This document shows, in pieces, positions 1 to 36,816 of a stretch of 36,816 nt of DNA. Under the pieces are notes generated by a model. The model was not told where the DNA came from, did not search any database, and was given only the letters and a program-made list of their open reading frames with translations. A program made the position numbers and the translations under genes. Source of the DNA: a virus; IMG/VR virus record IMGVR_UViG_3300037485_000671, positions 1 through 36,816 of that record; one strand, 5' to 3'. Each line of letters starts with the position of its first letter. Within the stretch, counting starts at the first letter, position 1.

Positions 1-60
1 GCCAAAACCCACCGCGCCAAGGAGCAGGGCAAACCAAATCGAGCCGATGAAAGAAGCCAT
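1..60 (-). CDS. N-terminus of a small membrane protein, cut by window edge
   Basis: An ATG at position 60 follows the ribosome site AAAGG with 8 bases between. The 20 visible codons (MASFIGSIWFALLLGAVGFG) are almost all hydrophobic and look like a transmembrane segment. It starts 4 bases after the stop of the upstream lipoprotein-like gene, so it belongs to the same membrane-protein cluster. If the genome is circular it continues at position 36816. A role in lysis (holin-like) is possible from location and hydrophobicity only. Confidence 0.55.
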   Translation of the reverse strand, partial: MASFIGSIWFALLLGAVGFG

Positions 61-63
61 TGT

Positions 64-552
64 TCAAGCCTTTCGGCGCGTTTGCGCCATACGGAACGCC
101 AAATCAAACAACGGATCTTGCGCTCTCATTGCAGAAATCAATTCCCGATCACCTTCGGGACGGTTCGGGTCTAGCATATCCACCGCCAATTCCGCTTGCG
201 ATACCTTCCGCCGGGGAATCCAACCCACCGCAACACGGATAGCCGTCCCCAAGCCTGTTTGCCATAGCAGGATGCAGACAGCCACCGCAACAGCGGCAAT
301 GGCTCCCCATGTCAACATCTCCACCCATGCGGGGGTCTTGTCCTCCACCCCGGCTAGGTCAACGTGGATGCCCGCCGCAAGCGCATCAATCGTGGTAGCC
401 CGCGTGACAACCTCGTTGTCATGCATGGCTTCACCATGCTGACGCAGGGCTTGCGCCTCAAGCCTGATAGCGTTAGATGAGTTGGCAATCCGCTGCACCG
501 GGCTGCACGCAGCGCACAAGCACAACAGGACGAGCAGCAAGTAGCGAATCAC
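64..552 (-). CDS. Putative lipoprotein with an internal membrane segment
   Basis: 162 residues. The N-terminus (MIRYLLLVLLCLCAACS) looks like a lipoprotein signal peptide: short positive n-region, leucine-rich core, Cys at residue 16 after L-C-A-A (Cys at -3 is not ideal). A second hydrophobic stretch near residues 82-102 (WGAIAAVAVAVCILLW) would cross a membrane, and the tail is charged. The start overlaps the stop of the upstream TM/coiled-coil gene by 4 bases (ATGA), so the two are probably translationally coupled. Position after the tail fibre suggests a lysis or envelope role such as a spanin-like part, but no family was recognised. Confidence 0.7.
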   Translation of the reverse strand: MIRYLLLVLLCLCAACSPVQRIANSSNAIRLEAQALRQHGEAMHDNEVVTRATTIDALAAGIHVDLAGVEDKTPAWVEMLTWGAIAAVAVAVCILLWQTGLGTAIRVAVGWIPRRKVSQAELAVDMLDPNRPEGDRELISAMRAQDPLFDLAFRMAQTRRKA

Positions 553-815
553 GGCCTTGCTTCGATGCGCTCTAGCCGCTTCTCCACCTGCGACACGCGT
601 TCCCCAATCACGCGAATCTGCGCAGATGCATCGGCGTTGCGCTCCTTCATTACCGACAGGTCGGAGGCAATAGATTCAAGCATCCTAGACTGCTGTTCCG
701 ATACCGCCAACTGCTTCCCGACATACGCCACAAGACCAAGCAGCGTGATAGAAGTCAGGATCAACTGCACCTTTTCAAGTGCAATGCGCGTCACGGTATT
801 CGGGGTGTTGCTCAT
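549..815 (-). CDS. Small membrane protein with coiled-coil C-terminus
   Basis: 88 residues. One hydrophobic segment at about residues 17-34 (VQLILTSITLLGLVAYVG) is followed by a long charged helix with heptad-like spacing (SRMLESIASDLSVMKERN... VSQVEKRLERIE). This layout is shared by several phage lysis-cassette proteins (hemolysin XhlA-like or i-spanin-like), but the TM is N-terminal and the helix follows it. It sits between a fibre-accessory gene and a lipoprotein-like gene, which supports a lysis-region assignment. The function is an inference. Confidence 0.65.
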   Translation of the reverse strand: MSNTPNTVTRIALEKVQLILTSITLLGLVAYVGKQLAVSEQQSRMLESIASDLSVMKERNADASAQIRVIGERVSQVEKRLERIEARP

Positions 816-818
816 GGA

Positions 819-1004
819 TCAATCAGGGTTAGGGACAAATCGCGGAACTTCCCCTGCATGATAATGGCTGTATGGGTCACACCACTCATTTTCAGCCAAT
901 GCAACCATTGTCAAATGCATGGGGGGTTCCCAAGGCGATGTCTCGTCCCAATCAATCACGTTCTCTACTACGTTGCTTGAGAAATTGACAAGTGCATATC
1001 TCAT
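819..1004 (-). CDS. Small protein after the tail fibre, possible fibre assembly factor
   Basis: 61 residues beginning MRYALVNFSSNVVENVIDWD and containing a W-x-P-P motif and a short C-terminal G-E-V-P-R-F stretch. Small proteins of this pattern (an N-terminal strand with V-x-N-V-I-x-W-D, then W-x-P-P) are common directly after phage tail fibre genes. It starts 3 bases after the fibre stop codon. A role in fibre folding or attachment is inferred from location; a small virion protein is equally possible. Confidence 0.65.
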   Translation of the reverse strand: MRYALVNFSSNVVENVIDWDETSPWEPPMHLTMVALAENEWCDPYSHYHAGEVPRFVPNPD

Positions 1005-1007
1005 AAG

Positions 1008-3323
1008 TCACCCGCAAATCGTATAGACCACGCAGTAGCCCACGCCACCTGCGCCACCCGCGCCGCCCGCAGTCGTTCCACGCCCGCCACCACCGCCGCC
1101 CGCGCCACGGATGCCCGCGCCGCCCGCGCCGCCTGTAGTGCTGCTTCCGCCGCCTCCACCGCCGCCACTTCCGAATCCGGTTCCGTTAACGGTTCCCGCC
1201 GTGCCGTTGCCGCCCGGGGTTCCAACCGCGCCACCCGCGCCACCGCCGCCGGAATTGGGAACGGTTGCAGAAGACCAACTGCCTTGACCACCCTGTCCAC
1301 CGTTTGCGCCCGCGCTAGTAACAAGCGATGCGCCGCCGCCACCGCCGCCGGGGCCATTGAACTTGCCAACACGCCCCGCGTTGCCCGCCGCAATGCCCGC
1401 GCCGAATCCGCCCGTAACGGTTCCGCCATCGTTCGTACGGATCGTAAGTACGCCGGAGCCGCCGCCGCCGACTGCAAAAACATGGTTTGAAAGCGCAGGG
1501 CCAAATTGCGTCAAGCCGCCCGCACCGCCGTTGTTGACAGTTCCGGCTGCGCCCGCCGTCCCCGCCGCTCCGCAGGTAACCGTTTCGGTTGCTGACAGGA
1601 GGCTTGCAGGAATCCACAGTTCCGAAACTTGTCCTGCGCAACCACCCGCACCACCGGATGCAGTCGATGCGCCGCTTCCACCCGCACCACCGCCGATGCA
1701 ACGGATGAACACCATTTTGGCATTGGTGGGCTTCGTCCAAGTACCGCTACTTGTGAATTCCTGCGTGTTGATCGTCACGCCCGGGATAGTGCATGAAAGC
1801 ACGGTTCCCGAAATGCTCAAGCCGTTGTTGACGGTGAGTTCCTGAATCGACCCCGCGCCCGATGCAGAGCCGCGACCAATGAGAACCGATGCAGCAGAAG
1901 TGTTTTGAACCTTGTCGTAAGTAACCCCTGCCGTATCAATGCTAATTGTTCGGTTCGCGGCAAGGGTTCCCCCGCCCGTCAATCCACCGTTTGCGGTAAT
2001 GCTTGTGGTAGTCGCAGCAACACCCGCTGCACCGCGAGTCCGATTGCGCCAAACAAGCGTGGTTGCATCCCACGAAAGCAAGTCTAGATCCGCCTGTCCG
2101 GATACAAGAACGTCAGAGAGTTCATCCAACTCCTGATAGTTCTGAATGTTGACAAAGATGCTGCCCGCGCCGCTGCCCGCCTTCTTGACGAGGAAAGCAA
2201 CGCGAACGCCATGCTTCGGCTGCGTTGGCAGCGTGCTCTGCATCTGCCCGGGCGTACTTCCCAAGTACAACGGCGTGCCCTCTGCGCCCGAGTAGCCATT
2301 GGTTGCCACTCCGGTCAGGAGGCCAAAAACTTGAATCAGTCCCGAGGTGTTAGGGGCAATCGTTTCTGCCGCAACCCCCACGGTATCCGCGCTCGTTACT
2401 TCGCTGTCTGCGTCAGCGAGTTCAACCGTCAGTTCGGTCGTCGAATGAGATCCGCTGATATAGACCACAGCCCCCTTGTTGATCGTGATGCTGTTGCTGC
2501 CGTTCCGTGCCCTCTTGAAAAGCGACTGCCCAATCTTTTCTTGGACGTTCGCGCTCAAGCCGAGCGTGACGGTTTCATAAGTCGCATCCCAATACATTCG
2601 ACCAACCGCATTAGTCGGCGTAGTTGGGGTCGTGTCAAAATCCACCCGTTCCGTGTTCAGGTCAACGACAGTCACTTCGTCAGGAAGTCCGACTGTGATC
2701 GTGGTTCCCGTTACGGATGTTGTAATCTCTTGTGCCGTTCCCGCGACCGTAATCGTTCCGCTTGTGGTAATCGCCGTGCCGCTGCCGTTGTCGCCCGCCG
2801 GAGTAATGCTTGTGACCGTGCCGGAGCCTCCCGAAACGGTAGCCCATGCGCCGTCACCGCGAAGATAGGTGCTGCCGCTTGCAGTCCCGGTAGCGTTGAT
2901 GTTGGAGATGCCAACAACCGCGCTGCCAAGCGTGGGGTTGGGATACGTCCCCGTCAGCGAACCCCCTGCCGCTCCGGACGGGGTACGAGAATCAGACAGC
3001 CGGGTATCGGTAGCCCCAACCAACTGCGTAGCCGTACCCGATCCGCTTGCGGCAATGTCGGCGGCAATCGTGCCGGACGTAGTGATGGTTCCGCCCGTCA
3101 ACCCCGTTCCGGCGGTAATGCTTGTGACCGTGCCGGATGTCGAAGGCGTAACCCATTGCGTGTTGTAGTCCGTAGCGTTGATCTTCGACAACACCTGTCC
3201 GGTCGTTCCGCCCGCAGGAACGCCAACGCCGGGTTGCCCCTGCGCAACAGACACATCCACCGTTGGATCGCTGACCGTGATATCAACGCCGTTGTCGGTG
3301 ACGATGATTTCTACATTGTCCAT
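1008..3323 (-). CDS. Tail fibre with glycine-rich tip
   Basis: 771 residues. Residues 1-130 carry low-complexity strands and a GTVTSITAGTGLTGG-type repeat that recurs twice more (SGTVTSITP..., TTSITANGGLTGGGT), typical of trimeric phage fibre shafts. Near residue 560 comes the phage pattern FTSSGTWTKPTNAKM, followed by about 200 residues extremely rich in glycine (GGAGG, GGGGG runs) ending in VGYCVVYTICG. Such tips can fold as packed polyglycine-II helices and act as receptor binders, as in gp38-type adhesins. The SD GGAGG precedes the ATG. The glycine/alanine codons create many long open frames on other strands that are not genes. Confidence 0.88.
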   Translation of the reverse strand: MDNVEIIVTDNGVDITVSDPTVDVSVAQGQPGVGVPAGGTTGQVLSKINATDYNTQWVTPSTSGTVTSITAGTGLTGGTITTSGTIAADIAASGSGTATQLVGATDTRLSDSRTPSGAAGGSLTGTYPNPTLGSAVVGISNINATGTASGSTYLRGDGAWATVSGGSGTVTSITPAGDNGSGTAITTSGTITVAGTAQEITTSVTGTTITVGLPDEVTVVDLNTERVDFDTTPTTPTNAVGRMYWDATYETVTLGLSANVQEKIGQSLFKRARNGSNSITINKGAVVYISGSHSTTELTVELADADSEVTSADTVGVAAETIAPNTSGLIQVFGLLTGVATNGYSGAEGTPLYLGSTPGQMQSTLPTQPKHGVRVAFLVKKAGSGAGSIFVNIQNYQELDELSDVLVSGQADLDLLSWDATTLVWRNRTRGAAGVAATTTSITANGGLTGGGTLAANRTISIDTAGVTYDKVQNTSAASVLIGRGSASGAGSIQELTVNNGLSISGTVLSCTIPGVTINTQEFTSSGTWTKPTNAKMVFIRCIGGGAGGSGASTASGGAGGCAGQVSELWIPASLLSATETVTCGAAGTAGAAGTVNNGGAGGLTQFGPALSNHVFAVGGGGSGVLTIRTNDGGTVTGGFGAGIAAGNAGRVGKFNGPGGGGGGASLVTSAGANGGQGGQGSWSSATVPNSGGGGAGGAVGTPGGNGTAGTVNGTGFGSGGGGGGGSSTTGGAGGAGIRGAGGGGGGRGTTAGGAGGAGGVGYCVVYTICG

Positions 3324-3324
3324 G

Positions 3325-3657
3325 TCAGCCTCCTGCCGCCGGATTCACCTGCGCAAAACCGTTCGCCACATATCGCCGGATCACGCCGCCCGTCCATTCA
3401 ATTTCAAAGTCAAACCGTGCGTTGCCAAGATCGAACAGCGCGGTAGTAGCAGCAGGTATGACCATGATTTTCTGATTCGTGGTTGCCCCGGCAACAATCA
3501 TGCCGTTTGCAATGGTTGCAGTCAGGAAAGGAGTCGAACCGGGGAACGCACAATTGACACGCCATTCGGTGGCGGTGGCGATATCAGCAACACCCGTTAC
3601 GGTAATCGTCTGCTGATACGTTGCGCCCTGAAAGAAATTGATGTTCCACCTGTCCAT
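3325..3657 (-). CDS. Small tail/baseplate accessory protein
   Basis: 110 residues beginning MDRWNINFFQGATYQQTITVTG, predicted mostly beta. Small proteins starting with this N-x-x-F-x-Q-G-x-x-x-x-x pattern are common just before phage fibre genes and look like one beta-sandwich unit. It begins 1 base after the hub-like gene ends and stops 1 base before the fibre start. A role linking the fibre to the tail tip is inferred from position. Confidence 0.65.
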   Translation of the reverse strand: MDRWNINFFQGATYQQTITVTGVADIATATEWRVNCAFPGSTPFLTATIANGMIVAGATTNQKIMVIPAATTALFDLGNARFDFEIEWTGGVIRRYVANGFAQVNPAAGG

Positions 3658-3658
3658 G

Positions 3659-5506
3659 TCATGCTCCTGAAGTGCAGGTCACCTTGACCGCGTTCGGCAT
3701 TGAGAACCAGTATTCCGCCTGTTCCGATGGCGGGGCCGCACCCGCCGTGTATGCGGTCGGGAAATGCTCCACCATTAGGACGATAGTGTCTTCGCAAATT
3801 GGCAACGCTTCAATAGTCGCGGCGACATAATCAGATTGAAAGATGCCGGGAGCGATGACGTTAGACGAACTACCAACGCCAAAGTATTGGTTGCCCGCTT
3901 CAGCCATGTTGCGCGCCTTGAACGTCCCTGCTCTTGCCCATCCGCCAAGACCAACAGACAACGGGGTATTGGCATCCGGGTTTGGCTCCACTTCCTCAAA
4001 CGAGTAAAGCCATTGCCACGGGTTGCCTTCCGCGTCTATCGGATCGCTCAAAGTAATCTTGGCAGGGAATACCCGGCAATTCGGCGGGGCTACGTCCAAC
4101 TGCATCACGCCGCTTGACAGCCGCCGAGCCTGTGCCATGCCCTTTGACATGACAAGTTCCCGTGGGTCATCAGTCGGCATCCCGTTGGGGCCAAGAACCC
4201 AATCATCCTCACGGGCTTCGGTAAGCGCAACAGGCACACACTTGCCATTGCGATACGTCAGGCTGTAGCGAAGCATGGTGCAGCGGTACGAACCCTTGGG
4301 AAGCAGCGGCCACCCGGCCCAAATCGTCTTGCCGTGCGTTACCGTAGTGCGGGCCTCAAAGACAATCTGCACCGCCTCAACGAATCCGTCTGCGCCCCAA
4401 CCCGGGGAAGTTGATTGAATGTTCCCGCCATGAGATGCGGGGTTAAGCGTGGTCGTAAGCGTTGCCACCAAGGAGCGCGGTTCTTTCAACAGTCGCTTGC
4501 CAATCGAAGCCCGCGTTCGATCCGTGGTGACATCGTTTTCCCACCCGAACTCATTCTGTTCAACGAACTTTACCGTATCGGAAGCAGCATCAATCGTGTT
4601 GTCATACACGGTCTTGCCTTCAATGCTTCGATAGGGGAACGAGATGGTTACCTTGTTGGGGAACGCATTCTGCTGCCAATCGGAATTGCCATACCACACA
4701 GTTGCAAGCGAATCGGTTGGGGTTGCGGTATTCGATGGTGCTTCAACGCCGCCCATGTACGCACGCTTGTTGGAACTCATGTAGGTGTTGAGAATGCCAA
4801 TGTCATTCCCGACCCGCACAAGCGTCAACTGTTCTAGGGAAGTGTCCCATTGCATCATCCAACCACACGCCGACAGCACCAAGTCCAATGCCATTGCAAT
4901 TGAGCATTCCGGCGTAAACCGATGATCCGCTACACGATTAAGCAGCGTTGATGACGGAGCAAACGAGCCGGGAATGTCAAACGTGCCAACAGGCAACGCG
5001 CTACGCAGACTCTCAACCACAATTAGCGGTGTAGCCGTGAGCGGGTCAACACCACCTGTATTCCACCGTCCATCGGACGAGAACATAGCGGCCAGTTTGG
5101 GGGATGCGTTCAGCGCGTTGCTCTGCGACTGCTTCCACCACCACCGGACATCCACGGCTTCGACAATTGCTACGCCCGTACCGCCCGCCACAATGTAAAG
5201 CGGGCGCGGCGGCAGAAGCCATACGGACATGGATTGCGCGGTTGCATTGGTCGTTTCCTTCCAACTGAACACCGCACTAGGATTCCCGCCGTCACCGCGT
5301 TCGGCATACAACGTGTCCAACAACGCTTCCGATACAAGGCAGACCACGCGCCCCTCTCGCGTTGCGCCGGAAGGAATGTCAATGCGGAACAGGTCAGAAT
5401 CAGATAGCCCAAGAGAATGCGCGATATCGCGTATTTCCTCATTGTGAATCAGAGCCGGGATAACCGGGTCTGTTTCCGATGACGTTGTGAACCATGCTGA
5501 AATCAT
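3659..5506 (-). CDS. Tail tip / baseplate hub-like structural protein
   Basis: 615 residues, no signal peptide and no membrane segment. It starts with ATG overlapping the previous stop by 4 bases and has few cysteines, many W/Y residues and mixed alpha/beta composition. The N-terminus (MISAWFTTSSETDPVIPALIHNE) and its place between a large tail protein and the fibre match the position of tail hub or tip-attachment proteins in siphoviruses. I recognise no catalytic motif. The assignment is positional. Confidence 0.6.
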   Translation of the reverse strand: MISAWFTTSSETDPVIPALIHNEEIRDIAHSLGLSDSDLFRIDIPSGATREGRVVCLVSEALLDTLYAERGDGGNPSAVFSWKETTNATAQSMSVWLLPPRPLYIVAGGTGVAIVEAVDVRWWWKQSQSNALNASPKLAAMFSSDGRWNTGGVDPLTATPLIVVESLRSALPVGTFDIPGSFAPSSTLLNRVADHRFTPECSIAMALDLVLSACGWMMQWDTSLEQLTLVRVGNDIGILNTYMSSNKRAYMGGVEAPSNTATPTDSLATVWYGNSDWQQNAFPNKVTISFPYRSIEGKTVYDNTIDAASDTVKFVEQNEFGWENDVTTDRTRASIGKRLLKEPRSLVATLTTTLNPASHGGNIQSTSPGWGADGFVEAVQIVFEARTTVTHGKTIWAGWPLLPKGSYRCTMLRYSLTYRNGKCVPVALTEAREDDWVLGPNGMPTDDPRELVMSKGMAQARRLSSGVMQLDVAPPNCRVFPAKITLSDPIDAEGNPWQWLYSFEEVEPNPDANTPLSVGLGGWARAGTFKARNMAEAGNQYFGVGSSSNVIAPGIFQSDYVAATIEALPICEDTIVLMVEHFPTAYTAGAAPPSEQAEYWFSMPNAVKVTCTSGA

Positions 5507-7377
5507 GTCACGTAATCTTCCGGCGGGACGTTATACATCTGCCTTGTGTCCGTAGCATTGGCAAACACGCTGCTTCCCGGCGCGTTGCCTTCGTTGTACG
5601 CGGTCGGCGAATACGTTCCAAGAAGCGTTTCGTTTGGCGCACCCCACGCACGAAGATCGGCCCCACCCGGCGTAGTGAACGTGTAGAAGCCAACGCCGGA
5701 CACCCCGCCGGAATCGTAAAGCGTGTAGTCACGCTCAAAGATGCCCGTGAACATCCGCTGTCCCTGCGCATCAAACTTGCCGGAAGTCACGCGCCAATCT
5801 TCAGACTTGACATACGCGTTGGTGGGGAGCGGTCGAATCTCCTTGGGAGGAGCCTGATTTGCCCGCGAAACTTCCACGCGCTCACGCACTCGCACTTCGG
5901 GCTTCTTCGTCTGAAACACGAAGTCAGCCGTGTCAACGTACATGGGAGACAAGCGGACAATGCCGCTGTCGTACTCCGTATGCGTAACCGAAGTCGTGCG
6001 CGGAACGATGGTGGCATAGTTTTCCGCATCCCGGGCGGGCTGCTTCTGCACACCTTGGAATGCTCCGGAGAACAGTTCGTTCATCGCGGCTACGCCGGAC
6101 GTACCCGCAACCACCGCCACAGTCACCGTACCAAACGTGTTTGATCCGGTCACGGAAAACAAAGTGGCCTGCGGCATTTCCGTTGCTTCAACATCAACCG
6201 GAGTAATGCCGTCAATTTCGTTTGCCAACCAATGCGGCATCATGCCGTAAGCGATTGGGCCTTCAAGACTTCCCGTAGGAGTAACCGCAGGTCCATAGGA
6301 ATCAACGCTGCGAGACACGCTGCGGGTAATGGTGAACTTCTGACCGATCATGTACGGGATGGTCAGGATGCCCGACTGCTCCGGATTGGATGCTGCGGTA
6401 ATCCACGCTTCCATCTCGTAGCGAATGGCAAACCCGGACAGCAGATTCTTCTCCGTCACGCGAAGGTTCTGAACAATGGTGTTCTTGTAGTCCACGTTCA
6501 AGCGCAACTTGGACAACTGCACCGCCGCTTCAATCAGTTTGCGATTGGGCGTGGTTCCCGAAATGTCCTTCAGATCCAAGGAGCCTTCAAGGTCGCAACT
6601 GAACTTGGCAACAGCGTAGGTTGAATGGTTAATCCCGCGCTCAATGCTGAATTCCATGTCACCGACCATCACGCCATCGGGCAGGTCATACGCAAGTCGC
6701 TTGTCAACGATGGAGTAAGTCAGCATCGTGCTATTGCTATCAAGCGCGAAGTCCTGCGATTCGCGCCGCCATCCTTCGCCAATGACAGGCGGAACAATTG
6801 CACGGCGAAACAGATCGGCATATGCCTCTTTGCCCTGCCAAACTGCCTTGGTTGCTGCGGTCGTAGACGAACCGCTTGTACCACGCGCAACGGTCAGCGT
6901 CCCGTTGATTGTTCGCGTTACATGGCCCGCCGCATCCATGCTCATGCGCTGCGTCCAACGGTGGGAAGTCACCGTTTGAGAGTCAACGTACGAACGCTGC
7001 GAAGTCACTTCAAAGCGAAGGATGGCGGTGTTCGCGCCGTAAATATGAGTCGCGCTTATCTTGACGAACGGGCCACCCGTGTCATCGTTCAACTTGGTTG
7101 CGTCAAACAATTCATCGTTTACCCCGGTCAGGCCATAAATAGACACCTGATATACACGATTGTTCGATGCCTTCAAAGAATCGCGCAGGGTTTCGTAATC
7201 ATTGCCCGCGCCGCCGCATTCAACAATGCACGTTCCGACGATGCGGAACTTCTGACCAATGGCATGGATGTTGTCTTCGGCGTACACGGCTTCCTGCGCG
7301 TACTCCTCAATCTGCAATCCCGGGAACGTGAAGAGACTCAACCCCTCGTCAACAAGAACATTGATTCGGCTTCCCAT
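5503..7377 (-). CDS. Large tail structural protein after tape measure
   Basis: 624 residues, mostly beta, no membrane segment. The N-terminus MGSRINVLVDEGLSLFTFPGL and the block DNIHAIGQKFRIVGTCIVECGGAGND resemble insertion-type beta domains of tail tip or distal tail proteins. The ATG overlaps the tape-measure stop by one base (TAATG), which suggests coupled translation. Position directly after the tape measure is where the distal tail protein lies in most siphoviruses, but 624 residues is long for that family, so it may combine several tip functions. Confidence 0.6.
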   Translation of the reverse strand: MGSRINVLVDEGLSLFTFPGLQIEEYAQEAVYAEDNIHAIGQKFRIVGTCIVECGGAGNDYETLRDSLKASNNRVYQVSIYGLTGVNDELFDATKLNDDTGGPFVKISATHIYGANTAILRFEVTSQRSYVDSQTVTSHRWTQRMSMDAAGHVTRTINGTLTVARGTSGSSTTAATKAVWQGKEAYADLFRRAIVPPVIGEGWRRESQDFALDSNSTMLTYSIVDKRLAYDLPDGVMVGDMEFSIERGINHSTYAVAKFSCDLEGSLDLKDISGTTPNRKLIEAAVQLSKLRLNVDYKNTIVQNLRVTEKNLLSGFAIRYEMEAWITAASNPEQSGILTIPYMIGQKFTITRSVSRSVDSYGPAVTPTGSLEGPIAYGMMPHWLANEIDGITPVDVEATEMPQATLFSVTGSNTFGTVTVAVVAGTSGVAAMNELFSGAFQGVQKQPARDAENYATIVPRTTSVTHTEYDSGIVRLSPMYVDTADFVFQTKKPEVRVRERVEVSRANQAPPKEIRPLPTNAYVKSEDWRVTSGKFDAQGQRMFTGIFERDYTLYDSGGVSGVGFYTFTTPGGADLRAWGAPNETLLGTYSPTAYNEGNAPGSSVFANATDTRQMYNVPPEDYVT

Positions 7378-8408
7378 TAGATGTCACCGTATTCCTTCCC
7401 GGTCATAGATCGAATGTCATCCTTGAACCATTGACTGTTCATAAGCCCGGTTGCTTGCGCACGCCTGATGTCATCAACCGTGCTGTAAATCTTGGACAGG
7501 TATTGCTGCTGTGGTCCCAAAGCCGCAGACATAAAAGTCTGACCAATGAATCCAAGTACGCCCTGACTTTCTTCCGCAACCTTGCCAAGAGCAAACGAGA
7601 ACGGACGGAAAATGTAAGCAACCTGCCTTGACAATTCCGAATACATTGTTCCGCCAACAGCCGCAGCCCTGTTGAAGCCGATCATGCTTTCAGCCCATGC
7701 AACCTCTGCTTGCGTCTGCGCCCGGAGGGAACTTGCATACAACGCACCATTGGCTTGCGCCTCGCGCATGGTTGTAATCATCTTCGACAAATCGTCTTGC
7801 ACCTTCGCACCCATGAGGATGCCGCTGAATCGCCACGTTTGCTCAATGCGTTCGCTTGTGCGCTGAAAGGCTGAACGAAGCAAGGCAACCGCTCCAACGG
7901 CCAAGCCAATGCCGCCGCCAAAAGCAAGAAGCATCGGAGCAAGCCCTGCCGCCGAAATCCCAAGTCCCTTCAGGAACCCGGATGTCGCGCTGTTAGCGGA
8001 AGCCAACTGCGCAGCAGACATCAGCCCGGGGCGGGAAATGAACTGCTGCAATTCGCCAATCATGGACGTTGCGCCGGGAATCGCGCTCTGAATGTTTCGA
8101 TTGCCACCAAACCCGCGAATGGTCTGTTGTCTCCACAACTCAACATTTCGCCGCCAATCGTTCGCCATTCGTTCAAAGAGCATCGCAAACTGCCGACCGA
8201 AAACGGCGGTGTTTGCAATCTGCATTTGGGTGTACGGGCCAATGCCGGACGGATAGGCATTCAGGTTCGCACCAATACGCGCATTCGGGTTCGCCTGTGG
8301 CGTGAGCGGCGCGGGGCCACCACCAACATTACCGCTGCCACTACCGCCGCCACCACCACCGCCCAAGTCACGGACGTTGATGTTGATTGATCCAAGATCC
8401 TCTGCCAT
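7377..8408 (-). CDS. Putative tape measure protein (short)
   Basis: 343 residues with the ATG set by GGAGGTG 8 bases upstream. The N-terminus has a glycine/serine linker (GGGGGGGSGSGN), the middle a strongly hydrophobic stretch near residues 155-185 (AGLAPMLLAFGGGIGLAVGA), and the rest is helical and rich in A, Q and M. This mix plus the place after the frameshifted tail chaperones is typical of tape measure proteins, which set tail length. At about 1.5 angstroms per residue it would give a tail of only some 50 nm. No lytic domain is visible. Confidence 0.65.
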   Translation of the reverse strand: MAEDLGSININVRDLGGGGGGGSGSGNVGGGPAPLTPQANPNARIGANLNAYPSGIGPYTQMQIANTAVFGRQFAMLFERMANDWRRNVELWRQQTIRGFGGNRNIQSAIPGATSMIGELQQFISRPGLMSAAQLASANSATSGFLKGLGISAAGLAPMLLAFGGGIGLAVGAVALLRSAFQRTSERIEQTWRFSGILMGAKVQDDLSKMITTMREAQANGALYASSLRAQTQAEVAWAESMIGFNRAAAVGGTMYSELSRQVAYIFRPFSFALGKVAEESQGVLGFIGQTFMSAALGPQQQYLSKIYSTVDDIRRAQATGLMNSQWFKDDIRSMTGKEYGDI

Positions 8409-8410
8409 GA

Positions 8411-8866
8411 CTACTTCACCTCCCAAGTCATCTCATACGAGAACTCGTAAGAGTCCTTCAGCGTGAGCCAACCTTCCAGTTCCGGGACAGCCTGAACCGT
8501 GCCGCCGGAACGGAACGTCATAGCCACCGTCATTAGCCCGAAGTCGCGCTGCACAAGCCATTCGCGCAGGACATCAACAAACTGCTGAATGCCCATGTCC
8601 CCGGCGATGCGCTGCGTGCCCCTGCTCATGGGATCGAAGAAGCCGCGCCACCAAACGGTAATGTCAACCGTGGTGCGGATCAGGCCAACGCCGCTGTTGG
8701 GATGCGCTGCGGTATCAGGGCCGGGGACAATCTGAATCGCGTACTGCCCGACCACCTCGTCAATCGGTGCTTCCACGATGTAAACGGTGTCGCCGTAGCC
8801 GCGTTCGGACATCCATTCCGCCAACTGATCGCGCATCTCCATGAGAATCTGCGCTGTATTAGCCAT
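8411..8866 (-). CDS. Tail terminator-like or minor tail protein
   Basis: 151 residues; the ATG at 8866 has GAAGG 6 bases upstream and overlaps the end of the chaperone ORF by 8 bases. The sequence (TAQILMEMRDQLAEWMSERG, then a beta-rich part with DITVWWRGFFD and a C-terminal YEFSYEMTWEV strand) has the alpha/beta pattern of tail-terminator or tail-completion proteins. Its place between the chaperones and the tape measure is unusual for a terminator, so the name is provisional. Confidence 0.5.
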   Translation of the reverse strand: MANTAQILMEMRDQLAEWMSERGYGDTVYIVEAPIDEVVGQYAIQIVPGPDTAAHPNSGVGLIRTTVDITVWWRGFFDPMSRGTQRIAGDMGIQQFVDVLREWLVQRDFGLMTVAMTFRSGGTVQAVPELEGWLTLKDSYEFSYEMTWEVK

Positions 8867-9367
8867 GCTGCGCCTTCGCTCTCTGCGCGGCAATCTCCAC
8901 GCGCTGTGCAAGCCGCCCGTTACCCGTGGTCAGATAGACGCACTCCGCTTGCAGTTTGCCATTGCCGAACGCAATGCCGATAGCCTTCGCCATGACAAGG
9001 CTTTGTGCTGCTTCAACGGCGGGGATGTTCGCTGCAAGTCCCATAGCGGTCATCTCGTCAAACTCTGACGGCAACCGCCCATAGGTCGCAATGAAGCGGG
9101 CGGTTGCCTTTAGCCGTTTCCCTGTGCGTCTACCGCCTTGCTCATGCGCTGCCAAGCGGCAACAAGCACGGCATCAGGTGCAGACTTCGCAACGTCCGGC
9201 GTACGGCTTGCCTCACGAATGGCGCGAACGATGTTTTCCATCGTTGGCTCCTTGTCCGTGATTCCCTGCACCGATGCCACTACTTCCATGTATTGGCAAA
9301 CCAACTTGCCAATGGGAAGCGTGACGGCGAAGAGCATCGGATCGTTGTCATCGTTCAGGTCAATCAT
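8859..9367 (-). CDS. Tail assembly chaperone fusion made by -1 frameshift
   Basis: Reading the first 84 codons from 9367 and slipping back one base at GGGAAAC (9116-9122) continues into an open frame to 8859, giving about 169 residues (84 + 85, the second part beginning RLKATARF). This matches the lambda gpG/gpGT pattern in which a minority fusion helps load the tail tube onto the tape measure. The downstream frame could also start by itself at TTG 9155, but no good SD precedes that. Gene order (tail tube, chaperones, tape measure) supports the role. Confidence 0.8.
9070..9122 (-). promoter_or_regulatory. -1 ribosomal frameshift signal: slippery heptamer plus stem-loop
   Basis: On the coding strand G GGA AAC sits in the zero frame just before the TAA of the short chaperone. 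Seven bases later begins a perfect 11-bp stem, GGCAACCGCCC (9108-9098) with GGGCGGTTGCC (9080-9070), loop 17 bases. X-XXY-YYZ plus a 7-base spacer and a stable stem is the standard -1 signal; lambda uses GGGAAAG for the same gene pair. Confidence 0.88.
9110..9367 (-). CDS. Tail assembly chaperone, unshifted product (gpG-like)
   Basis: 85 residues (MIDLNDDNDPMLFAVTLPIG...), acidic at the N-terminus and helical after that, ending 3 bases past a slippery heptamer. It follows the tail tube gene by 12 bases. Short acidic helical proteins at this place are the abundant form of the phage tail chaperone pair. The sequence itself shows no diagnostic motif; the call rests on gene order and the frameshift signal. 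Confidence 0.75.
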   Translation of the reverse strand: MIDLNDDNDPMLFAVTLPIGKLVCQYMEVVASVQGITDKEPTMENIVRAIREASRTPDVAKSAPDAVLVAAWQRMSKAVDAQGNG

Positions 9368-9379
9368 GGCCGTACTTTA

Positions 9380-9877
9380 TCAAGGGGCAGGAGGAGTGAT
9401 GCCCGAATAGGTGTAAAGCACGTTGGTTGCCGGGTTCGGGATCGCGTTGAAATTCAGAGTCAGCACGCGCTCCCGGTTGCCCCATTGAGAATCCTGCATA
9501 CCGTCATTCATCAGGTACGCGACTCCAAAGACGTATTCCTGTGCAGTTCCAACGCTAGAAATGGACAGTTCCGAATACGCGGCTTCACCAATCAGGCGAT
9601 AGCCAACCACGGTATTCCCCTCTGCGCCACTACCGCGCTGCGTTTCAAGCAGCGTGTTTAGCACCGCTTCATCCCACTTGACAAGGGAAACGGAAATACG
9701 AGCCGTGGTGTTCGTCAGCACAACTTCTTCAGGTGCTTCGCCTGACTGCACGGTCTTGATTTCGCGCATATGGTCTGTGAACGTGATGGACGGCAGCGTG
9801 TCGTTGTCGGAATAACCAAGCACGCTTGCCCCGATATACACCACGGTTGGCCCGGGAACCTGAATAGTCGTTGCCAT
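9380..9877 (-). CDS. Major tail (tube) protein
   Basis: 165 residues, beta-rich, with an AAAGGT ribosome site 7 bases before the ATG. The pattern (N-terminal PGPTVVYIGASVLGYSDN, internal VSLVKWDEAVLNTLLETQ, C-terminal RVLTLNFNAIPNP) fits phage tube proteins, which form the stacked rings of the tail. It lies between the Mu G-like completion gene and the tail chaperones, the expected place. No sheath gene is next to it, which argues for a non-contractile tail. Confidence 0.75.
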   Translation of the reverse strand: MATTIQVPGPTVVYIGASVLGYSDNDTLPSITFTDHMREIKTVQSGEAPEEVVLTNTTARISVSLVKWDEAVLNTLLETQRGSGAEGNTVVGYRLIGEAAYSELSISSVGTAQEYVFGVAYLMNDGMQDSQWGNRERVLTLNFNAIPNPATNVLYTYSGITPPAP

Positions 9878-9878
9878 G

Positions 9879-10559
9879 TTAGATACCTTTCAGAATCGTC
9901 TTGAGAGACAGATAGATTGACTTGCCAACGTCCTTCATTTCGGCGTTGGTCGGAAGCAGGAACGGACGAGCAGGGACAGTCACGCCGCCCCATGCCATCA
10001 TGTAATCGTGATTCTCCCCCAAGCCTTCCTTGTGGGGATTGCGGCCCGTGCCGTGCTTGCGCTTGCCCTTGTTGGTCAGCGGGATGAAGTTCGGCCCCTT
10101 GGTCTTGAAGCCCTTGTCCTGATACCGGGCGTAGGCCAAACCGCGCAGGGTAATCTGAATCCCGTTGGCAGACGGCTTGCCACGGGCGTTCATGCTGCCC
10201 GCCATTGCGCCTGTGTCATGCAGAGGCTGTCCGCCGTTGCGCCGTCCGGCAACCTGCACCTGAAATTCCTCGCGCTCAACCGGGGTGATTTCGTAATCCG
10301 AAGTCCCCTTGATCTTGCGCCGTGCGAACCGATAGACGGTGCGCTTGCCAATGACAACATCGCCGCTCTTGGGCTTGCTCACCCATTGCGTCCCGTACAT
10401 GAACTGCAACGGGCGGTGCGTTTCCGCCATGCCGCTCTTGCCGCGCCCGTAGTTGTCTGCAAGGTGATTGTCAATCTTCTCAACGAACACCATCGCAATC
10501 CCGGCTGCAACACCGGGACGCTTCAGCGCAGACAGAACCTTGCGCGTCCATCGGCTCAT
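9879..10559 (-). CDS. Mu G-like virion morphogenesis / tail completion protein
   Basis: 226 residues from the ATG at 10559, which overlaps the stop of the connector gene (ATGA). It is basic, with the L-H-D-T-G-A-M motif near residue 117 and a C-terminal VPARPFLLP, both typical of Mu gpG-like phage virion morphogenesis proteins that act at the head-tail junction or tail completion. A basic insert (NKGKRKHGTGRNPH) is present. Gene order after the DUF1320-like gene is as in Mu-like head modules. Confidence 0.75.
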   Translation of the reverse strand: MSRWTRKVLSALKRPGVAAGIAMVFVEKIDNHLADNYGRGKSGMAETHRPLQFMYGTQWVSKPKSGDVVIGKRTVYRFARRKIKGTSDYEITPVEREEFQVQVAGRRNGGQPLHDTGAMAGSMNARGKPSANGIQITLRGLAYARYQDKGFKTKGPNFIPLTNKGKRKHGTGRNPHKEGLGENHDYMMAWGGVTVPARPFLLPTNAEMKDVGKSIYLSLKTILKGI

Positions 10560-11044
10560 CGGGCAGTCGATCCCCGGCGGAACGGGAAGAAAGCGGAATT
10601 GGACACCTTGTTGTACCAACCCAAGTTGGACGTAGGCACGGCCACCACAATCGGCGTACCCGCGCTGACGTTGGCTTCCACGGCGGCAAACAGCATCTTG
10701 CCATCGCGCAGGGCTTCCAACATCGAATAAGACTGCTTGATTCGCTGCTCAATCGCGGGGGTCAACTTGGAGCCGCGCCGCTGAAACAGGAATTCCGTAC
10801 CAAGGTCAACCACAAGGTTGATGAGAAGCGGATCACGCGCCACGTTCAGCGCGGTGATTTCGTCTTCGCTGTAGATGCCACCTACCCGGATGTAGGAGCG
10901 CACAATCCCCGTAGCCCGTTCAAGGGCGGTGTCCGTAATCGGATTCGGCCCCGGCATCGGGGTTCCCGAATCTCCGCACAACTGCGCGATGATCGCGCTG
11001 TCAAGCGCGGCTTCCAAATCAGCGTACGTTGCATAAGCCGTCAT
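10556..11044 (-). CDS. Head-tail connector protein, DUF1320-like
   Basis: 162 residues; ATG at 11044 preceded by AGAAAGG. Features are an acidic helical N-terminus (TYADLEAALDSAIIAQLCGD), the E-R-A-T-G-I-V-R-S-Y-I segment and the D-P-L-L-I-N-L-V-V-D-L helix, the pattern of phage DUF1320 (Mu gp36-like) adaptors that bind the portal. It follows the major capsid gene and a UUCG-capped hairpin and is coupled to the Mu G-like gene. Confidence 0.75.
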   Translation of the reverse strand: MTAYATYADLEAALDSAIIAQLCGDSGTPMPGPNPITDTALERATGIVRSYIRVGGIYSEDEITALNVARDPLLINLVVDLGTEFLFQRRGSKLTPAIEQRIKQSYSMLEALRDGKMLFAAVEANVSAGTPIVVAVPTSNLGWYNKVSNSAFFPFRRGSTAR

Positions 11045-11066
11045 GGAAAGCCTTTCTCCCCATCGC

Positions 11067-11096
11067 AAGGGGGCAGAGCCGAAGCCCTGCCCCCTT
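11067..11096 (-). terminator. UUCG-capped hairpin after the capsid gene
   Basis: On the coding strand AAGGGGGCAGGGC, loop TTCG, GCTCTGCCCCCTT forms a 13-bp stem (one G.U) 19 bases after the capsid stop. No U tract follows, so it is more likely a partial terminator or 3-prime stabiliser that keeps capsid mRNA abundant over the tail genes. Confidence 0.6.
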
Positions 11097-11115
11097 ACGT
11101 CTTGGGGGAGTTGAA

Positions 11116-12159
11116 TCAACCAACGTCAAGGAGTGCGTAGCCACCGACCGGGGCAACGATTTCCGCAACGCTGTTGTCGATGACGCGGCCTTCAACGCGG
11201 CGGTTCATCGGGTCGTTGAACTGCTCAACGGTCATGTCCTCGTAGGCGAAAATCTGCACCGTGGAGAACGAGTTGGAGCCTTCCACGCCGACAAGACCAC
11301 CCGGGCGCGACACGAAGTACGCGCCGTTGCCGAGGATGTAATCCTGCGTCTGCGTGGCGTTGCCCTTCTTGCTCGTGTTCTTGACGCTATCGTCAACCAC
11401 GACATCGCCGAGTCCGAACAGGGTCGGGGGCAGACCCCAACGGCTGAACGTGTCGGAACCCTGATAGAACTGAAGGGTGAACGGGTTGTTCTTGACGTAA
11501 GCCTTGGTTTCCGGAGCCTGTGCAATCTTCACGGCAACAGTCGGGCTGATGACCATGATGAGTTGATTCGGGCTGACCGCGCCACCGCTGCTCTTGCCGA
11601 CCAACTGCATGACCTGCTGAATCGACTTCTGAATGTAGCCGTTGGACTCGCTGCTAGCAGTCCAATCACCCGTGGCCGTCCACGCGTTCTGCGAGGTATC
11701 AGCGTTGTCAGCGTAGTTCGTGCCCCAGTTGGAACCCGTAGCCAACTTGGTAGCCGCGCCGATGGTACGGCGGGTCATGGCAAGTTGAGCCTTGCTACGA
11801 GCGTGCTGCGCGACAACATCCCACGCGGCCTGCTGCGAAGTCTCCTGCGGGATGTAGAACGGGAACGCGTAACGCTGCGTGGCGTACTGCACGAAGTCGA
11901 AAGCGTTCTGCTTGCCCGTGGGACGGTCGTTACCGAGCGGCCACACAAACTCCTTTTCGGAAGTCACGCGCATATTGTCGTTGACATCCTGACGGAGATA
12001 GTAGCCCGTCATCTTGGTGACCGGGACAACCTGCGCGTAGCGGGACAGAGCGAACGAATTGACGCTGCGGGTGAACTCCACCTGAAGTGCGCCCGTTGCG
12101 ATGTCGTTGGTCGAAGGGATGTAGGTCGAAAGTCCCCCTCCAACAGTTGAATAAGCCAT
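11116..12159 (-). CDS. Major capsid protein
   Basis: 347 residues starting MAYSTVGGGLSTYIP, with the strong SD AAAGGAG 8 bases upstream. Size, an extended N-terminal arm, the long helix with Q-A-A-W-D-V-V-A-Q-H-A-R-S-K and the C-terminal F-A-Y-E-D-M-T-V-E-Q-F-N-D-P segment fit major head proteins of Mu-type siphoviruses. It lies between a decoration-like protein and the connectors, and is followed by a strong hairpin, both expected for the most expressed head gene. An HK97 fold is inferred. Confidence 0.88.
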   Translation of the reverse strand: MAYSTVGGGLSTYIPSTNDIATGALQVEFTRSVNSFALSRYAQVVPVTKMTGYYLRQDVNDNMRVTSEKEFVWPLGNDRPTGKQNAFDFVQYATQRYAFPFYIPQETSQQAAWDVVAQHARSKAQLAMTRRTIGAATKLATGSNWGTNYADNADTSQNAWTATGDWTASSESNGYIQKSIQQVMQLVGKSSGGAVSPNQLIMVISPTVAVKIAQAPETKAYVKNNPFTLQFYQGSDTFSRWGLPPTLFGLGDVVVDDSVKNTSKKGNATQTQDYILGNGAYFVSRPGGLVGVEGSNSFSTVQIFAYEDMTVEQFNDPMNRRVEGRVIDNSVAEIVAPVGGYALLDVG

Positions 12160-12189
12160 TGTGAATGCTCCTTTGTGAGAGAGGGTTAA

Positions 12190-12600
12190 TTAAGCAGTTG
12201 CACCAACACGAGAACCAAAGCGGAATGCACGGATGATGTCACCCGCAGCACCTGCTTCAAGCGCGATGTAGCAAGACACGGCGGTTGCGCCCGCTGCGTC
12301 CGTAACGGTTCCTGCGCCGCTTGCAACGGGCATCAGGAACGCGCCCGCAGTCGCGCCACCCGTGCCAACTTCAACCTGCACGGTGTTGGACGGCTGAAGG
12401 GTGATTTCGTCACCGCTGATGGCGTTGTAAATCGCGCCGACAGCAGAGGCGAGGCGGAGAGAACCATCGGTAACGCCAACCGGGTAGTCGGTGATCGCAG
12501 ACGTAGCGATTCCCGTCCAAGCCGCGCTAACCTTGACAAGACGGAACGGGGAGATGTTCCCGCCCGCAACGAGATTGGGAGTAAAGCCCATGTCAGACAT
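12190..12600 (-). CDS. Head decoration-like protein, paralogue 1
   Basis: 136 residues from the ATG at 12600, SD AAAGGAT. The pattern M-S-x-x-G-x-T-P-N-x-x-A-G-G-N-I-x-P-F-R-L-V, G-V-T-D-G-S and a C-terminal A-G-D-I-I-R-A-F-R-F-G-S is shared with the gene at 19552-19938 and the N-terminus of the gene at 17660-19549. Small beta proteins between scaffold and major capsid usually decorate the head (gpD or DUF2190-like); that role is inferred from order. Confidence 0.72.
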   Translation of the reverse strand: MSDMGFTPNLVAGGNISPFRLVKVSAAWTGIATSAITDYPVGVTDGSLRLASAVGAIYNAISGDEITLQPSNTVQVEVGTGGATAGAFLMPVASGAGTVTDAAGATAVSCYIALEAGAAGDIIRAFRFGSRVGATA

Positions 12601-12619
12601 TTGAGTGATCCTTTCGTAA

Positions 12620-13261
12620 TTACCGCTTGAGGCGGCTGTTGATTGCCTTCTTGAACTCTTCCGGCTTGCCCGCGAACTCGCGCACAAGGTCGGACACCTG
12701 ACGCGCATCAATGTCCCCGGTGGGGAGCGAAGCGCGGCTCATGTCAATACGAACACCCATCGGATCGCGTGCGAACAGTTCGCGCCAACCCTCAATGGTC
12801 GAAGCCGGATCGCTGCTTGCTTCCAGTTCCGCAATCAGGCGCGGACGCTGCGAAGCAGCAATGCGGTAGCCCTCCTGCTCCATCAGGTCGATCTCGCGGC
12901 CAAACTTCTCGCGGCGCAGTTCGCTCTTGAAAGCGTTCAGTTCACGGGACAGACGGGCGTTCTCGCGGCGAATGGCAAAGACATCAACCTTGCCACGGCG
13001 CGAAGCGGGGAACATCGCGTTCACCTCTTCCTCGTCCTCTTCGCCAATGTCAATGCTGTCCGGTGCGCCTTCGTGGGAGTCGATGTCAATGTGGACACCC
13101 TCTTCCGCGAACTGCTCCGTCAGCATATCGTCAGCGGCCATCTCTTCCTTCTTCTCCTCGCCTTCGGCAGCGTAGGTTCCGAAAGCGCGCTTCATCTCGC
13201 CCTTCAGTTCCTCCATTGCCGCCTTCAGCGAATCGACTTCCTTACGGATATCGTCAGCCAT
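12620..13261 (-). CDS. Nested scaffold protein from internal start
   Basis: ATG at 13261 in the frame of the protease gene, with AAGGAAA 6 bases upstream, a far better ribosome site than that of the full-length gene. The product is 213 residues (MADDIRKEVDSLKAAMEELK...), helical and acidic. Mu (I/Z) and lambda (C/Nu3) make scaffold the same way from the 3-prime part of the protease gene. Separate expression is inferred from this SD and precedent. Confidence 0.65.
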   Translation of the reverse strand: MADDIRKEVDSLKAAMEELKGEMKRAFGTYAAEGEEKKEEMAADDMLTEQFAEEGVHIDIDSHEGAPDSIDIGEEDEEEVNAMFPASRRGKVDVFAIRRENARLSRELNAFKSELRREKFGREIDLMEQEGYRIAASQRPRLIAELEASSDPASTIEGWRELFARDPMGVRIDMSRASLPTGDIDARQVSDLVREFAGKPEEFKKAINSRLKR

Positions 13262-13822
13262 GTGCGTTTCCTTCTGCGTTCCGGGGACGTAAGTGGATTG
13301 CCCGCCGCCGACCGTCCCCATGTCGAAGCGAAGCGAACGTGAGAAGCGAACCAGTTCACCCTTGCGGGCAAAGTGCGTGTCAGGAAGCGGGCGGCGCGGG
13401 GTTTCCCGGCCAAGCAGCGCGACTTCCGAAAGATGATTTTGGTCAGCCCAAATTTCCGCGCTGCGGCGCGGGAATGCGTTAGTGGCAAGCAACTTGTCAA
13501 AGACGGGCTTTTCTACTTCGCAGTCACCCACGATGTAGCCAACGCCGTCCCTGTCCTCGTAACGCAGGGCGGTGAATCGCCCCACGGAAGACTTGGGTTC
13601 GTTGCCATCCTTTTCATGCATGACCACAAGGCGCGGCATGGAACCCTTTTCCATGTACCGCTGCGTGTTGCTCACGATGTCCTGTACCCGCTCGTTGTCA
13701 AACTTCTCCAACTCCGGATCATGGTCACCGTCAATCGCGGGGTCATACGCGCAGAACACTTCAAGCCCGTGAATAGTCACGGTCTTTCCGTCATCCGTTG
13801 TGTAGTGCGATGGGCTTGCCAT
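12620..13822 (-). CDS. Prohead protease with C-terminal scaffold
   Basis: 400 residues. Residues 1-185 form a protease-like domain as in Mu gpI: K-G-S-M-P-R-L-V-V-M-H, then G-R-F-T-A-L-R-Y and the F-P-R-R-S-A-E-I segment. From residue 188 on it is helical, very acidic and charged (E-L-K-G-E-M-K-R, then an EE/D-rich tract, then R-E-N-A-R-L-S-R-E-L-N-A-F), typical of scaffold. A perfect-looking internal start (see 12620-13261) suggests scaffold is also made alone. No SD precedes the ATG at 13822; a promoter whose +1 falls on that ATG is predicted. Confidence 0.82.
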   Translation of the reverse strand: MASPSHYTTDDGKTVTIHGLEVFCAYDPAIDGDHDPELEKFDNERVQDIVSNTQRYMEKGSMPRLVVMHEKDGNEPKSSVGRFTALRYEDRDGVGYIVGDCEVEKPVFDKLLATNAFPRRSAEIWADQNHLSEVALLGRETPRRPLPDTHFARKGELVRFSRSLRFDMGTVGGGQSTYVPGTQKETHMADDIRKEVDSLKAAMEELKGEMKRAFGTYAAEGEEKKEEMAADDMLTEQFAEEGVHIDIDSHEGAPDSIDIGEEDEEEVNAMFPASRRGKVDVFAIRRENARLSRELNAFKSELRREKFGREIDLMEQEGYRIAASQRPRLIAELEASSDPASTIEGWRELFARDPMGVRIDMSRASLPTGDIDARQVSDLVREFAGKPEEFKKAINSRLKR

Positions 13823-13828
13823 ATTTGA

Positions 13829-13857
13829 AGTATCTACAAGTTACAGGAAGAAGTCAA
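13829..13857 (-). promoter_or_regulatory. Candidate promoter for a leaderless protease mRNA
   Basis: TTGACT (13857-13852), 17-bp spacer, GATACT (13834-13829), then 6 bases and the ATG at 13822, so +1 would fall on the A of the ATG. The -10 box is only 4 of 6. It lies in the 42-base gap after the SRPGAKA-repeat gene. Confidence 0.42.
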
Positions 13858-13864
13858 TAACGAA

Positions 13865-14983
13865 TTACTTCGCCTTCGCGCCGGGGCGGGACAGTCGGAG
13901 TTTATTCCTGATCGACTTAATTCGGTCCGTAATGTCCTGCATCGTGTCCATCGATGTCACGCCGTCCCCGTGAAACTGTCGAAGGTGCTTCATGTCTTCG
14001 ACGATTTCTTTCGCTTGACGATCGTACGGAGACGCGTACAACGCTGCGGCGGCGCGTTCGACTGCTGTAGCCGTATTGTCGGTATGCCGATAGTCCATCC
14101 ATGCGTCCGTCAGATTTTGGACTGCCTTGCGAAGATCAATCGCAAACTTCGCCTTCGCGCCGGGGCGGGAGGCCTTCATGCGCTTGGCAAGCATTTCCGA
14201 TGCGGTGATCGCAAGGTCGTGGTAGTAGTTCCACTTCTTGCCATCCGGGTTTGCGCTTGCAGCAGCGCGGGCATCCTTGACGATGTAGCGGAGTTCGGCT
14301 TCAGACGCAGCGGACAGCCATTCCTTCGCGGCGCGGAAGTCAAGGTGAACGCTGCCATCGCGCATGACCTGTTCGGCGCGCCCCATCGCCGCCTTCGCGC
14401 CGGGGCGGGAGAACAAATAGAACGCCTTGTGTTGCGCGTCCTTGATTAGTTCAATCGCCTGTTGCTCATTCCCATTTCGGAGCGCAATAATTGCACGCGA
14501 AACGGTGGAAGCAATGCTTCCTTCGTTTAGGAATGCACCGCGTTGAGCCATTTCGGAGGCATTCGCAAGGAGTTTTGCTGAACCCGCTTTGTCCTTTGGA
14601 CGATCCCGGATAATCCGAATTGCATCGTTCAAAATTTCATTGAAGTTGCTTGTCGCTTCATTCCACGCCATCTTCGCCTTCGCGCCGGGGCGGGAGAAGC
14701 CGGAAGTCTCCAATGCTGCAATGACAGCCCGCTTCGCTTTTTCTTCAGTCGAATACGAACGGATGTTTCCAAGGACATCTTCAAACTCATCAACCCCAGT
14801 AGAGCCACGCTGCACCACCCACGCCTTCCATCCACCGTTAGGATCGCGGGAAATCTTTGCAACCTTGTTGCCCTTGCGACCAACTTCAGTTGCAAACTTC
14901 GCCTTCGCGCCGGAGCGCGTAGCGTCAGCGGCAAAGCCAAGTCGTTCTGCAATTTCCTTCCGGGTGTTGCTCATGCTGCCCAT
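13865..14983 (-). CDS. Modular protein with five SRPGAKA hinges
   Basis: 372 residues from ATG 14983 (GAAAG 9 bases upstream; ATG 14974, MSNTRKEIAERLG, is the alternative). The N-terminus MSNTRKEIAERLGFAADATR is like a segment in the gene at 19938-20993. Five hinges (one degenerate RSGAKAKFA, three S-R-P-G-A-K-A plus a final one at the stop) divide helical modules of about 70-95 residues that are unlike one another. Hinge DNA is nearly identical copy to copy. It lies between the Mu F-like gene and the protease, so it may be a head or ejected internal protein. I do not recognise a family. Confidence 0.75.
   Translation of the reverse strand: MGSMSNTRKEIAERLGFAADATRSGAKAKFATEVGRKGNKVAKISRDPNGGWKAWVVQRGSTGVDEFEDVLGNIRSYSTEEKAKRAVIAALETSGFSRPGAKAKMAWNEATSNFNEILNDAIRIIRDRPKDKAGSAKLLANASEMAQRGAFLNEGSIASTVSRAIIALRNGNEQQAIELIKDAQHKAFYLFSRPGAKAAMGRAEQVMRDGSVHLDFRAAKEWLSAASEAELRYIVKDARAAASANPDGKKWNYYHDLAITASEMLAKRMKASRPGAKAKFAIDLRKAVQNLTDAWMDYRHTDNTATAVERAAAALYASPYDRQAKEIVEDMKHLRQFHGDGVTSMDTMQDITDRIKSIRNKLRLSRPGAKAK
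13871..13890 (-). repeat. SRPGAKA hinge repeat, copy 1
   Basis: DNA copy of the 20-base unit that reads gccttcgcgccggggcggga on the plus strand; it encodes the last residues before the stop codon of its gene. Position may be off by a base. Confidence 0.75.
14151..14170 (-). repeat. SRPGAKA hinge repeat, copy 2
   Basis: Exact 20-base copy of the unit; precedes a module starting KFAIDLRKAVQNL. Confidence 0.8.
14391..14410 (-). repeat. SRPGAKA hinge repeat, copy 3
   Basis: Exact 20-base copy; precedes a module starting MGRAEQVMRDGS. Confidence 0.8.
14676..14695 (-). repeat. SRPGAKA hinge repeat, copy 4
   Basis: Exact 20-base copy; precedes a module starting KMAWNEATSNFN. Confidence 0.8.
14901..14920 (-). 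repeat. SRPGAKA hinge repeat, degenerate copy 5
   Basis: Same unit with changes in its 3-prime part; encodes R-S-G-A-K-A-K-F-A next to the N-terminal head. Confidence 0.65.
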
Positions 14984-15024
14984 AGTAGTGATCTTTCGTG
15001 TAACCACAAGATGTAGGAAAGTAT

Positions 15025-16152
15025 TTATCCTGAAATGAAGCCCGGGTCGGGGACAAGCCCGTTGTCAATGAGCCGCTGTCGCTTACCGTTCTCTTGCTTG
15101 AGTGCTTCGTAGTCAACCTTGCCGTCTTCATCGCACCAACCGCGACTGACGGCGGTAGCGAGGCTGACAGGTGCCCACACGCATCGGCAGTTGAAGCCAA
15201 GCGGGGTAGGAATGCCCATCGCGTCAATCTGCTCCGTAGTCGCAATGAAGCCGTCCATTGCCTTATGCGTGTCCCGCGTTCGGTTGTCCTTGGCGGAACG
15301 GAACCGCATCAACGGGACAAACGCCTTGACACTTTCTTCCCGGGTTATGTCAAGTCGGCCCTGCGTCTGTGCGCGGTTCAGGTTGGTGCGGTACACCGTT
15401 TCCAACCGGGCTGCGGTCAGGTCGGTTCCCGTGGCAATGATGGTCTGCTCCACGAAGTCACCTACCCCAAGGTTCTTCAGTTCCTTCCCGGCGGCAGACT
15501 TCGTAACCTCTCCCTTGATGGTCTTTGCCAACAGGTCGCGGGTTGCCTCAATCTGTTCCTGCGTCATCCCGGTGACGAAGAACGTGCCTTGCACGGCCTT
15601 CTGCACCCCGGGCGTGCGGCGCACTTCCACGGCTTCCGGCGCACCCTTGACAACATCCATGCCCGGGACGGGCTTGGGCTTCGCGCCCGCCATCGCCGGG
15701 TAAATGATCTTTGCCAAGTCAGGGCTGCGCTCCGCCATCTTCAGCAGCGCGGTAGCGGCTTCGTCCTTGCGCATCTCGCCCGCCGCCTGAAACGCATTGG
15801 CAACAAGCGCGTCCCACTTCTGCCGGGTCAGCGGGATCAAATCTAGATAACGCTTGACAACTTCACGGGCGGGGCCGGGTTCAAAGCGCAGCAGGATTTC
15901 CGGCTCGTTGCGGTCGAACGTGACAGGCTTCGGGGGCGGGGGAACGCTTACCCCTGCCGTGTGCAGGGTGGCTTGCGCTCCCATCGCCCACGACACCAAC
16001 AGCAGCGCGGCGGTATCGCTTTGCCACTTGTCCCACTCCGGCCCGGGGTCTTTGCCAACAATCTCCGCCGCTACCGCTGCGCGGTAAGCGCGGTCGCCAT
16101 CTGCGTAGACGGCGCGGAACAGGTCGGAGATTGACCGGGCGCGTTGTGCCAC
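15025..16152 (-). CDS. Mu F-like minor head protein
   Basis: 375 residues, GTG start at 16152 just 3 bases after the portal stop (weak SD, coupling likely). The C-terminal third carries the phage head morphogenesis signature: Y-R-T-N-L-N-R-A-Q, then R-F-R-S-A-K-D-N-R-T-R-D-T-H-K-A-M-D-G and P-L-G-F-N-C-R-C. Mu gpF-like proteins are minor head proteins needed for assembly, probably packaged with the portal. Order portal then F-like is the usual Mu-type order. Confidence 0.88.
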   Translation of the reverse strand: MAQRARSISDLFRAVYADGDRAYRAAVAAEIVGKDPGPEWDKWQSDTAALLLVSWAMGAQATLHTAGVSVPPPPKPVTFDRNEPEILLRFEPGPAREVVKRYLDLIPLTRQKWDALVANAFQAAGEMRKDEAATALLKMAERSPDLAKIIYPAMAGAKPKPVPGMDVVKGAPEAVEVRRTPGVQKAVQGTFFVTGMTQEQIEATRDLLAKTIKGEVTKSAAGKELKNLGVGDFVEQTIIATGTDLTAARLETVYRTNLNRAQTQGRLDITREESVKAFVPLMRFRSAKDNRTRDTHKAMDGFIATTEQIDAMGIPTPLGFNCRCVWAPVSLATAVSRGWCDEDGKVDYEALKQENGKRQRLIDNGLVPDPGFISG

Positions 16153-16155
16153 GGG

Positions 16156-17616
16156 TTAGAGCATTCGGCGGCGGCTAAAGACTGCGGGGGCATCTGCGGG
16201 CGGCTGCTGCCCTTCCGGGGCTGCGGTCTGCCCAAGCATCTGCGACAACTGATCCGCGCCACCATTGGACGGGCCAAGGATGGTTTCGTCTTGCTTGGGT
16301 TCCGACAGGCCAAGCAGGTCGCGCACCTCGCGTTCGGACACCTTGCCACCCATCGCTACGAACTTCTCAATAGCGTCAAGTCGATCCTTCGGGTCGGGCC
16401 GCTCCGGGGCAAACACGAACCGCAGGGAAGACACTTCCTCTTCGGTCGCGCCAAGCATGGAAGCGATGACGCGCACGAAGTCGCAGGTGAGGCTGTCCGC
16501 AAGGCAATCCGCGTGGTAGCGGATGATGCGGGAAAGCGTGTCCGCGTGCAGGTCGGCAACGCCGGAACCAAGCCCGGTTGCCTGTGCTTCGCTTGACAGC
16601 GTTTGCCCGATAATGGCTTCCTTGATCTTGCCGGAGAACCAACCAACCAGTTCCATGAAGACCTGTGCGCGTCCCGCGTTCGGCTCCTTGATGTCGATGT
16701 CGTACAACTTGTCCGTACCCGACTGCGGCAACAGGACGCTGTTGTCGTTGGTCAGGTTGGCAAGCACGTTTTCCATCATCACGCGGCCTTCGTCCTGCCC
16801 AAGCGGGTAGTAGCCCACGCGAATACCCATTGCGTACCGCTCCGCGTAGGTGATCGCGTCTTGCAGAATCTCCTGCTTGGCAAGCCACATAAACCAACAG
16901 ATATCACGCGCACCCACACCCCGGTAGATGGATTCGGACGCGTTGGGATCGTTGAAGTCAGGGGCCGACACGAACACGCGATGCAGGATGATCGCCTTGC
17001 GTTCCTGCTCCGTGAAGATATGGACGCGGCTGTCAAATCCGATGTTCTGCGCAGACGGGCCATCGGACGAGTACGCCGCGCCCACGCGCATCGCAAGGTT
17101 TCCGCGCTGATCGTAGTTCAGGGTATCGGGGTGGAACGGATACCACTCCTTCACGCCAACGCCAAGCCGCGCATCCTTCTGATACACCACGTTGCACGCG
17201 GAGTTGCCATACCACACCGCTTCATGCATGGAACGGATGAAGTCGTTGCGCCGGGGCATCGCCTCAAAGATTTTGCCAATGCGGTCGGCAAGAGCCTGAA
17301 GCCGCTTGTTCTCCTTGTCATCGGCAACCACCGCCCATTCAAGCGAAGCAAGCGTCACCTGAAGCGAACGAAGGACACCTTCAATGTCCGCATCCGCCCG
17401 CATCATCATCTGATACTGCGGGTTCAGGCGGTAGGCAAGGCTGCTGTTGCGCAGCAACTTGTCCGCCGTTGTGAAGAACGAACGCTGAACCTCCACGCTC
17501 GTAGCAAGCGGGCTAGTGATGCCGCGCTTGATCGGGGCGGGCAGCGGCTTGCGCGGACGCTGCTTCGGGGTCAAGCCGTTCTGCATGGGGTTGGTGCCGT
17601 CTAGAGATTCTGCCAT
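16156..17616 (-). CDS. Portal protein, DUF935 / Mu gp29-like
   Basis: 486 residues, ATG with AAGGAA upstream. N-terminal I-T-S-P-L-A-T-S and the segment D-A-D-I-E-G-V-L-R-S-L-Q, then S-L-E-W-A-V, M-H-E-A-V-W-Y-G and a long helical region ending with a Q/P/A tail are typical of DUF935 portals. Twelve copies would form the DNA channel at the packaging vertex and dock the terminase. It is followed at once by the Mu F-like gene. Confidence 0.88.
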   Translation of the reverse strand: MAESLDGTNPMQNGLTPKQRPRKPLPAPIKRGITSPLATSVEVQRSFFTTADKLLRNSSLAYRLNPQYQMMMRADADIEGVLRSLQVTLASLEWAVVADDKENKRLQALADRIGKIFEAMPRRNDFIRSMHEAVWYGNSACNVVYQKDARLGVGVKEWYPFHPDTLNYDQRGNLAMRVGAAYSSDGPSAQNIGFDSRVHIFTEQERKAIILHRVFVSAPDFNDPNASESIYRGVGARDICWFMWLAKQEILQDAITYAERYAMGIRVGYYPLGQDEGRVMMENVLANLTNDNSVLLPQSGTDKLYDIDIKEPNAGRAQVFMELVGWFSGKIKEAIIGQTLSSEAQATGLGSGVADLHADTLSRIIRYHADCLADSLTCDFVRVIASMLGATEEEVSSLRFVFAPERPDPKDRLDAIEKFVAMGGKVSEREVRDLLGLSEPKQDETILGPSNGGADQLSQMLGQTAAPEGQQPPADAPAVFSRRRML

Positions 17617-17659
17617 AGTGCATTCCTTCGTATCACAGGTTCAACCATTAAAGACCAAA

Positions 17660-19549
17660 TCAGGATAGAAGTGCGCCAACCATGTAATTTCCAAAAGCCA
17701 TGTATGCATTTTCAGAACTCATGGCAGTCATTTGCCAACCTGAAGCACCGCCCGGAGTTGGATTCGGAACCGATGTCACACCCGAATCCGTCCATGTCGT
17801 GCTTGCAGACAGGGCACTTGTTCGCAGGTGAACGCTATACGGGGTAAGCGTTCCCGCGTTGACATAGAAGGAATACTGATAGCCCGCGCTCAATTGAGCC
17901 GCTGATCGGTACGCCTCAAAGTCACAGTAGGTGATGTTTCTTCCGTCATTGATACTGGCGGTTGCCCACGCTTTTGCGTTGTCGTTGAAGATCGGGCGGT
18001 TGACATACCACGCTTCTCCACCGTCAGCATTGGGCGTGGGGTGGGTACTGGTAATCAGGAACGCAAGATCATTAGCCGGGTAACCAAGTGCAGTCCATTC
18101 CGTTCGGAACACCGAAATGATTGAATCAAGGTTGGTCGTGTACGTTGCGCCCGTTGCGCCGTCATTGATTCCCGATTGCGTAAGCACAAGAACCCGCCCC
18201 GTGCCTCCGGCAACAATCTGACGCTGACGCAGTTCCCGAAGGGTAGCGCGAACAAGCGTTGTGTTGCTTGCCATGTCGCTAGCAAGTTCGGCGGTCGTGC
18301 GTCCGCTGTAGTAGGTCAAATTCGTTACCGAATATCCCTTGCCAGTTTGGAACATCAACGAGTGCCAAAAGAACGCCGCAGGGCCGACAACGTAATCGGC
18401 TGTCGTTCCGCTCAAGTATCCATCGACATTGCAAGCAAACGAAACGGCGATGTTGGAGACTTCGGGAGCGTTGAAATTGAGTGTTGCTGCGGTTGAAGCA
18501 ATCCCATTCGTCCCGGTGTTTGTGGAAATCGGAGTTGCCGAACGAGCAACAATCGTGTTCACGCCTCTCGCAACGCTCAACTTGAATTGACCGCTGCCGG
18601 AAGCAAACGTCCCGTACACAACGCGATACTGAAGCGGAACACCGCCCGAACCACTTCCTGCCGCAAACGAGGTGCTTGCAGCGGGAACAATTCTCGCCCC
18701 GTTCGCTGCGCTCGTATAGGTGTTGGTCGGGGTAGCAGCATTGACAAACGCCGCGTCAAACGTATTCCCGTTTGGCTTGAAGTTCGTAAATGTGCCGACC
18801 GCGCTGCTCAACGCAACCGCATTCGCATCCGATGTTGCAACCTTTGCATTCAGCGCAGACATGGTTCCGTTGCCGCTTGCGCTTGCATCAAAAGTATTGC
18901 CCCTCCAACTGAACAACGTCATGTTCGTAAAGGTTCCGCCCGAAAATGCGCTTCCGTTCCCGGCAACGTTCTGTGCAATTGGCGCAAGGCACGTTGCATA
19001 CTGCAATGCACCTCTGTATGCGAGTGCTTCCCGGAATCCAGTAGAGATGCCGCAGTTGTTGTACCCGGTGTTCGAATCGCCAATGGTGATTACGTCAACC
19101 GAATCGGTTCCTGCCACGACATCCGAAATGAACGCGTTTGCGCGGCGGGAGCCGTACAGGCCAGTTTGCATACTGTCCACGGAGCCAACGCGCTGCGCCC
19201 AAAAGATTTCGCCGCTCGCTGCGTTGTCACACGCGACAAACTGTATGCGGGCCGTAGCGGTCACCACCGCGCCATCGGTCGTAGGGCACAGGCCGTCACC
19301 CGTGGAGATCTTTCCGCCCGCACGCAACTGCATGAACTCGCTGTTCTGAAGCACAACGAGATCACCCGTTTCGGCGTGGTACACGCTGTCAAATTCGCGG
19401 ACGCTGCCGTCCGTCACGCCAAGCACGATTTCCTGCTCCGTGTCGGCAACCACCAACTTGAACGGGTCAGCGGTCGTTGCCTGAACGCAAGAGAACGGGA
19501 GGATGTTCCCGGCGGCGGTGAAGTTCGGCGTATGTCCTGCGGTACTCAT
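17660..19549 (-). CDS. Decoration-like domain fused to an SGNH-type hydrolase
   Basis: 629 residues, ATG with GGGAG upstream. Residues 1-122 match the decoration-like genes at 19552-19938 and 12190-12600 (T-P-N-F-T-A, I-V-L-G-V-T-D-G-S, A-C-D-N-A-A-x-x-E-I). Residues 150-629 look like an SGNH/GDSL hydrolase: block I I-G-D-S-N with Ser159, block III G-I-N-D (N462, D463), a possible His574 in Y-S-V-H-L (the usual Asp three residues before it is not there) and a C-terminal helix. About 300 residues, beta-rich, sit between blocks I and III and may bind glycans. It probably displays an esterase on the capsid surface; activity is uncertain. Confidence 0.75.
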   Translation of the reverse strand: MSTAGHTPNFTAAGNILPFSCVQATTADPFKLVVADTEQEIVLGVTDGSVREFDSVYHAETGDLVVLQNSEFMQLRAGGKISTGDGLCPTTDGAVVTATARIQFVACDNAASGEIFWAQRVGSVDSMQTGLYGSRRANAFISDVVAGTDSVDVITIGDSNTGYNNCGISTGFREALAYRGALQYATCLAPIAQNVAGNGSAFSGGTFTNMTLFSWRGNTFDASASGNGTMSALNAKVATSDANAVALSSAVGTFTNFKPNGNTFDAAFVNAATPTNTYTSAANGARIVPAASTSFAAGSGSGGVPLQYRVVYGTFASGSGQFKLSVARGVNTIVARSATPISTNTGTNGIASTAATLNFNAPEVSNIAVSFACNVDGYLSGTTADYVVGPAAFFWHSLMFQTGKGYSVTNLTYYSGRTTAELASDMASNTTLVRATLRELRQRQIVAGGTGRVLVLTQSGINDGATGATYTTNLDSIISVFRTEWTALGYPANDLAFLITSTHPTPNADGGEAWYVNRPIFNDNAKAWATASINDGRNITYCDFEAYRSAAQLSAGYQYSFYVNAGTLTPYSVHLRTSALSASTTWTDSGVTSVPNPTPGGASGWQMTAMSSENAYMAFGNYMVGALLS

Positions 19550-19551
19550 GT

Positions 19552-19938
19552 TTAGTTCTCCCAACTCTGAACGCGGAATGCCCACACAATTTCATTAATG
19601 GCGGCGTTGTCACACGCCTGAAGGAATGCCCGTTCTCCCGGGTCAATAGGAAGCACCCTGCCATCGGCTGACGGCTTCAACAGGTCGCCCGCGACAACAT
19701 CGCCATCGGTCTGCACCTGTACGAACCGACCGTTCTGCAAACTGACGGAGCCGCCCGCAATCGCGTGTTCCTTCGCGTCGAACTTGCGGGTACTGCCATC
19801 GGTCACGCCTAGGACAATCTGACTCGCGCTGTTGGCAACGAGGAGTTGAAACGGGCCGGACGTATCCATGCGCACAAGCCGAAACGGATACACGGTTTCG
19901 TTCGCGGTGAAGTTAGGGATGTACCCGGCGGTAGACAT
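19552..19938 (-). CDS. Head decoration-like protein, paralogue 2
   Basis: 128 residues (MSTAGYIPNFTANETVYPF...), ATG overlapping the previous stop by one base (TAATG). It aligns over its whole length with the N-terminus of the downstream fusion and with the gene beside the capsid: P-N-F-T-A, I-V-L-G-V-T-D-G-S, L-Q-N-G-R-F-V-Q, A-C-D-N-A-A-I-N-E-I. Tandem position just before the fusion suggests duplication. Likely a capsid surface protein. Confidence 0.75.
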   Translation of the reverse strand: MSTAGYIPNFTANETVYPFRLVRMDTSGPFQLLVANSASQIVLGVTDGSTRKFDAKEHAIAGGSVSLQNGRFVQVQTDGDVVAGDLLKPSADGRVLPIDPGERAFLQACDNAAINEIVWAFRVQSWEN

Positions 19939-20993
19939 TAGATTTCGCCCCTGCGCTTCATGTCAAGCGCGATTGCCACAGCCTGATCGTGTGGCTTGCC
20001 TTCGTCCATAAGTTTGCGAATCTTGCGGGACAGGGCATCGTCTTCGCCCGCGCTGATCTTCTCGCCTTCGCGGATAGCGTTGCGAGACTTCGCGCCGGGG
20101 CGGGAAGAATTGAATTTCTTCCATTCTGCCGCGTACTGCCGAAGTTCGCCCGTGTCCCGATCCTGACGGTCATACAGGTTAATCAGCATCGTGAATGCAC
20201 GATCCAAGTCACGATCCGAAAGCGAGGGACGCAGGTTGAGGTTTGCGCGAATCTTCCTTGCGGTTTCCCTGCCGCTTTCGGTTTGCGTAAGCCAAACCTG
20301 CGCGATGCCAAACGCGGCCTTCGCGCCGGGGCGGGAAAATCGTCCCTTTGATTCTGTAATGCTCTTGCCTTCAAACATCAGGTTGCGCGATTTGTTGTCC
20401 GCAGTCACCATAACTTGCGCGGCAACGGTGTTGTCGGGCCAATACCGCTGCGGCTTTTCCCGCGATGGATCTAGCACAACAATACCCGTATAAAGCGTTC
20501 TGCCGTCATCCTTGTTGATTCGCTTGTAACTGCGGAATGTCTCTCCACCAATGACGATTTCTTTGGTGTAGTTGACACTCGCATAAGGCGATGTCCGCTC
20601 GGCTTTGATCTTTGCGTCAGGTCGCGCAAACACGCCAAGACGCGCTGCGATTTCCTTCTTCATGTCGCTCATGCCGTTCTTTTCCTTGTTGTCCATTTGA
20701 TCTACCTTTCGCTTTGCCCATGCCTTCCCGGCATCGCCACCCCACAGAAGCCACGCGATGTAGCCCGCGCTGTCCTTGCCCCATCCCTCGCCCTGCTTGT
20801 CAACTTCGTGCCGTGCGAAGTACGAATGCATTCGCTTGACGGTTTCGGGGGACAGGTTCTTGCGGTTGCTGATGTCGCGGGCGCGTGCAACGCCGATAGC
20901 CGTGCCGCCTCTCCCGTGCTTCTCGCGCAGTTCTAAACCACGCGCAGCGTTCGTTGCCATCTCTTCCGTAGGCTTGAAGTCGATGTCAGGCAC
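19938..20993 (-). CDS. Phage structural-associated protein with SRPGAKA hinges
   Basis: 351 residues, GTG start. Residues 1-100 carry a conserved phage pattern, N-A-A-R-G-L-E-L-R-E-K-x-G-R-G-G-T and S-Y-F-A-R-H-E-V-D, ending S-A-G-Y-I-A-W-L-L-W-G-G-D-A-G. An internal M-S-D-M-K-K-E-I-A-A-R-L-G near residue 108 matches the start of the modular gene at 13865 and has its own GGAA site, so it may be a second start. Two good and one poor SRPGAKA hinges follow; the C-terminal K-P-H-D-Q-A-V-A-I-A-L-D-M-K-R-R-G-E is seen in other phage proteins. Function unknown. Confidence 0.75.
   Translation of the reverse strand: MPDIDFKPTEEMATNAARGLELREKHGRGGTAIGVARARDISNRKNLSPETVKRMHSYFARHEVDKQGEGWGKDSAGYIAWLLWGGDAGKAWAKRKVDQMDNKEKNGMSDMKKEIAARLGVFARPDAKIKAERTSPYASVNYTKEIVIGGETFRSYKRINKDDGRTLYTGIVVLDPSREKPQRYWPDNTVAAQVMVTADNKSRNLMFEGKSITESKGRFSRPGAKAAFGIAQVWLTQTESGRETARKIRANLNLRPSLSDRDLDRAFTMLINLYDRQDRDTGELRQYAAEWKKFNSSRPGAKSRNAIREGEKISAGEDDALSRKIRKLMDEGKPHDQAVAIALDMKRRGEI
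20086..20105 (-). repeat. SRPGAKA hinge repeat, copy 6
   Basis: Copy of the 20-base unit with one mismatch near one end; encodes S-R-P-G-A-K-S. Confidence 0.75.
20317..20336 (-). repeat. SRPGAKA hinge repeat, copy 7
   Basis: Exact 20-base copy; encodes S-R-P-G-A-K-A-A-F. A further degenerate copy (F-A-R-P-D-A-K-I) is near 20605-20630. Confidence 0.8.
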
Positions 20994-21023
20994 GGCGCGA
21001 TGTTACCGCCCGTCTGCCGACCA

Positions 21024-22490
21024 TCAAGCAAAGAATGGGCGTTTCGCCCCCGTAGCCTTGAACAGCCTTCCAATCGCGTCCGGGTTCTCAATGCGCTTGG
21101 GAACCTTCTCGCCGATGGACAGGGAGCCGCGCACGGCTTCGCCGCACAGGTCAACGATGGCATCCACCGTGTCATCGTGCGCCCCGGCGGGGAACGCAAG
21201 CATTTCGTCTAGCACAGGCTGAAACGATGGCAACACCTTGCCAGTTCCGTCTATGGGGAACATCAACTTGCCCTGCTCCACGAACGGTTGCGCCCCGGCT
21301 GCGCGTAGGTGCTTGTCCGTGGTGCGCTCCACCGCAACCATCGGTTGGCTTGTCATCTCCCGGAATTGATCGAAGATGCCCTTCTGCGGCCCGTTCGCCT
21401 CTGCAAGCACCACCGATGCGCCGCGTCTTGACAACAGCGCGGCGGCTTGTTTGGCAAACACGGGGAACGATTCGCGCACGCGGAGGATGTCGGTCAGGTA
21501 CAGGCGGCGCGTGGCATCGACTTCACCCACGATGCAGACGGAGTAGTCAGGGTCATCGCGCTCTTGCGCCTTCTTGCCATAGCCCCAATCCAACGCCGCA
21601 ATGACGCGTGTTACTTTCGGCAAGGTTTCGTGCTTGTAGTGCGTCACCCATTCCGGGCGGAACACCAACAGGTCACTTGACAACGGCACAAGTTCGTAGG
21701 CGCGGGCGTAAGCCATCGCGCCCATCTCCTTGCGCTTGGCTGCGAGGATGTCCGGCGTAAACACCTCGCCCCACGGGCTATTCGTGCCGATGCACGGGCG
21801 GCGGAGGAGCGTTTCGGCTTCCTCGCATTCGCGCCGCCATTGCGCGGTTATGTCATCCGTGTGGAATGGGGTTGCGCTGCGCCACACCCGGGAAGGGTGT
21901 TCCGCGCTTGGGTCAAGCATGGGAAGCCAAATGTTGCCAACGGCTTCCTTCACCTGTTCACGCAGCGCGGGCTGCAACACGGCGTTCCGCAGGTCGCAGA
22001 TATCGTCAAGCCACAGAACGTCAGCGCGTCCGCCCGTGCGCCCGAAGATGCCCGAAGCCTGTACGGACGGGTCACGGCGCGGGGCAAGCCCCGGGGATAT
22101 GACGCTCCACGCAGTCACCGTGTCTTCCCCGGGCTTCAGTTTGACTTCCGGGAACGTGGCTGCGTAGGCCGGGGAGCGAATGATGTCACGGATGAAACGG
22201 CTTGTAGCGGCTGCGGCTTCGTCATTCTGCCCGATGATCTTGAAGCGCGTTTGCGGGCGCACCCCAAGCCACCACGCAGTTAGGTAGGACAACGTGGAAG
22301 TCTTCGCATGACCGCGTGGCAACTCCGCGTACCAAGCGTGAGTTGACAACGCAACGCCAAGCAGTTCCCGCTGCAACCCTGATACGGGTCGGCCCAAGCA
22401 AAGCGCGAGGAACGCGGCGGGGTTGTCCCGGGCTGCTTGGATCGCCTCTTGTGGGGTCAGGGCTTGCGCTTTGGCTTTGCGGGGGGGCAA
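21024..22490 (-). CDS. terL: Large terminase subunit
   Basis: 488 residues, TTG start with AAGGAG 5 bases upstream. The ATPase domain has a variant Walker A, L-P-R-G-H-A-K-T-S (57-65), and Walker B V-L-W-L-D-D (158-163). The C-terminal nuclease has A-A-L-D-W-G-Y (Asp301), V-L-A-E-A-N-G and H-D-D-T-V-D-A, the usual acidic clusters. It packages DNA through the portal and cuts it. It overlaps the small subunit by 34 bases. Confidence 0.93.
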   Translation of the reverse strand: MPPRKAKAQALTPQEAIQAARDNPAAFLALCLGRPVSGLQRELLGVALSTHAWYAELPRGHAKTSTLSYLTAWWLGVRPQTRFKIIGQNDEAAAATSRFIRDIIRSPAYAATFPEVKLKPGEDTVTAWSVISPGLAPRRDPSVQASGIFGRTGGRADVLWLDDICDLRNAVLQPALREQVKEAVGNIWLPMLDPSAEHPSRVWRSATPFHTDDITAQWRRECEEAETLLRRPCIGTNSPWGEVFTPDILAAKRKEMGAMAYARAYELVPLSSDLLVFRPEWVTHYKHETLPKVTRVIAALDWGYGKKAQERDDPDYSVCIVGEVDATRRLYLTDILRVRESFPVFAKQAAALLSRRGASVVLAEANGPQKGIFDQFREMTSQPMVAVERTTDKHLRAAGAQPFVEQGKLMFPIDGTGKVLPSFQPVLDEMLAFPAGAHDDTVDAIVDLCGEAVRGSLSIGEKVPKRIENPDAIGRLFKATGAKRPFFA

Positions 22491-22864
22491 GGCTGCTCCT
22501 TGATGACCGCCCGGGCCACGGCATCTAGTTGCGCGTCCGTCAGGCTATCCATGATCTCTACGCGGTCGGTTGCCGTCCCCGCGTCTAGTCGGCTGATCCT
22601 GTCAAGTTGGATAGCGGCTTCGATCTTGTCTTTCCGCAGGGACGCAAGGCACTCGCTTGCGCGGATGCGGTCGCGGACAGACGCGTTGGGATCGTCAATG
22701 ATGGCCTTCAGGGCGGCAGGGATGCCGACAGAGGCTTCCGCCGGGATGTCCCATCCCTGATAGACGGCGGCTTCAATGACGCGCAGATGTTGCCGCTGCT
22801 CCCATCGCTTGGCGCGGTCTGAAGGTTCCCCCAATCCCCCGGTAGGGTCTTGCTCATTCGGCAT
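22457..22864 (-). CDS. Putative small terminase subunit
   Basis: 135 residues from ATG 22864, picked because AAGGAGG lies 8 bases upstream; ATGs at 22885 and 22903 have no such site. Largely helical (Q-H-L-R-V-I-E-A-A-V-Y-Q-G-W, R-D-R-I-R-A-S-E-C-L-A-S-L-R) with a basic P-P-A-K-P-K-R-K-P tail. Its place directly before and overlapping terL fits a DNA-recognising small subunit; no family motif was recognised. Confidence 0.68.
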   Translation of the reverse strand: MPNEQDPTGGLGEPSDRAKRWEQRQHLRVIEAAVYQGWDIPAEASVGIPAALKAIIDDPNASVRDRIRASECLASLRKDKIEAAIQLDRISRLDAGTATDRVEIMDSLTDAQLDAVARAVIKEQPCPPAKPKRKP

Positions 22865-22916
22865 CGCTTCTGCCTCCTTGCTCATCGTATCCGCACCTGT
22901 CAAGACTTGCCAACTT

Positions 22917-23201
22917 TCACACTACGTTCCTGCGCTTGTTGGTGATCTTGACACCCTTTCGCGTGCGAACGGCTATCAGGTCGTACCCGGCTGCGTCAAG
23001 CAGGGCAAGCGCAACGGTCAGGGTGGGGGTACTTGCGGTCGCTGATTCGGGCGGGGCAAGCACGGAATCCACCGTGTGTACGCGGCATAGGTCGTTGGCT
23101 GCACAGGCTTTGGCGAATCCGTAGCGCGAACTGTTGTCTTGCTCAAGCGCGGCCATGATGGCTAGGCGAACGTCCTGCGGTGATTCGATGGAATGCTTCA
23201 C
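22917..23201 (-). CDS. Small HTH-like protein on a leaderless mRNA
   Basis: 94 residues, GTG start at 23201. Helical N-terminus (P-Q-D-V-R-L-A-I-M-A-A-L, R-Y-G-F-A-K-A-C), then T-P-T-L-T-V-A-L-A-L-L-D-A-A-G-Y-D-L, a pattern seen in XRE-like phage regulators; the last residues are basic. The promoter at 23208-23235 puts +1 on the GTG, so no leader is made. It is the first gene before the terminase and late genes and may regulate them. DNA binding is inferred. Confidence 0.7.
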   Translation of the reverse strand: MKHSIESPQDVRLAIMAALEQDNSSRYGFAKACAANDLCRVHTVDSVLAPPESATASTPTLTVALALLDAAGYDLIAVRTRKGVKITNKRRNVV

Positions 23202-23207
23202 GCGTTG

Positions 23208-23235
23208 ATTATACCCGCTGCGCCGGGGCGGTCAA
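23208..23235 (-). promoter_or_regulatory. Consensus promoter before the packaging/structural operon
   Basis: TTGACC (23235-23230), 16-bp GC-rich spacer, perfect TATAAT (23213-23208). +1 falls about 7 bases on, at the G of the GTG start codon. Likely the start of transcription of the late operon, since no other good promoter is seen before the terminase. Confidence 0.82.
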
Positions 23236-23261
23236 GGGGACGGGCACGATTACCCGTCCCC
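23236..23261 (-). terminator. Hairpin between gene end and next promoter
   Basis: GGGGACGGG, loop TAATCGTG, CCCGTCCCC: a perfect 9-bp stem directly 5-prime of the TTGACC. No U tract follows, so termination may be partial or the hairpin may insulate the promoter. Confidence 0.55.
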
Positions 23262-23271
23262 TGCGCGTTGA

Positions 23272-23592
23272 TTAGGCTTGCGCTGCGCGGCGTTCCCGGG
23301 CGGCTTGCGCTGACAGGAATTCGGACATCTTGCGCCGATCCTTGTAATCGTCTTGGAGCATATTGAAGGTTTCCGCTTCGGCGTTCTCCGCTTCGATCAG
23401 TTCCGCCGTCATCGCGGCAAGGATGCTCTTGCGGGAAGCGTTGATTTCCAATCCGGACATCGCCTCAATCGCCTTCCGAATGTTGACGGCTTCGGTTCGC
23501 TCCTTTAGGAGCATCGGCTCCAACCGTGCGATCCGGGCTGCGGCTTGGAAGAGGATTCGCGTTGCGTACTGCTTGTCGGTTTCGGTCTTCAT
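23272..23592 (-). CDS. Small helical protein of unknown function
   Basis: 106 residues from ATG 23592 (AAGGAAA upstream). Highly charged, nearly all helical, with coiled-coil character (R-I-L-F-Q-A-A-A-R-I-A-R-L-E, A-E-L-I-E-A-E-N-A-E-A-E-T) and an alanine/arginine C-terminus. Second gene of a two-gene unit behind the AGGTC-leader promoter at 23938. No family recognised. Confidence 0.65.
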   Translation of the reverse strand: MKTETDKQYATRILFQAAARIARLEPMLLKERTEAVNIRKAIEAMSGLEINASRKSILAAMTAELIEAENAEAETFNMLQDDYKDRRKMSEFLSAQAARERRAAQA

Positions 23593-23612
23593 GGCTGTTT
23601 TCCTTTCTTGGT

Positions 23613-23876
23613 TTAGGCGTTGCACAGGTTGGCAATGTCGGTGCGAATGTCAGAGGCAATGTCGGTAGCGCGGTTGCGCTCACCAAGCCCGCCGCCCCAT
23701 TCGTATCCCGCATCCTTGCACGGGCCGAAATCCCACATCTTGCCATCCGGTGCAGACAGGTACAGGGTGTGCGGTGCTTCACGGTGCGGGGCGGGGTGAT
23801 ATTCGTAGTTTCCGCCCATCGCAATCAGGCGTTCGACTTGCGTGCGGATGCAATTGGGCATGGTTTCGGTGTTCAT
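23613..23876 (-). CDS. Small protein of unknown function with AGGTC leader
   Basis: 87 residues, acidic to neutral, with N-Y-E-Y-H-P-A-P-H and D-G-K-M-W-D-F-G-P-C-K-D-A-G-Y-E-W-G-G-G. First gene behind promoter and leader 23877-23965. Two Cys residues and several His are scattered, without a clear metal motif. Function unknown. Confidence 0.62.
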   Translation of the reverse strand: MNTETMPNCIRTQVERLIAMGGNYEYHPAPHREAPHTLYLSAPDGKMWDFGPCKDAGYEWGGGLGERNRATDIASDIRTDIANLCNA

Positions 23877-23931
23877 GGCTCTGTCTCGTGTGCCGTCTAC
23901 CGGACGGTGCGGGCCAAGCGACCTGCTTGAC
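23877..23931 (-). promoter_or_regulatory. Double-hairpin mRNA leader, AGGUC loop
   Basis: Predicted 5-prime leader. Hairpin 1: CAAGC, loop AGGTC, GCTTG (23929-23915). Hairpin 2: CCGTC, loop CGGTA, GACGG (23907-23893). A weak ACGAGACA site follows, then ATG 23876. Confidence 0.75.
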
Positions 23932-23937
23932 TCCTGA

Positions 23938-23965
23938 AGGATACCCCCTGTTCCGGCGTGGTCAA
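23938..23965 (-). promoter_or_regulatory. Promoter with GC-rich spacer (unit 23876-23272)
   Basis: TTGACC (23965-23960), 16-bp spacer, TATCCT (23943-23938). +1 near 23931, one or two bases before hairpin 1. Exactly 14 bases upstream of the -35 box lies the inverted repeat aatccgatggattta (plus strand, 23979-23993), in the same place as at two other promoters. Confidence 0.75.
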
Positions 23966-24013
23966 GGGGGTAGAGGTGAATCCGATGGATTTATGTCAAA
24001 ATCTTTGAGTGCC

Positions 24014-24062
24014 AATAAACCGCCCGTGAGCGCGGCACTTCCTGTGGGCGGGTCACGGGCGG
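24014..24062 (-). terminator. Intrinsic terminator after the Gp157-like gene
   Basis: CCGCCCGTGA (24062-24053) and TCACGGGCGG (24029-24020) form a perfect 10-bp stem around a 23-base loop, followed by TTTATT. It ends the ERF operon 40 bases after the last stop. Confidence 0.75.
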
Positions 24063-24104
24063 GAGACGAGCCGCCGAAGCGGCAAGCGAAGAATTGGCTT
24101 GAGT

Positions 24105-24608
24105 CTAGCGTATGCGGAGCGAAGTTCCACGGGGAAGCAGTTCACAACCGGGAACTTTCTCGCCAGATTCAAGCACGGCGCGGATGGCATCCTTGTCCGG
24201 CTCCTGCACGATCCGGGTCAGGATGGGCGGCAGGGTTACTTCCGGGTCGATGCGTAGGGGCTGCTTGCCTCCGTTGCCCGCCACGGTGAACGCAAAGCGT
24301 GTGGTTTGGAACTTGGTCTTGCCCGTGCGCTCCATCGCTTCCTTCAGCCGTTCCCGGAGCCTATCCGAAAGCGCGGTGTCGGTATCGGCAAGTGCGCGAA
24401 GCCTCTTGGCTTCCTGCGTCCGCGCCGCTGCGCGTGCGGTCAGTTCGGTAATGACGGATGCGTAGCCTTCCGCTTTCTGCTCAAGCGCGGCATCCATCCC
24501 GGCAAGATGCTCTTCAAGCGCGGCGGCTGCTTCCGGGGAATCAACACCACCTTCAAGCATGATGGAAACGATGCTTTCAATCTCTGTCGTGAGTGCGTAC
24601 AGGCTCAT
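24105..24608 (-). CDS. Siphovirus Gp157-like protein
   Basis: 167 residues, ATG overlapping the previous stop by 4 bases, AAGGAG upstream. Helical and coiled first half (M-S-L-Y-A-L-T-T-E-I-E-S-I-V-S), then A-K-R-L-R-A-L-A, K-T-K-F-Q-T-T-R-F-A-F-T-V-A and P-E-V-T-L-P-P-I-L: the pattern of Gp157 phage proteins (Pfam PF05565), reported in phage resistance contexts and often next to single-strand annealing genes, as here. Confidence 0.8.
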   Translation of the reverse strand: MSLYALTTEIESIVSIMLEGGVDSPEAAAALEEHLAGMDAALEQKAEGYASVITELTARAAARTQEAKRLRALADTDTALSDRLRERLKEAMERTGKTKFQTTRFAFTVAGNGGKQPLRIDPEVTLPPILTRIVQEPDKDAIRAVLESGEKVPGCELLPRGTSLRIR

Positions 24609-24877
24609 GTGTTGTTCTCCTTGAAGCAGTCCCACCCCAAATCTTTCGCAACGCTGCTTGGCAAAATTTCAAACGCTCCGGCAAGCGAGCGACTTGCGCA
24701 AACCATCCGCCTCGCCTCATCGCGCTCGGCGCGGAGCCGTTCGATCTCGTCGGCGGCGAGCAAGTTTGTGCGCGTCAATTCAAAACCAAGTTGAGGTTTG
24801 CCAAACTCGTTAATCCGGGAGGTTGGTTGGTAGAAAGACTCGCGCCGTAGCCGGGTCACGATGTCGGATGCTGTCAT
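24605..24877 (-). CDS. Small protein with GWDCFK C-terminal module
   Basis: 90 residues, ATGA-coupled at both ends. Residues 37-90 hold A-A-D-E-I-E-R-L-R-A-E-R-D-E-A-R-R-M-V-C and then G-W-D-C-F-K-E, a module shared with genes at 26121 and 30373. The N-terminus (D-I-V-T-R-L-R-R-E-S-F) is unlike theirs. Third gene of the ERF operon. Function unknown. Confidence 0.72.
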   Translation of the reverse strand: MTASDIVTRLRRESFYQPTSRINEFGKPQLGFELTRTNLLAADEIERLRAERDEARRMVCASRSLAGAFEILPSSVAKDLGWDCFKENNT

Positions 24878-25194
24878 GGCTTCAACCTCCAAACCTTGAT
24901 GCTTCGTCCGTGCGTAGACGCACGCTCTGACGGGACTACCTGCCCCGTCCATTCAAACTGCCCACGGAACACGCTTCCGGCGGCGTTGCCCAACTCCGCG
25001 TAGTTCATCCCGATCTGCGCCATGCGGAACGCAACATCATCGGAAGTGACGCTGCCCTTGGATATGGCAATTCGATGAGCAAGGTTCTTCGCAGTAGCGA
25101 GGAGTTGCGGACAGGCGGCAGCGGCTCTTGCCATGCCGCTTTCCTTGCGGCGTAGTGTTTCGGCGTAGTCAAACAGGTCAGAAGGGCAATGCAT
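24874..25194 (-). CDS. Small protein, possible winged-helix domain
   Basis: 106 residues overlapping the ERF gene end by 17 bases. Region 45-106 reads G-S-V-T-S-D-D-V-A-F-R-M, G-S-V-F-R-G-Q-F-E-W-T-G and a C-terminal H-G-R-S-I-K-V-W-R-L-K; this pattern recurs in phage replication/recombination operons and looks like a winged helix. DNA binding is inferred from that and from the operon. Confidence 0.68.
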   Translation of the reverse strand: MHCPSDLFDYAETLRRKESGMARAAAACPQLLATAKNLAHRIAISKGSVTSDDVAFRMAQIGMNYAELGNAAGSVFRGQFEWTGQVVPSERASTHGRSIKVWRLKP

Positions 25195-26008
25195 CGGATT
25201 CCTCCTTCCGTGCTGCCGGAGCGGAGGGGGTCAGCACGCGCATGACTTCTAGCGCGGGGCCGACACGCGCAACGTCAAGGCGCAGGGTCTTGCCCGTGGC
25301 TTCCTTGGCAACTTCGGCATAGCCGTCAACCTTGGTGGAGATCCAAACCCGGCCATGCTCCCCGGCGGCGTGAATAGCGTGGGGCTTGCCCGGGCGCGTG
25401 GTCACGCGCAGGATTTCAAAGTCGCCTTCGTACTCGTCCGGGTACTTGTCCATCACGCCCGCAGACGGGCTAGGAGCCGCCTTGGCGGGTTCCTGCTTCT
25501 CCGGGGCTTCCCGGGCGGGTTCCGGCACAGGGGCCGCTCCCCGGGCATTCTCCGGGCGGAACGTATCCCGCGTGGTGCGCTGCTGCGCCTTGCGCCGCTC
25601 GTTGTGTTCCTGACGGTCTTCGTCCCCGTCATCGTCCTCATGGGGGTCACCCACAATCGCGCACAGGCTGATGAGGCTGTACCGCCGCAGGTAGGTGACC
25701 ACGCTTCCGGCCTGTTGCACGTTGCTGTTCCCGGCGATGGGAAACGCCATCGTTTCCCGCATCCATTCGCCGGACGCGTGAATCAGGCTTGTGGTAACGG
25801 CCACGCGGTTTTCAGCAATCGCCACGCTCTGCATCAGCGCGATGCCCTGCTTTGCCATCGGCTTTCGCACGGCATTCAGCACGGCGGCAAGCGTTGCGAA
25901 GCGTGACTTGAAGTGCGGGTTCACGCCGTCAAGTTCGGGGTTGTCAATCTCAAGATGCGCCTTCGCAAGTGCTGCTGCGATGGCTCCGGTTGTCTCGCTC
26001 GTTTCCAT
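25178..26008 (-). CDS. erf: ERF-family single-strand annealing protein
   Basis: 276 residues from ATG 26008 (AAGGAGA upstream). Core residues 20-130 match ERF proteins: F-A-T-L-A-A-V-L-N-A-V-R-K-P, V-T-T-S-L-I-H-A-S-G-E-W-M, Q-A-G-S-V-V-T-Y-L-R-R-Y-S-L and the acidic D-D-D-G-D. It pairs complementary single strands in phage recombination and genome circularisation. A long P/A/E linker (140-185) precedes a C-terminal domain of about 80 residues that may bind partners. First gene of a four-gene operon. Confidence 0.9.
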   Translation of the reverse strand: METSETTGAIAAALAKAHLEIDNPELDGVNPHFKSRFATLAAVLNAVRKPMAKQGIALMQSVAIAENRVAVTTSLIHASGEWMRETMAFPIAGNSNVQQAGSVVTYLRRYSLISLCAIVGDPHEDDDGDEDRQEHNERRKAQQRTTRDTFRPENARGAAPVPEPAREAPEKQEPAKAAPSPSAGVMDKYPDEYEGDFEILRVTTRPGKPHAIHAAGEHGRVWISTKVDGYAEVAKEATGKTLRLDVARVGPALEVMRVLTPSAPAARKEESDALPF

Positions 26009-26056
26009 GTGTGTCTCCTTGCCCGGTTCGCCGGGTGCGTTGCCGCATCGTGCGGC
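26009..26056 (-). promoter_or_regulatory. Structured leader of the ERF mRNA
   Basis: Starts with GCCGCA-CGA-TGCGGC (26056-26042), at the predicted +1, so again a 5-terminal hairpin, but without the AGGTC loop. Then CCCGG-CGAA-CCGGG (26035-26022) and AAGGAGACACAC before the ATG. Confidence 0.7.
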
Positions 26057-26062
26057 GGTTTC

Positions 26063-26090
26063 ATTATACACCCGGCTACGCCGGGGTCAA
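26063..26090 (-). promoter_or_regulatory. Consensus promoter of the ERF operon
   Basis: TTGACC (26090-26085), 16-bp spacer containing the palindrome CCGGC-GTA-GCCGG, perfect TATAAT (26068-26063). Confidence 0.85.
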
Positions 26091-26093
26091 GCA

Positions 26094-26112
26094 GGGGCGG
26101 TCGCATCGCCCC
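26094..26112 (-). terminator. Hairpin between upstream gene and ERF promoter
   Basis: GGGGCG, loop ATGCGAC, CGCCCC, 9 bases after a stop codon and 4 bases before TTGACC. No U tract; similar in place to 23236-23261. Confidence 0.45.
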
Positions 26113-26120
26113 CGATTTCC

Positions 26121-26591
26121 TCAATCCATTTCCATCTGCTCACCGCGCATCCACGCGGGGATGTCGTTGTCCTTGGCAGGGGCGGTCGGCGTTTCGTCCT
26201 GCGACTTAAAGCAATCCCATCCGTTGAAGTCTGCAAGGTCTTCGGGCGTGTCGTATTCGCTGTGCCTTGCAGCAAATACGCAATACATCCGGCGTGCGTT
26301 GTCGCGCTCTTCGCGCAGCAGTTCCGTCTGCGCGGGAGCAGGAACGCCAACCCCGGCAAGGTTCTTGTGCGCCATGACAGCAGCGGCGTTTGCGCGGTCA
26401 AACGCTTCAAGCAGTCCATCAATCGCGGGCAGCATCCCTTCGTAAACAGCAGCAACCTTGTGGCAATTCGCTGCTTGGTACGCATCGCTTGCCTTGCGGA
26501 TTGCGCCCATGAGTTGAGCAAGGTTCTTCATGTTCTCAACAACGGCGCGGTCGGTCTTCTCAAGGCTGCTGCGGGTGGCTTCGTTCTTCAT
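26121..26591 (-). CDS. Protein with GWDCFK module, unknown function
   Basis: 156 residues from ATG 26591. Helical first two thirds (K-N-L-A-Q-L-M-G-A-I-R-K-A-S-D-A-Y), then the module E-E-R-D-N-A-R-R-M-Y-C ... G-W-D-C-F-K, and a tail D-I-P-A-W-M-R-G-E-Q. Single gene behind an AGGTC-leader promoter. Shares the module with genes 24605 and 30373 only. Function unknown. Confidence 0.72.
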   Translation of the reverse strand: MKNEATRSSLEKTDRAVVENMKNLAQLMGAIRKASDAYQAANCHKVAAVYEGMLPAIDGLLEAFDRANAAAVMAHKNLAGVGVPAPAQTELLREERDNARRMYCVFAARHSEYDTPEDLADFNGWDCFKSQDETPTAPAKDNDIPAWMRGEQMEMD

Positions 26592-26649
26592 GGCTCTGTC
26601 TCTCCTAGTTCCCGGTTCGCCGGGTGCGGCGGGCGCGACCTGCGCCCAC
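26592..26649 (-). promoter_or_regulatory. Double-hairpin mRNA leader, AGGUC loop
   Basis: Hairpin 1: GGGCGC, loop AGGTC, GCGCCC (26647-26631). Hairpin 2: CCCGG, loop CGAA, CCGGG (26624-26611). Then ACTAGGAGAGACAGAGCC and ATG 26591. Confidence 0.78.
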
Positions 26650-26655
26650 ACCGGA

Positions 26656-26684
26656 ATAGTAACGCCCCTTTGGGGCGGGGTCAA
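26656..26684 (-). promoter_or_regulatory. Promoter with palindromic spacer (gene 26121)
   Basis: TTGACC (26684-26679), 17-bp spacer with the perfect palindrome CGCCCC-AAA-GGGGCG, TACTAT (26661-26656). The -35 box lies 2 bases past the upstream gene. Confidence 0.75.
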
Positions 26685-26685
26685 G

Positions 26686-27096
26686 TCACATAGTGGGATT
26701 TTCTTGGTTTTTCTTTTTCCCCGTCTTGGGGGTGTCGGTCACCACCCGGCCCGGGCTGAACGGGTCGTAGATTTCCCACGTTTCCCCGTTCCACTTGGCA
26801 TCAAGGTTGGTGAGCAGGTCGCCGTTCTCCTTGGAATCCTCCGGGTGAACTTCGTAGACGTACAGGTCAAGCGTGTAGCCGGGTGCAATCTCCTCGCTGA
26901 TGTCTTCAACAACGTAGGTGTGGTTCAGGTCTGAATCCTCCGGCCACTTGGTGCTGTCAAACGTAAGAACCTGATTCTTGAATTCGCGGTTGCCTGTCAT
27001 GTCGCGCTCCCCGGCTTCCACCATCATCCGGGTTCCAAAGTAGGCGCGAACGGCGCGGCGGATGGAGGCGGCATCGTGACGATTGAACTTTCGCAT
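26686..27096 (-). CDS. Acidic protein of unknown function
   Basis: 136 residues from ATG 27096, 7 bases after GGAG (ATG 27102 is too close to it). N-terminus basic and helical (M-R-K-F-N-R-H-D-A-A-S-I-R-R-A-V-R-A-Y-F-G-T-R), middle beta-rich (N-H-T-Y-V-V-E-D-I-S-E-E-I), tail lysine-rich. Second gene of the unit at 27588. No family recognised. Confidence 0.65.
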   Translation of the reverse strand: MRKFNRHDAASIRRAVRAYFGTRMMVEAGERDMTGNREFKNQVLTFDSTKWPEDSDLNHTYVVEDISEEIAPGYTLDLYVYEVHPEDSKENGDLLTNLDAKWNGETWEIYDPFSPGRVVTDTPKTGKKKNQENPTM

Positions 27097-27123
27097 AGTC
27101 ATGCTCCTTTCTTGATTCGTGAT

Positions 27124-27588
27124 TCAAGCGTTGATAGCGGCACGGGCGTTGGCATACGCCTTGGCTGCGGAAATGGCATCTGCCCACTTCTCGCACTCTT
27201 CGCCGGACAGGATGGCGGAATCATGCGCGAAGGCAAGCAGCGCAAGCGCAGCGGCCTTGCAGACATCGGCCTGTTCCCGGGTGTTGTTGCCTTCGGCAAG
27301 CGTTCCGCACAATGCGCCGATACGCGCAATCAACTGCCCCTTGTAGTCAACATCATGCTTCGCAGTTTCCGGGGTTACGTCCAAGTCGTATGCGGCATCG
27401 AACGCCGACAGGATGCCCGCTGACTCCGGCAGGTACACGGTGTGCAATTGCTGCACGCGCTTGCCCTTCCCGGCAAGCCAATTGCAGAACCCGGTGCGCA
27501 GCACGCGAACAAGGCTGTTCAGCGCGGTGAACTCCGAAACGGTCAGGTCGATGCGGTAGGACTCACGGGTCGGGCGGGTGATCTTCAT
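27124..27588 (-). CDS. Helical protein of unknown function with AGGTC leader
   Basis: 154 residues from ATG 27588. An N-terminal strand (M-K-I-T-R-P-T-R-E-S-Y-R-I-D-L-T-V-S-E) is followed by long alanine-rich helices. Cys residues at three places without metal motif. First gene behind promoter 27650-27677 and a leader. Function unknown. Confidence 0.68.
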   Translation of the reverse strand: MKITRPTRESYRIDLTVSEFTALNSLVRVLRTGFCNWLAGKGKRVQQLHTVYLPESAGILSAFDAAYDLDVTPETAKHDVDYKGQLIARIGALCGTLAEGNNTREQADVCKAAALALLAFAHDSAILSGEECEKWADAISAAKAYANARAAINA

Positions 27589-27643
27589 GGCTGTGTCTCC
27601 TAGTCCCGCGTCCGGCGGGTGCGGGTCAAGCGACCTGCTTGAC
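27589..27643 (-). promoter_or_regulatory. Double-hairpin mRNA leader, AGGUC loop
   Basis: Hairpin 1: GTCAAGC, loop AGGTC, GCTTGAC (27643-27625), its first base at the predicted +1. Hairpin 2: CCCGC, loop CGGAC, GCGGG (27619-27605). Then GACTAGGAGACACAGCC and the ATG. Confidence 0.8.
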
Positions 27644-27649
27644 TCCTGA

Positions 27650-27677
27650 AAGATACACCATCCCCGAACGGGGTCAA
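27650..27677 (-). promoter_or_regulatory. Promoter with palindromic spacer (unit 27588-26686)
   Basis: TTGACC (27677-27672), 16-bp spacer holding CCCC-GTT-CGGGG across its start, TATCTT (27655-27650). Fourteen bases upstream of the -35 box is the inverted repeat aaatccgggtggattt (27691-27706, plus strand), which overlaps the stop codon of the nuclease gene. Confidence 0.75.
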
Positions 27678-27704
27678 GGGGGGTAGGGGTAAATCCGGGT
27701 GGAT

Positions 27705-28136
27705 TTATTTCAATTTGTGGAGGGGCCGGAATGCGGTCAGGGGGATAAATTCGCACAACTCCATATCCTGCGGGTCGTTACGGTCATTCCGACCGTTTCG
27801 GGAGCGGCGAAATGTTTTTTCTCCCAAGTGCAATAGCCCCACCCCGTCCGGCCAACCAACGAGCAGGTACGCAGCGCAGGGCATCTCTTGCGCCAGTTCG
27901 CGCAGCGTGTCTACCTTGGCCGCGCCAATCATGTAGTACGCGAATCGGTGCATGGCGCATTGCCGCGCCTTGACTTCGACTATTGCAACGGTCTTGCCGT
28001 GCTGCGTGAACGCGAAGTCATACGGGGCTTGCGGCTCTGTCTCCACGCATTGCAGGTCGGGGCGTTCGCGCTGCATGAACGCAATCAGTTGCCGTTGCCT
28101 TGCCCGGTCTTCTTGTCGCTCGTACAGGGGACGCAT
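27705..28136 (-). CDS. PD-(D/E)XK-like nuclease
   Basis: 143 residues, helical start (Q-L-I-A-F-M-Q-R-E-R-P-D), then Y-D-F-A-F-T-Q-H-G-K-T-V-A-I-V-E-V-K-A-R-Q near residues 39-59: Asp40 followed by E-V-K is the PD-(D/E)XK catalytic pattern. The later L-L-V-G-W strand fits the fold. A VRR-NUC or resolvase-like nuclease in recombination next to ERF and RusA genes is likely. No clear SD; the gene follows a terminator, so its promoter was not found. Confidence 0.65.
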   Translation of the reverse strand: MRPLYERQEDRARQRQLIAFMQRERPDLQCVETEPQAPYDFAFTQHGKTVAIVEVKARQCAMHRFAYYMIGAAKVDTLRELAQEMPCAAYLLVGWPDGVGLLHLGEKTFRRSRNGRNDRNDPQDMELCEFIPLTAFRPLHKLK

Positions 28137-28146
28137 TGCGTCACAA

Positions 28147-28185
28147 GAATAAACCCGGGCGGGATCTTTCGATCAACCGCCCGGG
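28147..28185 (-). terminator. Intrinsic terminator after the DUF932-like gene
   Basis: CCCGGGCGG (28185-28177) with CCGCCCGGG (28062-28154 side at 28162-28154), perfect 9-bp stem around a 14-base loop, followed by TTTATTC. Confidence 0.78.
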
Positions 28186-28238
28186 CTTCCGGGGGCAAAA
28201 GAATCGGGGGGCCGTCCGTAGCCTCCCCTGTCTCCATC

Positions 28239-29252
28239 TTACATCATCTTCCCTGCGATGGCGAACGCGTCAGCGGTCGCCTCTGCGGTCTGCCCAACCC
28301 ACGCGGCGTACTTGCGCTCCGCTGCGTCCTTGGTGCGGACAGCCCATCCGGCGCGAAGGTGCTGAATTGCGCTTGTAGCGGCATTGGTGGCCGTCCACAG
28401 GTTCGCGCCGTATTCCTGCGATTCGCGGTCAAACGTCTGCGCGGCGTGCGCAAGGAAAGCAACTGCCTTTTCCTTACGGTTGAGTTCCCAACCGTTGGAC
28501 GGGGCGGCGGGAATCTCGCCGTCAAGTTGCGTCAGGACATCAGACCACAGGTTGCGCACGGTTTCACGGTTGACCTGCTTCGTTGCCATCGCGGTGGCAA
28601 TCTTGCGCCCGTTGTCAATGTCGGAGAACCAACGCTTGATGTCGGTTGCAAGGCTCTCAACCTTGGTTCCGATGTTGAGCGTGTGCCGGAAAGACCATCC
28701 GGCGCGGCCCGACAGGGCAGCGTGGAACGTGTTGCTGCACACCACGCGAACGGAGGTGGGCAGCACGCGCAGGGCCATCGTGCCATCGTGCGAGTTGCCA
28801 ATCATCAGATAGGGCTGCGCAATGTCGCCGCGTCCGGTCATGTCAACAGACGGGGCGCGAAGCAGCATCCACACCTTGCGACCACCGCGAATGCTCCCGG
28901 CGGATTCGACTTCCACGCCCTGCGAATCGCCTGCGAGGCGGAAGCCGTATGCAAGGTCGGCAAGCGTGGTGTTCTGAATCGGCTGATAGTCGCCGCCGAC
29001 CACCGCGAGGACGGAATGGTCATCGGAGCGGACAAGCATCTTGCTGCCGTCCGTGGACACGCGGTACTCGTCATCCTCGCCGGGGTTGTAGATGCCCGTG
29101 AGCGTGTCCGACTCTTCAACCGTCCATTCCATCCCGGCGATGCGGAGCGCGGCGAACGGGTTCGGCGCACCCTTGACCACCGTTCCAAGACCGTGCCACG
29201 CGGCGTTGTCTGCGAGAACCAAACCATCGTTGCTGTAGATTTCTGCTGCCAT
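28239..29252 (-). CDS. DUF932 / TIGR03299-like phage protein
   Basis: 337 residues from ATG 29252 (AGGAGA upstream). N-terminus has A-W-H-G-L-G-T-V-V, the diagnostic start of DUF932 (phage/plasmid-like TIGR03299) proteins, then D-H-S-V-L-A-V-V-G-G-D-Y, F-R-L-A-G-D-S, I-R-G-G-R-K-V-W-M and T-V-R-N-L-W-S. The family is common in phages and plasmids and has no proven function. Monocistronic: AGGTT-leader promoter in front, terminator behind. Confidence 0.85.
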   Translation of the reverse strand: MAAEIYSNDGLVLADNAAWHGLGTVVKGAPNPFAALRIAGMEWTVEESDTLTGIYNPGEDDEYRVSTDGSKMLVRSDDHSVLAVVGGDYQPIQNTTLADLAYGFRLAGDSQGVEVESAGSIRGGRKVWMLLRAPSVDMTGRGDIAQPYLMIGNSHDGTMALRVLPTSVRVVCSNTFHAALSGRAGWSFRHTLNIGTKVESLATDIKRWFSDIDNGRKIATAMATKQVNRETVRNLWSDVLTQLDGEIPAAPSNGWELNRKEKAVAFLAHAAQTFDRESQEYGANLWTATNAATSAIQHLRAGWAVRTKDAAERKYAAWVGQTAEATADAFAIAGKMM

Positions 29253-29309
29253 TGCTAGTGTCTCCTGTTTCCCCAAACCGGGGGAGCGGTGCGGGCAACC
29301 TGCCCACAC
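29253..29309 (-). promoter_or_regulatory. Double-hairpin mRNA leader, AGGUU loop
   Basis: Hairpin 1: GTGTGGGC, loop AGGTT, GCCCGCAC (29309-29289, one U.G). Hairpin 2: TCCCC, loop CGGTTT, GGGGA (29285-29270). Then AACAGGAGACACTAGCA and the ATG. Confidence 0.75.
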
Positions 29310-29313
29310 CGGA

Positions 29314-29341
29314 ACTATACACCCCCTTGCGGCGTGGTCAA
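29314..29341 (-). promoter_or_regulatory. Promoter with GC-rich spacer (gene 28239)
   Basis: TTGACC (29341-29336), 16-bp spacer, TATAGT (29319-29314). The upstream box aatttcgacagattt starts 14 bases from the -35 box (29355-29369, plus strand). Confidence 0.8.
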
Positions 29342-29379
29342 GGGGGTGGATGGGAATTTCGACAGATTTATTTGGCGGG

Positions 29380-29838
29380 CTATTCGTGTTCGTAAACCCA
29401 CCTGCCGGAAGCCGGGGCCGGGGCAAGGTTGATGACTGCGCCCGAACGCTGCCCGGGCGTAGCCCACACGCGCTCAATGGCAAGAACGGCTATCTGCCGA
29501 TCATCGTGGTACGCAATCCCGGTCAACGCATCCCCGATAGCGCGAATCAATTTGTCGCAGTCTGCCTTGCCGGGACGCGCTGCCGCGCTCTGCTTCACCG
29601 TTCCATCTTTGCGGAAGTGCGATGCGGGGCGCACGAAGCGCACGCACGCGTACAAGGCAACGTCACCTTCAAACATCGGGCAACTCTGCGCGGTCGCTGC
29701 GTCACTCACGCAAGCGCGCCACGGCTTTACCTTCTTGCTGTTCTCTAGCATGATGGTGCGGCCCGTTTTCAGCGTCACCAATCGCTTGCTGCCTTGCGCG
29801 GCGGGATCGCCGTCAACGTAGATGGTTGCGCTTGTCAT
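29380..29838 (-). CDS. rusA: RusA-like Holliday junction resolvase
   Basis: 152 residues. R-P-G-K-A-D-C-D-K-L-I-R-A-I-G-D-A-L-T-G near residues 88-107 and Y-H-D-D-R-Q-I (110-116) give the RusA acidic residues (Asp93, Asp95 and Asp112/113), which cut four-way junctions. Lys/Arg early strands fit as well. Last gene of the nine-gene overlapping operon; its start overlaps the previous stop (ATGA). Confidence 0.88.
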   Translation of the reverse strand: MTSATIYVDGDPAAQGSKRLVTLKTGRTIMLENSKKVKPWRACVSDAATAQSCPMFEGDVALYACVRFVRPASHFRKDGTVKQSAAARPGKADCDKLIRAIGDALTGIAYHDDRQIAVLAIERVWATPGQRSGAVINLAPAPASGRWVYEHE

Positions 29839-30104
29839 CCTTGCCCTTCGTACATTGCCTTGTCCATCTGCTTCTTCAACAGTTCGCCGTGTTCGGTGGC
29901 AAGTTCCTTGATGTACGTCAGCAACCTCTGCTGCTCGTCACGAAGGGTGTGAATGGTCGATGCGGCTTCATCAAGCAACGCTGCGTCCTTCATGTCCTGT
30001 TCGCGGTAGTGCGGATACTCCGCAGAGTCCTCAATCGGAATATCCGACCATGACTCTCGCGTTTCCTTTGCCCGTGCTGCAAGCCGCTCAACAACGTCAG
30101 TCAT
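29835..30104 (-). CDS. Coiled-coil small protein
   Basis: 89 residues, acidic, mostly one or two long helices (A-S-T-I-H-T-L-R-D-E-Q-Q-R-L-L-T-Y-I-K-E) of coiled-coil type. Coupled by ATGA overlap at both ends to operon neighbours. No family recognised. Confidence 0.65.
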   Translation of the reverse strand: MTDVVERLAARAKETRESWSDIPIEDSAEYPHYREQDMKDAALLDEAASTIHTLRDEQQRLLTYIKELATEHGELLKKQMDKAMYEGQG

Positions 30105-30376
30105 CGCTTCCCCTTTGAGAATTGAACCATCTCGTTTGTCATGTCATCGAACCATTCCGGATCAGGCAAACCGTTGCATCGGTGTTCCATGTATTGATCG
30201 TTCTGCGAATGCACAACGCAAACATGAGTACGTCCGGGTGAGCAAGTGAAGATCACCCCATCATCATCAACTGCAATGAAGCCGCGTTCGGTCTTGCCAA
30301 CCGTGAATCCTTGGCTGCGCAAGTGATCCATCAGGACGCTTCGCTTGTCAATCGTTGGATGGCTTGCAGTTGTCAT
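30101..30376 (-). CDS. Small protein of unknown function
   Basis: 91 residues, alpha/beta look: R-S-V-L-M-D-H-L-R-S-Q-G-F-T-V-G, then strands F-I-A-V-D-D-D-G-V-I-F-T and H-V-C-V-V-H, then a helix. ATGA-coupled on both sides. No family recognised. Confidence 0.65.
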   Translation of the reverse strand: MTTASHPTIDKRSVLMDHLRSQGFTVGKTERGFIAVDDDGVIFTCSPGRTHVCVVHSQNDQYMEHRCNGLPDPEWFDDMTNEMVQFSKGKR

Positions 30377-30612
30377 GCTTCACCCTTAAAGCAACTCCAC
30401 CCGCGTTCACACGCAATTGCTTGTGGGTCGCCGTGATGAGCGGTCGCCATCCGGCACACCTCTTGTCTTGCCTCGTCACGCTCCTCACGAAGCGCGTCAA
30501 TGAACGTCATCAGTTCGCCAATCTCGTTCTTGTTGATGAAAGCAAACTCACCCCGGCGCAGCATTCCTTCCTGCTGCCTCTTCAGGTGTTGCACGATTGA
30601 TGGCTCGTTCAT
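30373..30612 (-). CDS. Small protein with GWSCFK module
   Basis: 79 residues. Residues 40-79 hold A-L-R-E-E-R-D-E-A-R-Q-E-V-C ... G-W-S-C-F-K, the same module as in genes 24605 and 26121 (Ser instead of Asp). The N-terminus is different. ATGA-coupled. Function unknown. Confidence 0.68.
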   Translation of the reverse strand: MNEPSIVQHLKRQQEGMLRRGEFAFINKNEIGELMTFIDALREERDEARQEVCRMATAHHGDPQAIACERGWSCFKGEA

Positions 30613-30806
30613 GCGGATGGCTCCATGTCTTCAATCTGAACTACAACGGCTTCCATCGTCTTCGCATGACGCGTGCCTTTGATGATGCGGGAAACGCTTG
30701 CCTGTGAAACACCGTGCTTGCGGGCAATGTCGTTCTGCTTGACCCCCGCCGCCTTCTGATCCCGAATCGACTTGACAACCTCTTCTGTCAACTTGCTCTT
30801 ACGCAT
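30609..30806 (-). CDS. Small HTH protein, resolvase/Hin-type helix-turn-helix
   Basis: 65 residues from ATG 30806 (AAAGGA upstream). T-E-E-V-V-K-S-I-R-D-Q-K-A-A-G-V-K-Q-N-D-I-A-R-K-H-G-V-S-Q is a clear homeodomain-like HTH as in invertase C-termini, followed by a short acidic tail. No catalytic domain, so a DNA-binding regulator rather than a recombinase. Confidence 0.78.
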   Translation of the reverse strand: MRKSKLTEEVVKSIRDQKAAGVKQNDIARKHGVSQASVSRIIKGTRHAKTMEAVVVQIEDMEPSA

Positions 30807-31041
30807 GATCGTCCTTTCGCTTTCTGACCCGTAGGTAAGCGGGAATAGCCCGGTCAATGCTTGTTCCCGTTGCGTCATACCAATCTGTCAAGTTCAACAT
30901 TGCTTCGTATGCGGTTTCCGGTTCGCACTCCCCCCGTTCTGCCGCGTCCATGACACGCTTCATGGCGCGTTCGTGCGCCATGCGCTGTTGTTCTTGTCCT
31001 CTATGGCGCGAGTTTTCCACGCCGTTTACGTTACTGCTCAT
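30799..31041 (-). CDS. Small charged protein of unknown function
   Basis: 80 residues, helical and charged (R-A-M-K-R-V-M-D-A-A-E-R-G-E, Y-E-A-M-L-N-L-T-D-W-Y), with a basic tail. ATGA overlap with the MarR-like gene; overlaps the HTH gene by 8 bases. No family recognised. Confidence 0.65.
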   Translation of the reverse strand: MSSNVNGVENSRHRGQEQQRMAHERAMKRVMDAAERGECEPETAYEAMLNLTDWYDATGTSIDRAIPAYLRVRKRKDDHA

Positions 31042-31385
31042 CTATTCAACCCTTCCCCGTTTGTCAATGCTTTCCTGACGCGCTGCGCAATCACCTTGCC
31101 GCGCAATGTCGTGGTCAGCAACTTCTGCGTCTTCTTGTAGGGGTTGGTTGTGCTGTTCAACATCCCTAAATTTGCCATTGCCGTAACGCTATGGCAAACC
31201 GTAGTAAGAGCCGTGCCTGTCTCGTCCGCGATGACGGATACCGATGTCCCTTCCGGGAACGCCATTGCCGTACAGAACACGCGGACATCAAGCAGGGAAA
31301 GCCGGGTGTCCTCCTCCCGGAAGATGTCCATGACAACAGACAGCCGCAGGAACAATTCCGGATCAGCCACATAGGGGGGGATCAT
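31038..31385 (-). CDS. MarR-like winged-helix protein
   Basis: 115 residues. R-L-S-L-L-D-V-R-V-F-C-T-A-M-A (28-42), G-T-S-V-S-V-I-A-D-E-T-G-T-A-L-T-T-V-C-H (46-65: helix-turn-helix) and N-L-G-M-L (72-76) followed by a wing and a C-terminal helix are the MarR plan; the dimer helices are short. DNA binding likely; ligand unknown. ATGA-coupled to the CsrA-like gene before it, making a two-regulator pair. Confidence 0.68.
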   Translation of the reverse strand: MIPPYVADPELFLRLSVVMDIFREEDTRLSLLDVRVFCTAMAFPEGTSVSVIADETGTALTTVCHSVTAMANLGMLNSTTNPYKKTQKLLTTTLRGKVIAQRVRKALTNGEGLNR

Positions 31386-31618
31386 TCCGGAACCTCCGCG
31401 TGTGGGATGCGGGTAACGGATACGAAGCGCGGGGCAACAACACGGATACGCGCACGCTTGGCGGCGGAACCGCAGCGGCAACCCTTGATGCTGTCGGCCA
31501 GTTCGATGTAGACCGGGACAGGATCGCCGTCCGGGTTGTGTGCAAGAAGAGTGATTGCCTCGCCGTTGTCCTTGCCCATCTTCAACGTCAGAACGAGATG
31601 CCCTAGGTTAGTTGTCAT
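31382..31618 (-). CDS. CsrA-like RNA-binding protein
   Basis: 78 residues from ATG 31618, overlapping the previous gene by 11 bases. H-L-V-L-T-L-K-M-G-K (7-16) matches the CsrA start L-x-L-T-R-K-x-G-E, and A-R-I-R-V-V-A-P-R-F-V-S-V-T-R (56-70) matches the CsrA core V-R-I-G-x-x-A-P-x-x-V-x-V-x-R; Arg70 would be the RNA-contact Arg44 of CsrA. An insert of some 15 residues with G-C-R-C-G lies between. CsrA proteins bind GGA in hairpin loops and block or aid translation. Likely targets include the phage leaders (see findings). Identity is inferred from sequence pattern only. Confidence 0.55.
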   Translation of the reverse strand: MTTNLGHLVLTLKMGKDNGEAITLLAHNPDGDPVPVYIELADSIKGCRCGSAAKRARIRVVAPRFVSVTRIPHAEVPE

Positions 31619-31979
31619 CGGGCCACTCCACGTTGATGATGTCGCCTTGAAAGTACGCCGGAATCCATTCGGATACCAAGTACGTGGACAAGATGGTTGT
31701 CCAACGCTCCTTGGCGTTTTCGACCGACATAGGCGCGTACGGAACCTTGGCCGCGAAGACAAACGCAACGGGTTCGTTGTCGCCGTCCTTCATCACCAAA
31801 CGGGAAGACAGGCTCCACCGTTCCGATGCGCTGCCCTCAACCTCTACGCGCTCGTACATGGCGTGGGAGTCAAGCCCCATGACAATCATGTCATCGGAAC
31901 GCGTCATCACTTCGCGTTCAATGCGCTCCCGGTCTTCTGCGGTCGGCTCTACTTCTTTCCAATCAAATTGATCTTGCAT
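31608..31979 (-). CDS. Acidic protein of unknown function
   Basis: 123 residues from ATG 31979, 8 bases after AAGGA (ATG 31988 has no spacing to it). Acidic helical start (F-D-W-K-E-V-E-P-T-A-E-D-R-E-R-I-E-R-E), then beta-rich (R-W-S-L-S-S-R-L-V-M-K-D-G, V-A-F-V-F-A-A-K-V-P-Y) and a helix with W-T-T-I-L-S-T-Y. First gene of the nine-gene operon after a terminator-like hairpin; no strong promoter seen just before it. No family recognised. Confidence 0.65.
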   Translation of the reverse strand: MQDQFDWKEVEPTAEDRERIEREVMTRSDDMIVMGLDSHAMYERVEVEGSASERWSLSSRLVMKDGDNEPVAFVFAAKVPYAPMSVENAKERWTTILSTYLVSEWIPAYFQGDIINVEWPDDN

Positions 31980-31997
31980 GGTGTCCATCCTTGGAGG

Positions 31998-32027
31998 GGA
32001 AAGGGGGCGGGCACATGGCCCGCCCCC
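31998..32027 (-). terminator. Hairpin between zinc-ribbon gene and regulator operon
   Basis: GGGGGCGGGC (32027-32018) with GCCCGCCCCC (32012-32003), perfect 10-bp stem, loop CATGT, then CTTTCCCC. Weak U tract, so probably partial termination that lets promoter 32392 also feed the downstream operon. Confidence 0.6.
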
Positions 32028-32036
32028 GGGGTTGAG

Positions 32037-32330
32037 TCAGGCGTAGGCGATGTTCGCAACCTGCGAGTGAATGGAAACAATCTTCGCGGTATCGGCGGTG
32101 GCCGTGTCAGCGTTAGCGGCCTTCAGAGCAACATCAACGCCGTCAATCTGTTCCTGCGTGAAGTTGGAGCGGTAATCACTCATCATGTTTTCAATTTCCC
32201 CGGCAAGATCGCACGCGAGGCACAGGTCGCGGGTGCTTTCCTCGTTGCCCGTTTCGCGGGTGCGCTTGCCGCAGCACTCGCAGGTGTAGGTGGTGCTGTT
32301 GCGGCGGCGGGTGGTGAATCGGTTGCACAT
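32037..32330 (-). CDS. Zinc-ribbon protein with AGGTC leader
   Basis: 97 residues from ATG 32330 (AGGAGACA upstream). Y-T-C-E-C-C-G-K (15-22) and D-L-C-L-A-C-D (36-42) give two CxxC pairs, a zinc ribbon; the rest is helical and alanine-rich. First gene behind promoter 32392-32420. May bind nucleic acid or protein; function unknown. Confidence 0.75.
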   Translation of the reverse strand: MCNRFTTRRRNSTTYTCECCGKRTRETGNEESTRDLCLACDLAGEIENMMSDYRSNFTQEQIDGVDVALKAANADTATADTAKIVSIHSQVANIAYA

Positions 32331-32385
32331 GGCTCTGTCTCCTAGTCCCGCGTCCGGCGGGGGCGGTTCGGGCGACCTGCCCGAC
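32331..32385 (-). promoter_or_regulatory. Double-hairpin mRNA leader, AGGUC loop
   Basis: Hairpin 1: TCGGGC, loop AGGTC, GCCCGA (32384-32368), at the predicted +1. Hairpin 2: CCCGC, loop CGGAC, GCGGG (32361-32347). Then GACTAGGAGACAGAGCC and the ATG. Confidence 0.8.
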
Positions 32386-32391
32386 ACGCAT

Positions 32392-32420
32392 ACTGTAACA
32401 CCCCCCTTGGGCGTGGTCAA
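32392..32420 (-). promoter_or_regulatory. Promoter with GC-rich spacer (zinc-ribbon gene)
   Basis: TTGACC (32420-32415), 17-bp spacer with CGCCC-AA-GGGGG, TACAGT (32397-32392). Head of the early/middle region. Confidence 0.78.
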
Positions 32421-32437
32421 CCCCCTTGGGCGATATT

Positions 32438-32466
32438 TTGGCAAGATTGTCAACTTTTCTTGCCAA
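32438..32466. repeat. 9-bp inverted repeat upstream of promoter
   Basis: TTGGCAAGA and TCTTGCCAA with an 11-base gap, perfect, overlapping the last codons of the gene at 32450 and ending 18 bases from the -35 box. Possible operator; no U tract for termination. Confidence 0.6.
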
Positions 32467-32641
32467 GCAGTTTATTGGCCTTCTTGAACTGGTACAGGGC
32501 TGCGCGGGTGTCCTGAATCCGCACCTTGTTTTTCTTGCGGTATTCCCGGTGATATTCCGTCCCGGCGGTCTTGCAGCGTTCGCACCTGCAACCGTTCGTG
32601 TAGCCCGTAATGGCTTCCTGTTCGGGGTGATTGCAGTTCAC
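32450..32641 (-). CDS. Small zinc-finger-like protein
   Basis: 63 residues, GTG start at 32641 overlapping the previous TGA (GTGA) with a G-rich site upstream. N-C-N-H ... G-Y-T-N-G-C-R-C-E-R-C-K gives four Cys and a His that may bind zinc, followed by a basic helix (Y-H-R-E-Y-R-K-K-N-K). The pattern G-Y-x-N-G-C-R-C-x-x-C is common in phage mini-proteins near replication genes. Function unknown, nucleic-acid binding likely. Confidence 0.7.
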   Translation of the reverse strand: MNCNHPEQEAITGYTNGCRCERCKTAGTEYHREYRKKNKVRIQDTRAALYQFKKANKLLGKKS

Positions 32642-33546
32642 GCCGCACCCCCCAAGCGATACCGGATGATGCTGTCGGGCTGCTTGATGTCCTTCCAATC
32701 GGACACCAGTTCCTCCTTGGCAAACTCGTAAGGCGACCTACCGTTCTCCCCCCACTTGACAATCGCCGCTTCCCACGCGGCCCGAATCATCGCGCTGCCT
32801 ATCTGCTTCTCCCGAAGCGTGCGCACGAATACCGTTCGCTGCCTGTCAACGCTGTCATTGTCAATCGCCTTGCATCCCGGCCATCGCTGAATGCGTGCCA
32901 GTTCAAGCGGGGTGACATCGCGGTATGGCAAATCGCCGCATTCGCCTTCAGACGCGTTCGCGCTGCCTCGTTGGCCCTGCGACACCTTCGCGGGCATCGA
33001 ACGCGGCGCAGGGCTATCTGCGGCCCGGGAAACGGTATTGCCCGTTCTATTCCCGGCAGCGTTCTGCAAATTTGAATTCATCCCCTCCCCCCTTCCCCCA
33101 CCCGAAAGGGTGGGGGGGTTACTTGTAACTGTGGTTGTGGTTACGACACGGTGAGCGTGTCGCTGACCGTCACGGTCAGCGTCACGGTCACCGCTACGGT
33201 CACCGTCACACTCATTGCTATGTCGTTTTTTATTGGTCGTGGCCGCAGCGTCCTGCCGCGCCTTCCGAATCGTGTTGGTGCGGTCGCGCTCTCGCTCCAT
33301 GCGCGGATGCACCCACCGCTGTTCGCGGTCATTGTCAACCAAAATCATGCGGGCTGAAATCGCATTCCACCCGGCATCAGACAGCCCGCCCGAAATGCGG
33401 TTGATGGCTTCCCGGTCGTTCGGGATGCCGCCGTTCATCCACGCGAACGAGAGCAACCGGATGTATGCGCCGACCCAATCCGGGGGCCACGCCGCCGTAC
33501 TTGCGTAGAAGTCGGAAGCGTAGAAGGGGAACCAAGGGGTAGCCAT
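32638..33546 (-). CDS. DUF1376-like replication protein
   Basis: 302 residues; TAGGA site before ATG 33546. M-A-T-P-W-F-P-F-Y-A-S-D-F-Y-A-S-T and G-A-Y-I-R-L-L-S-F-A-W-M-N-G-G-I-P (1-43) are the DUF1376 start; this domain is the N-terminal part of many phage replication initiation (O-like) proteins. A low-complexity D/R/H linker (105-140) is followed by a helical C-terminus (A-W-E-A-A-I-V-K-W-G) that may bind DNA. No helicase gene is seen nearby, so it may recruit host replication. Confidence 0.82.
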   Translation of the reverse strand: MATPWFPFYASDFYASTAAWPPDWVGAYIRLLSFAWMNGGIPNDREAINRISGGLSDAGWNAISARMILVDNDREQRWVHPRMERERDRTNTIRKARQDAAATTNKKRHSNECDGDRSGDRDADRDGQRHAHRVVTTTTVTSNPPTLSGGGRGEGMNSNLQNAAGNRTGNTVSRAADSPAPRSMPAKVSQGQRGSANASEGECGDLPYRDVTPLELARIQRWPGCKAIDNDSVDRQRTVFVRTLREKQIGSAMIRAAWEAAIVKWGENGRSPYEFAKEELVSDWKDIKQPDSIIRYRLGGAA

Positions 33547-33555
33547 GAGTCGATC

Positions 33556-33699
33556 CTAAAGCCGGGGCGGAGCGGGGGAGCGGGTGCAATGCAACCCCGC
33601 CCCGCTCCCGGTGTCCATGATGTTGAGCAGTTGCACCCGCTCTTCCCCCACGATACCGCGTCCGGCGGAAATGGCAAGACCGCCCGGGGCAGGTTTCAC
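33556..33699 (-). CDS. Possible 47-residue ORF in the gap before DUF1376
   Basis: GTG start at 33699, no clear SD, stop 9 bases before the next ATG. The first 29 codons (K-P-A-P-G-G-L-A-I-S-A-G-R-G-I-V-G-E-E-R) look coding; the last part lies in an 11-bp inverted repeat. It may be a real leader gene or chance. Confidence 0.35.
   Translation of the reverse strand: MKPAPGGLAISAGRGIVGEERVQLLNIMDTGSGAGLHCTRSPAPPRL
33578..33642. repeat. 11-bp inverted repeat
   Basis: GAGCGGGTGCA (33578-33588) and TGCACCCGCTC (33632-33642), perfect, 43 bases apart, before the replication gene. May be an RNA stem, an operator or part of an origin. Confidence 0.55.
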
Positions 33700-33737
33700 A
33701 GAAAAAGTTCTCTAGGACTATTTGCAACCACGCCGCG

Positions 33738-34007
33738 TCAGGGCTGATCGGTGCGCCGATACCCAAGCCTCCACAGGAGCCGCGCCAAGTCGGTAGCGGT
33801 TTTTGTCACGCACTCTTCGTCAGCGAACGGCAGCAGCGCGTGCAAGGCTTCGTGAATGGTCGTGTCCATCCGATCCTGTTCACCCTGCCATGTTGCTACG
33901 CGGATGATCCGACCACGCACCTTGCCGGGGTCAACCATGTCACCGTAGTCCCTCATGTTGGGGACAAAGCGCAACGTCCAATACTTGCCGTTGAGTCTTA
34001 CGCGCAT
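33738..34007 (-). CDS. Mini-protein with HExxH motif
   Basis: 89 residues. D-T-T-I-H-E-A-L-H-A-L (48-58) holds HEALH, the zinc-protease motif, followed by F-A-D-E-E (acidic third ligand possible), and a helical tail. N-terminus is beta (R-V-R-L-N-G-K-Y-W-T-L-R-F). Resembles small phage M78/SprT-type proteins; too short for a lysin. Starts 2 bases after the phosphoesterase gene. Confidence 0.7.
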   Translation of the reverse strand: MRVRLNGKYWTLRFVPNMRDYGDMVDPGKVRGRIIRVATWQGEQDRMDTTIHEALHALLPFADEECVTKTATDLARLLWRLGYRRTDQP

Positions 34008-34009
34008 GG

Positions 34010-34924
34010 TTAGTGTGCAAAAAAGAATTCAGGAGCAAGGCGGTAGTTCATACGCATGGAGCCGTTTGCGCCGCGATGCGATGCCTTCTCAAAGCGAAGC
34101 CGCATCCACACCGCGCCCTGCATCTCCGGCGTGCGTGCGTTCTCAACGTGGTATCCGGCGTATCCGTCCTGAAACTCATCCTTGTACGTCCCGCACCGAA
34201 TGTGGTACTGGATGTCCTGCACAACGCGGCATCCCGCCTTGTCACACACAAGGCGTTCGCGTGGCATACCCATGAACCATTGCTTGTGAATGTGTCCCTG
34301 CACGCAGACATCAGCATCCGGTGTCACCGCCGCCTGACGGCGAATCGTAAGCGTTCCATGCGACATTAGCGGCGCACCGCCTGTGCCGTGGAAATACTTC
34401 AACATCATTGAATGCTGCTGATGCCGTATCTGCGTGCGGAAGCGCACCCATCCACCGTAGCCCCCGGCATACACCTTGTGTCCGCTCTTCTCCGTCATGC
34501 GTTCGCACAGGCGTTCCGTCAAATCCGTTTCCACGTTCTTCAGCACGGCGGTTTCGTGATTGCCCTTGCCGATGACAACGCAGTTGCGTGCGTATGGCGT
34601 GAAGAAGTCGGACGCGTGCCTGACTAGTGAATCGAGATAGTCCGGAGCCATTGCGTGCTCCTCTCGTATGCCCGCCTTGTTGCGGCGAGGATCGAACTTG
34701 CCTTCCATAGCGCAATGCAGATCACCGAAGTCAAGCCAACCCGCCTTGCGTTCCACCACCTCATCAAGATGTTTTCGTTGCAGGTCATGGTTGGAATGCG
34801 GGTTGTCAAAATGTCGATCCGATGACAGCAGGAACCACCATTCATCGGTGAACCCCGTTGCGGTCAAATCGACAGTATGGATGTTGCGGGATTCGGCGGT
34901 AACGATGAACGGAAGGTCAGACAT
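34010..34924 (-). CDS. Calcineurin-like metallophosphoesterase
   Basis: 304 residues, SD GGAGG 4-5 bases upstream. Metal-site motifs in order: S-D-R-H-F-D (35-40), G-D-L-H (67-70, usual G-D-x-x-D), G-N-H-E (121-124), Y-F-H-G (177-180) and G-H-I-H (210-213). It is likely a phosphatase or nuclease of the phage type. The first motif with Arg is unusual. Lies before the HExxH mini-gene and upstream of replication genes. Confidence 0.82.
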   Translation of the reverse strand: MSDLPFIVTAESRNIHTVDLTATGFTDEWWFLLSSDRHFDNPHSNHDLQRKHLDEVVERKAGWLDFGDLHCAMEGKFDPRRNKAGIREEHAMAPDYLDSLVRHASDFFTPYARNCVVIGKGNHETAVLKNVETDLTERLCERMTEKSGHKVYAGGYGGWVRFRTQIRHQQHSMMLKYFHGTGGAPLMSHGTLTIRRQAAVTPDADVCVQGHIHKQWFMGMPRERLVCDKAGCRVVQDIQYHIRCGTYKDEFQDGYAGYHVENARTPEMQGAVWMRLRFEKASHRGANGSMRMNYRLAPEFFFAH

Positions 34925-34956
34925 TTAGCCTCCGCCATATTGTCCCACGGCTTTGA

Positions 34957-35202
34957 CTAACTCTTTGGCTCTTCTGCCTTGCCAAAAGGAATAGCCTTGT
35001 TTAAGGCTTCCTTCCGCTCATTGCATCCCCGGCACGTTGGAATACCGACAGCCCTTGTTCCCGCTTCGATCAAATCGCCAAGCCCACGGAACTTCCTGCC
35101 CGGTGGCGCGGGGTCAAATCGAATAACCACAACCGTTCCGTCTTGGTTCAACTCAAGCGTGTACGCGCCGAATTGATTGGTAACTACTGCTTTGGTGTTC
35201 AT
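34957..35202 (-). CDS. Mini-protein with C-terminal CxxC motif
   Basis: 81 residues. N-terminal beta (Y-T-L-E-L-N-Q-D-G-T-V-V-V-I-R-F-D), then F-R-G-L-G-D-L-I-E-A-G-T-R-A-V-G-I and C-R-G-C-N-E-R-K-E-A-L-N-K. The G-L-G-D-x-I-x-x-x-T-x-A-x-G-I-x-x-C-x-x-C-x-x-R-x-x-x-L-N pattern recurs in small proteins of many phages, often next to structural genes; its role is not known to me. ATGA overlap with the Cys-rich gene. Confidence 0.72.
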   Translation of the reverse strand: MNTKAVVTNQFGAYTLELNQDGTVVVIRFDPAPPGRKFRGLGDLIEAGTRAVGIPTCRGCNERKEALNKAIPFGKAEEPKS

Positions 35203-36686
35203 AGCCGCTCAATCACAAATGACTTGTAGACGCGCCACCCACGCCTATAGGTTTGTTTAATGCAACTCCGACCAATATCAGAACCGCAATCACAAAAATC
35301 ACATTCCTGAATAGTTGCCGTTGTATAGCAATCTGTTGGGAACAACGCGCTTGAATCGCTGCACATATCTTGGCCGCTTCCGGTAATGGTTGTTGCCAAA
35401 TTACCAAACGCGCCAAGAAAAAGTGGCCATACTGAAGTAGCGGGATAATCAATACACGGAGAAGTTTCTACCCATGTCATGTCCCCGGTTTCGCTATTGC
35501 AATCGAAGTAACCAGACGGAAGATTGCCAGTAGTTCCACCAAAGTAACTTATAGCACCGAACTGCCAACCAAGACATTCATTATTGATGCCGCTTAATGG
35601 GTCATATTGAGTTGGCCAATCAAGATATTTAGTTCCAATGCCGTTGCAAAAGATCAACTCCGCAGCAGCATCCGTCCCACCTGTGTAGTCGTACGGATCT
35701 GCGGTCGTGCCGCATCCCGCCTTGAGCGGAAACACTTGTGCGCACGGCGAGGACAGCGGGTTGTTTCCAATGATCCATCTCGGCCCCATCAAACCATCTT
35801 GATATGTCTGAACTGTTGTGTATTGAACTTCAAGCCACACGCGGTCAACCGCCGGAGTTACTTGAAGCAAGGCGGCGGGCCTGTCGTACATCAAGGTTGC
35901 CGGGAACGAATCCGCAGGAACCGAAGTAACTGGCCCGGTAGCGATGACGGCGGGGTCGGCATTTATGTCTGTAACCGCTTGGGCCAACGTCCTTGTTGCA
36001 AGGTTGTAGGTTGATTGCGTTACGCCACTAGCGTTCTTGATGATGAATTGACCACCCGTAATTTCCCATGTCCAGTTCAAGTAAGTACCAATGTTTGGTC
36101 TGCTTACTGACATATACGCGGGCGGAGTTCCATATACGCACCGATGCGCATAAGAAGCGGTAATCGTTTGCGTTTCATCAGTCTCACCTAAAGTAGTCCA
36201 AGTGACACACGAAGCACATCCGGTTACATCTTTTCGATAATTAACGTCAACTTGATTACGGTCAACCTCACGTTCCCCAATGTAAGACAAACCGGATTGA
36301 GTAAGCGTACCGCCAATATCGGCAAACCATCCGCAACTCGGCTGACTTGACTGTGATGTTGTAATCGTGTCAACATATGGAGCCGTAACTACAAGCGGTT
36401 CCATTTCAAACGAACTAACGTAATGTTGTTCACTTCCCGGTGTATTGCAATTTCCGGATTGTGGCTCCCAAATTGACAAACAAGTCATGTAATCCGGGCA
36501 ATGACAGTCAACAATTGGCGGGCTGCAATCAGGAGTTGCGCCAAAACATGAAAACGATGTCACATCCGTTTTGTTCCACAACTCGTTAGCAGCACGCGCC
36601 CGCAACGTGATGCGAAACGGTCTGCGCGGCAGACACGTTCCCGGGCCACCTCCGCAGCAACACGATGCCACCATAATGCCGCTCAT
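35199..36686 (-). CDS. Large cysteine-rich protein, unknown function
   Basis: 495 residues from ATG 36686 (GAGGAAC 4 bases upstream, overlaps the 28-residue ORF stop). 26 cysteines, many in pairs (A-S-C-C-C-G-G-G, D-C-H-C-P-D-Y-M-T-C, E-C-D-F-C-D-C), with beta-rich, Thr/Ser/Tyr-rich segments between. Its DNA is visibly more AT-rich than its neighbours. Such proteins may be disulfide-bonded or metal-bound virion parts (adhesin or spike). No signal peptide, no family recognised. Confidence 0.78.
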   Translation of the reverse strand: MSGIMVASCCCGGGPGTCLPRRPFRITLRARAANELWNKTDVTSFSCFGATPDCSPPIVDCHCPDYMTCLSIWEPQSGNCNTPGSEQHYVSSFEMEPLVVTAPYVDTITTSQSSQPSCGWFADIGGTLTQSGLSYIGEREVDRNQVDVNYRKDVTGCASCVTWTTLGETDETQTITASYAHRCVYGTPPAYMSVSRPNIGTYLNWTWEITGGQFIIKNASGVTQSTYNLATRTLAQAVTDINADPAVIATGPVTSVPADSFPATLMYDRPAALLQVTPAVDRVWLEVQYTTVQTYQDGLMGPRWIIGNNPLSSPCAQVFPLKAGCGTTADPYDYTGGTDAAAELIFCNGIGTKYLDWPTQYDPLSGINNECLGWQFGAISYFGGTTGNLPSGYFDCNSETGDMTWVETSPCIDYPATSVWPLFLGAFGNLATTITGSGQDMCSDSSALFPTDCYTTATIQECDFCDCGSDIGRSCIKQTYRRGWRVYKSFVIERL

Positions 36687-36769
36687 GCGCGTTCCTCGCA
36701 AACGCATACGAACAGGACAGCAAGCGCGGCAATGATGCCGATGACTGACTGCGTATACGTCAGGTGCAT
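36683..36769 (-). CDS. 28-residue membrane peptide
   Basis: ATG at 36769 with AAGGTG 9 bases upstream. The product (MHLTYTQSVIGIIAALAVLF, then V-C-V-C-E-E-R-A) is one hydrophobic helix with a charged tail. Its TGA overlaps the ATG of the Cys-rich gene, so it is translationally coupled. Could be a holin-like or lysis accessory peptide. Confidence 0.55.
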   Translation of the reverse strand: MHLTYTQSVIGIIAALAVLFVCVCEERA

Positions 36770-36775
36770 TCGTGC

Positions 36776-36816
36776 TTACACCTTACCGCCGCGCTTGGCG
36801 CACAGGAACCAACCTG
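36776..36816 (-). CDS. C-terminus of a small ORF, cut by window edge
   Basis: From the edge, the frame G-W-F-L-C-A-K-R-G-G-K-V ends at TAA, 6 bases before the next ORF, and looks like a membrane-protein tail (aromatic then basic). If the sequence is circular, the exact join with 60-1 would be one base out of this frame and give Q-V-G-S-C-A-P-S-A instead. Which is real depends on the join. Confidence 0.4.
   Translation of the reverse strand, partial: GWFLCAKRGGKV

Follow-up and report, generated by a model that had tools for sequence, protein, structure and literature searches.

Conserved hinge DNA bounds variable modules in a pair of late genes from uncultured tailed phages

Both strands of a 36,816-base virus record (IMGVR_UViG_3300037485_000671; the window) were scanned for the 20-mer TCCCGCCCCGGCGCGAAGGC. 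Five exact copies were found, all on the minus strand (13872-13891, 14151-14170, 14391-14410, 14676-14695 and 20317-20336), where base composition alone predicts 5e-7. One copy with a single mismatch, read S-R-P-G-A-K-S, lies at 20086-20105, and one with three mismatches, read T-R-S-G-A-K-A, at 14901-14920; a further degenerate hinge, A-R-P-D-A-K-I (20607-20627), was visible as protein only. The next-closest match in the window (8017-8036) has five mismatches. The preliminary description had counted five exact copies, one with a mismatch and about two degenerate ones, restricted to the genes at 13865-14983 and 19938-20993 and always reading S-R-P-G-A-K-A. The count and the restriction to two genes were borne out over the whole window, the degenerate copies being the three-mismatch and the protein-level one; the constant reading was not, as one copy ends in S and another starts T-R-S. 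With a position-specific score the best value among the other minus-strand ORFs was 1.9, against 16-36 for the hinges listed, and the other window ORFs, those for capsid, portal and protease among them, were free of a hinge-like motif. All genes, modules and hinges of the window given below lie on the minus strand.

Gene A (13865..14983, 372 aa) is the slot 2 module array and lies between the MuF-like and protease/scaffold-like genes. Its frame is open from a GTG at 15007, and the ATG at 14983 is equally possible as start. The leader M-G-S-M-S-N-T-R-K-E-I-A-E-R-L-G (14921..14983), common to gene B and many relatives, is followed by hinge 0 (14900..14920; T-R-S-G-A-K-A, 3 mismatches), module A1 (14696..14899), hinge 1 (14675..14695), module A2 (14411..14674; relatives in L017 and L092), hinge 2 (14390..14410), module A3 (14171..14389), hinge 3 (14150..14170), module A4 (13892..14149; clear relative not found) and hinge 4 (13871..13891), one codon beyond which the gene ends. 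Hinges 1 to 4 are exact. Relatives of A3 stand at different ranks in L007, L010, L019, L028, L037, L052, L145, L146, L168 and other loci. The modules had been described as helical and of 70-95 residues; A2, A3 and A4 are indeed helical, A1 is predicted to form four strands plus a helix, and the size range was corrected to about 68-90. A structure model of full gene A was poor (mean pLDDT 52), with the hinges in low-confidence, loop-like stretches. Modelled alone, A1 reached pLDDT 74 with the same four strands plus helix; a Foldseek search of the PDB was negative at an E threshold of 0.001. VIA-align gave a best Z of 7.0, with 5.1 for an AP2 domain and 4.0 and 3.6 for arm-type integrase domains; since these scores are within the range that the tool calls common, no fold family is claimed.

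Gene B (19938..20993, 351 aa) is the slot 1 module array, flanked by the TerL and portal regions. It starts with an N-terminal domain (20682..20993; phrog_2859 region), which in cultured phages is fused to capsid-annotated genes or starts a gene near the capsid gene. An internal leader, M-S-D-M-K-K-E-I-A-A-R-L-G-V (20631..20672), comes next, so that the segment M-S-x-x-x-K-E-I-A-x-R-L-G, correctly noted earlier as common to both genes, lies at the beginning of gene A and, in gene B, behind the N-terminal domain. Then follow the degenerate hinge A-R-P-D-A-K-I (20607..20627), module B1 (20337..20606), with a relative in L026 that is there upstream of the N-terminal domain, an exact hinge (20316..20336), module B2 (20106..20315), for which a separate relative was not identified, the one-mismatch hinge S-R-P-G-A-K-S (20085..20105) and a C-terminal trailer (19941..20084) with the phrog_2423 motif E-G-K-P-x-x-Q-A-V-A-I-A-L.

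The neighbouring genes encode a protease/scaffold-like protein (12620..13822; its role suggested by gene order, with a weak PHROG match of unknown function), a MuF-like minor head protein (15025..16152), a portal protein (Portal_Mu; 16156..17616) and the large terminase (21024..22490). Candidate enzymes for hinge recombination are an Erf-like single-strand annealing recombinase (25178..26071) and, as its possible partner, an exonuclease-like protein (phrog_7339; 34010..34924); a RusA-like Holliday junction resolvase (29380..29838) and a Mu Gam-like end-protection protein (24105..24635) are also encoded. Scans of window ORFs against Pfam and PHROGs revealed no integrase or invertase domain. A 'DNA invertase' profile match, in a protein of 89 aa, was discarded because it covered the helix-turn-helix only.

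Scans of viral contigs yielded at least 126 genes with two or more hinges, at no fewer than 114 loci and with at least 465 hinges, all totals being lower bounds. From 166 array ORFs, 28 were removed as identical or contained, and 43 of 190 scored loci were without a qualifying ORF; L069 and L136 share a contig, and so do L145 and L172, and each of these stretches was counted as a separate locus. The arrays occupy two fixed slots, TerL-portal and MuF-protease (122 of 126 assignable), both among head and packaging genes. They hold varying numbers of domains in one polypeptide, in varying architectures. At least 290 inter-hinge modules were scored, in at least 133 families that are almost without known relatives; family counts use modules of 35-115 aa, as unrestricted clustering strung long segments together (one cluster of 62). 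Most modules measure 64-100 residues from hinge to hinge. Among 63 array proteins, three Pfam families were matched, none of them an enzyme, and PADLOC matches were weak only. In the fetched loci every exact 19-mer (318 of 318) is in the S-R-P-G-A-K frame; none is inverted, and the strand opposite an array gene carries no exact copy.

The hinge is conserved as DNA. Over the lower-bound set of 465 hinges, each codon position is occupied by one codon at 78-98%; for the six codons other than that for K (87%), background use of the same codon is 20-47%. Between loci, 35,484 pairs of hinges with exact protein sequence were compared; their DNA was identical in 44%, versus 0.065% expected. Hinge pairs showed 0.86 differences each, versus 4.5 predicted from background codon use. 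For unchanged S, R, P, G, A and K residues in the same loci, the codon was kept in 93% at hinges and in 35-48% in homologous flanking genes, which argues that the DNA itself is conserved, beyond what the protein needs, as had been proposed. Selection acting directly on the hinge DNA, for another reason, may account for this instead. A scan for hinges coding serine as AGY gave 40 stretches, with real arrays in 6 contigs, representing about 3 viruses.

Module families reappear in different orders, beside different neighbours and in different slots. Several neighbours were recorded for 56 of the 58 families present in two or more loci, and for 53 of 53 after grouping into 62 virus groups; 30 of the 58 are common to both slots. 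Near-identical shared DNA tends to span hinge to hinge, also between diverged viruses: between groups, near-identical segments end inside a hinge in 62% of 337 left and 50% of 327 right ends, where 13% is expected, and about 38-50% of ends fall outside any scored hinge. Among locus pairs with segments of at least 97% identity, 41 of 138 have a marker protein below 80%. Module A1 shares 246 bp at 99.2% with L008 (module rank 3), the mismatches falling only in the left hinge; the proteins of the window and L008 are 67% (TerL), 65% (portal) and 41% (MuF) identical. Of 38 array differences recorded, one (L136/L069) falls within a single contig. L054 and L110 matched at 99.8% over 3,876 bp and 99.0% over 2,394 bp and differed by one module; the hinge at that place in the shorter L110 is chimeric, its left part matching one L054 hinge and its right part the next. 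L149 and L135 are likewise one module apart. Breakpoint hinges, predicted to be more canonical than others, were not significantly so (1.20 versus 1.30 mismatches, p = 0.33), and the prediction that degenerate hinges hold neighbours together was weakly borne out (3/6 versus 12/71, p = 0.08). The proposal that modules are shuffled through the hinge between genes is supported by the codon conservation, the variable orders and neighbours, the families common to both slots, the hinge-to-hinge segments and the chimeric hinge.

In our view the hinge probably serves as an in-frame recombination adapter through which modules of putative head-internal cargo proteins are exchanged. Two late genes of an uncultured tailed phage family are arrays of small domains, each bounded by a hinge block some 21-30 bp long, YTCCCGCCCCGGCGCGAAGGCGAAG-(A/T)T..., which appears always to be read (x)S-R-P-G-A-K-A-x-(M/F). 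The sequences show whole domains deleted, inserted or replaced with the frame intact, as recombination between hinges would do, and the partners could be copies in one genome, the two genes or co-infecting phages. The likeliest enzyme would be the Erf-type annealing recombinase that the phage itself encodes, together with the exonuclease and the RusA resolvase. Excerpts of PMC3945230 put the minimal pairing length of Red-beta at 23-27 bp and rate an Erf/Exo pair equal to Red in efficiency, and the conserved block is probably about as long as phage annealing proteins require. The hinge DNA may have stayed fixed amid diverging surroundings because only canonical hinges stay exchangeable. Against the adapter reading stand the segment ends outside scored hinges and the outcomes for breakpoint and degenerate hinges.

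The array proteins might instead, in line with the cleavage tag named earlier as another reading, be polyproteins from which the prohead protease, cutting at the hinge, frees small internal head proteins. Slot 2 directly precedes the protease/scaffold gene, the R-P-G-A-K-A residues are highly constant, and the hinges fall in what the gene A model predicts to be loops. Cleavage leaves the fixed synonymous codons unexplained, however; no hinge-like motif occurs in the other window ORFs, capsid, portal and protease included; and 15 of 116 stop-bearing arrays terminate within 18 residues past a hinge, where a cut would free almost nothing. We therefore regard cleavage as the main function of the hinge as unlikely, and it may occur alongside the adapter role. 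Two further segments considered as a head-protease motif were rejected: F-S-R-R-R-M-L, at the portal C-terminus, is not kept at many relatives' portal ends, and R-F-S-R-S-L-R-F-D-M, in the protease, resembles the hinge only in part.

Short fixed DNA at every junction and the exact gain and loss of cassettes would also fit a target of a site-specific recombinase, integron- or shufflon-like. The lack of an integrase or invertase domain among the window ORFs scanned and the uniform frame of all 318 exact 19-mers, with none inverted, speak against this reading, which we hold to be improbable; an enzyme from the host or another phage may act. A selfish mobile element made of hinge plus module, spreading by a mechanism of its own and tolerated by the array proteins, would suit the very many orphan module families, mostly without a Pfam match, and the variable array length. 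The modules are nevertheless short and diverse, no common element besides the hinge was noticed, and the arrays are confined to two slots; this explanation is very unlikely. A plain linker, vertically inherited in a codon-biased lineage, is scarcely credible: the background codons of array genes likewise favour C/G endings, yet the observed differences per hinge pair fall far short of the 4.5 predicted, flanking genes are near codon saturation, module order varies and a chimeric hinge exists. The case named beforehand as refuting (the hinge as a codon-biased linker in many unrelated proteins, with fixed modules) is contradicted by the single frame of the 318 exact 19-mers and by modules that are not fixed.

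Returning to the adapter reading, gene order and domain fusions suggest that the array proteins are probably cargo packaged within the head and possibly injected: head genes surround both slots, and the N-terminal domain of gene B occurs elsewhere on portal, protease/scaffold or capsid genes. T4-type internal head proteins are head-internal cargo encoded near scaffold and protease genes; the arrays resemble them as possible cargo beside such genes. Integrons draw variable arrays of cassettes from an open pool through a common DNA site, and the hinge arrays are similarly variable arrays from an open pool joined by a common DNA site. They differ in that scanning the window ORFs brought up no integrase, that the cassettes are fused in one frame and that the site is coding, all 318 exact 19-mers being in the open S-R-P-G-A-K frame, whereas the integron site is non-coding and structured. 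Unlike shufflons, they are without inverted sites or segments. We give even chances to a wider proposal, namely a common-adapter cassette system of a group of tailed phages, in which well over 100 unrelated small domains from an open pool pass between viruses in frame, with recombination holding the coding block fixed near the minimal pairing length of the phages' annealing recombinase; it would in effect be an 'integron without integrase' that acts within genes and varies head-packaged cargo aimed at host or defence targets.

In T-even gp38, conserved motifs alternate with reshuffled variable segments (excerpts of the review PMC6630733; title of Tetart et al.), and the hinge arrays likewise swap variable segments through conserved motifs inside a gene. 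The excerpts describe gp38 as a single tail-fibre adhesin, in which five glycine-rich motifs accompany four variable segments, whereas the arrays are two head-region genes that draw unrelated domains, in varying number and from at least 133 families, and join them by one DNA block that diverged viruses share. Polyvalent proteins (Iyer et al. 2017, PMC5512222, in excerpts) are multidomain (2 to 15 domains), variable in order, encoded near virion genes and MuF, and proposed to be packaged and injected; the hinge arrays are also multidomain, of varying architecture and among late virion genes with MuF. Polyvalent proteins were recognised largely via known enzymatic domains, in contrast to the arrays, which are almost without Pfam match and have a fixed DNA junction; 'linker' and 'short motif' are absent from the text of that paper. 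According to excerpts, Rad52-like annealing recombinases let diverged phages exchange DNA via short identity (PMC3945230), and phage protein fragments are shuffled into domain mosaics (PMC10684548). In that mosaicism, as excerpted, identity is incidental and involves genes or occasional domains, while the hinge is a dedicated, repeated and conserved identity block between units. That phage proteins are mosaics is established, but the in-frame joining of domains can seldom be seen; in the arrays the joint itself is a conserved piece of DNA that diverged viruses have in common, so exchange can be followed in sequence data. Should the array proteins be packaged and injected, every module would be a candidate for a small effector or a counter-defence protein, with the hinge as a searchable tag leading to many more.

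The hinge description and the exact string SRPGAKA were not found in the literature searched, most subscription journals being outside its scope. In cultured phages a relative of gene A was not found, and hinge DNA gave one chance match. Although the contigs are metagenome assemblies, where repeats can mislead, 15 arrays were unchanged across different data sets (recurrence was seen for 18 of 88 array cores, from which L006/L171 and L009/L022, each pair being one and the same contig, and L115/L184, from one data set, were subtracted). A scan of genome contigs did not find the host; it gave three matches, of which one, L193, is a real array; it lies on a 6.5-kb contig of a Nitrospiraceae assembly, and this contig may be a binned virus.

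Minus-strand copies of the 20-base hinge unit (five exact, one with a single mismatch, one with three mismatches) were found in the 36,816-base window, all seven inside gene A (13865-14983, minus strand) or gene B (19938-20993, minus strand). From base composition 5e-7 exact copies were expected, and the next best match had five mismatches. Hinge profile scores were 16-36 at the listed hinges of both genes and at most 1.9 in every other minus-strand ORF. The confinement to two genes claimed in the preliminary description was borne out, as were its five exact copies and one single-mismatch copy; of its "two or so" degenerate DNA copies, one was recovered. Gene B follows the large terminase in gene order, gene A has the gene of a MuF-like protein on one side and a protease/scaffold-like gene on the other, and the portal (Portal_Mu) gene is positioned between genes B and A. 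Two further genes (19552-19938 and 17660-19585) both begin with M-S-T-A-G-x-x-P-N-F-T-A and have one domain in common; the longer (17660-19585) matches phrog_673 and has a large additional C-terminal part, and the pair looks like a small head protein that has been duplicated, with a fusion.

Gene A gave no tblastn match among 50,697 cultured phage records, and gene B gave none as a query in the viral contig scan. Many contigs in the viral contig scans carried two or more hinges. At least 190 loci (viral contig stretches, the window counted) were scored, with at least 166 qualifying ORFs; after removal of 28 identical or contained ORFs at least 138 were kept, of which at least 126, spread over at least 114 loci, had two or more hinges. 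Hinges totalled at least 465; among the matches listed, the median distance between them was 81 residues, and the 114 loci listed formed 62 groups when grouped at 95% nucleotide identity across half of the shorter one. The 126 arrays listed occupied the TerL-portal slot (45) or the MuF-protease slot (77), and four were not assignable. The only genome-contig match with a real hinge ORF was L193, a short contig of 6,486 bases in a Nitrospiraceae assembly; this contig may be a virus that was binned there, and as a host hint pointing to Nitrospiraceae it is possible but weak. Contig IMGVR_UViG_3300011115_000594 (loci L069 and L136) carries portal and MuF near both ends of its 35 kb, at about 95% identity and with differing arrays, and is perhaps a circular genome read beyond its start in a strain mixture.

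Judged by codon choice, DNA is conserved at hinges beyond the peptide alone. Search patterns left third codon positions unconstrained, and the 465 hinges among the matches listed used TCC for S (90%; background 20%), CGC for R (90%; 41%), CCC for P (94%; 28%), GGC for G (98%; 47%), GCG for the first A (94%; 34%), AAG for K (97%; 87%) and GCG for the last A (78%; 34%). Between loci, 44% of 35,484 pairs of exact-protein hinges were identical in DNA, versus 0.065% if codons were drawn at random at the same usage frequencies. Local homogenisation is not the cause, since within-locus pairs were hardly more alike (49% of 294). At unchanged S/R/P/G/A/K residues of the same loci, codon retention was 93% in hinges (114 loci) versus medians of 35-48% in homologous flanking genes (loci with a match: MuF 91, portal 87, TerL 65, protease 43). 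These figures uphold the earlier claim of DNA identity greater than the protein needs. The conserved block extends from about -3 to +28 relative to the serine codon, and each of the 318 exact 19-mers found in the loci lay in the S-R-P-G-A-K frame. A scan for alternative AGY serine coding gave 40 stretches, with real arrays in only 6 contigs (about 3 viruses); AGY makes up 35% of serine codons in array genes.

On comparative sequence grounds, modules are shuffled. Among the matches listed, 290 internal modules of 35-115 residues were grouped into 133 families, of which 73 had a single member. Of the 58 families present in at least two loci, 56 had more than one neighbour type and 30 were common to both slots, in agreement with the proposed shuffling between the two genes. 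Between virus groups, neighbours changed in all 53 families found in two or more groups, on both sides in 43. Module order, compared across relatives, was variable. Among related arrays, 38 distinct internal differences had flanks at least 94% identical on both sides; 26 were replacements, 12 were gains or losses, and one of the 38 lay within a single contig.

Of the ends of near-identical segments between groups (at least 95% identity and 90 bp), 62% on the left (of 337) and 50% on the right (of 327) fell inside a hinge, versus 13% for random placement; a substantial share lay away from any scored hinge. In the all-loci comparison left ends concentrated at the hinge block start and right ends at its end, as expected if the exchanged unit is hinge-module-hinge. 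Breakpoint hinges were not significantly closer to canonical (p = 0.33), and a linkage test for degenerate hinges was weak (p = 0.08). The first module of gene A shares 246 bp at 99.2% with the third module of locus L008, all mismatches falling within the left hinge block; protein identity between the window and L008 is 67% for TerL, 65% for portal and 41% for MuF. A marker protein was below 80% in 41 of 138 locus pairs with a 97%-identical segment. The clearest case is the pair L054 and L110, loci from different data sets whose flanks match at 99.8% on one side and 99.0% on the other. They differ by exactly one module, absent from L110, and the L110 hinge at that point is chimeric: its left part matches one L054 hinge and its right part the following one, with the switch inside an 8-base stretch. 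L149 and L135 differ by one module in the same way. Misassembly at repeats is a concern for array comparisons; 15 array cores recurring identically in different data sets bear against it.

As read from these arrays, recombination between hinge copies was shown to alter module content in frame. The window encodes an Erf-like annealing protein, a RusA-like resolvase, an exonuclease-like protein and a Gam-like protein, and hinge copies would be annealed by the phage's own Erf-type protein. In passages of PMC3945230, pairing needs a minimum of 23-27 bp with Red-beta and 31-34 bp with RecA, similar to the hinge block length, and an Erf/Exo pair equals Red in efficiency. The hinge sequence would stay fixed because only hinges still matching could be exchanged.

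The N-terminal domain of gene B (20682-20993) was found inside capsid-annotated genes of Roseobacter phage CRP-821 and Synechococcus phage S-CBS1, and, in Vibrio phage 1.214.O, close to the beginning of the gene two positions before the capsid gene. In relatives it adjoins the protease region or sits on the portal C-terminus (L017, L042). These partners suggest that array proteins are located inside the head. The domain moves among array gene, portal C-terminus, protease region and capsid-annotated gene (window 20682-20993; L017, 3821-4258; L042; L233; L234), and in L017, L077 and L193 the trailer (the gene B C-terminal part with the phrog_2423 motif) comes immediately after it, without modules. 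Nearly all modules are orphans: Pfam searches with 63 array proteins matched three families, and PHROGs matches were of unknown function. A few modules are similar to hypothetical proteins of about 68-100 residues that stand alone, outside the head genes, in Rhodobacter and Rhizobium phages; this would fit a recruitment of small accessory proteins as putative cargo. With respect to possible cleavage at the hinge, 15 of 116 arrays stop no more than 18 residues beyond one.

No account of the hinge was found in the literature searched. Passages of PMC6630733 and PMC12529663 describe reshuffling at conserved motifs in gp38, as here, but gp38 is a tail adhesin and hinge arrays are not. Polyvalent proteins, as described in PMC5512222, are similar in array layout and gene context but are marked by enzymatic domains, none of which was detected in the 63 array proteins searched. 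For these reasons the arrays are not classed with either system. The short motif C-W-x-G-Y-E-A-V-G-T-K...D-G-K-T-V-P-N-C-V-P-K is found within 20 array ORFs (e.g. L057, L058, L073) and has matches among hypothetical proteins of cyanophage S-RIM14. The replication half of the record encodes a DUF932 protein and a primosomal-like DUF1376 protein (28239-29483 and 32638-33546).

Follow-up and report, generated by a model that had tools for sequence, protein, structure and literature searches.

A 5′ hairpin with a free stem and a conserved loop probably protects or marks the front of early mRNAs in a group of uncultured phages

Layout of the leaders

In the window, by which we mean the whole 36,816-nt stretch of phage DNA analysed here, promoters of the type TTGACC/TAnnnT are followed by short leaders with two hairpins, H1 and H2, and a ribosome site (Table 1). 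The original prediction had listed five such leaders, and on re-checking the sequence all five were found in place, with their stems and loops. The count was incomplete: the leader of the Erf gene (26056–26009), which has the same layout, had been missed, as its loop (ACGAT) is not AGGTY. The second hairpin does precede a ribosome site as claimed, although for the leader at 23877 this site is ACGAGACA and not AGGAGACA. The product of the leader 1 gene is a 97-aa protein, for which a weak match to phrog_3633 was the only one.

Each H1 in the window starts at the predicted +1 of its promoter, taken as 7 nt after the −10 hexamer. For the five reported leaders this gives 32385, 29307, 27643, 26649 and 23931, in agreement with the proposed starts other than 29309, which is 2 nt off; the outer GT/AC stem pairs of that leader fall upstream of the corrected +1. 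Leaderless genes back the predicted +1, their start codons lying at the same distance from the −10. In these orthologs (the window gene starting at 23201 and its counterparts in G003, G004, G005, G007 and G027), the start codon comes exactly 6 nt after the hexamer.

Model R1 scores the five AGGTY leaders at 54–72 bits and the Erf leader at 25, with the next match in the window at 10. AGGTC or AGGTT loops with at least 5 closing pairs occur five times in the whole 36.8 kb, always in a reported leader, vs a mean of 0.7 (max 4) in dinucleotide shuffles. All five also pass at 6 or more pairs, where the shuffles have a mean of 0.23 (max 2).

Other parts of the leader copies are alike as well, namely the upstream promoter DNA, the linker and the ribosome site; the linker CCG between the hairpins is near-invariant. 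An ACCCC-n-GGGGT dyad, separate from the hairpins, is found in the spacer of the same promoters. Inside the DUF932 transcription unit, ~14 nt 5′ of the next ORF, a strong hairpin of terminator type, with UUUAUUCUU after it, lies at 28148–28190 (−29.1 kcal/mol, z −5.3), and a consensus scan found no promoter in between.

Table 1. Promoters and leader hairpins of the window
Feature	Position	Strand	Description	Basis
Promoter 1	32392..32420	−	TTGACC, 17 nt, TACAGT	consensus scan
H1, leader 1	32367..32385	−	predicted +1 32385, stem TCGGGC/GCCCGA, loop AGGTC 32378-32374	sequence, fold, model R1 72 bits
H2, leader 1	32347..32361	−	CCCGC-CGGAC-GCGGG, then AGGAGACA, ATG 32330	
Promoter 2	29314..29341	−	TTGACC, 16 nt, TATAGT	consensus scan
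H1, leader 2	29291..29307	−	GTGGGC-AGGTT-GCCCGC from predicted +1	model R1 53.7 bits, fold
H2, leader 2	29270..29285	−	TCCCC-CGGTTT-GGGGA, then AGGAGACA, DUF932 gene ATG 29252	sequence, fold
Promoter 3	27650..27677	−	TTGACC, 16 nt, TATCTT	consensus scan
H1, leader 3	27625..27643	−	GTCAAGC-AGGTC-GCTTGAC from predicted +1	model R1 71.8 bits, fold
H2, leader 3	27605..27619	−	CCCGC-CGGAC-GCGGG, then AGGAGACA, ATG 27588	
Promoter 4	26656..26684	−	TTGACC, 17 nt, TACTAT	consensus scan
H1, leader 4	26629..26649	−	GTGGGCGC-AGGTC-GCGCCCGC from predicted +1	model R1 54.9 bits, fold
H2, leader 4	26611..26624	−	CCCGG-CGAA-CCGGG, then AGGAGAGACA, ATG 26591	
Promoter 5	26063..26090	−	TTGACC, 16 nt, TATAAT	consensus scan
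H1, leader 5 (Erf gene)	26042..26056	−	GCCGC-ACGAT-GCGGC from predicted +1	model R1 25 bits, fold z −3.3
H2, leader 5	26022..26035	−	CCCGG-CGAA-CCGGG, then AAGGAGACA, Erf ATG 26008	
Promoter 6	23938..23965	−	TTGACC, 16 nt, TATCCT	consensus scan
H1, leader 6	23913..23931	−	GTCAAGC-AGGTC-GCTTGGC from predicted +1	model R1 64 bits, fold
H2, leader 6	23893..23907	−	CCGTC-CGGTA-GACGG, then ACGAGACA, ATG 23876	
Promoter 7, leaderless	23201..23235	−	TTGACC, 16 nt, TATAAT; GTG of gene 22917-23201 at predicted +1	

Covariation, loops and modularity

With homologous phages aligned, the check put forward with the original prediction, the stems differ and stay paired. The 34 distinct H1 hairpins of the related phages are 91.2% paired (65.8% when shuffled), with 59 double-change cells vs 16.3 expected. 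H2 covaries too (92.5% paired vs 58.6%), and for both hairpins together the values are 92% vs 63.6%, with 72 double changes vs 23. For example, Erf orthologs from seven lineages have seven different leader sequences, and the hairpin is formed in all seven; an Erf-only alignment was misaligned by the aligner and was hence left out. Since the stems covary, the element acts at the RNA level. The pattern had been called a mark of RNA recognition, and recognition is indeed plausible, though no binding partner was found. Folded singly, five of the six window leaders have energies unexceptional for such GC-rich DNA (z −0.2 to −1.8, with −3.3 for the Erf leader), which counts against the explanation preferred below; the case therefore rests on covariation and position.

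The AGGTC/AGGTT loop holds for the five reported leaders but is not invariant. Across the phage group the H1 loop is A-N-G-N-Y (AGGUC, AAGUC, AUGUC, ACGUC, ACGCC, AAGCC, AAGAU, ACGAU and others), with A first in 50 and a pyrimidine last in 51 of 53 sites. As many as five pair types are seen at a stem position, whereas the first, third and fifth loop bases are at least 90% fixed and the closing C-G pair is invariant. Some loops are lineage-specific and common to the leaders of one genome, such as AAGAT, seen three times in G015, and AATGAC/ATTGAC in G027. Orthologous leaders keep their loop type in lineages whose early proteins are 30–70% identical.

H2 has a 5-bp GC stem and a conserved loop of its own, CGGAN, with the variant CGAA. 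It goes with the ribosome site, ending just before the Shine-Dalgarno sequence, and is seen at internal cistrons and without a promoter. The loop CGG(A/T)N occurs 34 times before a ribosome site, vs 0–2 times for control loops. H1 is present without H2 in G025, G027, G036 and two leaders of G001, and H2 without H1 in L188, G002, G004 and G005. The tie of H2 to the ribosome site, and its presence where H1 is missing, make the hairpins independent modules, not the single leader structure that had been supposed.

Occurrence in related phages

A hairpin at the predicted +1 is present at 53 of the 57 sites with promoter, ribosome site and ORF in 13 phages, vs 3.5 (sd 1.9, max 9) for shuffled leaders; the element is thus common to a group of phage genes, as claimed. 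This count leaves out the capsid-related contigs G026, G033, G040 and G053, which have one or no usable promoter and ribosome site each, none with the hairpin. Four of the 13 phages, picked by capsid homology and without a match to model R1, have it at 15 of 15 sites. In 37 of the 53 sites pairing starts 6 or 7 nt past the −10 hexamer, at the predicted +1, and some leaders in G001 and G025 have 1–3 unpaired nt at the predicted 5′ end.

To judge from sequence comparison, the window phage has no cultured relative and the carriers are related uncultured phages. A tblastn search of 50,697 phage records gave no match to three proteins of the window (the major capsid protein, another structural protein and one of 502 aa), and matches to its terminase and DUF932 protein are at most ~30% identical. 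In protein-family searches, no obvious RNA-binding protein turned up that all carriers share. Two further matches were set aside as chance: in L147, the single match among genome contigs, AGGTC lies inside the stem of another hairpin, and that in L017 is inside a reading frame. The loop-only pattern GGCAGGTYGCC...AGGAGA gave mostly chance matches in viral contigs.

Comparison with known systems

None of the published RNA families searched describes the element, in line with the original prediction. Rfam gave nothing above the gathering threshold in the window, no match at E ≤ 1 for the leader region and none in seven loci of related phages. Model R1 had no match with E up to 5 in the HK022 genome. 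In HK022 put, too, early phage transcripts have a pair of stem-loops at or close to their start. However, put has long joined stems that act together as one RNA polymerase-binding fold, whereas these hairpins are short, simple and separable, each occurring without the other. The 5′ stem-loops of the ompA and papA type resemble H1 in lying at the very 5′ end, with a sequence-free stem and few unpaired 5′ bases; taking 0–2 unpaired bases at the 5′ end as the mark of this type, H1 agrees with it at the start predicted from promoter spacing. These cases are single genes with no shared loop, whereas here an ANGNY loop runs through a phage group at nearly every early promoter, along with a hairpin beside the ribosome site.

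The SAS/ESAS elements of cluster K mycobacteriophages also occur in many copies before the start codons of selected genes, and an inverted repeat lies upstream of half of the SAS. The SAS itself is constant over its 13 bp, and RNA pairing finds no support in the ESAS repeats (PMC3203893), while the repeats here covary as RNA. None of the leaders carries the SAS motif: in the window GGGATAGGAGCCC is matched twice with 2 mismatches, neither time at a leader (shuffles have a mean of 0.6, and 11 of 100 have at least two). Lambda boxB/nut shares the short stem and the kept pentaloop near the start of an early transcript. The boxB loops are GNRA-like, unlike the A-N-G-N-Y loop here, which so often begins with A (50/53), is present in six copies per genome and has no adjoining boxA. 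Two one-mismatch matches to the boxA-like CGCTCTTTA in the window (2390 and 12922) are below chance expectation, and neither is near a leader. The T4 gp43 and gp32 operators are again RNA structures before a ribosome site, that of gp43 having a specific loop, but they autoregulate the gene of the binding protein itself; the element here is common to unrelated genes, and its H1 keeps to the predicted +1.

Possible roles of the hairpins

Secondary structure at the 5′ end is known to stabilise mRNA, RppH and RNase E being dependent on 5′ ends that are single-stranded (PMC3997798). The explanation we prefer, with a probability of about 0.45, is that H1 is a 5′-terminal hairpin hiding the mRNA end from decay enzymes and H2 a hairpin flanking the ribosome site. 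Each early promoter would yield an mRNA whose first 15–21 nt fold as H1, with no or almost no unpaired 5′ base. This would hide the triphosphate end from RNA pyrophosphohydrolase and 5′-end-dependent nucleases and lengthen the life of early phage messages, while the GC stem and CGGAN loop of H2 would keep the ribosome site from other pairing. The position of H1 at a fixed +1 favours protection, since end protection needs it and a generic binding hairpin does not. Simple protection leaves the retention of loop bases 1, 3 and 5 unexplained, and the host may lack decay of the RppH/RNase E type; the unpaired 5′ bases predicted for some leaders of G001 and G025 also speak against it. The ANGNY and CGGAN loops would most likely be kept by their fit to a host or phage factor or by a preferred loop fold.

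A protein-binding leader and a 5′ stabiliser, the two roles originally proposed, are still the leading options. At distinctly lower odds than protection, an RNA-binding protein encoded by the phage or its host may recognise H1, possibly H2 as well, and control how the messages of the whole early regulon are translated or degraded; the loop would be read directly, with the stem only presenting it. The kept loop and invariant closing pair on changing stems, the lineage-specific loops of G015 and G027, as if tracking a partner, and the recurrent H2 loop are what this would produce, and the conserved loops suggest a recognising factor. However, no candidate protein was found, and the RNA operators of T4 genes 32 and 43 occupy the ribosome site of a single gene or a few (PMC3014915), not the +1 of every early mRNA. 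A slightly more speculative proposal is a phage-wide RNA regulon. The ANGNY loop would be a cap-like tag at the +1 of every early mRNA, and a single dedicated factor of phage or host would read it to give protection, priority in translation or antitermination; loop and factor would be matched lineage by lineage, and the separately used CGGAN hairpin would mark the ribosome site.

We consider it unlikely that the leader is a cis-acting antiterminator like put, in which case its nascent hairpins would bind RNA polymerase and allow it past terminators within the early operons. A transcript start with two hairpins, conserved in their loops and joined by a CCG linker that hardly varies, would suit this role, as would the terminator-like hairpin within the DUF932 unit, although that terminator may be just partial. 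Against it, put needs both stems joined, R1 finds nothing in HK022, and putR lies ~270 nt from its start site (PMC9378689), so that a position at +1 is not required. Copying of a promoter-plus-hairpin cassette by recombination, with the loop inherited and any stable structure sufficing, would account for the likeness of promoter DNA, linker and ribosome site between copies and for the kinship of all carriers. Without selection on the loop, however, stem and loop should diverge equally; the fixed loop positions and the loop types kept between orthologous leaders make this improbable. Least probable by far is that the inverted repeat serves as an operator in double-stranded DNA, a short way downstream of the start site: the fixed distance from the promoter and the dyad in the spacer would fit, but a DNA site does not need arms that differ from site to site yet stay complementary, and H2 behaves alike and occurs without a promoter.

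The early transcripts of this group of uncultured phages are thus marked by an RNA element that is supported by covariation and absent from Rfam. A phage, it suggests, is able to equip each early promoter with built-in protection of the mRNA 5′ end, and the conservation of the loops points to an RNA-binding factor. The compact promoter and leader cassette also offers a way to find early genes of these phages in metagenomes.

Two narrower roles for the H1 loop were rejected. Kissing of AGGUC with CGGAC through GUC/GAC would not pair in G015 (AAGAU/CGGAC) or G001 (AGGUC or AAGUC/CGGAA). As a Shine-Dalgarno mimic (AGGU), the loop would lose complementarity in its AAGUC, AAGAU and ACGCC forms.

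Promoters and leaders of the early region

Early-type genes (Erf, RusA, DUF932, Gp157 and PDDEXK) occupy the minus strand at 23-33 kb of the 36,816-base IMG/VR record, with the terminase, portal and other structural genes at lower coordinates. A consensus scan of the window, under promoter rules of our own, gave seven minus-strand promoters of the sigma-70 type, each TTGACC, 16-17 nt and TAnnnT. Behind six of the seven lies a 48-58-nt leader that consists, in this order, of a hairpin at the predicted +1 (H1), a short linker, a second hairpin (H2), a ribosome site of the GAGACA type and ATG. The five leaders of the original prediction each lie behind one of these promoters; the sixth leader, with GCCGC-ACGAT-GCGGC as its H1, is upstream of Erf. 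The seventh promoter lacks a leader, and the GTG codon of gene 22917-23201 sits at the predicted +1.

On both strands of the whole window, AGGTC or AGGTT loops with at least 5 closing pairs occur exactly five times, all in these five leaders and all with at least 6 pairs; dinucleotide shuffles gave 0.7 (maximum 4) for at least 5 pairs and 0.23 (maximum 2) for at least 6. R1, a covariance model of the leader, scored the five at 54-72 bits, the Erf leader at 25 bits and the remainder as noise (~10 bits or less). As the five were in its training set, what is informative here is the Erf score and that nothing else in the window matched.

Distribution in related phages

Related uncultured phages, on fragmentary contigs, were collected by pattern scans of viral contigs and by alignment searches with DUF932 and the major capsid protein. 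Their early proteins are ~30-70% identical and the capsid protein mostly 72-79%; no close cultured phage was found. The leaders recur in these relatives, and every true match of the pattern scans falls within this group. Just one match at E < 0.01 emerged from 85 other records (821 kb; most were picked for containing the bare loop pattern, and HK022 was added), and it lies inside a reading frame. When 84,980 bacterial and archaeal genomes were scanned for the exact pattern, a single match turned up, by chance. In more distant DUF932 phages (contigs L009, L193 and L195), hairpins with different loops (GCCGT, GCGT, GCGTT) stand shortly behind promoters; early mRNAs that open with a hairpin may therefore extend beyond this group.

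Covariation, loops and modularity

The stems had been predicted to covary, a claim that homologous phages could overturn. In 25 leaders from related phages, the two stems jointly are 92% paired, versus 63.6% in shuffles, with changes on both sides at 11 of 12 pairs and 72 double-change cells versus 23; shuffling leaves relatedness in place, so neither these figures nor those that follow are probabilities, and sliding retains it too, yet pairing collapses in every slid version. For H1, 34 distinct hairpins that represent about ten lineages are 91.2% paired (65.8% shuffled; double-change cells 59 versus 16), and for H2, 22 distinct hairpins are 92.5% paired (58.6%; 30 versus 10). Because both sets were collected as hairpins, percent paired leans upward, and the two-sided changes are the stronger evidence. 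Different genes in different phages contribute the covarying pairs, and at Erf alone the hairpin is retained by seven lineages, each with its own sequence.

H1 does not have the invariant loop that had been claimed; most leaders show A-N-G-N-Y (AGGTC, AAGTC, ATGTC, ACGTC, ACGCC, AAGCC, AAGAT, ACGAT, ACGTT, ATGGT, AGGTT), with AATCC, ACAAC and GCGGT as exceptions and six-base loops (AATGAC, ATTGAC, AATAAC) in phages G027 and G036. A is first in 50 of 53 and a pyrimidine last in 51 of 53; the closing pair of the five-base loops is C-G without exception. H2 has a distinct loop, CGG[AT]N (variants CGGGA and CGAA), found in 34 hairpins ahead of a ribosome site and start codon in these phages; five control loops each gave 0-2.

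H1 goes with promoters and H2 with ribosome sites. H1 stands without H2 in G001 (two leaders), G025, G027 and G036, and H2 without H1 at DUF932 and other genes in G002, G004, G005 and contig L188, mostly preceded by a GC-rich intercistronic hairpin. Such hairpins (GGGGGCGGGC-n5-GCCCGCCCCC), with the T-run absent or only short, separate the first gene from the second in units that begin with a leader, and in relatives H2 follows directly.

Position at the predicted transcription start

At a cut-off of our choosing, 53 of 57 sites with promoter, ribosome site and reading frame (13 phages, most contigs found via the leader or R1) form a hairpin near +1 with 5 bp or more, versus 3.5 in shuffled leaders (sd 1.9, maximum 9; 200 rounds). 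In four phages chosen by capsid homology and lacking an R1 match, all 15 sites have one. In 37 of the 53, pairing begins 6-7 nt past the -10 hexamer. Several promoters without H1 have the start codon exactly 6 nt past the -10, at the orthologs of gene 22917-23201 (window, G003, G004, G005, G007, G027) and at two other small genes, which independently supports the predicted +1. Transcripts of the group therefore tend to open with a hairpin or the start codon itself, alike without a free 5' tail if +1 is as predicted.

The product of gene 22917-23201, directly upstream of the packaging genes, could be a regulator; its AlphaFold model (pLDDT 77) weakly resembles XRE/HipB-type helix-turn-helix proteins (best Foldseek match, E 0.25).

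Possible functions

H1 may chiefly protect the 5' end of early mRNA, a reading to which we give a probability of about 0.45 and which fits its strict +1 position, its free stem and its occurrence behind almost all early promoters. An mRNA is stabilised by structure at its 5' end, since pyrophosphohydrolase and RNase E attack ends that are single-stranded (PMC3997798). At leaders and at internal cistrons, H2 would hold the ribosome site open. Conservation of the loops would demand more than protection, either a loop-reading factor or a loop fold that matters. Recognition by a trans-acting RNA-binding protein as the main function is less likely; the T4 gene 32 and gene 43 operators are autoregulatory, single-gene sites (PMC3014915). 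That the leader is an inherited cassette whose loop has no function is quite improbable.

Antitermination like that of HK022 put, where two joined stems bind RNA polymerase (PMC9378689), is improbable, since the hairpins here are separable and HK022 has no R1 match. The start-associated sequences (SAS/ESAS) of cluster K mycobacteriophages have repeats that do not support RNA pairing (PMC3203893); no SAS motif was found at the leaders of the window, nor a boxA. Rfam holds no counterpart, in line with the predicted lack of a published family, and the literature covered was limited to papers under an open licence; the element may have been described earlier elsewhere.

A DNA operator is a highly improbable role for the leader. 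The inverted repeat ACCCC-n-GGGGT in the -35/-10 spacers, in the window and in related phages (mean best repeat 4.4 bp versus 3.07 shuffled, sd 0.13), does suit one, judged by its arms, which unlike those of H1 and H2 are mostly constant.

Coordinates of features in the window and in related phages
Feature	Location	Strand	Remark
Leaderless promoter	window 23201-23235	minus	gene 22917-23201; start codon at predicted +1
Orthologs of gene 22917-23201	L177:6933, L143:2902, L138:2211, L179:7237, L282:9616
Spacer-repeat promoters	window 32420, 29341, 27677, 26684, 26090, 23965, 23235
GC-rich intercistronic hairpin	window 32003-32030	minus	similar at L188:2925-2960, L175, L143
Terminator-like hairpin	window 28148-28190	minus	between DUF932 and PDDEXK gene (ATG 28136)
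HTH_3 protein (phrog_517)	window 30609-30803	minus	small
Leaderless gene of similar HTH type	L182:6140-6346		G001, upstream of RusA
Post-promoter hairpins, distant DUF932 phage	L009:5666-5745, 7309-7395

The terminator-like hairpin, of the intrinsic type, is strong (-29.1 kcal/mol, tail TTTATTCTT), and no promoter was found between the DUF932 and PDDEXK genes; we propose partial termination or antitermination there.
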